Below are positions 1-35,645 of a stretch of DNA of 35,645 bases, in pieces. The stretch is from assembly GCA_029820295.1 (NCBI GenBank), contig JALGVA010000041.1, forward strand, positions 1-35,645. Direction: 5' to 3'. Each line of letters opens with the position of its first letter. Position 1 is the stretch's first letter. A program made the position numbers and the translations under genes. The stretch comes from Candidatus Zipacnadia bacterium. Lineage in GTDB: Bacteria > Armatimonadota > Zipacnadia > Zipacnadales > UBA5352. The notes beneath the pieces are model-generated. The model was not told the DNA's origin and made no database searches. It worked only from the letters and a program-made list of their open reading frames with translations.

Positions 1-849
1 GGCTGCGACGCGCCGTGTGAGATCTGGGCCAAGGCCGAGTACCTCAACCCGGGCGGCTCGATCAAGGACCGCGTCGCCCAGCGCATGATCGAGGCGGCCG
101 AGGAGCGCGGCGACCTGCGCCCCGGCGCGACGCTGGTCGAGCCCTCTTCGGGCAACACCGGCATCGCCATGACGCTGGTGGGCGTGCAGAAGGGCTATCG
201 CGTCATCATCGTCATGCCCGAGGACATGAGCGAGGAGCGCAAGAAGATCATCTCGGCCTTCGGCGGCGAGCTGGAACTGACGCCGAAGGAGGCCAACATC
301 GAGGGCGCCTGCGACCGCGCGCGCGAGCTGGTCGAGGAGATCGACGGCGCGGTGATGCTCCAGCAGTTCGAGAACCCCGACAACCCCGCGGTCCACTACG
401 ATCAGACCGGGCCGGAGATCTGGCTGGACCTGAACTCGCACGTAGACGCCTTCGTGGCCGGCATCGGCTCGGGCGGCACCTTTGCAGGCGTGGGCAGGTT
501 CCTGCGCGAGCACAATCCGGACGTCTACCTGGCGGCGGTCGAGCCCGCCAACGCGGCGGCTCTCCTCGGCCACGAGCCGGGGCTGCACTGCATCCCGGGC
601 ATCGGCGATGGCTTCATCCCGCCGGTGCTGGACACCTCGATCATCAGTGAGGTCATCACCGTCGAGGACGATGACGCCATCGCCACCACGCGACGGCTCG
701 CGCGCGAAGAAGGTCTGCTGGTCGGCACCTCCTCGGGCGCGAACGTCTGGGCGGCGCGCACGCTCGCGAAGAAGCTCGATCCGGGCAGCATCATCGCGAC
801 CGTGCTGCCCGACCGCGCCGAGCGCTACTTCTCGACGGCGCTGATCTGA
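1..849 (+). CDS. cysK: Cysteine synthase (O-acetylserine sulfhydrylase), 5' end cut by window
   Basis: This is a PLP-dependent beta-replacement enzyme that makes L-cysteine from O-acetylserine and sulfide in the cytoplasm. The frame is open from base 1, so the gene starts upstream of the window. The 282 visible residues lack about 25-30 N-terminal residues of a usual ~310-aa enzyme. The PLP-lysine motif NPGGSIKDR is visible (Lys codon at 64-66), followed by the substrate loop SSGNTG, a GSGGT phosphate-binding motif, GTSSGAN, and the C-terminal signature VLPDRAERYFST. The family usually has PDTGER there, so DRAER is a mild variant. Cystathionine beta-synthase and other fold-type II relatives share these motifs, but there is no CBS domain after the catalytic domain. 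It is a housekeeping gene at the left edge of the accessory region. The next gene starts 112 bp downstream with its own promoter-like element. Confidence 0.9.
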   Translation, partial: GCDAPCEIWAKAEYLNPGGSIKDRVAQRMIEAAEERGDLRPGATLVEPSSGNTGIAMTLVGVQKGYRVIIVMPEDMSEERKKIISAFGGELELTPKEANIEGACDRARELVEEIDGAVMLQQFENPDNPAVHYDQTGPEIWLDLNSHVDAFVAGIGSGGTFAGVGRFLREHNPDVYLAAVEPANAAALLGHEPGLHCIPGIGDGFIPPVLDTSIISEVITVEDDDAIATTRRLAREEGLLVGTSSGANVWAARTLAKKLDPGSIIATVLPDRAERYFSTALI

Positions 850-854
850 ACGGA

Positions 855-881
855 GAAGGCGTCGCGCGCGCCGGCGTCGAA
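855..881 (+). promoter_or_regulatory. Bipartite promoter-like element for the oxidoreductase at 962
   Basis: GAAGG (855-859), 18 bp, CGAA (878-881). The arrangement is identical to those ahead of 3820 and 33269, but it lies 80 bp from the start codon, the longest distance of the set. A weaker ATAGG-N17-GGAA (881-906) lies closer, 55 bp from the start. It is inferred to be a promoter because the same element precedes every transcription-unit leader in the window. Confidence 0.35.
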
Positions 882-961
882 TAGGCCGCGCGCGTGACCA
901 GCGGAATGGGATCCCGGGCCCGCGCGGGCATCGGGGGCGAATACCACCGGAGGTGACCAGG

Positions 962-2002
962 ATGGGCGAGATCAAGGTCGGAGTCGTCGGACTGGGTTGG
1001 GCCGCCAGCGGGCATCTGCCAGCCTTCGCTGCGAACCCCAACTGCGTCGTGGACGCGCTGTGCTCGAGCAAGGACCTGTCCGCGGCGGAGATCTGCGCGA
1101 TGACCGGCGGGCACGAGGCCACGCTCTACCATGATTACGACGAGTTCCTGCAGCATCCCGGGCTCGATGTCGTGGACATCTGCAGCCCGCACCCGATCCA
1201 TGCGCCGCAGGCCATCAAGGCCGCGCAGGCGGGCAAGCACCTGATGATCGAGAAGCCGCTCGCGGTGACCTGGGAGGACCTGCTGGCGATGAAGCAGGCC
1301 ATCGAGGCCGCGGGCGTGCTCAGCACCGTCTACTTCGAGCTGCGCTTCATCCCGCACTTCCAGCTCATCGAGTCGGTCATGGCGATGGGCCTGCTCGGGG
1401 ACGTGCACTTCTTCGAGATCGACTACTACCACGGCATCGGTCCGTGGTACGGGCAGTTCGAGTGGAACGTCAAGAAAGAAATGGGCGGCAGCTCGCTGAT
1501 CACCGCGGGCGTGCACGCGCTCGACGCCATCATGGCCTTCGCCAACCGTGAGGTCGAGGAAGTCTCGGCCTACTCGGTGAAGTCCTCGGCGGAGTGGGCC
1601 CAGCCCTACGAGTACGACACCACGTCGGTGGCCATCCTCAAGTTCGTGGATGGCGCGGTGGGGAAGATCACCTCGAGCATCGACTGCCGCCAGCCCTACG
1701 TGTTCAACGTCCACCTGGTGGGCAGTGAGGGCACGCTGTGGAATGACGAGATGTGGAGCACGCAGATCGACGGGCTGCGCCCGGACGAGTGGGTGAAGAC
1801 CCCGACCGCGCAGGCGGAGTCCGGCGACGTGCTCGACCACCCCTACCCGCCGCAGATCGATGACTTCATGGACTGCATCGCCAGCGGACGCGACTCGAAG
1901 ATCAACTTCGCGGAGGCGTTCAAGACGCATCGGGTCATGTTCGCCATCGAAAAGGCGCTGGCCGAAGGGCGGCCCGTGAGACTCTCCGAGCTGGAGGTCT
2001 GA
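962..2002 (+). CDS. Gfo/Idh/MocA family NAD(P)-dependent oxidoreductase
   Basis: This is a predicted cytoplasmic sugar or polyol dehydrogenase (346 aa). The N-terminal Rossmann nucleotide-binding motif is GLGWAASG (residues 10-17). The family signature EKP is at 97-99 (MIEKPLAV), and the C-terminal alpha/beta substrate domain includes a GGSSLITAGVHALDA stretch containing the usual catalytic-region His. I chose ATG 962 because GGAGGT (949-954) sits 7 bp upstream. A GTG at 953 in the same frame overlaps that ribosome site and is unlikely. The substrate cannot be read from sequence. Members act on inositol, glucose-fructose, UDP-sugar acids and many 1,5-anhydro sugars. A second, diverged member lies at 28414. 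Confidence 0.88.
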   Translation: MGEIKVGVVGLGWAASGHLPAFAANPNCVVDALCSSKDLSAAEICAMTGGHEATLYHDYDEFLQHPGLDVVDICSPHPIHAPQAIKAAQAGKHLMIEKPLAVTWEDLLAMKQAIEAAGVLSTVYFELRFIPHFQLIESVMAMGLLGDVHFFEIDYYHGIGPWYGQFEWNVKKEMGGSSLITAGVHALDAIMAFANREVEEVSAYSVKSSAEWAQPYEYDTTSVAILKFVDGAVGKITSSIDCRQPYVFNVHLVGSEGTLWNDEMWSTQIDGLRPDEWVKTPTAQAESGDVLDHPYPPQIDDFMDCIASGRDSKINFAEAFKTHRVMFAIEKALAEGRPVRLSELEV

Positions 2003-2032
2003 CGGCACGCGCGGGCAAACGCGAGGGCCGGC

Positions 2033-2055
2033 GGCGGGCTGAGAAGAGCCGCGCC
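2033..2055. terminator. Weak hairpin between convergent genes
   Basis: GGCGGGCT and AGCC(G)CGCC can pair around a GAGAAG loop, with one bulged G, in the 124-bp gap between convergent stop codons at 2002 and 2127. There is no T-run on either strand, so it would have to act as an unusual or factor-assisted terminator. The rest of the gap shows nothing recognisable. Confidence 0.25.
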
Positions 2056-2126
2056 CTCCGGCTTCGCAGAGGCCGCATCATGGAGGCCAGCACTCGGGCG
2101 CGGGGGGCGCGGCAGCGCTCGCGCAG

Positions 2127-3434
2127 TCACATCTCGTTGAAGTCAGCCTGCGGCCCGCCGCGAGCGGCGTCGAACGGATGCACCTGCAGGCGGCGCAGCC
2201 CAGGTGTGGAGTTCGGGCCGCAGCCGCACACGTAGTCGGTCGCGGTGAAGCCCAGCATCGGCCCGAGGCGCCGCCACATGCGCCAGTTCTCGGTCGAGAG
2301 CGAGACCGGGATGTCCGGGTCATGGCGGCGGATCTCGCGGAAGTGGTACTCGTAGATCTCCGCGCGCACATCGTCGGGATAGGGCGCAGTCATGGTCTCC
2401 GACGGGGGGATGCGCGCCTCCTCGGCCGCGCGCAGTATCTTGGGGTCGAGCAGCTCGACCGGCAGCTTGCGCTTCATGTCATCGACCGCGTGCCACATGA
2501 AGACGCACAGGCTGATCAGGTCCGGCTGCGTGCGCTCGAAGATCAGGTCGATCATCGCGCGGGCCTCCTCGCGCCAGCCGCACACCGGGACGATCGGCTT
2601 GAGCTTGTAGCGGATCTGGTAACCCGCCTCCTGGGCCTTGCGCGCCGCCTCAATGCGCTCCTCGGTAGTGCCGCAGACCGGCTCGATCTCGCGGCTCTGG
2701 GTGTCCGCCGACAGGCTCCACACGATGATCGTGTTCCCGTTGTGCGGCAGGTCGAGCATCCAGTCAACGTTCCAGCTCTTGGTGTGGATGACCACGTAGC
2801 GGTCTTCGAGCGTGCCGAAGTACTCGATGATGGGCCCGAGGCAGCCCAGCTCGGGCTCGAGGCAGGGGATGTCGGCGTCATCCTCGAGCAGGTAGGTCTG
2901 CTGCCAGGGGTGCGCGGCGATCAGCCGGTCGAGGTGGCTAATCCAGTCCTCGACGTTGACCATGGTCGCGAGGATGCCGCCGCAGCCGCAGTACTTGCAC
3001 TTGTGCACGCAGCCGTGCTGGAAGTGCAACCGCCAGCAGGGCCGGCAGACCTTGTCCCCGCGGTGCGGGTCATCGGGCAGGTTGTAGCAGGCCCAGCGCC
3101 ACGGCTCATAGCCCAGCAGTGCCGCCTCGATGTGCCCCTCGCCGGGGATGCCCTGCTCGTGTAGCCAGTCGAAGCGCTCGCGCCGCCGGCCATCGAAGCG
3201 GAAGGTGTTGAGCAGCAGGATCGGGTCGGGTACGACCTCGAGAGTGCCCATCGACACGCGGCCGGCGAGAATGCCGTCCTCGAGCACCATGCGCGGAATG
3301 TCCTCGTCGCGATAGACGATGGGCTCGACCGATGTCTCGAGGGCCGCGACTACGCGGTCGAGCCGCTGCTTGTACCGCGGCTCTTCGACGACGCTGGTGT
3401 GGGCGTAGACTGCGGGCGGGCTGAGCGGATACAT
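2127..3434 (-). CDS. Radical SAM protein resembling spore photoproduct lyase
   Basis: A 435-aa protein with a CxxxCxxC iron-sulfur motif at residues 142-149 (CVHKCKYC), the signature for S-adenosylmethionine cleavage by a [4Fe-4S] cluster. The following half contains a stretch (SADTQSREIEP, then ERIEAARKAQEAGY, then KPIVPVCGW) that resembles the barrel of spore photoproduct lyase (SplB) more than other radical SAM families. Extra cysteines occur just before the motif (CRPC, 130-133) and near the C-terminus (CGCG), which could bind another cluster or a substrate radical. I chose the start at 3434 because AGGAGGT (3441-3447) is 6 bp upstream. The frame stays open to 3845, but that extension is low-complexity. 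It is monocistronic and divergent from the NodB operon. A DNA-repair function is only one possibility: the lineage is not obviously spore-forming, and an uncharacterised SPL-like family is equally plausible. Confidence 0.8.
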   Translation of the reverse strand: MYPLSPPAVYAHTSVVEEPRYKQRLDRVVAALETSVEPIVYRDEDIPRMVLEDGILAGRVSMGTLEVVPDPILLLNTFRFDGRRRERFDWLHEQGIPGEGHIEAALLGYEPWRWACYNLPDDPHRGDKVCRPCWRLHFQHGCVHKCKYCGCGGILATMVNVEDWISHLDRLIAAHPWQQTYLLEDDADIPCLEPELGCLGPIIEYFGTLEDRYVVIHTKSWNVDWMLDLPHNGNTIIVWSLSADTQSREIEPVCGTTEERIEAARKAQEAGYQIRYKLKPIVPVCGWREEARAMIDLIFERTQPDLISLCVFMWHAVDDMKRKLPVELLDPKILRAAEEARIPPSETMTAPYPDDVRAEIYEYHFREIRRHDPDIPVSLSTENWRMWRRLGPMLGFTATDYVCGCGPNSTPGLRRLQVHPFDAARGGPQADFNEM

Positions 3435-3472
3435 CGGCGGACCTCCTGCGGCTCGTGCTCGACGCGCGCCGG

Positions 3473-3499
3473 TTCCCCGTGGCTGCGGGCTCGCCCTCC
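3473..3499 (-). promoter_or_regulatory. Bipartite promoter-like element for the radical SAM gene
   Basis: On the minus strand GGAGG (3499-3495), 18 bp, GGAA (3476-3473), ending 38 bp before the start codon at 3434. The distal half differs from most copies by G instead of C in the first base (GGAA for CGAA). Confidence 0.4.
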
Positions 3500-3535
3500 C
3501 GTTCGGCGTACATGACCCAACGGCGGGTGGGGATG

Positions 3536-3576
3536 GAGTTCGCGCAGCGAACTCCCAAGAGAAGCCCGGGGCTTCT
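3536..3576. repeat. Two adjacent perfect hairpins
   Basis: The first is GAGTTCGC-GCA-GCGAACTC (3536-3554). The second is AGAAGCC-CGG-GGCTTCT (3560-3576). Both have perfect stems and 3-base loops, only 5 bp apart, between two divergent promoter-like elements. They could be a regulator operator, a REP-like element or a structured RNA end. The first stem carries GCGAAC on both strands, so it also resembles half of the promoter element. Confidence 0.55.
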
Positions 3577-3747
3577 GCATGGAACCTGACGCCTGCGTAC
3601 GGCCCACGGCGCCTGCGTCCGCCGCCCGTTCGCAGATCCGACCGAGAGCGAGACGCGCATGGCGCACAGCCCGCCAGGAGACGGGGTGGCGCGCGCACCG
3701 CGCGCGACGGGGGCCGAGGCCGCACGGCCGGTGCCGAGTCGCCTGCA

Positions 3748-3774
3748 GAAGGCCACACGTCCCCGTACGTCGAA
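3748..3774 (+). promoter_or_regulatory. Bipartite promoter-like element for the NodB operon
   Basis: GAAGG (3748-3752), 18 bp, CGAA (3771-3774), ending 45 bp before the start codon at 3820. Spacing and half-site sequences are identical to those at 855-881 and 33199-33225. Confidence 0.45.
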
Positions 3775-3819
3775 TCTGCCCGCCGCCCGCGAGAGGCGGA
3801 GCAGCATTCGGAGGCAGCC

Positions 3820-5259
3820 ATGGAGATCATCTTCAGCTTCGACACCGAGGACTACATCGACCCCATCTCCAACGACGCGCTGCTGGGACTGGCGCAGATC
3901 CACACGAAGCACGGCGTCCCCGGCGTATTCGGCCTGGTGGGCGAAAAGGCGCGCTTCATCCACTTCTGTGGCCGCGATGACGTGGTGGAGGCGCTGCAGG
4001 ATCATGAGATTGCCTACCATTCCGACCACCACTTCATCCTGCCCAACCCACGCTACGAGCCACGGCACCTGCCCGCCTGGGTGGCCGAAATGCCCTGGGA
4101 TGAAGCCGTGGATCGGCTGGTGGCCGAGGAGTCGCGGGGCCTGGCGGACATCGCCGACATCTTCGGCGTCCGGCCGGTGACGCAACTGCGCAACTACGGC
4201 GACTGGGCGCCGCAGGTCATGGCGGCGCACGCGCGCCTGGGCGTCGCGGTCCACGCCTACGGCCCGATCTTTCACAACACCGACCCCGAGCCTGTCTGGT
4301 ACTGCAACCAGCTTCACATCGCGAACCCGCGGCAGATGTACGAGGACTACCTGCACGACTTCACGCTCACCGCGCAGGAGAAGCTCGAGCGCCACATCGC
4401 GGACATCCGCACGCACCTGGAGCAGGGCACGCCGCGGCTGGGCTGGGTGACGCACCCGACGCGCTTCATCGCCGACACCTGGTGGGAGGAGCCCAACTGG
4501 TGGGGACACTGCGACGACCCGCCGCGCGCGCAGTGGCGCATCCCCCAGCGCTTCGACGAGGAGACGATTGAGGAGCTGCTGACCATCGCCGACGGCGTGG
4601 TGGGTTTCGTGGCACAGCACGAGGAGATCGTGCCGCTCACCTTCCGCGAGTTCGCCGAGGAGTACCGCCAGACGCGCGTCTGGGTGACCGACGAGGAGCT
4701 GCGCGGGCTGGCGAAGCGCGTCGGAGAGAGGCCGGCGATGGTGAAGTACGCGAACGAGACCTTCTCACCGGCGGAGCTTTTCGGCCTCTTCGCGCACGCC
4801 CTGGGCGCCCACGAAGGCGAGTGGCATGACAGGGCCGATGGGGTGCACCCGCTGCGGCACATCCTGGGCCCCACCGACGAGCCCGCCGAGAACACCGCCG
4901 GGAGCGCGTCGTCTGAGGCGATGATGGACGCCTGCCGCGAGGTGGAGTTCTTCATCCGCGACCACGCCCGCGTGCCCGCGCGCATCGCGCTGGGCGACGC
5001 CGAGGTGGGGCCGGGCGCGTTCCTGTCGGCGATGGCGAGCATGATCCGCGACAGCGGGGCAGATCGTGCGCCGATCCCGGCGTCGCAGAATCTGCCGGAG
5101 GAGTACCGGCCCGGCCACTACGATGCCATCGACGGTGGAGGCTGGCCCATGGGCTACATCCAGTTCCAGGGCCGCCGCGACGAGTACGACCAGTCGTCGA
5201 TACGCCGCCACGCGAAGGTGCAGTACTGGACCTTCAAGACCGCCACGAAGGCGAGCTGA
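3820..5259 (+). CDS. NodB-type polysaccharide deacetylase with C-terminal PMBR-like repeats
   Basis: A 479-aa protein. The N-terminus reads FSFDTED (Asp8, Glu10/Asp11), matching NodB motif 1, and HSDHH (His67-His71) matches the HSxxH metal site of motif 2, so a metal-dependent carbohydrate de-N- or de-O-acetylase is likely. After about residue 310, two segments follow the pattern xSPAxxxxxxAxAx...GP (from FSPAELFGLF, then VPARIALGDAEVGPGAF). This resembles pseudomurein-binding repeats, a cell-wall or glycan-binding module. No signal peptide is visible. ATG 3820 has CGGAGG (3809-3814) 5 bp upstream. It is the first gene of a three-gene operon. A full-length paralogue with the same architecture is at 14808. 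The deacetylase fold is well supported; the PMBR assignment is by eye. Confidence 0.75.
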   Translation: MEIIFSFDTEDYIDPISNDALLGLAQIHTKHGVPGVFGLVGEKARFIHFCGRDDVVEALQDHEIAYHSDHHFILPNPRYEPRHLPAWVAEMPWDEAVDRLVAEESRGLADIADIFGVRPVTQLRNYGDWAPQVMAAHARLGVAVHAYGPIFHNTDPEPVWYCNQLHIANPRQMYEDYLHDFTLTAQEKLERHIADIRTHLEQGTPRLGWVTHPTRFIADTWWEEPNWWGHCDDPPRAQWRIPQRFDEETIEELLTIADGVVGFVAQHEEIVPLTFREFAEEYRQTRVWVTDEELRGLAKRVGERPAMVKYANETFSPAELFGLFAHALGAHEGEWHDRADGVHPLRHILGPTDEPAENTAGSASSEAMMDACREVEFFIRDHARVPARIALGDAEVGPGAFLSAMASMIRDSGADRAPIPASQNLPEEYRPGHYDAIDGGGWPMGYIQFQGRRDEYDQSSIRRHAKVQYWTFKTATKAS

Positions 5260-5293
5260 CGCGCGGCCGGCGTCGTGCGCACGAGAGAGGCGA

Positions 5294-5902
5294 ATGCACG
5301 TGGCTGAACCACGCAGTAAGCCGTCGGACACGATCTACCAGCTCCGCGTCGGCCTGCAGAGCTCGGAGCCGCACATCTGGCGAAGCGTGCAGGTCCCGGC
5401 CGACATGACGCTGGGTGACCTGCACACCATCCTGCAGATCGTGATGGAGTGGTACGAGGAGCACCTGCACGAGTTCGAGATCAGGGGCGGGCGTTTCGGC
5501 TCTGAGGCGGCGACGGATGGGACTCCGTGGATGGATGCGGTGGTCGATGAGGACAGAGTCAAGCTCATCCAGCTTGCACTGACCCTCGGGGCGACCTTCA
5601 CGTACACCTACGACTTCGGCGATGACTGGGTACACATCATCGAGGTGGAGAAGGTGCTGCCGCCCGAGGAGGGCGCGCAGTACCCCGCATGCATCGACGG
5701 CGCCCGTGCTGCCCCGCCCGAGGATTGCGGCGGCATCTGGGGCTACGCCAGCAAGCTCGAAATCCTCAACGACCCCGAGGACGAGGAGTACGAGTGGGTC
5801 CACGAATGGATGGGCGACTGGGACCCTGAGCGCTTCGACATCGACACGATCAACGAGTGCCTGCACCGAGCCTTCGCCAAGCGCTCCTCGAGGAGGACAT
5901 GA
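5294..5902 (+). CDS. pRiA4b ORF-3-family protein
   Basis: A 202-aa acidic cytoplasmic protein. Family features seen are the N-terminal YQLRVGLQSSEPHIWR strand-turn (residues 15-30), the LGDLHTILQIVMEW helix, the HEFEI strand, and the FGDDWVHIIEVEK motif followed by a Cys-containing ACIDGARAAPPEDCGG loop. The family (PF07929) is named after a plasmid ORF and often sits with mobile elements or in small operons; its biochemical role is unknown to me. I placed the start at ATG 5294, 34 bp after the NodB gene; the purine-rich GAGAGAGG ahead is a modest ribosome site. Its stop overlaps the next start (ATGA at 5899-5902), so the two are probably translationally coupled. A longer open frame back to 5066 overlaps the NodB gene and is not real. 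Confidence 0.8.
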   Translation: MHVAEPRSKPSDTIYQLRVGLQSSEPHIWRSVQVPADMTLGDLHTILQIVMEWYEEHLHEFEIRGGRFGSEAATDGTPWMDAVVDEDRVKLIQLALTLGATFTYTYDFGDDWVHIIEVEKVLPPEEGAQYPACIDGARAAPPEDCGGIWGYASKLEILNDPEDEEYEWVHEWMGDWDPERFDIDTINECLHRAFAKRSSRRT

Positions 5903-7692
5903 TACGCATGCCGACCGTCCGTGTCGTGCCCGACTGCTTCACCGTGAACCAGCGCTGCGACGTGCGCGTGGAGATCGACGCCGGGCGGGAGCTGCATCCC
6001 GGCGCCGAGATCGAGGTGCAGTTCCCGCAGTCGTGGACCATGGACCGCTGCGCGAGCTTCACCAAGCAGTACCAGACCGATGACCCGGGCGCGGGCGAGT
6101 TCCTGCTGGTGCACGTGCCCGGCGAGGAGTGCACGTTCGAGGTGCAGGTCGAGCAGCGCGATTTCGACACCGGCAGCGAGATGTCGCGCCACGGCCGGCG
6201 TATCTACGCGACGCTCAGCGACGGCGTCGCGCCCGCGGGCAAGCCGATCGTGGTCGAGTGGCGCAACACCATGTCCTCGCGCCGCGCCGAGGTCGAGCAG
6301 GTGCACGTGGCCATCGATGGCGAGCGCATCGAGCCGCTGCCGGAGATCGTGACCGTCCCCGCCGACGAGGCGCGCGTCCGCGTCATCGCGCCCTCGGCGG
6401 TCGCGCCGGGTCAGCCCTTCGAGGTGCTGATCGTCTCGCTCGACCCGTACGAGAACCCCTCGCGCACGCTCCACGAGGGCGATGTCCTGCTCGGTCCGGA
6501 GGATGAGCCGCTGGGCGGGCCGTTGACTTTCCATGGGACCTGCCGGGTGACGGTCGCACTCGCGGAGGAGGGCGTGCATCGGCTCAGCTACCGCGGCAGG
6601 CTCAGCAACCCCATTCGCGTCACGACCAAGCCGCGTGGGCCGTACTGGGGCGACATCCACATCCACACGCGCTGGTCGCACGACGCCATCGGGCGCTTCC
6701 CCTACGAGTATGCGCGCGAGGTCTCGGGCCTCGACTTCGCCGCGGTCGCCGACCACGCCGAGAGCGCGATCCTGGGCTGGGAGAAGCTGGTGGCGATGGC
6801 GAATGAGGCGAATGAGCCGGGGCGATTCGTGACGCTGGTGGCCTACGAGAACGGGCTCGGGGCGCCGTCGGGGCACCACAACACCTACTACCTGGGCGCG
6901 GAGGGGCGCTGCTGGCTCAAGCCCGAGTTCGAGGGCGACATCGAGAAGCTCAACGCGATGATCCCGGCGGAGCAGGCGATGAGCCTGCCGCATCATAGCG
7001 CGATTTCGTTCGGCCGCGGTCCGAAGGGCGGGACCGTGGACTTCAGCAAGACCGACCTGGCGCACTCGCCGGTCATCGAGATCTACTCGCACCACGGTCA
7101 GAGCGAGCGCTACGCGCCCGACCACGTGAACGCCTACGAGTTCAACCGCTGGCATAAGGCCGGCGAGCGCACCAACCGCTCGATACCCGGGCACTTCGCG
7201 CAGGACGCCTGGCGCATGGGCAAGCGCCTGGGGGTGATCGCCTCCTCCGACGACCACTACGGGCAGGGCGGCCTGGACTTCGAGGGCATCGCCGGCGTCT
7301 TCGCCGACGAGCTGACCCGCGAGGCGATCTGGCACGCGATCCGCGCTCGGCAGTGCTACGGCACCACCGGCGAGCGCATCCTGCTCGACCTGTCGGTCAA
7401 CGATACACCGATGGGCCAGGAGACGATCGCGCGCCCGGGCGATGCCCTGGCCATCCGCATCGAGGTACACGGGACGGATCTGCTCTCGCGCATCGAGCTG
7501 ATCCGCATGGACGCGAGCGGTGAGTTCACGACCGTTCTCGAGGAGCGGCCGTACGAGCTTGACTTCGACACGACGGTCGCCGAGGCGTTCGCCGGGCCGG
7601 TGATGTATTACGTGCGCGCGCAACAGGAGAAGATGATCCAGCACCGCGCGGTGCTGGCGTGGTCGAGCCCGATCTGGGTCGATTCGGCCTGA
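5899..7692 (+). CDS. DUF3604 / PHP-type metallohydrolase
   Basis: A 597-aa protein. Residues 1-245 form beta-rich sandwich-like regions. The C-terminal half is a PHP-fold hydrolase of the DUF3604 type. The metal-binding motifs are GDIHIHT (His254, His256), ADHAE (Asp285-His286), LPHHS (His365-366) and SSDDH (Asp451-His453). These suggest a di- or trinuclear metal site cleaving a phosphoester or related bond; the true substrate is unknown. No signal peptide is visible. Start choice: ATG 5899 overlaps the upstream stop by 4 bases. ATG 5908 in the same frame is 11 bp after AGGAGG (5891-5896) and may be used instead; it changes only three residues. It is the last gene of the NodB operon and ends 32 bp from a convergent stop. 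Confidence 0.85.
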   Translation: MIRMPTVRVVPDCFTVNQRCDVRVEIDAGRELHPGAEIEVQFPQSWTMDRCASFTKQYQTDDPGAGEFLLVHVPGEECTFEVQVEQRDFDTGSEMSRHGRRIYATLSDGVAPAGKPIVVEWRNTMSSRRAEVEQVHVAIDGERIEPLPEIVTVPADEARVRVIAPSAVAPGQPFEVLIVSLDPYENPSRTLHEGDVLLGPEDEPLGGPLTFHGTCRVTVALAEEGVHRLSYRGRLSNPIRVTTKPRGPYWGDIHIHTRWSHDAIGRFPYEYAREVSGLDFAAVADHAESAILGWEKLVAMANEANEPGRFVTLVAYENGLGAPSGHHNTYYLGAEGRCWLKPEFEGDIEKLNAMIPAEQAMSLPHHSAISFGRGPKGGTVDFSKTDLAHSPVIEIYSHHGQSERYAPDHVNAYEFNRWHKAGERTNRSIPGHFAQDAWRMGKRLGVIASSDDHYGQGGLDFEGIAGVFADELTREAIWHAIRARQCYGTTGERILLDLSVNDTPMGQETIARPGDALAIRIEVHGTDLLSRIELIRMDASGEFTTVLEERPYELDFDTTVAEAFAGPVMYYVRAQQEKMIQHRAVLAWSSPIWVDSA

Positions 7693-7724
7693 CGGAGTGC
7701 AGGCGAGGACGATTGGCGCCCTCG

Positions 7725-10700
7725 TCAGTAAGCCGGGTAGGTCCGCAACAGGCGCGTGCCCGGGCCGGGAACCTCGACCTCAAGCTCCGTGGCGCCGGCC
7801 GCGAGAATCTCCCCGCTGAGCAGGTCGATCACCCGCGTCGGCTCCTCGAAGCGCAGCGTCTCCGTGCGCGTGACCGCGGCGTGCAGGGCGATCAGGTTGC
7901 GGCTCACGTAGCTCGGCTCCACGCCGTCCACGCGCACGCGTACGCCTGCGTCCCGGCAGATGCGCTTGACCAGCGTGGGCGAGAGCAGCGGTCCGGCCGA
8001 CCAGACGCTGGTCCACTCGTCGAAGCGCCGCACCGCCAGCCCGGGCAGATCGGTGCCCTGCCACGTCCCCAGCACCTCGATGCCCTCGCGCTCGGGCGCG
8101 AACACCGGGCCGATGTCGATGCCCGGCTGTCGGTTCTCCCCGGCGGGGATGTCCGCGAGCCATGGGTGAGCTGCGTCGGGCTCGATGATCCACGGCCGCA
8201 TCTCGTCGATCTCCCGGAAGTCCATCCCGGTCAGCTCGGAGATGCGCGCCACGTCAAGGTCGCCGGCGATGTAGCCCGGCGCGTAAAACCACACCAGCGT
8301 GCGGCCATCGGACTGCAGCTCGTCGCGGATGTACGCGCGCTCCTCGTCGGTCATGTGGAAGCAGTTGAGGAAGAAGTAGGCGCGGTGCCTGGGCACGAGC
8401 CCGGCGACGACGTCGTCGAGCAGGTAGACGCGCCACGGCGCGCCCACGCGCTCGAAGGTCGCCTTCTGGCGGTAGACCAGCCACTGCATGGCCTCGATCT
8501 CGTGGCTCAGGTAGGCCGCCGGGGTGCCCTCATCGACCACGACCGCGATGCCCTCGGGATCGGGCGAGCGGTCCCACTCGATCCACTGATCGGCAATCTC
8601 GCGCAGTTGGCCGATGACCTGCCCCTGGCGCGGGTCGTCGGCGATCCAGCCGTTGCTGAAGTCGTACCAGCGCACCGCGAGGCCCTTGGTGGCGCTGGTG
8701 GCGAAGGCGCGCCGAAGCTGGCTGATAGTGCCGGTGAGGTGCTCGGGAGCGCCGTGAGCGCGCTGGCGCGGGTCGGTTACCACGTGGGTGCGCAGATCGG
8801 CCTCCATGGCCCACAGTTTGCCGTGGGCGAGGACCGAGCCGGTGGCGCTCATGATGGTGGTGGGCTCGCCGACCGAACGTAGCGAGTAGTCGAAGGGCGA
8901 GAGCAGGAAGTCGCACAGGTCGGAGTTGATGACCCGCGACAGCGCCATGTGCCCCGAGTCACCGGCCCGACGCGCGCCGCCCAGCATGGTGATCACGTAG
9001 CCGTAGTAGGTCCCGGCGAGCGCCTGGCCGTTGCTGGCCTCCTTCACGATGCCGAAGTAATGCAGGATGCCGTCGGCCATTACGTCCTGGAAGAAGCGGT
9101 AGAAGTCGATGACGTAGCGCGAGGTGCGCGGGTCACGGAAGAGCATGTGGTCGGCACTGTCGCGCTGCGCAACCGACGGGATCCGCGCGTCCTCGAAGGT
9201 GACCTGCGGCTGCTGCCACGCCGCTTGCAGGGCCTCGACGTCATCCGCGTACTCGCGGCGCAGCCACGCGCGGAACTCGCTCTGCATCGGAGCCGAGTAG
9301 TCGGTGGGCTCGAACGGCCCGACCGAGCCCCAGTGCTGCCACTCCCACGAGACGCCCGAGGCGACCAGGTAGCCGATCACGCGGGTGGCGTAGGGCATCG
9401 AGCGGCAGTGCCCGACGAAGCGGCGCACCGCCTCGCCCGCCTCCTCCCGCCACACCTGCGACGCGAGCGAGATCACGGGGGCCGCGGCCTGGTAAAGGCC
9501 GACGTCGGTGCTGCCCGACTCGGTCTGCGTCAGCTCTTCCGGGTGGTTGGGCAGCCACCACTGCTGATGTCGCCCCTCCAGCGTGAACTGCGGGATGACC
9601 AGCGCGTCGGGGTCGAGGTTGAGCAGTTGCAGGATCTTCGCGTCCCACGCGCTGTAGTTGTAGGTGCCGGGGCCGGTCCAGCCGATGTCCTCGGCGTCGA
9701 GGAAGTAGATGTGCACGCCGGCGTTCGCCATGTTGGTGATGCGCCCGGCGCCGACACGCAGCTCGACGTAGTGCATGAACGGGTCGGGCTGACCGTCGAT
9801 GAACAGCGTAGGGGTGCCGTGGTAGCGCCGCACCTGGATCTCGCGTCGGCTCTCGGTCATCCCCGGCGCGCGCACCTCCAGCGATCGTACTCCCCGCACC
9901 GGCACAGTCGCGCCCTCGTCGTCGGTGTACTGTGTGTGCGGGAAGCCCAGCGCGATCTGGTAGGTGCCCGACTGCAGGAAGCGCGAGGTGCGCACGGTGA
10001 TCGGCCCCAGCCGCACGTGCTCGTCGCCGTCCTGCTCGCCGGCCGGGATCGGGCTCGTGGTGGTCGCGACCGGGTAGGTCCAGGCCATGATCTCGCCACC
10101 GTCGCGCATGAGGGCCAGCCGCAGCGGCGCGGTCTGTGCAGTCCGGGGGAGCCGATCGATCACCGCCGACACGCTGAGGTCTTCGCCGGCGACGATCTGC
10201 GCGGGCGCCTGGACGGAGATCAGCGTGATCTGCTCGCGCGGGCCGGCGTAGGTGTAGGGCACCTGGCCCCACGGCAGCGCCCCGCCCGGCGCAATCACCT
10301 GCGCCGCCGGCCAGCCGGCGTCGTCGAAGTCAGGATCGCTCCAACCCTCGGGGGCCTGGCCGACGGCCCGCCACGAGTCATCGCTCAGCACTGCAAGCGA
10401 GCCGCCGTCCCACAGCATCCACGCCTCGAACAGCAACCCCTCCGCGCTGGTGATGTCGCGCGCCTCGATGGCGATGACGTTCGTACCCTGCACCAGCGTC
10501 TCGGTGAGGTCCACGGTCTCAGCGTCGCGCCAGCCCTCCGCGTTGTCGTCGCGCGCGACCTCGACGCCGTTGACCCACATGACGTAAGTGTTGTCGGCGG
10601 TGACCTGCGCAACGGCGCCGGTCAGCGTCCCGGGATCGACCGGCAGGTCGAAGCTGCGGCGGAAGCAGGCCGTGGCCTCGTCCTGCCCGGCGGTCGCCTC

Positions 10701-11699
10701 GGCCCAGATCCACAATGCCTGCCAGCTCTCCATCGGCCGCTCCCATCCGGGTTCGAGGTCGGTGAGGTGGTGCATGCGCACGTCGTCCCACCACAGGCTG
10801 AAGCGCCCGCCGCGCGCGCGCAGCGTCAGCTCCGCCTCGGCCGCCGGCGCGGGCACCTCGAGTTCGCCCGTGAGGTGGGTGCGGCCCTGGTCATCGATGC
10901 GCGTCTGCGTCACGGTCACCGACCGGCCTTCAAGCGCCTGGCCGAACACGTCGAAGAACGCCACGTCCGCTGCCAGCTCCCGGGTCCCGCCCTCCTGATG
11001 AGCCACGGTCGCGTCGAAGGCGTAGCTGCCCGTGCGGTCGATCGGCACGCGGACGCTTACGGTGGCAAGCGGCCGGTTCGGCACTGTCGCCACCATGAGC
11101 GAGCGGTCGCCTTGTGCGCAGTGGTCGGCACTCCAGGCCGCGTCGGCGGCGTCGGCTGTCCAGCCGTCGGGCATGCCGTCGCCGTCGAAATCGTCCTCGA
11201 AGCCCGCGTTGGGCACGACGCCGGGGTCGCCGGAGGTGAAGCGGACGTAGTCGAGCGCGATCTCCGCCCCCGCGGAGTTGAGGATGTCGAGGCGGATCTG
11301 ATGGATGACGCCGGTCCACTCGGGCACGGCGTCCATGCGCACGCGGTAGACGCGCGGCTGGTCGGTGGCGTAGACCGTGTGGCGCGACTTGACGGCATCG
11401 GTGAAGCCGGTGTCTTCGTGGCGGAAGAAGATCTCCCCGCTGCCGGTGATGGTGCTGGACACGCGGAACTCGATCACCGGGAATGCCTCCGCCTGGATGT
11501 CCAGCACCGGCGAGGCGAGCATGCAGTCGTACTCGGTCACCCCGCGCAGCATGCCGCCGGTGACCTCGACGCTGGCAAAGTTGCCGGGCGTCCAGCCCTC
11601 GAAGTCGCCATCGGTGTCGAAGCGCCAGATGATCTCATCGGCGTGCACGGTGCACAGCCCAAGCGCAAGCAGACCCGCGATGCAGATGAGTGTGCGCAT
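7725..11699 (-). CDS. Secreted multidomain glycoside hydrolase, GH42-like
   Basis: A 1,324-aa exported protein. Signal peptide MRTLICIAGLLALGLCTVHA (cleavage after Ala20). Residues 21-155 are a jelly-roll-like module. A calcium-type loop DDFDGDGMPDGW (169-180) opens a second carbohydrate-binding-like module to about 310. Residues 325-480 (WIWAEAT ... ADNTYVMWVNGVEV) look like the N-terminal module found in alpha-L-rhamnosidases and related enzymes. A TIM barrel follows from about 620 to 1050, with acidic candidates near GVSWEWQ (785) and LWAMEADLR (966). From about 1050 the sequence resembles the class-I-amidotransferase-like trimerisation domain of GH42 beta-galactosidases. The substrate is uncertain; the family assignment is by fold logic, since the usual GH42 Asn-Glu pair is not clear. 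It lies 18 bp downstream of the arylsulfotransferase-like gene, in the same operon. The start has GGAGG 5-6 bp upstream. Confidence 0.65.
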   Translation of the reverse strand: MRTLICIAGLLALGLCTVHADEIIWRFDTDGDFEGWTPGNFASVEVTGGMLRGVTEYDCMLASPVLDIQAEAFPVIEFRVSSTITGSGEIFFRHEDTGFTDAVKSRHTVYATDQPRVYRVRMDAVPEWTGVIHQIRLDILNSAGAEIALDYVRFTSGDPGVVPNAGFEDDFDGDGMPDGWTADAADAAWSADHCAQGDRSLMVATVPNRPLATVSVRVPIDRTGSYAFDATVAHQEGGTRELAADVAFFDVFGQALEGRSVTVTQTRIDDQGRTHLTGELEVPAPAAEAELTLRARGGRFSLWWDDVRMHHLTDLEPGWERPMESWQALWIWAEATAGQDEATACFRRSFDLPVDPGTLTGAVAQVTADNTYVMWVNGVEVARDDNAEGWRDAETVDLTETLVQGTNVIAIEARDITSAEGLLFEAWMLWDGGSLAVLSDDSWRAVGQAPEGWSDPDFDDAGWPAAQVIAPGGALPWGQVPYTYAGPREQITLISVQAPAQIVAGEDLSVSAVIDRLPRTAQTAPLRLALMRDGGEIMAWTYPVATTTSPIPAGEQDGDEHVRLGPITVRTSRFLQSGTYQIALGFPHTQYTDDEGATVPVRGVRSLEVRAPGMTESRREIQVRRYHGTPTLFIDGQPDPFMHYVELRVGAGRITNMANAGVHIYFLDAEDIGWTGPGTYNYSAWDAKILQLLNLDPDALVIPQFTLEGRHQQWWLPNHPEELTQTESGSTDVGLYQAAAPVISLASQVWREEAGEAVRRFVGHCRSMPYATRVIGYLVASGVSWEWQHWGSVGPFEPTDYSAPMQSEFRAWLRREYADDVEALQAAWQQPQVTFEDARIPSVAQRDSADHMLFRDPRTSRYVIDFYRFFQDVMADGILHYFGIVKEASNGQALAGTYYGYVITMLGGARRAGDSGHMALSRVINSDLCDFLLSPFDYSLRSVGEPTTIMSATGSVLAHGKLWAMEADLRTHVVTDPRQRAHGAPEHLTGTISQLRRAFATSATKGLAVRWYDFSNGWIADDPRQGQVIGQLREIADQWIEWDRSPDPEGIAVVVDEGTPAAYLSHEIEAMQWLVYRQKATFERVGAPWRVYLLDDVVAGLVPRHRAYFFLNCFHMTDEERAYIRDELQSDGRTLVWFYAPGYIAGDLDVARISELTGMDFREIDEMRPWIIEPDAAHPWLADIPAGENRQPGIDIGPVFAPEREGIEVLGTWQGTDLPGLAVRRFDEWTSVWSAGPLLSPTLVKRICRDAGVRVRVDGVEPSYVSRNLIALHAAVTRTETLRFEEPTRVIDLLSGEILAAGATELEVEVPGPGTRLLRTYPAY

Positions 11700-11717
11700 C
11701 TCTGCCTCCAGCGTGCG

Positions 11718-12818
11718 TCAGATGCGGTCGAGGAGCGGCCGGCAATACTCCGGGGAGTAGCGCAGGCAGCGGTAGATGCTGCCCAGCGCGCCCTCCTTGC
11801 GGTACGGGTTGACGAAGTCCCAGACGATCTCGCCCGCACGCGTCACCTCGAACAAGTGCGCCTTGTTGCCTTCGCAGATGAGCGTATCGCCGTTGGGCAG
11901 CCGCTGGCCGCCGGAGATGTAGGGCGAGAAGAAGTCCGTCGGGTCCTGCGCGCGGTACTCCCAGACGATGCCGTTGTCCTCGTTCTCGACGGCGAGCGGA
12001 TCGACCTCGATCACGCGCGAGAAGCCGCGCAGCGTGCCGTTGTCGAAGAGCATGATATTACCGTTCGGGAGCATGTGCGGCTTGTGCTGGCCGTCGATCA
12101 CGCCCGGCCCCCATGCCCACACGATCTCGCTGCTGCCGCGGTCGATCACGCCGATCACGTCCAGGCTGCGGTAGGAGAAGACGATGTTGCCCGGCCGGAA
12201 GCGCTCGTCGCCCTCGCCCCGGGTCTTCTCCCAGGTCGCGTTCGGCGGGATGATCTGCAGCGTGTTGTTGTGGGCCCAGTCGAAAACGAACTCCTCGTGG
12301 ATGCGCGTCCGGACTTGGTCCCAGGCATCGGCGGACAGCAGCGCCTCCAGCTCCTCGAGGTGGTGCTCGCCGTGCCACTCCCACAGCAGCTCCTGGTTGA
12401 CGTCGATCTCGACCATGTAGGGGCAGCGCTTCAGCCCGCGGCCGAGCTGCGGCCACATGTGATCGCGGATGGTGTGCAGGAGCATGTGCCCGTCGTCGAA
12501 GACCTGGTAGTCATGATCGATGCGGCAGTGGTACCACCACAGCACGTTGCTCTGCGGGTCGAGGCGGCGCACGCCCGCCTTCGCAATGTCCGACCGGTCG
12601 CGCGTGGGGTAGAGCAGGTCGCCGTCGGGCAGCAGCCGGCAGAACGACTGCAGTGCGGTCTCAACGTACCAGCGGTGCACGATCTGCCCGTCCATGTCGA
12701 CAAGCAGGATCTCGCCCTTGCCGTCCGGCGACCGGCGCGGGTCCTCCCAGCTCTCGCAGTAGAGCGTGTAGCCCGGCCACGCGCGCTCGCGGTCGTGTGT
12801 GATGACTCCGGTCTCCAT
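11718..12818 (-). CDS. Arylsulfotransferase (ASST)-like beta-propeller protein
   Basis: A 366-aa protein with repeated propeller blades (GEILLVDMDGQIVHRW, PNGNIMLFDNG, LPNGDTLICEG). The core motif FDWAHNNTLQIIP (residues ~200-212) and HKPHMLPNGN match the bacterial arylsulfotransferase family, in which a histidine carries sulfate between phenolic donors and acceptors. Known ASST enzymes are usually periplasmic, but no signal peptide is visible here: the protein begins METGVITHDRERAWPG. A cytoplasmic location, or a role as a structural propeller without sulfotransfer, is therefore possible. ATG 12818 has GGAGGT 8 bp upstream. It is the leader of a two-gene operon with the GH42-like protein, which suggests a shared glycan substrate, possibly sulfated. 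Confidence 0.72.
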   Translation of the reverse strand: METGVITHDRERAWPGYTLYCESWEDPRRSPDGKGEILLVDMDGQIVHRWYVETALQSFCRLLPDGDLLYPTRDRSDIAKAGVRRLDPQSNVLWWYHCRIDHDYQVFDDGHMLLHTIRDHMWPQLGRGLKRCPYMVEIDVNQELLWEWHGEHHLEELEALLSADAWDQVRTRIHEEFVFDWAHNNTLQIIPPNATWEKTRGEGDERFRPGNIVFSYRSLDVIGVIDRGSSEIVWAWGPGVIDGQHKPHMLPNGNIMLFDNGTLRGFSRVIEVDPLAVENEDNGIVWEYRAQDPTDFFSPYISGGQRLPNGDTLICEGNKAHLFEVTRAGEIVWDFVNPYRKEGALGSIYRCLRYSPEYCRPLLDRI

Positions 12819-12868
12819 CAGTCGGGACCTCCCAGCCGTCCGGTCGCATGGGGCTCAGCGCACCGTGC

Positions 12869-12895
12869 TTCGCCGCCGGCGCGCGATCGCCCTGC
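12869..12895 (-). promoter_or_regulatory. Bipartite promoter-like element for the ASST/GH42-like operon
   Basis: On the minus strand GCAGG (12895-12891), 18 bp, CGAA (12872-12869), ending 50 bp before the start at 12818. It is back-to-back with the plus-strand element at 12909; the two AGG halves are 13 bp apart. Confidence 0.45.
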
Positions 12896-12908
12896 GTGGA
12901 CGCGCAGG

Positions 12909-12935
12909 CAAGGTAAAGGGCCCCGCGCCGGCGAA
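12909..12935 (+). promoter_or_regulatory. Bipartite promoter-like element for the PL4 operon
   Basis: CAAGG (12909-12913), 18 bp, CGAA (12932-12935), ending 31 bp before the start at 12967. The CGAA half is also the loop of a small inverted repeat, GCCGG-CGAA-CCGGC (12927-12940), which could be a regulator site overlapping the promoter. Confidence 0.42.
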
Positions 12936-12966
12936 CCGGCCGTCAGCACTGGAGGTGCCGGGCACG

Positions 12967-14811
12967 ATGCGCGTCATGCTGGCGCTGGGCGTGGTCATGA
13001 CAGCAATGATGGGCGCGTTGGCCGACGGCCTGGAGCTGCGCGACGACGGGACGCGTTGGACGGTGCGTGGCGAGGCCATCGAGGCTGTGATCGACCACGA
13101 GACCAACTACGTGCGTTCGCTGCGCCTGCCCGACGGCCCGGAGCTGATGGCCGAGGGCGGCGGCTACTGGGACATCGTCTACGACTGTGAGGCGCGCGGG
13201 CTCACCGGACAGTACAGCCGCTTCGGCCACCACGTGCCCGCACGCGCCGAGGTGCTGCGCGCGGATGACGGGCTGGTGCACCTGTGCGTGCGCACCGACC
13301 CGGAGCGCCAGGACCGCGGCAACGTCTTCCACGCTCCGCTGGTGCAGGAGATGCACTACGTCTTCGAGCGCGGCCTGCCGGGCTTGTACCTCTTCGTGGT
13401 CATGCGCCATCGCCCGGAGCAGGCCGACCTGACCATCGTCCAGGCGCGGCACGTGCTGCGCTGCAGGCACGAGGTGTTCGATGGCTACCAGGTCAGCGCG
13501 GAGCGCTTCGGGGCGCTGGCGCCGTGGGATGAGTTGCAGCAGGCGCAGACGATCGGCGACGCCACCGTCCGGCTCGCCGATGGGCGCATCTTCACCAAGT
13601 ACAAGCTGTCACACGCCCAGGCCGAGGGGCCCGCCTGGGGGCTGCTGTCGAGTGGGAGCGGGCTCGGGCTGTGGTGCATCGAGGCCAGCCCGGAATATCG
13701 CACCGGCGGCCCCACCAAACAGGACCTGGCGGTCCAGGATGACGTGCTGCTGCTCAACGAACCGCTCAACGGGCATTGCATGGGCGCCCTCACCGGGCAG
13801 GCCATCTCCGGCGCGTGGCAGAAGGTCTACGGACCGTGGCTTTACTACGTGAACGGCGCCGCGTCGCAGCCAGCGCTCTGGGGCGACGCGATGGCGCGCG
13901 CGGATCTCGAGCACGAGCGCTGGCCCTACGCATGGTGTGCGGAGACGCTCGGGGAAGAGATCTATCCACTGGCGCGCGGCGTCGTCAGCGGGCGCATCCT
14001 GACCGCCGATGGTGAGCCGGCCGCAGGCGCGTGGGCGATCCTGGGCGGAGCCGACCCAAACTGGCAGGCGCAGAGCGACGGCTACCGCTTCTGGGCGCGC
14101 TGCGGCGCCGACGGACGCTTCCGTTTGAGCGCCGTGCGGCCGGGAGAGTACACCCTCTACGCCTGGCGTGAGGGCAACCCGCTCGAGGCCAGGCGTGATG
14201 GAGTCGCGGTTGCCGCAGGCCAGACGACCGACCTCCAGGTGCTCAGCCTGCCCGCCTGGGGCGAAGACATCCTGTGGCAGATCGGGGAGCCGGACCGCAC
14301 GGCGCGCGAGTTCCGCCGCGGGGACGACTTCCGCGCGTGGAACATCCTGCGCTTCTACCCGCAGGACTTCCCGGATGACGTAACCTTCACGGTCGGCGCC
14401 AGCGATGAGCGCGCGGACTGGAACATCGCACAGCCGGGGCCGAGCCCGCTCGACGGCGGCGGGCGCAAGCAGCACCCGTGGGCAGTGATATTTGAGCTGG
14501 ACGCCCCGACCGATGCCGTGCTGACGCTGGGCGTGGCCGACGCGAGCTACCATCCGCCGGCAGGCATCGTCATGCAGGTCAATGGTGTGGCGCGCGAGGA
14601 GTTCTGGCTCGAGCCAGGGGACTCGGCTGCCTACCGCAGCGGGGCGTCAGGGCATTACGAGGTACGCGATGTGCCGATCCCCGCGAGCCTGCTGCGCGCG
14701 GGCGTCAACCGCATCGAGCTGACGCTGCCGCACCTCGGGTCGTGGGTGATGTACGACTTCGTCGCACTGCGCCGCGCCGGCGAGACAGCATACGGAGGCG
14801 ATGCGCGATGA
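12967..14811 (+). CDS. Secreted rhamnogalacturonan lyase, polysaccharide lyase family 4
   Basis: A 614-aa exported enzyme predicted to cleave the rhamnose-galacturonate backbone of pectic rhamnogalacturonan I by beta-elimination. Signal peptide: MRVMLALGVVMTAMMGALA, about 19 residues. The catalytic beta-sandwich (20-340) has the PL4-like motif IFTKYKLSHAQAEG (208-221). A fibronectin/carboxypeptidase-regulatory-like domain follows (about 345-425, VVSGRILTADGEPAAGA ... RPGEYTLYAW). A C-terminal carbohydrate-binding domain is introduced by the PL4 hallmark ILWQIGEPDRTAREF and ends in a beta-strand-rich region. All three domains of the family are present and the length is normal. ATG 12967 has GGAGGTG (12951-12957) 9 bp upstream; an in-frame extension to 12799 is not coding. 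It is the first gene of an operon; its stop overlaps the start of the next gene (ATGA, 14808-14811). Confidence 0.87.
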   Translation: MRVMLALGVVMTAMMGALADGLELRDDGTRWTVRGEAIEAVIDHETNYVRSLRLPDGPELMAEGGGYWDIVYDCEARGLTGQYSRFGHHVPARAEVLRADDGLVHLCVRTDPERQDRGNVFHAPLVQEMHYVFERGLPGLYLFVVMRHRPEQADLTIVQARHVLRCRHEVFDGYQVSAERFGALAPWDELQQAQTIGDATVRLADGRIFTKYKLSHAQAEGPAWGLLSSGSGLGLWCIEASPEYRTGGPTKQDLAVQDDVLLLNEPLNGHCMGALTGQAISGAWQKVYGPWLYYVNGAASQPALWGDAMARADLEHERWPYAWCAETLGEEIYPLARGVVSGRILTADGEPAAGAWAILGGADPNWQAQSDGYRFWARCGADGRFRLSAVRPGEYTLYAWREGNPLEARRDGVAVAAGQTTDLQVLSLPAWGEDILWQIGEPDRTAREFRRGDDFRAWNILRFYPQDFPDDVTFTVGASDERADWNIAQPGPSPLDGGGRKQHPWAVIFELDAPTDAVLTLGVADASYHPPAGIVMQVNGVAREEFWLEPGDSAAYRSGASGHYEVRDVPIPASLLRAGVNRIELTLPHLGSWVMYDFVALRRAGETAYGGDAR

Positions 14812-16256
14812 TCGACGTGGTGTTCGGCTACGACGTCGAGGACGTGTACAACCCGGCGTCCGACGACGCCCTGCTGCAGATCTGCCGCATTCACGCGGAG
14901 GAGGGCGTGCCGGCTTCGATGTTCGTGGCCGCCGAGAAGGCGCGCTGCATGCGCGAGCGCGGGCGGCGCGACGTGCTCGACGCGTTGGCCGAGCATGAGA
15001 TCTGCTACCACGGGAACTACTGGGGCGACTTCCCCGAGCCCGCGACGCGCTACGGAGTGCGCCTGCCGTTCGACCAGGCGGTGGAGATGGCACTGCACGT
15101 GGAGGCGCGGGGGCTGCACGACGTGGCCGAGATCGCCGGGCAGTTCCCGGTCGCGTGGTGCTGCCATCAGGCGCAGCAGTCGCTGCCGATGCAGTATGCG
15201 ATGAAGCTGGCGGGCGTGCGCTGCTGGGCGGGTGGCCCGCGCGGGTGGGTCATGAACTGGCTGAGCTGGCCGCGCTCGAACTGCACGGTCTCCAGCCAGG
15301 GTGAGTGGAATATGGAGGCCGACCCGCTGAACCCCGATGCGGTCAAACCGCCGGCGCACCCCCAGGCCGATCTGCGTGTCGCCCAGGAGGCCTTCGAGCG
15401 CGTGGCGGAGCGGCAACCGTTCATCAGCTTCGTCGGCCATCCGGTGTGCTGGGTCACGCGCGAATGGGGCGGGCTGTGGAGCTACGCGACGCTCTTCCGC
15501 TACGGCAGCGCGGGCCGCTACCCGCGACCGCGCATCACCACGCCCGCGAAGCCGCGCACGCCCGAGGACAGCGCGGCGGCCTACGAGCACCTGCGCCTGC
15601 TGCTGCGCTGGATCAAGACGCGGACCGACGTGAACCTCACCACCTACGCGGCGCTGTGCGAGCGCGATGAGGAGCTCGGCCAGCAGTGGGTGAGCTGGGA
15701 GCAACTCGTCTCGCTCGCACGCCGCATGACGCAGGACCTCGACGCCATCGTTGACTACGGCACCAGCTTCTCGCCCGCGGACGTATGCGGGATGCTCATC
15801 TTCGCGGTGCAGTACTGCCATCATCACAATCGCTGGCCGGAGCAGGTCCCGGTGCAGCGCGTGCTCGGGCCAACCGAGGAGCCCATGCCCGGCGTCGCCG
15901 TGACCGCCGACCGGCGCAGCATCTTCGCCGGCTGCCTGGCGGCCTACGCGATCATGATGGACGACCGGCGCCTGCCGGGGAAGCTGCGCGCCAGCCGGGT
16001 GGACGTCGGCCCCGCGCAACTGCTGCATCTCGCCGCCGGGCTGGTGCTTCGCTACGAGGAGACGGGGGCCATCCCCGAGCAGGTGAGCATCGATGCGGTG
16101 CCGGTGCTGCCGGGCGTAGTGGAGACGCCGGTGATCACCGACCGGCGCTTCGGCTCAACCAACATGCCCGCCGACTTCGACCATGAGCCCCTGTGGAATC
16201 TGCTCCGCTGGCAGGCGTGGAGCTACCGCCCGGCGGTGCCGGGCAACTCGCGGTGA
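14808..16256 (+). CDS. NodB-like protein with PMBR-like repeats, metal site altered
   Basis: A 482-aa paralogue of the 3820 protein, aligning over its whole length (YDVEDVYNPASDDALL versus FDTEDYIDPISNDALL; ILGPTDEP versus VLGPTEEP). Asp9/Glu11/Asp12 of motif 1 are kept. In motif 2 the first His (His68) remains but the second is lost: HGNYW instead of HSDHH. Deacetylase activity may therefore be reduced or changed. The C-terminus has two similar repeats: SPADVCGMLIFAVQY ... RWPEQVPVQRVLGP, and GPAQLLHLAAGLVLRY ... AIPEQVSIDAVPVL. Their shared xxPEQVx register is pseudomurein-binding-repeat-like. No signal peptide is seen. GGAGG lies 9 bp upstream. Translation is coupled to the PL4 lyase by a 4-base overlap, and the next gene follows after 10 bp. 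Confidence 0.72.
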   Translation: MIDVVFGYDVEDVYNPASDDALLQICRIHAEEGVPASMFVAAEKARCMRERGRRDVLDALAEHEICYHGNYWGDFPEPATRYGVRLPFDQAVEMALHVEARGLHDVAEIAGQFPVAWCCHQAQQSLPMQYAMKLAGVRCWAGGPRGWVMNWLSWPRSNCTVSSQGEWNMEADPLNPDAVKPPAHPQADLRVAQEAFERVAERQPFISFVGHPVCWVTREWGGLWSYATLFRYGSAGRYPRPRITTPAKPRTPEDSAAAYEHLRLLLRWIKTRTDVNLTTYAALCERDEELGQQWVSWEQLVSLARRMTQDLDAIVDYGTSFSPADVCGMLIFAVQYCHHHNRWPEQVPVQRVLGPTEEPMPGVAVTADRRSIFAGCLAAYAIMMDDRRLPGKLRASRVDVGPAQLLHLAAGLVLRYEETGAIPEQVSIDAVPVLPGVVETPVITDRRFGSTNMPADFDHEPLWNLLRWQAWSYRPAVPGNSR

Positions 16257-16266
16257 GGTGAGGCGC

Positions 16267-18537
16267 ATGAGCAGGGCTATCGTGGCACTTGCGCTGATCG
16301 TGGCGTCTCTGGTGCCAACGGCCGCCGAGGTCATCTTCCACGAGGACTTCGAGCAGGCCGCCGACACGGATCTGCTGCGCAACATCTGGGGTGACCAGCC
16401 GACGGACCTGCTCGTGAACGGGGCGGAGGCGGGCATCGGCGTGGACGGCAGCGCGGGGGCACACTTGCGCGCCGGCTTCGGACCGACTGAGCACCAGCAG
16501 TCGTACTGGGCCTACGTGCTCGCGGAGCCGATGCCGCTGGTCGAGGGACTGGAGACCATCGCCTTCCGCGTGAAGAGCGACTCGGTGGTGCGGCTGAAGG
16601 TTGGGATATCTCCCTTCGGCTTCATCTACCACGGACCGCAGAGCACGGGCAGCGGCGAGTGGGAGACGGTCACGCTCGAGGATGCCTGGGCGGAGCTGTC
16701 CGCGTGGTGCGAGGGGGGCGACCGCGACCCGCGCGAGGGCTTCGTCAGCAGCATCATCTTCTCGGTCGCAGACACGGACAACATCACGGCCGACGTGGTC
16801 ATCGACGACCTCGTATTCGGGGCCGCGGAGGGAACCGGCGCCATGATCGATCGCGAGCGCTTCGAGCGCCAGGTCGCGCGCACGCGCATCAGCGTGGTCA
16901 CGCAACTGTGGAGCGATGAGGGCCGCACGGTGGAGGCGGTCGAGCGGCTCATCGACGAGGCGGCCGCCGACGGCGCCGACCTGTGCCTGCTGCCCCAGGA
17001 GTGCGTGAAGACCGACGGCGAGCCGATCCCGGGCCCGATCAGTGAGGCCATCGCAGCCAAGGCGGCCGAGCACTCGATGTACGTCGTCGGCTGCATTCGT
17101 GAGACTGAGGGCGAGCGCACCTATGTCACGAGCTTCCTGTGCGACCGTGAGGGGCAGATCGTCGGCAAGTACCGCAAGTCGCACAAGCTGCCGGACGAGG
17201 ACATGGACCTTGGCGATGAACTGCCGGTGTTCGCGACCGACATCGGCGAGGTCGCCATGCGCATCGGCACCGACCGGCACTTCGTGGACATCGATCACGT
17301 GTACACCGCCAGGGGCGCGCGTATCATCCTGTGGTCGCAGATGCCCGAGCCGGTCGATGATGAGTACCTGCAGGATGCGCCGGTGCTGGGCCGCGCCATC
17401 GACTACCGCGTGTTCTACGCCTGCGCGCGCTACGCCAACGCGGGAGAGGGATGGATCACGAACAAGTTCCCGCCCTACCGCGGCATGCCCATCGGGCGGT
17501 CGTGGGTGGTCAATCGCGAGGGCCAGCGAATCGCCTGCACCCCGCGCACCGGCGCCGGCGTCGCGACCGCGGTCATCCCCAGAACGCAGCTTCAGGCGCC
17601 CGGTCGGGGTGCGTCCGACCGCACGGCCTTCGCCGCGCTCACCGCGCCGGTGACGCTGCCTGAGCCGCGCGAGTGGGTGAAGCGCCGGGTGCGGCTGACC
17701 GCCATCGAGAACCACGTGGCCTTCGATCAGCTCCTGTCGCTGCTGGACGAGGCGGGGGAGATGGGCAGCGACCTGGTGGTGACCTACGAGTTCGTCTGGA
17801 TTCCGCTTGCGCGTGACGGTGAGGTCAGCGAGGAGGCGGTCGCGGCGGCGGAGGCGACCGCTCGGGAGCGCCTGGCGCAGGTCGCTGCGAAGGCCCGGCA
17901 GTGGAGCATGTATGTGCTGGTCGCCGGCGTGATCGAGAGCCAGGAGATCAACGAGGGCATCCTCTTCGACCGGCAGGGAGACGAGGTGGGGCGCTACCGC
18001 AAGATCGTCTCGACCTACGACGAGCAGATCGTCGGCACCGAGACGCCCATCCTGGAGACCGACTTCGGGCGCATCGGCGTGCACATCTGCGCCGACGAGG
18101 CCTTCCCCGAGATCGACCGGTGCTACGGCGTGCTGGGAGCGGACATCATCGCGGTGCCGACGCAGAGCTGGGGCCCGGACGCGCTGCACCGCGACCTGCG
18201 CGACCTCGCCCGCATTATGGACGCGGGCGCCTTCCTGGTCGAGGCCACGCACAGTGGCACCGAGGCGCGCCATCGCAGCCTGATCGCCGACCCGGCGGGC
18301 GCCATCGTGGCCGCCTCGGCGCTGAACCGCCCGGGTCTGGTCAGCGCGGTTGTTGACCTGGACCACGACCGCCCGCGCCGCTACATTCGCGAGTGGACGC
18401 CGCACGAGCCCGGCGGCTACCTGCCGCAGTACCAGCCCACTGAGTTTCCTGCGGTCGCGAATGATCTGCAGGACACGATCCGCCGTCAGCGCCGCCCGGA
18501 ACTCTACCAGGTGCTGGCGCCGGCTGCGGAGGAGTGA
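16267..18537 (+). CDS. Secreted protein with two nitrilase-superfamily domains, first one inactive-looking
   Basis: A 756-aa protein. Signal peptide MSRAIVALALIVASLVPTAA. Residues 21-190 are a jelly-roll-like module (HEDFEQAADTDLLRNIWG ... VVIDDLVF). Two carbon-nitrogen hydrolase domains follow. Domain 1 (about 205-440) has Glu245 (LLPQEC) and Lys304 (GKYRK), but the nucleophile position reads IGTD (Gly334), so no cysteine. Domain 2 (about 475-725) has Glu508, Lys579 (GRYRK) and Cys608 (HICADEAF), a complete Glu-Lys-Cys triad. Family members hydrolyse amides, nitriles or N-acyl groups; an exported member could cleave amides on amino sugars or glycan linkers. ATG 16267 follows GAGGTGAGG (16255-16263) and is the last gene of the PL4 operon; its stop is 6 bp from the convergent propeller gene. 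Confidence 0.82.
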   Translation: MSRAIVALALIVASLVPTAAEVIFHEDFEQAADTDLLRNIWGDQPTDLLVNGAEAGIGVDGSAGAHLRAGFGPTEHQQSYWAYVLAEPMPLVEGLETIAFRVKSDSVVRLKVGISPFGFIYHGPQSTGSGEWETVTLEDAWAELSAWCEGGDRDPREGFVSSIIFSVADTDNITADVVIDDLVFGAAEGTGAMIDRERFERQVARTRISVVTQLWSDEGRTVEAVERLIDEAAADGADLCLLPQECVKTDGEPIPGPISEAIAAKAAEHSMYVVGCIRETEGERTYVTSFLCDREGQIVGKYRKSHKLPDEDMDLGDELPVFATDIGEVAMRIGTDRHFVDIDHVYTARGARIILWSQMPEPVDDEYLQDAPVLGRAIDYRVFYACARYANAGEGWITNKFPPYRGMPIGRSWVVNREGQRIACTPRTGAGVATAVIPRTQLQAPGRGASDRTAFAALTAPVTLPEPREWVKRRVRLTAIENHVAFDQLLSLLDEAGEMGSDLVVTYEFVWIPLARDGEVSEEAVAAAEATARERLAQVAAKARQWSMYVLVAGVIESQEINEGILFDRQGDEVGRYRKIVSTYDEQIVGTETPILETDFGRIGVHICADEAFPEIDRCYGVLGADIIAVPTQSWGPDALHRDLRDLARIMDAGAFLVEATHSGTEARHRSLIADPAGAIVAASALNRPGLVSAVVDLDHDRPRRYIREWTPHEPGGYLPQYQPTEFPAVANDLQDTIRRQRRPELYQVLAPAAEE

Positions 18538-18543
18538 CCGCGC

Positions 18544-20418
18544 TCAGTCGAGCCCCAGATCGAAGCTCCACACGTGCGAGCCGCTCGCGTAGTAGAGGCG
18601 GCCATCGTGGATGACCGCGCCTGCGCTGATCCCGCGCGGCGGGTCGGCGAGCTTCTCGTGTGCGAAGGTTCCGGGCGTGATGCGCACGATGGCCGCGGTG
18701 AAGGTCGCGTAGATGTTGCCGTCGGGTCCGAGCACCAGCGTCTGCCGCGGCAGACCACCGTAGGCCGACAGGTCCTCGCGATGGACCACCTCGCGGCTCT
18801 CCGGGTCGAAGACGAAGAAATGCGCGCCGCTGGCCAGCCCGTAGACCAGCCCGTCCGGCCCGATCTCGATGCTGAACACCTCGGACGCGCCCTCGACCGG
18901 GTTGGTGCGGAAGATGACCTCGCGGCTCTCCAGGTCGAGCAGGTAGAGCGTACCCTCCTGTCGCTGGGGGTGCCCGCCGCCGGGGGTCGCGATGCTCGTG
19001 CCGCCGACCAGCGTGCCGTCGGGGAGGAAGCGCATGGTGATGGTGCTCTCGTACGGGATCACGGCCTCGTGGGTGAGCAGCTCGGTCTCGCCGGTCTCGC
19101 GGTCATGGATCGCCAGCCCGCCGCCGCACAGCCCGTAGCCCGCGAAGCCGCCGGATACCACCCAGCGTTGCGTCGCGTCGGTGACACACGCGCGCGGGCG
19201 GCACAGGTCCGACTTGTACTGCGCGATCGCGACGGGGTTCGGGGTCTCCTCGTCGCCCGGCTGCCAGGGCGCGGCCGGATCGTAGCGCCAGATGTGGCCG
19301 CCGGCGTAGGACGCGGCGTAGAGCATGTCGCCCGCGGCGGTCATGGCGCACATATTGCCGCCGCCGATGGTCGGCACGGGGCCGAGGTCGGTCAGCACGT
19401 CGGCCTGCGGATCATACGAGACCAGGTGCATCGGGTGGCAGGTCGAGGCGTAGATGCGGCCGTCGGGCCCCTCGGCGATCGACGTGATGCTCGCCCCCTC
19501 GGATTCGTAGTCAATCGCGAAGCTCTCGGTCTCACCCTCGGGACGCGTCACGGTCACGGTCTTGTTGGGCAGATCGATGGAGACCTGAGTACCATCGGGC
19601 AGCCTGCCCGAGCGCTGCCCCCAGCCGATCGCGCCGGTGGGCTGGGAGGCGGGCACCTGGTCGGCGGGGATCTCCTCAGCCTCGCCTGCGTGCAGGCGCC
19701 ACCAGGTATCTCCGGCCCTGCCGTAGACCTGCCCGTCGGCCCCCACCTGCACATGGCCGCTGCCCAGCGGGCGGTTGTCCTCACTCGGGATCTGGATGCG
19801 CTCACCGGTCGTGACGTTGAAGGCAACCACGTTCTGCCGCGCAGTGCCGATGCCGGCGTAGAGCCAGCCGGCGTCATCGGGTACCAGCGTATTGACGTAG
19901 TGCTCGGCGTCGTCAAGCCGCCCGTAGTCGCGCATCTCCTGCGTCTCCGGATCGTACGACACGAGGCGGCAGCTCGGGTAGGTGCCGGCGTAGATGAGGC
20001 CCCCGGGGCCGTCCACCATCGCCGAGCCGGTCACGCAGTTCTCACCGGGCGCCGGGCGGCCGTTGAAGAGCCACTCGCGATCCTGCGGGGCGAACTCGAG
20101 CAACACATTGCCCGCGAAGGTGTAGAACCGCCCGTTGTTGCTCATCAGCGAGGCGAAGGGGGCGGAGTTGGGCACGCCCTCCGGGTAGTAGAACTGCTCG
20201 GTCTCCCGGCTGTCAACGTTCACGAGCAGCATCCACCCGCGCGGGCTCTGATCGAGGCTCAGGCACAGCGCCATGCCCTGCCCGTCCGCGCCTTCGAAGA
20301 CCACCATCCCGCGGCTCTCGGCCACCGCCGCGCCCACGCCGTGATCGATGAAGCGCGCATCCTGCGCCCACGCCCCGCATGTCATCACCATCAGTCCCAT
20401 GATCGCCAGCGTTCTCAT
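18544..20418 (-). CDS. Secreted beta-propeller protein
   Basis: A 624-aa exported protein with signal peptide MRTLAIMGLMVMTCGAWA (cleavage before QDARF). The mature part is built of repeated blades of the form GxDGxVYGxAxGxxxFxFDPESRE, with recurring signatures such as YDPETQE, YDPQADV and FDPESRE. This is typical of seven- or eight-bladed propellers of the SMP-30, PQQ or lactonase-like group. I see no catalytic or quinone-binding motif that would fix a function, so sugar-lactone hydrolysis or glycan binding are only guesses. The start at 20418 overlaps the upstream stop (ATGA at 20415-20418), so it is translated together with the preceding secreted Cys-rich protein. The ribosome site AGAGGA lies about 10 bp upstream. 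Confidence 0.72.
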   Translation of the reverse strand: MRTLAIMGLMVMTCGAWAQDARFIDHGVGAAVAESRGMVVFEGADGQGMALCLSLDQSPRGWMLLVNVDSRETEQFYYPEGVPNSAPFASLMSNNGRFYTFAGNVLLEFAPQDREWLFNGRPAPGENCVTGSAMVDGPGGLIYAGTYPSCRLVSYDPETQEMRDYGRLDDAEHYVNTLVPDDAGWLYAGIGTARQNVVAFNVTTGERIQIPSEDNRPLGSGHVQVGADGQVYGRAGDTWWRLHAGEAEEIPADQVPASQPTGAIGWGQRSGRLPDGTQVSIDLPNKTVTVTRPEGETESFAIDYESEGASITSIAEGPDGRIYASTCHPMHLVSYDPQADVLTDLGPVPTIGGGNMCAMTAAGDMLYAASYAGGHIWRYDPAAPWQPGDEETPNPVAIAQYKSDLCRPRACVTDATQRWVVSGGFAGYGLCGGGLAIHDRETGETELLTHEAVIPYESTITMRFLPDGTLVGGTSIATPGGGHPQRQEGTLYLLDLESREVIFRTNPVEGASEVFSIEIGPDGLVYGLASGAHFFVFDPESREVVHREDLSAYGGLPRQTLVLGPDGNIYATFTAAIVRITPGTFAHEKLADPPRGISAGAVIHDGRLYYASGSHVWSFDLGLD

Positions 20419-21794
20419 TGCGTCTCTCTCCTCTGCAGCACGTCGGCGGTGTGCGACCGCCCCGGTATCTCGTACGGCCCTGCGCGCGTCCACTCGGCTT
20501 CGTCCTCGGCCAGTAGCCCCAGCACATCCTGGACGGTGCCCTCGCTGATGCGCATGATCGCCCGGATGGCGATCGATGCGCCCGGCGCGACCGGCCCGTG
20601 GCCCTCCCACGTCGCGCCGCAGGCCCAGCCCTCACCGCAGACACCAGCGTTGCGCGTGAAGCCGTCAGGCATGGCGAAGGGCAGGTCGCCCTCGTTGGTG
20701 ATCCGGCCCGCGATCAGCACGCTCTCGTGGTGCGGGTAGAGCCACCAGGTGGTCTTCACGTCACGCTCCTGGGTCTCGGCACGCCAACCGCCCCAGTACG
20801 TCTCCTCGGCTGAGGTCGCCGGCAGCGCCAGCCCCTCGGCAGCCACGTCCGCGTCGCGGTGGCGCACCATCAGGCTACCGGCCTCCTGCACAATCTCCAC
20901 CTGCGCCGGCTCTTGAGGGAAGTCGGCGAGGTAGCGCGTCAGTAACGCCTCCGGGTCGTTCGCCATGAAGTATAAACGTCCCTCGCAGGTGGTGGTGTTC
21001 GTCGGCTCATCGTAGCAGCCGCTGAAGTCCGGGTTTGCGTGCAGGCAATCGTGCCAGCCTTGCGACAGGCCCGAGCACTTCGGCCAGCCCCACGCGGTCA
21101 GCCACTTGCCGTCGCGTGACACGCAGCCGATGAGCGAGTAAATCGGCCGGTCCGTGCTGGCGCCCCAGAACGCCTCAGGCTGCCCACCGTGTCGCCGCCA
21201 GATCGGCACGTAGACCTGCACCCACGGCGGATCATTGCGCTCAGGTGTGGTCGTGTAGCGGTCCCAGCGCGTATCGGGGAATCGGTTGGTCTCGCCCATG
21301 ACCGTCAGGCCGCGCAGCGTGAAGATGAAGCAGCGCGAGACGAAGTCCTCGAAGAAGTCGCCGCGGTTGCCGAACGCCTCGCTCTCGTGAAGCTGCCAGC
21401 AGGCGTTGACGCTGCGCAAGCGCCGCACGGCCTCGGGATCATCGCCCGTGGCCTCGACGCGGAAGCGCACCGCGCCCGGCTCCGGGATCAGGCTGGTGGT
21501 CACCGCCACGCCGCCCATGGTGTGATGCAGCACCAGCGTGCCGTCATCCAGCATTTCGCCCTCGCCGACGCCCGCGTCCCCCATCTCGTAGCACCAGACC
21601 TCGCAGGCGAAGTCGTCCATGGCCGGAATGGCGATCTGCGCCATGGTGAAGGTGCGCTCGCCCTGCACGCGGTTCTCCCAGCTCAGCACCGGCGTCAGGT
21701 CCCGGGCGTCCACGGTCGCGTCAGCTCCCTCCTGGGCGAGCACCGGCGCGCATGCGCAGCACAGCACCAGGCCGACGATCATCCCACGCGTCAT
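20415..21794 (-). CDS. Secreted cysteine-rich protein of unknown function
   Basis: I do not recognise this 459-aa protein. It has a signal peptide (MTRGMIVGLVLCCACAPVLA, cleavage before QEGADA). The mature chain has 11 cysteines, unusually many next to the other proteins here, which suggests disulfides. It is rich in tryptophan and beta-strand-like segments, with a later stretch (SYTRN-like region near DGFTRNAGVCGEGWACGA) carrying a close pair of cysteines. It could be a carbohydrate-acting beta-sandwich, but no family motif supports that. Start: ATG 21794 with a weak GGTGAG 7 bp upstream; an internal ATG four codons later is a possible alternative. It is the leader of a two-gene operon with the propeller, overlapping it by four bases. 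Confidence 0.6.
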   Translation of the reverse strand: MTRGMIVGLVLCCACAPVLAQEGADATVDARDLTPVLSWENRVQGERTFTMAQIAIPAMDDFACEVWCYEMGDAGVGEGEMLDDGTLVLHHTMGGVAVTTSLIPEPGAVRFRVEATGDDPEAVRRLRSVNACWQLHESEAFGNRGDFFEDFVSRCFIFTLRGLTVMGETNRFPDTRWDRYTTTPERNDPPWVQVYVPIWRRHGGQPEAFWGASTDRPIYSLIGCVSRDGKWLTAWGWPKCSGLSQGWHDCLHANPDFSGCYDEPTNTTTCEGRLYFMANDPEALLTRYLADFPQEPAQVEIVQEAGSLMVRHRDADVAAEGLALPATSAEETYWGGWRAETQERDVKTTWWLYPHHESVLIAGRITNEGDLPFAMPDGFTRNAGVCGEGWACGATWEGHGPVAPGASIAIRAIMRISEGTVQDVLGLLAEDEAEWTRAGPYEIPGRSHTADVLQRRETQ

Positions 21795-21838
21795 GGTGCG
21801 CTCACCGCCCGTCCGAGGTGTTGGCGCGTCCCGGAGCG

Positions 21839-21865
21839 TTCGCCGCCGCGCGCACGCATCCCTGC
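21839..21865 (-). promoter_or_regulatory. Bipartite promoter-like element for the Cys-rich/propeller operon
   Basis: On the minus strand GCAGG (21865-21861), 18 bp, CGAA (21842-21839), ending 44 bp before the start at 21794. Together with the plus-strand GCAGG at 21875-21879 it forms an inverted repeat, CCCTGC ... GCAGGG with a 9-bp centre (21860-21880). Confidence 0.5.
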
Positions 21866-21874
21866 GTTCCAGCG

Positions 21875-21900
21875 GCAGGGCACTGACGCGGCACGGCGAA
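21875..21900 (+). promoter_or_regulatory. Bipartite promoter-like element for the enolase-superfamily gene
   Basis: GCAGG (21875-21879), 17 bp, CGAA (21897-21900), ending 40 bp before the start at 21941. Confidence 0.45.
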
Positions 21901-21940
21901 ATCCTGTGGGCCACGCAGAGACAGATGGAGGTGCCGCACA

Positions 21941-23290
21941 ATGTCCGGGCATGGCGTTCGCGTCGTGGATGCGACTGTGACCTTTGAGGACTACCCCATG
22001 CGCTCGCCGCTGATCCTCACCGGCGGCGCCATCGAGGCAGCGACCGAGGCGCGCTGCACGGTGACCGTCGAGGATGCGCACGGTCGCACCGCGACCGGCC
22101 GCGGCACCGTCTTCCTCAGCGCCATCTGGGCGTGGCCGGTCTCGGAGCTGGGCTTCCTGCAGCGCGTGGACGCCATGCAACAGATGTGCATCGAGATCGC
22201 CGACCGCATGCCGGTATGGTGCCACGAACCGCGCCACCCGCTGGAGCACGGCCTGGAGGCCCACGAGCACGCAGACGCGCTGTCAATCCCGGTGGGCTTG
22301 CGCCTGTTCATCCGCGAGCGCATCCCGACCCTCGCGGCGCTGGTGTGCCTGTCGCCCTTCGACCAGGCGCTGCATGACGCGTACGGACGGCTGCTGGGCA
22401 TCTCCAGCTACGAGGCGCTCGGGCGCGAGTTCCTGCTGCGGGACCTCGCGACCTGGCTCGGGGACGTGGGAGAGGGGCGCTACCTCGACGAGGTGATCTA
22501 CCGCCGCGAGCAGGACGCGCTCGACGCGTGGCTGGTGGTCGGCACGAACGACGCGCTGCGCGAAGCCGATGCGCCCGACCTCGGCGACGATCTGCCGGCC
22601 TCGGTCGAGGGCTGGATCGCGCGCTGCGGTTACCGGTGCTTCAAGCTCAAGGTCAAGGGCGCCGACCCGCACGCCGAGGCCGAGTGGGTCGCAGGCGTCT
22701 ACCGCGAGATCGCAGCGATCCGCGCCGAGCAGGGCCTCGCCGGAGAGATCCGCTACGAGGTGGACGCCAACGAGGGCTGCGATGGCCCGTGGGCGGTGAC
22801 CGAGTTCCTGAACGCGCTCGAGTCCATCGATGCCGAGGCCTACGCGGCGCTCGACTACCTCGAGCAGCCCACGGAGCGTGACCTGTCGGCGAATCGCTGG
22901 GACATGCATGAGATCGCGGCGCGCAAGCCGGTGCTGGCCGACGAGGGCGTGACCGGCCTCGATGAACTGCGGCTGGCCGCGAGCCTGGGCTGGACGGGCC
23001 CGGCGCTGAAGACCTGCAAGGGGCACTCGCTGGCGCTGCTGGAAATCGCGTGGTGCGAGCTGACGGGGCGACCGTACGCGCTGCAGGACCTCACGAACCC
23101 CGGGATCGGCGCGGTGCACGCGGCCGGCCTGGCGGCGCACAGTCACACCAGCAACGGGGTCGAGCTGAACGTGATGCAGTTCATCCCGGCCTCATCGCGC
23201 GCGGAGGTCGAACTGTTCCCGGGCATCTTCCACGTGCGCGACGGCGTCCACCGGCTCGACGACCTGCGCGAGGTGGGGTTGGGGTACTGA
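21941..23290 (+). CDS. Enolase-superfamily enzyme (mandelate racemase / muconate lactonizing type)
   Basis: A 449-aa cytoplasmic enzyme. The barrel carries the superfamily residues in order: KLK (Lys235-x-Lys237), metal ligands Asp275 (VDANE), Glu308 (LEQP) and Asp334/Glu335 (ADEG), then a basic residue in LKTCKG (Lys357 or Lys360). The KxK ... D ... E ... D/E ... K layout is that of the MLE/dipeptide-epimerase/acid-sugar-dehydratase groups, which abstract a proton next to a carboxylate. In this setting an acid sugar released from pectin is an attractive but unproven substrate. The N-terminal cap domain (1-140) is longer than usual by eye. ATG 21941 has GGAGGTG (21927-21933) 7 bp upstream. 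It is divergent from a secreted-protein operon and ends 221 bp before the convergent DegT gene. Confidence 0.82.
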   Translation: MSGHGVRVVDATVTFEDYPMRSPLILTGGAIEAATEARCTVTVEDAHGRTATGRGTVFLSAIWAWPVSELGFLQRVDAMQQMCIEIADRMPVWCHEPRHPLEHGLEAHEHADALSIPVGLRLFIRERIPTLAALVCLSPFDQALHDAYGRLLGISSYEALGREFLLRDLATWLGDVGEGRYLDEVIYRREQDALDAWLVVGTNDALREADAPDLGDDLPASVEGWIARCGYRCFKLKVKGADPHAEAEWVAGVYREIAAIRAEQGLAGEIRYEVDANEGCDGPWAVTEFLNALESIDAEAYAALDYLEQPTERDLSANRWDMHEIAARKPVLADEGVTGLDELRLAASLGWTGPALKTCKGHSLALLEIAWCELTGRPYALQDLTNPGIGAVHAAGLAAHSHTSNGVELNVMQFIPASSRAEVELFPGIFHVRDGVHRLDDLREVGLGY

Positions 23291-23344
23291 GGGAGCACAT
23301 GATGGTGGCCGGGCACTGAGTGTTTGCGTCGGGGCCTTATGCGG

Positions 23345-23440
23345 TTCGGAGGGCGGCTCTTCAGAGCCGCCGCCGTCGCCGTGTGCCGTCCGGGCAATCG
23401 TTCTACGAACGGCGGCGCGTCTGAAGACGCGCCCTCCGAA
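23345..23440. repeat. REP-like inverted pair between convergent genes
   Basis: Two copies of a 27-bp hairpin element face each other. Copy 1 (23345-23371) reads TTCGGAGGGC and then GGCGGCTC-TTCA-GAGCCGCC. Copy 2 on the opposite strand (23440-23414) reads TTCGGAGGGC and then GGCGCGTC-TTCA-GACGCGCC. The TTCGGAGGGC head and the TTCA loop are conserved; the stem differs by compensating changes, which implies selection for pairing. A small CGTTC-TAC-GAACG hairpin sits between them. It looks like a paired repetitive extragenic palindrome (BIME-like) and may also end transcription from both convergent genes. No transposase is nearby. Confidence 0.8.
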
Positions 23441-23511
23441 GGGCCTTGAGCCGTTGCCGCAGGTATTCGGGGCGGCGGCTTGCCAGGGCCGCCCTTCTCG
23501 CTGATCGTCCC

Positions 23512-24753
23512 CTACGCCCGGTATGCCTCCTCGACCTTGCGCAGCGCCTCGGCGGTGTCGATGGCCTCCTGCTCGCCCACACACTCGTGTACCGTCATGC
23601 GCATGTGGTTCGCGTCCGCCTGCTCGGCCTGCGGCACCGACAGCGCCCACTGCCAATCGCCGTCGGGCCACACCGCGTCCCACGGGAACTTGCTGTGCCG
23701 GCCGAAGGCCCTCTGCTCCTGCAGCCAGTGCGCGCGCGTCGCGATCGCGCCGTAGCCCGCGCCCATCGGGATGCCCTCGGCGGCCACCGCGGCCGCGAAC
23801 TGCGCCTTGTCCACGGTCAGCTTCTCCGGGTAGATGCGGATGAGCAAGAACCACCACGCGGGCTGGCTGTCACGCGGATACCACGCGACCTTCACGGTTT
23901 CCAGGTCTGCGATCTCCTCCTCGAGCTTCGTGACGAAGGCCCGGCGCGCGTCGGCGATGCCCATCATCTTATCGAGCTGCACGCGCCCGATGGCCGCGTC
24001 CAGCTCGGTCATGCGGTAGTTCATCCCCAGGAACAGGTTGCTGCCCACGTCGGAGTTGAAGGGCTTGCCGCGGTCCGCGAAGCGCTTGGCGTTCCAGTAG
24101 AACTCCTCGTGGTCGGTGACCACCATGCCGCCCTGGCCGCCGGAGGTGGTGTGCTTGCCGCTCATCAGGCTGAAGGCGCCCAGGTCGCCGATGGCGCCGC
24201 ACAGCGTGCCGTGGTAGATAGCCCCGTGCGACTGCGCGCAGTCCTCGATCACGTAGAGGCCGTGCTCGCGCGCGATGGCCATGATCTCGTCCATCTCGCA
24301 CGGGATGCCGGCGATGTGCGCACACACGATCGCGCCGGTGCGCTCGGTGAGCTTGGCGCGGATGCCCGCCGGGCTCATGTTCATGCACTCGGGCGAGGCG
24401 TCGGCGAACACCGGAATACAGCCCAGCGCCACCACGGGCATGACCGCGCCCTGGTCGGTGATCGGGGCGGTGATGACCTCGGTGCCCGGCTCGAGGCGCA
24501 GCGCCGCCAGCGCCGAGTGGATGGCCGCGGTGCCCGCGCTCATGCCGGTGGCGAACCTGGTCCCCAGCGCCGCCGCGAACTCCTCCTCGTAGGCATCGAC
24601 TTCGGTGCCGCCGTAGCGGTCGAAGGCGCCGCCGGACTTCGCATGGTTCATCAACGCCATCACGGCGTCGATCTCACGGTCGTCGATCTGCAGGCGCGCG
24701 GGCCAGGGATCGGTGCGGACGGGCGTGCCACCATCAATCGCGAGTTGACTCAT
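23512..24753 (-). CDS. DegT/DnrJ/EryC1/StrS-family PLP sugar aminotransferase
   Basis: A 413-aa aminotransferase acting on keto sugars (usually nucleotide-linked) or related cyclitols in the cytoplasm. The PLP-binding lysine is in SGKHTTSGGQGG (Lys200), the cofactor aspartate in VIEDCAQSHGA (Asp171), and the N-terminal signature in GMSAGTAAIHSALAAL. Length and order are normal for the family. Start: ATG 24753 has AGAGG 7 bp upstream. A longer frame continues to 24933 but crosses the promoter and hairpin region. It is divergent from the URO-D gene and carries its own promoter-like element. It could serve glycan or cell-surface polysaccharide synthesis, or modify sugars produced by the locus; the sequence does not decide. 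Confidence 0.88.
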   Translation of the reverse strand: MSQLAIDGGTPVRTDPWPARLQIDDREIDAVMALMNHAKSGGAFDRYGGTEVDAYEEEFAAALGTRFATGMSAGTAAIHSALAALRLEPGTEVITAPITDQGAVMPVVALGCIPVFADASPECMNMSPAGIRAKLTERTGAIVCAHIAGIPCEMDEIMAIAREHGLYVIEDCAQSHGAIYHGTLCGAIGDLGAFSLMSGKHTTSGGQGGMVVTDHEEFYWNAKRFADRGKPFNSDVGSNLFLGMNYRMTELDAAIGRVQLDKMMGIADARRAFVTKLEEEIADLETVKVAWYPRDSQPAWWFLLIRIYPEKLTVDKAQFAAAVAAEGIPMGAGYGAIATRAHWLQEQRAFGRHSKFPWDAVWPDGDWQWALSVPQAEQADANHMRMTVHECVGEQEAIDTAEALRKVEEAYRA

Positions 24754-24787
24754 AGTCAGGCCTCTCTTCTTTGCTTGGACGGAATCG

Positions 24788-24812
24788 GCAGGGCGGGATT
24801 TCCCCGCCCTGC
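24788..24812. promoter_or_regulatory. Perfect inverted repeat across the DegT promoter
   Basis: GCAGGGCGGG-ATTTC-CCCGCCCTGC, a 10-bp perfect stem with a 5-base loop. It overlaps the downstream half and spacer of the minus-strand promoter-like element (24800-24825), a good position for a repressor operator, or for a REP-like hairpin at the 5' end of the transcript. A second, shorter palindrome GCCGGCGCCGGC lies at 24824-24835. Confidence 0.5.
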
Positions 24813-24825
24813 GCGCGATACCTGC
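24800..24825 (-). promoter_or_regulatory. Bipartite promoter-like element for the DegT gene
   Basis: On the minus strand GCAGG (24825-24821), 17 bp, GGAA (24803-24800), ending 46 bp before the start at 24753. Overlapped by the inverted repeat at 24788-24812. Confidence 0.38.
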
Positions 24826-24853
24826 CGGCGCCGGCGGGCCCTGCTCCGGCAAG

Positions 24854-24880
24854 GGAGGCGGCCACGGGTGTGGCGGCGAA
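24854..24880 (+). promoter_or_regulatory. Bipartite promoter-like element for the URO-D/SGNH operon
   Basis: GGAGG (24854-24858), 18 bp, CGAA (24877-24880), ending 36 bp before the start at 24917. Confidence 0.42.
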
Positions 24881-24916
24881 TCACGCCTCACACCGACAGC
24901 CCACAGGAGGCCGGTC

Positions 24917-26023
24917 ATGGCGAGTCGCCTCACCCCGCGTGAGCGCGTCGAACGCGCCCTGCGCTTCGAGGACGTCGATCACGTCCCGTTCACCATCTAC
25001 GAGTGCATGATCCCCCAGTGCGAGGCCGAGCGGATCATGCGCAACGAGGGCCTGTGTATCCATCAGCGCTCGCCCTCGCCCTACGGCTCACGCAGCCCCG
25101 GCATCACCAGCGAAAGCCAGACCTTCGTCGAAAAGGGCCGGGCGCGCACGCGCACCGTCATTCACACGCCCGAGGGCGATCTGACCGAGGTGCGCGAGCC
25201 CGCGGGTTTCACGAGCTGGCATGTCGAGAAGCTCTTCAAGCGCCCGGAGGACTACCGGCCGCTGATCGCCATGATCAACGCGCAGGAGTATTTCAACAGC
25301 CCACAGGCGTGGCTGAAGAAACGCGATGAAATGGGCGGCGACGCCATCATGCGCGGCAGCATCGGCTACGAGCCCATGCAGGCGATCATCCACACCTACA
25401 TGGGCGTCGAGACCTTCGCGGTCGAGTGGGCCGAGCGCCGCGATGAGGTGCTGCGGCTCTTCGACGCGCTGGTCGAGAACCGCCGCCGGCTCTACCCGGT
25501 CTGCGCCGAGGGCCCATGCATGTACTTCAACTACGGCGGCAACGTCAGCGCCGACGTGGTCGGGCCTGACCGCTTCCGCGAGTACTACGTGCCCCACTAC
25601 GAGGAGTTCTGCGAGATCATGCACGCGGCGGGCAAGCTGGTGGGCGTGCACTTCGACGCCAACACGGCGGCGCTCGCCGAGGCCATCGCGGAGACCTCGC
25701 TCGACTACATCGAGGCGTTCTCGCCTGCTCCCGATACCGACATGTCCGTCGCCGACGCGCGCGCGGCCTGGCCCGACAAGGCGCTGTGGATCAACTACCC
25801 GTCATCGCTCTTCCTGGCCTCCAACGAGGCCATGGAGCAGGCGGCCATCGACATGCTGCGCGAGGCCGCGCCGGGCAATGGCTTCCTCATCGGCATCACC
25901 GAGGACATGCCCGCCGACCGCTGGATCGACGGCTGCATGACCATCAACCGCGCCGTGCAGGAGCACGGGCGGCTGCCCATCGAGCACCGACGTCATCCGC
26001 ATGCACAGGAGGTACGCGCGTGA
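24917..26023 (+). CDS. Uroporphyrinogen decarboxylase (URO-D) superfamily protein
   Basis: A 368-aa cytoplasmic protein. It starts with the family helix [21 protein letters not shown] and has the barrel segments [12 protein letters not shown] and [22 protein letters not shown], typical of the URO-D/MtaA-CmuA-type superfamily. This includes true heme enzymes and many corrinoid-dependent methyltransferases. The N-terminal residues needed for uroporphyrinogen binding are not clear, and no heme genes are nearby, so a methyltransferase-like or unknown role is more likely than heme synthesis. ATG 24917 has AGGAGG 7 bp upstream. It is followed immediately by an SGNH hydrolase (start overlapping the stop), so the two are co-translated; the link between them is unknown. 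Confidence 0.85.
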
Positions 26024-26667
26024 TGATCATGGTTCCGCTGCTGATCGTGACCGGCGCCTGGGCCGAGGTGCGTCCGGAGTTCCTGCCCATCGAGGACGAT
26101 CCCGACCTGCCGCGCGTGCTGCTCATCGGCGACTCGATCTCCGTCGGCTACACGCTGCCCACGCGTGAGCTGCTGGCCGGGGTCGCCAACGTGCACCGAC
26201 CGCCGGAGAACTGTGGCCCGACCATCAGGGGCCTGCAGCGCCTCGACGAGTGGCTGGGCGAGGGCGAGTGGGACGTCATCCACTTCAACTGGGGTCTGCA
26301 CGACCTGCGCATGGACGAGGACGGCGTGCACCAGGTGCCCATCGATGCCTACCAGGAGAACCTCGAGGCCCTGGTGCACCGACTCGAGCAGACCGGCGCG
26401 GAGCTGATCTGGTGCTCGACCACGCCGGTGCCCGACCCGGTAGACGGCCCGGCACGCACCAACACGGACGTCATCGCCTACAACCAGGTTGCCGCCGCGA
26501 TCATGCACCAACACGGGATCGCAATCGACGACCTCTACGAGTTCGCGCTGCCGCAGCTTGAGGAGATCCAGCTTCCGCACAACGTGCATTTCTCGCCCGA
26601 GGGCTCGGCCGTTCTCGCGCGGCAGGTGGCGGCCAGCATCAGAGCCGCGCTCGCGCCGCCGGACTGA
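26023..26667 (+). CDS. Exported SGNH/GDSL-type hydrolase
   Basis: A 214-aa probable esterase or acetylesterase. A short signal peptide ([14 protein letters not shown]) precedes EVRPEF. Block I is GDSIS (Ser38 nucleophile). Block III reads GLHD, with His93 where most families have Asn, a variant I recall as typical of one bacterial subfamily (FNWGLHDL). Block V is HNVHFSPEG: His189 is present, but the residue three before it is His rather than Asp. The catalytic network may thus differ from textbook GDSL enzymes. Start: ATG 26023 is 9 bp after AGGAGGT (26007-26013). GTG 26020 is the alternative and gives a 4-base overlap with the upstream stop. Coupled to the URO-D gene; it may remove acetyl or other ester groups from glycans. 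Confidence 0.82.
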
Positions 26668-26673
26668 GCCGGG

Positions 26674-28236
26674 CTACGCGTAACGCACATCGGCCACCAG
26701 TTCGCGCACCAGCACCTCGCCGAACAGGTCGGGCTCGCGCCCGGTCATGGTCACAGTGAGCGTGTTCTCGCCGCGCAGCAGCGCGGTACGGTCGGGGTCG
26801 ATGCGGTAGAGCGAGAACGGCTCGAGCCTGCGCCAGTGCACGCGCTGATCGCGTCCGCCGGGCGCGTGCAGGCGCTCGATGCGCTCCGGCGCGATCGGCT
26901 GCCCGTTGAGCGCGAACTCGAACTCGTCACGCACGGTGACGCCGACCAGCTTCACCTCGATGGCAATCTCGGCGGCGCGGTCGTAATCCTCGTAGCAGCG
27001 CCACGGCACCTCGATCGACGACACGCCGTGGCGGTTGATGCGGTCGGGCTCGGGCGGGTAGTGGCGGTAGCTCTGCTCCTCCAGGTGGAACAGGAAGCGC
27101 TTGTCGAGAGCCGCCAGCGCCTCGCGATCTCCCAGCTCGGACAGTATGTCGGGAATGCGCGTGATGTCCGGGTGCCAGTAGCCCGCGCCAGACTCCGGCG
27201 GCGGGAACGGTGGCTGATCGACGGGCCGCGCGATGAGGCCGGGCAGCTCGGTGAGGGTGCACGGCACGTTGAACAGGTAGACGCCGTCGGCCCCGGCGGC
27301 GAAGGCGTTGGCCGCCGCGCCGCGATACTCCTCAACCGACAGGTACTGCCCGGTCGCGGGGCTGCAGTTCAGGTAGGCGTGTACCAGCATCCCGTCACCG
27401 ACCAGCTCCCGCCACGCCTCGATGGGCACCTGGAAGTCGGCGCCGTAACAGCCCGGCGAGATGCCGTCCACCAGCCCGTCCTCGACCCATGCGCCCACGT
27501 CGAGCCCGCACTCGAGGGCCAGCTCCGGGCTGCGCGGCACGTTCACGCGCAGGTGGTAGCGCTCGCGCCCGGCGCGTTCGGCGGCCCTGTCCAGGTCCTC
27601 GCGGATGGTGCGGACCAGCGCGGTCATGATGGGCGCGTTGGCCGGGCCCTGGCCCTCGCGAAAAAAGAACGGTGAGCGCATGCCGTCCAGCTCCACGCCC
27701 GCCATCTGCGGGAACTTCTCGACCGCCTCGGCCACCAGCATGCGCAGGTACTCGCGCACCGCCGGGACCGCGTAGTCGAGGCAACTGCCGTAGTAGCCGA
27801 AGGGGTCGCCCAGGCGCCACTCCGGGTGGTTCATCCAGAACCGCCCCGCCACCGGCCCGACCGGGTCGGAACTCATGTGCGCGTCGTTCATGCGGAAGCT
27901 CGCCACCGGCGCGATGCCCATCTCGCGGAGCTGCTCGAACACGAAGCCGACGTAGTCGCCGACCTCCCGCGCGAGGCGGGCGCGGTTGTGCGCGAAGCGC
28001 CGGCCCCGGACCCGGTCGGTGACCAGGAAGCCCGTGCCCACGCGCTCGGCCACGTTGCTCTCGTAGTAGGTCACGTAGCCACCGAAGGCCACGCACCAGG
28101 CGACCATGTCCACCTGCGTGCCTTCGAGATAGCGTAGATACGCGCGCAGGTCCTCAGCCCCCAGGTCGTCCCAGGCGTAAAGGAAGTTGCTGCCGTCATC
28201 GTTGAAGATGATCCGCGGCTTCTTCGGCGCGGTCAT
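26674..28236 (-). CDS. TIM-barrel glycoside-hydrolase-like protein
   Basis: A 520-aa protein without a visible signal peptide. The first about 340 residues look like an alpha/beta barrel of the GHL10/DUF187-like kind: IIFNDDGSNFLYAW at strand 1, SFRMNDAHMSSDP, FPQMAGVELDGMRSP (residues ~175-190), then LRVNVPRSPELALECGLDVGAWVEDGLVDGISPG and a late strand GADGVYLFN. Acidic residues in ELDGMR and WVEDG are candidate catalytic groups. The C-terminal about 100 residues (DEFEFALNGQPI ... LLRGENTLTVTMTGREPD) form a beta-sandwich module. No exact family is claimed. Start at 28236 with GGGAGG about 9 bp upstream. It is a single-gene unit, divergent from the second oxidoreductase, and ends 6 bp from the convergent SGNH stop. 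Confidence 0.62.
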   Translation of the reverse strand: MTAPKKPRIIFNDDGSNFLYAWDDLGAEDLRAYLRYLEGTQVDMVAWCVAFGGYVTYYESNVAERVGTGFLVTDRVRGRRFAHNRARLAREVGDYVGFVFEQLREMGIAPVASFRMNDAHMSSDPVGPVAGRFWMNHPEWRLGDPFGYYGSCLDYAVPAVREYLRMLVAEAVEKFPQMAGVELDGMRSPFFFREGQGPANAPIMTALVRTIREDLDRAAERAGRERYHLRVNVPRSPELALECGLDVGAWVEDGLVDGISPGCYGADFQVPIEAWRELVGDGMLVHAYLNCSPATGQYLSVEEYRGAAANAFAAGADGVYLFNVPCTLTELPGLIARPVDQPPFPPPESGAGYWHPDITRIPDILSELGDREALAALDKRFLFHLEEQSYRHYPPEPDRINRHGVSSIEVPWRCYEDYDRAAEIAIEVKLVGVTVRDEFEFALNGQPIAPERIERLHAPGGRDQRVHWRRLEPFSLYRIDPDRTALLRGENTLTVTMTGREPDLFGEVLVRELVADVRYA

Positions 28237-28259
28237 CGTCGGTCGCCTCCCGTCGCCGT

Positions 28260-28269
28260 GCGACGTCGC
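28260..28269. promoter_or_regulatory. 10-bp palindrome GCGACGTCGC
   Basis: A perfect palindrome between the promoter-like element (28287-28314) and the start codon of the TIM-barrel gene. It is a possible repressor site; support is only position and symmetry. Confidence 0.2.
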
Positions 28270-28286
28270 GCGTCACGGTCGCTGAG

Positions 28287-28314
28287 TTCGCTGCCACATG
28301 GGGGCGGGACCTCC
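28287..28314 (-). promoter_or_regulatory. Bipartite promoter-like element for the TIM-barrel gene
   Basis: On the minus strand GGAGG (28314-28310), 19 bp, CGAA (28290-28287), ending 50 bp before the start at 28236. The spacer is one base longer than in most copies. Confidence 0.38.
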
Positions 28315-28339
28315 TGCACGCCGAATCGCCCCGGCCTGG

Positions 28340-28366
28340 GCAGGAGGGAGACGGCGCGGACGCGAA
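28340..28366 (+). promoter_or_regulatory. Bipartite promoter-like element for the oxidoreductase/DUF4838 operon
   Basis: GCAGG (28340-28344), 18 bp, CGAA (28363-28366), ending 47 bp before the start at 28414. Confidence 0.45.
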
Positions 28367-28413
28367 CTTGCGGGCGCTGGCTCAGGGCTGACGCGCAACG
28401 GGAGTGCATGACC

Positions 28414-29394
28414 ATGCAGGAAGTCAGGATCGGGTTCGTCGGGGCCGGAGGCAACGCCCGCGGGCACATGGCACGGCTGGCCGATGTCGAGGGCGCGAGC
28501 ATCGTGGCGATCTGCGATATCTTCGAGGACGCGGCGCGCGCCGCCGCCGACGAGCACGGCGCCACGGCGTACACCGACCATCACGCCATGCTGGACGAGG
28601 TCGAGATGGACGCGCTCTACGTGAGTGTGCCGCCTTTCGCGCACACCGACGCGGAGATACTCGCCGCGGAGGCCGGGCTGCACCTGTTCATCGAGAAGCC
28701 GGTGGTGCTGGACATGGACAAGGGCCTGCAGATCCTTGAAGCCATCGAGAACGCCGGCGTGCTGTCGTCGGTGGGCTACCAACTGCGCCTGCTGGACACC
28801 TCCAACCGCATCCGCGCCTGGCTCGCGGATCGGCAGGTCGCGATGATCTCCTCGCACCGCTGGGGCGGGCTGCCGGGCACGCCGTGGTGGCGGGTGATGG
28901 ACCAGTCCGGCGGCCAGCTTCACGAGCAGACCACCCACCAGCTCGACCTGGTGCGCTACATGATGGGCGCGGAGGTCGTCGAGGTCTACGCGCGCTACGA
29001 TCGCCTGACCATGGATGACGTCGAGGGCATCACCATCCCCGACAGCCAGGCGGCGCTCATGACCTTCGACAACGGGGCGATCATGACCATCACCACCAGC
29101 CCCATGATGACCCAGGGCGGCGGCAAGAGCGACATCAACTTCCTGCTGCGCGACCAGATCGTGGGGTGGTCCCCATCGCAGGTGACGGTCACGGGCCTCG
29201 CGGCTCCCGAGCTTGAGGGCGAGCCTGCCGAGACTCCGAACATCGATGAGGTCTTCGTCGAGGCCGTCCGGGCGGGCGACCAGGAGCTGATCCCCTGCTC
29301 CTACGAGGACGGCCTGCGCACCTGCGACGTGACGCTCGCGGCCAACGAGTCGGCGGCGAGCGGCAGGCCCGTCAAGCCGCGCATGGCGCCCTGA
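28414..29394 (+). CDS. Gfo/Idh/MocA family oxidoreductase (second copy)
   Basis: A 326-aa NAD(P)-dependent sugar dehydrogenase family member. Rossmann motif GAGGNARG (10-17), EKP at 94-96 (FIEKPVVL), and a C-terminal domain with SGGQLHEQTTHQLDLVRYMMG that carries the family His. Start choice: ATG 28414 has GGAG (28401-28404) 9 bp upstream; ATG 28408, two codons earlier, is only 3 bp from it. It differs from the 962 protein throughout, so it is a separate subfamily rather than a recent duplicate. It precedes the DUF4838 gene by 57 bp with no promoter-like element between, suggesting one transcript and a role in processing the sugar that DUF4838 proteins release or bind. Confidence 0.87.
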   Translation: MQEVRIGFVGAGGNARGHMARLADVEGASIVAICDIFEDAARAAADEHGATAYTDHHAMLDEVEMDALYVSVPPFAHTDAEILAAEAGLHLFIEKPVVLDMDKGLQILEAIENAGVLSSVGYQLRLLDTSNRIRAWLADRQVAMISSHRWGGLPGTPWWRVMDQSGGQLHEQTTHQLDLVRYMMGAEVVEVYARYDRLTMDDVEGITIPDSQAALMTFDNGAIMTITTSPMMTQGGGKSDINFLLRDQIVGWSPSQVTVTGLAAPELEGEPAETPNIDEVFVEAVRAGDQELIPCSYEDGLRTCDVTLAANESAASGRPVKPRMAP

Positions 29395-29451
29395 GCGTCC
29401 GGGCGCCCGGATCGACGGCGTGCGCGACCGCACACAAGAGGTGAGCGGGCA

Positions 29452-31815
29452 ATGCAGTCAGGTACCATGCGGCTGTTGATCGCCGCCGGAACGATGGCTC
29501 TCGCCATCGCGGCCTGCCCGGCCATGGGGGAGATGGCACTCGTCCGGGATGGGCGGCCCGTCGCCACCGTGGTCATCGCCGACGACGCGCCGCAGAAGGT
29601 AGTCCACGCTGCTGAGGAGCTGGTGGCCTATCTTGAGCGCATCGCGGGCGCGCGCGTCCCCCAGACCACGGCCTCCCGGGCGCCCGACGGTCCGCTGGTG
29701 CTCGTCGGCCCGAGCAGTCTGACCGATGCCATGGGCATCGACGTGCCCGGCGGACTGACGAACGCGCGGCGCGAGGAGGGCTACGTCATCGTCTGCCGGG
29801 AGGAGCGACTGGTTCTCGCCGGCAACAGCGATGGCCCGTACCATGGGACCGAGTACGCGGTCTACGACTTCCTGCGGCGGCTGGGCGTTCGCTGGTACAT
29901 GCCCGGGGATTACGGCGAGTACGTCCCCGCCCGACAGACCATCGCCGTGCCCGCGATGTCAGTGACTGAGCGCCCCGACTTCATCATGCGCGACTGGTGG
30001 CTGCACACCACGCCGGAGCTGAAGGAACAGGAGGACGTCTGGAAGCTGCGCAACGGCATGAACACCGAGCGCATGTTCACCATCCCCTCCGACAGCAGCG
30101 CCCGCCGCATCCTGCCCGCCGCGGACTACTTCGACGAGCACCCCGAGTACTTCGCCATGAACGCCGACGGGAGCCGCAACCCGCACATGCCCAGCCTGAC
30201 GCACCCGCGGGCGCGGGAGATCGCGGCGGAGATCATCAAAGACTACTTCCGCGAGCACCCGGAGGAGAACTCGTACGGCTTCGCACCCGACGATGGCCTC
30301 CCGCGCGACTATGGTCCGGAGACGATCGCGCTCAACACCGGCTTCCCGACACTGCTGGGGCGTCCCGGTGTGCCGGCCGAGGTGAGCACCACTGAGGAGT
30401 GGTTCCGCTTCGTCAACGACGTCATCACCCGCGTGCGCAAGGAGTTCCCGGACGTCTACATCGCCACCAACGGCTACGCCAACCGCAACACTCCGCCCGA
30501 GGGCGTGGAACTCGACGACCACATCGTGGTCATGTTCGCGGCCATCTGGAGCTGCACCCTCCACGCCTACGACGACCCGCACTGCTGGCACAAGGTCCGC
30601 CAGGGGCAGATGCTGCGACGGTGGTGCGAGCTGTGCGACAACGTCTGGGTTTACGGCTACAACTATCAGATGCTCGTGTCCGGGCTGACGCCGCTTCCTG
30701 AGTTCACGAAGCTGCGGCGCGACTTCCCGCTCATGAAGCGCTGGGGCGTGATCGGCTTCCTCGACGAGACGCGCAATGTGTGGGCAGAATGCGGCATCGC
30801 CAGCCGCTACCTGCGCGCGCGCCTGGAGTGGGACGCCGATGCCGACGTGGACGCAATCCTTGATGACTTCTTCGCCACCTGGTACGGCGCGTCGGCCGCC
30901 GCCATGCGCGCCTACTACACCACCCTCGACCGGGCCATTGCCGACTCGCCCCTGCATCTGCACGAGGACCGTGCGCTGGCCGAGCTGTACACGCCGGAAC
31001 TCATGGCGTCCCTGCGCGGATACCTGCGGGCCGCTGAGGCGCAGGCGGATGACGAACGCTCCCGGCTGCACGTGCGTGCGGAGCGCCTGATCCATGAGCA
31101 CCTCGAAGCCTATGTGCGCATGTGGCAGGCGTACCTGGACGGCGATTTCGCGCGCGCGGCGAGCGAAGCGGGGCGCATGCTTGGCCTGCGCGAGGAACTG
31201 CACACCATCAGTCCGTTCTACATCTGGCCGCACGAGGACGGCTACCGCAGCGGCGTGTGGTACTGGAAGATCGCCGACCGCCGCGACTTCTTCCGTTCGC
31301 TGGCGGACCGCATGTCGGGCCCGGCCGGGGAACTGATCGCGCTGTGCCCGACCCAGGCGCGCCTGCAGGTCGATCCGCACGACGCAGGGCGCTTCGCCGG
31401 ATGGCAGAATGCGGACTGGCCCGACCGCGGCTGGCAATCGGTGGACACGACGCGCCCGTTCTACCTGCAGGGGCACATCGACCGCGAGGGACACCCCTAC
31501 GTGGGGCCGCTGTGGTATCGCCTGCGGGTGGATGTTCCCGAGGTGGCGGAGGGCACGCCCGTCAGACTGATGGTGCCGATGGTCAGCACGGAGGCGTGGT
31601 GCTGGGTCAACGGCCGGTTCGTCGGCTACCGGCCCTACCAGGAGCCCTACGTCCGCCCGGCGCAGATGGAGTGCGATGTCACCGACGTGCTCGTACCCGG
31701 CGCGACCAACGTGATCGCCGTGCGCGTCAACACCAGCCTGTCGGAGGCGGCGGCGGCCGAGGGCCTCTACTGCCGGCCCTTTCTCTACGCCCCTGCCGAG
31801 GCGCCGGCGCCGTAA
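29452..31815 (+). CDS. Exported DUF4838 / alpha-glucuronidase-like domain protein
   Basis: A 787-aa protein with an N-terminal export signal. Two readings fit: a lipoprotein (IAAC, Cys22) or signal peptidase I cleavage after PAMG. Residues 30-165 resemble the N-terminal domain of GH67/GH20-type enzymes (EEGYVIVCREERLVLAGNSDG ... YDFLRRLGVRWYMPG). Residues 170-600 match my recollection of DUF4838, a TIM-barrel-like family found in glycan-degrading bacteria (FAPDDGLPRDYGPE, YIATNGYANRNTPPEG, WAECGIASRYLRARLEWD). The C-terminal about 140 residues (PLWYRLRVDVPE ... STEAWCWVNGRFVGY ... VIAVRVNTSL) form a galactose-binding-like beta-sandwich as in beta-galactosidases. ATG 29452 has GAGGTGAG (29438-29445) 6 bp upstream. 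A glycosidase role is probable but not proven. Confidence 0.8.
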   Translation: MQSGTMRLLIAAGTMALAIAACPAMGEMALVRDGRPVATVVIADDAPQKVVHAAEELVAYLERIAGARVPQTTASRAPDGPLVLVGPSSLTDAMGIDVPGGLTNARREEGYVIVCREERLVLAGNSDGPYHGTEYAVYDFLRRLGVRWYMPGDYGEYVPARQTIAVPAMSVTERPDFIMRDWWLHTTPELKEQEDVWKLRNGMNTERMFTIPSDSSARRILPAADYFDEHPEYFAMNADGSRNPHMPSLTHPRAREIAAEIIKDYFREHPEENSYGFAPDDGLPRDYGPETIALNTGFPTLLGRPGVPAEVSTTEEWFRFVNDVITRVRKEFPDVYIATNGYANRNTPPEGVELDDHIVVMFAAIWSCTLHAYDDPHCWHKVRQGQMLRRWCELCDNVWVYGYNYQMLVSGLTPLPEFTKLRRDFPLMKRWGVIGFLDETRNVWAECGIASRYLRARLEWDADADVDAILDDFFATWYGASAAAMRAYYTTLDRAIADSPLHLHEDRALAELYTPELMASLRGYLRAAEAQADDERSRLHVRAERLIHEHLEAYVRMWQAYLDGDFARAASEAGRMLGLREELHTISPFYIWPHEDGYRSGVWYWKIADRRDFFRSLADRMSGPAGELIALCPTQARLQVDPHDAGRFAGWQNADWPDRGWQSVDTTRPFYLQGHIDREGHPYVGPLWYRLRVDVPEVAEGTPVRLMVPMVSTEAWCWVNGRFVGYRPYQEPYVRPAQMECDVTDVLVPGATNVIAVRVNTSLSEAAAAEGLYCRPFLYAPAEAPAP

Positions 31816-31827
31816 GGCGCTCCGGGC

Positions 31828-33114
31828 TCAGGGCTCATCGGGCAGGAGCGAGCGCTCCTCGAACCGGTTCGTCTCCGCGTTGTACTGGAGATACTCCATG
31901 CCGACGTCGCGGGCGATGCGGGTCGCCTCGATGGTCGCCTCGTGGTGCACCTCCGGCACGGTGTCGAAGACGAAGTCGCCCTCGAGCCGCCCGGCGATCA
32001 GCACGGGTACCGGCCGCTGCTCGTACTCGAAGCCGGCCTCCTGCTCGGGCTCGGGCGGCGCGTGCTCGGGCACGCCCGAGGGTCCCGGCGGCACCGGAAC
32101 GTACTCCCAGCGCGTGCCGCCCTCAGGGCGGCGGAACCACGCCTCGATGGCCGCGTAGTGGTTGTTGCGCAGTTGCAGCCTGCGCGCGCCCTGCACCACG
32201 ATGGCGGCGTTGTCGGAGAACGGGTTGCGGCGCCAGCCATGGCCGTAGAAGCCCCAGAACAGGTTCGTGTCGATGGTGGTCTGCCAGGGCGTGAGCACGC
32301 CGATGTGGTTGCCGTTGGCCTCGAAGTAGTTGCCGGCGATGAAGGTCTGCGCGCTGCTGAGCAGCAGGATGCCGTAGCCCTTGTTGGCCTCGAAGATGGA
32401 GCCGGAGATGTGCTGCCCGTTGGAGGCGGTCTGGCCGCGGTCGGGGCCGATGACCAGGCCGTGGTAGTGGCTGCGGCGGAAGGTGCAGTTGGTGATGCCG
32501 ATGTTGTTCCCGTGATTCTGGATGATCATCCCGGTCTGGTTGCCCCGGAACATGCACTCGGCGAAGAATACCTGCCACTGGTAGTTGATGTGCACGCCGA
32601 CCTTCTGTCCGGTGACCTTGATGCTACGGAAGGTCGTGTTCTTGGCGACGGTGCCATCCCAAGGGAGCGAGATGCCCACGCCGTTGCCGCGCTCCTCGCG
32701 ATCGAAGGTCAGGCCCTCGACGCAGTAGTTGCCGCCCTCGATGCCGTCCACGCCGGAGACCACGAGGATGGGCGCGCCATGCTCGGCCTCCTCGGGCTCG
32801 ACGTGGCTCCAGTCAAGCGCGTTGAGCGCGGCCGAGCCCACCAGCGTGGCGCCGTAGCCGAGCAGGTGCAGGCCCCACTGGCCGGGGCGCGTGCCCAGGT
32901 GAATGGGGCTGTCCACGCGATAGGCGCCCGGCGGGAAGACCAGCGTGCCGCCCGGATGCTCGGCGTCATCGAAGGAGTCGAGCGCCGCCTGGATGGCGGG
33001 CGCCCAGTCGCCGTCCGTGACGTGGTCCGCGAAGTCCTGTACGCTCACCGCACCATCGGTTGCCGTGATCGCCCCGGAACTCGCCAGCAGCAGCAGCGCA
33101 GCGGTTGTCAGCAT
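31828..33114 (-). CDS. Secreted right-handed beta-helix protein (pectate-lyase-like)
   Basis: A 428-aa exported protein. Signal peptide MLTTAALLLLASSGAITA. The mature start VSVQDFADHVTDGDWAPAIQAALDSF and GGTLVFPPGAYRVDSPIHL is the classic opening of the pectate-lyase-3/GH28-like superfamily. Helix turns with recurrent asparagines follow (NHGNNIGITNCTFRRS, SGSIFEANKGYGILLLSS, IAGNYFEANGNHIGVL). The active-site residues of GH28 polygalacturonases are not evident, so it may be a lyase, a tailspike-like or a binding protein. The last about 110 residues (Pro/Glu-rich linker, then ERRPVPVLIAGRL-type strands) are outside the helix. Start ATG 33114 has GGGGTG 6 bp upstream; the open frame beyond it to 33630 is antisense to the DUF5693 gene. 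It is convergent with DUF4838 (12 bp apart). Confidence 0.75.
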   Translation of the reverse strand: MLTTAALLLLASSGAITATDGAVSVQDFADHVTDGDWAPAIQAALDSFDDAEHPGGTLVFPPGAYRVDSPIHLGTRPGQWGLHLLGYGATLVGSAALNALDWSHVEPEEAEHGAPILVVSGVDGIEGGNYCVEGLTFDREERGNGVGISLPWDGTVAKNTTFRSIKVTGQKVGVHINYQWQVFFAECMFRGNQTGMIIQNHGNNIGITNCTFRRSHYHGLVIGPDRGQTASNGQHISGSIFEANKGYGILLLSSAQTFIAGNYFEANGNHIGVLTPWQTTIDTNLFWGFYGHGWRRNPFSDNAAIVVQGARRLQLRNNHYAAIEAWFRRPEGGTRWEYVPVPPGPSGVPEHAPPEPEQEAGFEYEQRPVPVLIAGRLEGDFVFDTVPEVHHEATIEATRIARDVGMEYLQYNAETNRFEERSLLPDEP

Positions 33115-33161
33115 GGCCTGCACCCCAGTGATACGGCGCCATCGGCACTGCGGCGTCAGTG

Positions 33162-33187
33162 TTCGCCCCCGAGGCGCCGAGGCCTGC
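33162..33187 (-). promoter_or_regulatory. Bipartite promoter-like element for the beta-helix gene
   Basis: On the minus strand GCAGG (33187-33183), 17 bp, CGAA (33165-33162), ending 47 bp before the start at 33114. It is back-to-back with the plus-strand element at 33199; the two AGG halves are 11 bp apart. Confidence 0.45.
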
Positions 33188-33198
33188 CCGCGGCGCAC

Positions 33199-33225
33199 GA
33201 AGGACCATCGCGCGGCGCCGCCGAA
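33199..33225 (+). promoter_or_regulatory. Bipartite promoter-like element for the DUF5693-csaB operon
   Basis: GAAGG (33199-33203), 18 bp, CGAA (33222-33225), ending 43 bp before the start at 33269. Confidence 0.45.
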
Positions 33226-33268
33226 TAGCCGTGCAGTCGTGATCTTCGGGGACGAAGGGGACGCGAGC

Positions 33269-35293
33269 ATGACGCGGGCGCAGAGGATGTTCGCCGAGGC
33301 GCTGATCGTGGTGGGTGTGCTGGGCGCGCTGTGGGTGGCGGTGGGGCGCACCATGGTCGAGCAGACCAACCGGACGGTCGCCCTGGCGGTTGACTGGCAG
33401 GAGGTGCGCGCGCTGGCCGCTGCCGAGGGCGTCGGGCCGATCGACGTGCTCACAGTGCTGCACTCGGCGGGCGCGACGCATCTGGCGATCCCCGAGCTGG
33501 CCCTGGGGGATCTGGTCGATCGCGGCGAAGTCGCCCTGTTCTCGCAGGGCAGCACGGTCGAGGTGTGGGCCGATGATCCCGGCACGCTGCTGCAGGTCGC
33601 GCGCGGCCTGCAGTCGCGCTTCCCCGGCACCTACCAGCGCACCGAGATGGGCGAAGAGGAGGAGCAATGGCTGACGGTACCCGCGTCCGCGGTGGATGAC
33701 CCGGCGGTCGGGGCGGGCTATCCCCGCGCGGCCGTCGAGGCGGCCGGGCAGGCGGGCATGGAGATTGTGGTGCGGCCGCGCTGGCAGGGCGTGCGCACCG
33801 CCAACGCCGCCGACCAGGTGGTCCAGGCGGGCGCGGACATCGGCGCGAGCATGGTGGTCTTCGCCGGCGATCAGGTGGTGGGCTTCCCGGGCAACGTGGA
33901 CGCCACCGCCGCCGCGATGCAGCGCCTGGGCCTGACCTTCGGCATGATCGAGCTGGCGCCTCAGCTCGGGGCCGGTGAGCTGGCCACGCGGCTCGACCAT
34001 CGGCTCGTGCGCGTGCACAGCATTACGGACGCCGAGATGCGCCTCATGAGCGCCGATCGTGCCGCCGAGCGCTTCGTGCGGGCGGCCCGCGAGCGTGAGG
34101 TGCGGCTGCTCTACCTGCGCCTGCTGCCATCGCCGCCCGGCGGCCTGCTCGCCGGCAATGCCGAGTATATCAGCCGGGTGCGCGGCGAGCTGCGCGCGCA
34201 CGGGATGCGAACTGCCTCGAGCGCGCCAGGTCAACGCGTCGAGCCGCTCGCGCCCTTCTGGACGCCTGCGTGGGCGCTGATCGTGGTGCAGATCGGTGTG
34301 TGCGCGGGAGCGTTGTGGCTCGTGCAGGCCTTCTTCGCGCTGCGGGCGCGATGGTTCTGGGCGCTCGCGGCTCTGCTGATTTTGAGCGCGGTCGCGCGCA
34401 TGCTACTGATGCCCGACATCGGCCGGACCATGGGCGCTCTGGGCGCGGCGGTTATCTTCCCCATCATCTCCGTGTGCTACGTGGCGCGCGCCGCCGTCTC
34501 CATGGGCACCGCCCGGCCGCGCCTGGGCTCCGCGCTGTGGCCGGTACTGGGCGGCTTCCTCGCCGCCTCGGCGGTGACGGCGATCGGCGGCCTGCTGATC
34601 GTCGGGCTGCTGGGCGACTCAGCCTATCTCACCAAGGTCGCGCAGTTCCGCGGCGTGAAGATCGCCCAGGTGGTCCCGCTGCTGGCCATCGCGCTGATCT
34701 GGCTGGCGCGCTCGACCGATGCCTACCGCAACCGCCTGGCCAACGCCGGGCCGGACATGGTCGACTACCACACCGGCGACACCGCGCCCGAGTGGCCCGC
34801 GTTGTGGGCGGGGCTGCGCGAGGCGCTGCGCGGCCTCGTGGTGTACTGGCACGTGGCGGCCGCCTTCGTGGGGCTGAGCGTCCTGGCCGTGCTGGTGGTG
34901 CGCTCGGGCAACGAGGCCGGAGGCGCGATCCTCCCCGGCGAGCTTGAGTTGCGGGCGCTGCTCGACAAGCTCCTGCTGGTGCGGCCGCGCACCAAGGAGG
35001 TCTTCCTGGGGCACCCGGTCATGCTGCTCGCGCTGCTGCTGGCGCTGCGCCGGGTGCGACCCGGCGTGTGGATCGCCTTCGCGATTGGGGCGATCGGACA
35101 GGTTTCGCTGCTCAACTCCTTCTGCCACGTGCACACCCCGCTGCTGCTCACTCTCATCCGCGTGTTCAACGGCCTCTGGGTGGGTGGGCTGGGCGGCGTC
35201 GTGCTGTGCGTGCTCTGGGACGCCTTCGGAGGCGCGCCCCCTGCTGAGCAGCAGGCCGTGCCGCCCGAGGATGCGGGCGACGACGAGCCATGA
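33269..35293 (+). CDS. DUF5693-family polytopic membrane protein
   Basis: A 674-aa inner-membrane protein. One N-terminal membrane segment (residues about 8-26, ALIVVGVLGALWVAVG) is followed by an extracytoplasmic domain of about 300 residues that looks like an alpha/beta barrel. From about residue 335 come roughly eight hydrophobic segments. The C-terminal tail is acidic (VPPEDAGDDEP). The size and the one-plus-eight layout fit the DUF5693 family, which I recall next to csaB in Firmicutes and Armatimonadota. A role in cell-envelope polysaccharide assembly or export is inferred from that neighbourhood. ATG 33269 has a GAAGGGG ribosome site (33254-33260) 8 bp upstream. Its stop overlaps the csaB start by four bases. 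Confidence 0.82.
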   Translation: MTRAQRMFAEALIVVGVLGALWVAVGRTMVEQTNRTVALAVDWQEVRALAAAEGVGPIDVLTVLHSAGATHLAIPELALGDLVDRGEVALFSQGSTVEVWADDPGTLLQVARGLQSRFPGTYQRTEMGEEEEQWLTVPASAVDDPAVGAGYPRAAVEAAGQAGMEIVVRPRWQGVRTANAADQVVQAGADIGASMVVFAGDQVVGFPGNVDATAAAMQRLGLTFGMIELAPQLGAGELATRLDHRLVRVHSITDAEMRLMSADRAAERFVRAAREREVRLLYLRLLPSPPGGLLAGNAEYISRVRGELRAHGMRTASSAPGQRVEPLAPFWTPAWALIVVQIGVCAGALWLVQAFFALRARWFWALAALLILSAVARMLLMPDIGRTMGALGAAVIFPIISVCYVARAAVSMGTARPRLGSALWPVLGGFLAASAVTAIGGLLIVGLLGDSAYLTKVAQFRGVKIAQVVPLLAIALIWLARSTDAYRNRLANAGPDMVDYHTGDTAPEWPALWAGLREALRGLVVYWHVAAAFVGLSVLAVLVVRSGNEAGGAILPGELELRALLDKLLLVRPRTKEVFLGHPVMLLALLLALRRVRPGVWIAFAIGAIGQVSLLNSFCHVHTPLLLTLIRVFNGLWVGGLGGVVLCVLWDAFGGAPPAEQQAVPPEDAGDDEP

Positions 35294-35645
35294 AGATCGC
35301 GATCTCCGGGTATTACGGCTTCGGCAACGTGGGGGATGAGGCGGTGCTGAGCGCCACCCTCGACGAGCTGCGCCGGCGGCTGCCGGAGGCGGAGATCGTG
35401 GTACTCTCAGCCGACCCGGACGCCACCGGCGACGCGCACGGTGTGCGGGCGGCTCCGCGGTGGCCGCCCGGGGAGCTGCGCCGCACCATCGCCGCCGCCG
35501 ACCTGCTGCTGTCGGGCGGCGGGTCGCTCCTCCAGGACGCCACCAGTACGCGCTCGCTGATGTACTACCTGCTGACGCTGCACTACGCGCGCGCCGCGGG
35601 CGTCCCCTGCGTGATCCACGCGCAGGGCCTGGGGCCGCTTGGCGG
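35290..35645 (+). CDS. csaB: Polysaccharide pyruvyl transferase CsaB, 3' end cut by window
   Basis: The visible 118 residues match the N-terminus of CsaB, which adds ketal pyruvate to a secondary cell-wall polysaccharide so that SLH-domain S-layer proteins can bind it. The signature GYYGFGNVGDEAVL is at residues 7-20, and LLSGGGSLLQDATSTRSLMYYL is at about 75-95, split by one short run. The start ATG overlaps the DUF5693 stop (ATGA, 35290-35293), so translation is coupled. The reading frame runs off the window; the family is usually about 360 aa. It marks the right edge of the accessory region and suggests that the host displays S-layer or SLH proteins. Confidence 0.88.
   Translation, partial: MKIAISGYYGFGNVGDEAVLSATLDELRRRLPEAEIVVLSADPDATGDAHGVRAAPRWPPGELRRTIAAADLLLSGGGSLLQDATSTRSLMYYLLTLHYARAAGVPCVIHAQGLGPLG

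Follow-up and report, generated by a model that had tools for sequence, protein, structure and literature searches.

The tandem nitrilase-fold protein listed first in Table 1 is encoded in a 35,645-nucleotide stretch of Candidatus Zipacnadia bacterium DNA (hereafter the window), and its first nitrilase domain has lost the catalytic Cys in all orthologues compared and is nevertheless the best-conserved segment of the chain. We give about an even chance to the explanation that the protein is a secreted, glycan-directed, amidase-type C-N hydrolase with a built-in pseudoenzyme partner domain. The open reading frame starts with the ATG at 16267, ends with the stop codon at 18535-18537 and encodes 756 amino acids with zero internal stops. 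An earlier sequence-only reading of this DNA had numbered six key residues (E245, K304, G334, E508, K579 and C608), and all six letters are correct in the translation. In a Pfam search the protein matched CN_hydrolase alone (E 9.8e-45), in two stretches, and no CBM family was found at E up to 1. The model of the whole chain, built from a 4-row alignment, is weak (mean pLDDT 64, pTM 0.39), and the domain interface and the placement of Glu245 are for this reason unreadable from it; residues 206-451 of this weak model align to the nitrilase structure 3ivz (Z 24.5) and residues 467-705 to 3wuy (Z 21.3). Both domains fit the PF00795 profile and the alpha-beta-beta-alpha fold, in agreement with the tandem of nitrilase folds first proposed from the letters.

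Table 1. Features of the tandem nitrilase-fold gene and its upstream neighbour (positions in the window)
Feature	Position	Strand	Basis or remark
Upstream gene	14808..16256	+	ATG picked by the analyst; longest ORF from 14742
Whole gene, tandem nitrilase-fold, A family	16267..18537	+	756 aa plus stop; translation, Pfam, orthologues
Signal-peptide-like N terminus, residues 1-20	16267..16326	+	Sequence, hydropathy, orthologue ORFs
Beta-sandwich (jelly-roll) module, CBM-like, residues 21-186	16327..16824	+	Model and structural matches
Nitrilase-fold domain 1, residues 205-445	16879..17601	+	Profile and fold matches, orthologue alignment
Codons Gln244 (probable canonical catalytic-Glu position) and Glu245 (Glu of the earlier reading)	16996..17001	+	Motif comparison
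Codon Gly334 at the catalytic Cys position, followed by Thr335 and Asp336	17266..17268	+	Orthologue alignment
Nitrilase-fold domain 2, residues 472-705	17680..18381	+	Pfam, profile and fold matches, orthologue alignment
Codon Cys608, predicted nucleophile	18088..18090	+	Kept in 15/15 orthologues

A search for the same domain order in other genomes, which the sequence-only reading had proposed, identified orthologues (family A) in at least 16 genomes, plus a decayed copy in genome G006, and the match tables place them in eight families of the phylum. Two near relatives of the window protein, both from metagenome-assembled genomes of Candidatus Zipacnadia, show 76% (L038) and 72% (L039) identity. 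A paralogous tandem family (family B), ~30-36% identical to A, is present in at least 17 genomes, of which nine also have family A, and the window's own genome encodes both tandems, the B copy (L002) being located on contig C69 at 3289-4926 on the minus strand. These genome counts are lower bounds, because few candidates were scored per genome (three in the phylum search of 291 genomes and two in the wider search of 397 genomes); the B-family gene of G004, for example, was missed in the former and caught in the latter. Among the 397 genomes, 27 match at E 1e-25, and all 27 are within this phylum. An insensitive scan of 84,980 species genomes with six 8-residue patterns recovered three relatives, all from Armatimonadota or Zipacnadia, so tandem forms may also occur in other phyla; none was found in three scans of viral contigs. 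Zipacnadia have been described from sediments, with extracellular carbohydrate enzymes in 39 of 64 genomes (PMC10290634).

The N terminus of the window protein (MSRAIVALALIVASLVPTAAE) is signal-peptide-like, as judged by hydropathy and by eye. Signal-like starts are seen in 12 of the 16 A-family ORFs; three others are truncated by a contig edge, and in L019 the N-terminal stretch is out of frame. By the same judgement, ~8 of 17 B-family proteins start in this way. The N-terminal module, modelled alone, is a beta-sandwich (pLDDT 85.7, pTM 0.85), and its top structural matches are mostly carbohydrate-binding modules, including the N-terminal part of the Xyn10B xylanase (Z 13.5), CBM86 (13.2), CBM11 (12.9) and CBM22 (12.3). 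Other matches have no link to carbohydrates (the flagellar sheath protein FlaA1 and a complex I assembly protein, both at Z 11.9). The modelled module therefore has the jelly-roll beta-sandwich of carbohydrate-binding modules, and both the signal-like start and the jelly-roll module of the sequence-only reading are borne out at this level. The module may bind carbohydrate; a shared fold proves no function.

In the superfamily, Cys serves as the nucleophile and Glu as the base, and Lys stabilises the intermediate. Gly334 takes the place of the Cys in 16 of 16 A-family domain-1 sequences, each from a separate genome, and Cys is found in none. The sequence-only reading had named a Cys in most orthologues, or a frameshift or assembly artefact, as what would speak against its Cys-less domain 1; with Cys in 0/16, an intact ORF and the same Gly in 16 separate genomes, neither was encountered. 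Lys304 and Glu311 are kept in 16/16. The claim that domain 1 keeps Glu245 and Lys304 hence stands for the Lys, and the Glu probably lies one residue past the canonical place. There are seven steps from Asp238 to Glu245 in domain 1, and six from Asp502 to Glu508 in domain 2. Five single-domain relatives (L113, L134, L141, L144 and L146; 5 of 52 tree rows) show [LF]PEE at the catalytic-Glu place, at which the A-family domain 1 shows LPQE (8/16) or LPME (8/16). Because these five relatives read PEE and domain 1 reads P[QM]E, it is probable that the catalytic Glu was replaced by Gln/Met244 and that Glu245 corresponds to the second Glu of PEE. On the other hand, the HMMER alignment opens a one-residue gap and thereby pairs Glu245 with the Glu of mouse Nit2, and the five PEE rows form a clade together with a sixth row (L148, reading LPEF) that the tree does not support as the sister group of domain 1. 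Judged by its residues, domain 1 does not contain the Glu-Lys-Cys triad and is dead (G334, Q244), though K304 and E311 remain. Gly334 in 16/16, together with Gln or Met at the Glu place, suggests that domain 1 belongs to PF00795 by fold and descent, and not because it works by the established mechanism.

Domain 1 might still catalyse a reaction in a different way, with Cys246 or Ser/Thr335 (among others) acting as the nucleophile, which we regard as very improbable. Cys246 is indeed present in 16/16 A-family sequences, and position 335 is Ser in 9/16 or Thr in 7/16 (Thr in 10 and Ser in 3 of 13 B-family rows). However, a Cys directly after the catalytic Glu is also found in triad-bearing single-domain rows (e.g., L005, L006, L061, L064 and L072), so that Cys246 is nothing special, and the B-family rows have Pro at position 246. 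Moreover, such a route would have to work in a domain whose canonical Glu is probably lost as well.

In domain 2, by comparison of the same orthologues, Glu508 is conserved in 16/16, Lys579 in 15/15 and Cys608 in 15/15, so the Glu-Lys-Cys triad is complete, as the sequence-only reading had it. For these counts, L038, L039 and L040, which duplicate the contigs of L009, L012 and L022, respectively, were each counted once; L022 is split by an N run, and its out-of-frame part L022b was omitted from the domain-1 counts and L022a from those of K579 and C608; L019 stops short of K579. Position 586, where a fourth catalytic Glu would be expected in domain 2, is Glu in 10 of 15 sequences, Leu in 3, Ala in 1 and Lys in 1; its equivalence, like that of 311 in domain 1, was assigned by spacing (K+7) and not from a reliable structure. 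The residue two places before Cys608 is Arg in 9, His in 4, Lys in 1 and Trp in 1. Among 55 single-domain nitrilases from the same genomes, a set that leans to ordinary members because it consists of best Pfam matches and hand-picked loci and is not random, Glu-Lys-Cys is present in 53, one sequence is truncated and one has Ser for Cys. The last (L089, on contig C187 of G013) is a single-domain nitrilase-fold protein with the motif VMISYD at the site of the replaced Cys.

Within family A, domain 1 has a mean pairwise identity of 0.715 (91 pairs), compared with 0.630 in domain 2 and 0.646 in the tail (78 pairs each) and 0.468 in the beta-sandwich (66 pairs), averaged over 14 A rows (L022 and L041 left out). 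No other segment of the A-family protein is as well conserved as domain 1, which is therefore no decaying relic. The dN/dS values of three A-family pairs are 0.03, 0.27 and 0.16 in domain 1 versus 0.08, 0.26 and 0.20 in domain 2. It has to be mentioned that the relative in G006 (L027, contig C25) is a decayed A-family gene; matches cover its sandwich, the beginning of domain 1 and the C-terminal tail, and most of both nitrilase domains was not found. The conservation, the dN/dS values, the lack of stops and the presence of Gly334 in all 16 orthologues nevertheless lead us to reject the explanation that domain 1 is a functionless decaying duplicate, or that a sequencing or assembly error accounts for the missing Cys, and we give it next to no probability. 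That the dead domain 1 is the best-kept segment in family A suits a working role, of whatever kind. In family B the order is reversed, with domain 1 at 0.581 and domain 2 at 0.602 (13 B rows), and one pair has dN/dS of 0.13 versus 0.06.

The working role could mainly be that of a ligand sensor or second binding site, whose pocket would take substrate, product or a glycan fragment and switch or feed domain 2. In its favor, domain 1 is conserved more than domain 2, K304 and E311 have been retained despite the loss of Cys, and the motif windows of domain 1, chosen by hand around the catalytic places, are more conserved than its remainder (0.848 vs. 0.754, P = 0.0026). There is also a precedent in beta-ureidopropionase, in which ligand-driven control acts through subunit contacts (PMC10741476). 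However, the motif-window test passes in domain 2 as well (0.777 vs. 0.694, P = 0.012) and may therefore reflect only core packing, and no ligand is known. We thus consider this role of domain 1 rather unlikely, even if far from negligible.

Family B differs from family A in what has been lost. In the 17 sequences of its domain 1, the Cys place is occupied by Gly (11), Thr (5) or Ser (1), Glu is at the canonical place in 0/17 and Lys is kept in 16/17. In its domain 2, Glu and Cys are both kept in 17/17 and Lys in 0/17 (Pro in 13, Ala in 2 and Ser in 2 instead); a His two residues ahead of the Cys is invariant in the 17 sequences, and there is no invariant Lys. By these alignments, the full triad is absent from both domains of family B, and the Cys-less domain 1 is common to A and B. 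The loss of Lys in 17/17 suggests that such a tandem can persist without a full triad. In a tree of 118 domains, domain 1 of A groups with domain 1 of B (SH-aLRT support 97) and domain 2 of A with domain 2 of B (95). A more careful tree of 111 domains, which omits 17 long-branch or near-identical rows plus L112, L138 and L143 as duplicates, gives 99/99 and 100/99 for the same groups, with long inner branches on which the tree program issued a warning. Because the first domains group together and the second domains group together, it is most likely that the tandem and the Cys loss in domain 1 are older than the A/B split. Internal duplication as the source of domains 1 and 2 is neither shown nor rejected (AU test, P = 0.457).

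A broader scenario for both families can be put forward tentatively, and we hold it to be possible but doubtful. The non-hydrolytic pocket would have arisen before the A/B split in a mostly exported lineage, and would serve a complete second site in A; in B the second site also lost its Lys. Either the fold would have become a device for paired glycan binding or sensing, or family B would use a changed catalytic set. For such a set, the His two residues before the Cys is the obvious candidate in the alignment. In the B-family chain the triad residues that are left are divided between the domains, with Lys in domain 1 and both Glu and Cys in domain 2, and a composite active site spanning both domains could be imagined; this is unlikely, because the active sites of nitrilase-type dimers lie far apart.

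The persistence of family B bears on a further explanation for family A as well, namely that the whole protein is carbohydrate-binding or structural and that the triad of domain 2 is kept yet unused for hydrolysis. It would fit the conservation of a sister family without a full triad in either domain, and the variation at residue 586, but not the invariance of E508, K579 and C608 in every orthologue readable there, and we regard it as improbable, only slightly less so than catalysis by another route in domain 1.

Returning to the secreted hydrolase with a pseudoenzyme partner, the signal peptide would export the protein, and the CBM-like module would anchor it on carbohydrate. Domain 2 is predicted to do the chemistry by the usual nitrilase mechanism, with Cys608 as the nucleophile, Glu508 as the base and Lys579 in the stabilising role. 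Domain 1 may act as the permanent pseudoenzyme partner of domain 2, so that a dimer would be built into one chain as an internal pseudo-dimer, and its conserved pocket may have kept the ability to bind a ligand that it does not cut. Among kinases and proteases, such pseudoenzyme partners are familiar. We read domain 1 as the built-in partner of domain 2 because the monomers of the superfamily, whose site is E-K-C-E, pair at the A-surface in all members (PMC4700190), and because assembly into oligomers is required for activity, with a lid from the adjacent protomer covering the pocket (PMC13275509). In beta-ureidopropionase, the fourth Glu is positioned by loops buried in the contacts between dimers (PMC10741476). 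If domain 1 is such an obligate partner, the need of nitrilase-fold enzymes for a second subunit could be studied within one chain; a ligand-binding pocket in domain 1 would represent a non-hydrolytic use of the fold, which could be traced through the natural series of triad losses in family B.

With respect to known systems, the likeness to the PF00795 superfamily lies in the fold of both domains and in the Glu-Lys-Cys of domain 2; the difference is that there are two copies here in one signal-bearing chain, with domain 1 lacking Cys and probably Glu. The best sequence matches, though remote, include N-carbamoyl-D-amino acid hydrolase, Nit2 and PH0642-type amidases (6lei, 1erz, 2w1v and 1j31); the domain-2 profile matches 6lei at 1.3e-15, and the domain-1 profile matches 2w1v at 2.6e-18. 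Among the NCBIfam equivalogs (deaminated glutathione amidase, N-carbamoylputrescine amidase, nitrilase, formamidase and others), nine were matched and none exceeded its cut-off, the best score being 65.2 bits versus 355. Since every matched model falls below the cut-off, no substrate can be transferred from the known amidases. To our knowledge, no activity is known for any member of the family.

The single-domain PEE nitrilases from this phylum (L113, L134, L144, L146 and L141, the last also numbered L112) are high-ranking matches to domain 1, with ~40% identity for L112 and L113; they retain Glu, Lys and Cys and have no second nitrilase domain. Vanin-1 (pantetheinase, 4cyy) is a nitrilase-fold enzyme of the cell surface whose catalytic domain has an additional beta-sandwich packed against it (PMC4834066), and it is among the structural matches of domain 1 (Z 20.9, from the weak whole-chain model). 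The human protein, however, has one nitrilase domain and a C-terminal beta-sandwich, and the order here is beta-sandwich, nitrilase, nitrilase, so the 756-aa protein does not have the domain order of a vanin-type pantetheinase. The anti-phage reverse transcriptase DRT1 likewise contains a nitrilase fold within a larger protein, controlled via neighbouring protomers; its nitrilase domain has the catalytic tetrad, and a second nitrilase domain is not mentioned in the available part of that report (PMC13275509). In the open-access literature, with most subscription papers outside the scope of the search, we found no protein with a tandem, inactive or pseudo nitrilase domain, nor, in the portions of text available there, any description of a tandem whose dead partner is conserved, or of a family in which neither domain has a full triad. 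The fold, the mechanism and the module type are already known.

As for the substrate, an N-acylated or amidated sugar would be likelier than a nitrile. The acylated amino sugars named in the sequence-only reading are a guess, backed weakly by the gene neighbours. In five of the seven A-family loci scanned (the window, L043-L047 and L049; L039, L040, L048 and L050-L052 were left out), a carbohydrate-active family is encoded at most two genes away, a fraction that stands without a baseline. In the window this is a polysaccharide-lyase-4-like gene; GH127, GH29, GH123 and heparinase-like genes are beside the A-family orthologues in L044, L045, L046 and L049, and carbohydrate-active genes were not found among the scanned neighbours in L043 and L047, where the flanks were partly covered (one adjacent and one third-nearest gene in L047; three of four genes in L043). 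Gene calls outside the window came from our GC-frame script. The protein also points to a putative, so far unassigned and probably extracellular amidase in Armatimonadota.

The upstream gene of the window ends 10 bases before the ATG at 16267 (stop at 16254-16256), and this short gap suggests that the two genes may be co-transcribed; L038 has an 87% identical upstream gene at the same place. The upstream gene has zero Pfam matches and zero PDB matches, and we take its N terminus to resemble a polysaccharide deacetylase, a likeness without a tool match. It is also paralogous, at 28% identity, to the gene at 3820-5259 (+), which has no Pfam match either. A phylum-wide operon was not found: among the compared loci, L038 and L039 have the same order of genes, and the neighbours differ elsewhere, with one exception. 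The exception is the downstream gene at 18547-20610 (-), which has weak propeller-type Pfam matches and a relative at 4753-6000 (-) of L059, beside a B-family gene; the two are 53% identical over 413 aa.

Several other genes in the window were recorded. A polysaccharide-lyase-4-like protein is encoded near the nitrilase gene at 12799-14811 (+), and a GH42-like protein of 1324 aa and an arylsulfotransferase-like protein are encoded at 7728-11699 (-) and 11721-12818 (-), respectively, with the strands taken from the GC-frame script and Pfam. A DUF5693 protein (E 7.6e-137) at 32945-35293 (+) is followed by a gene at 35290-35643 (+). The latter has 53% identical relatives near a B-family gene in L054 and L057, and the copy in L054 matches polysaccharide pyruvyl transferase.
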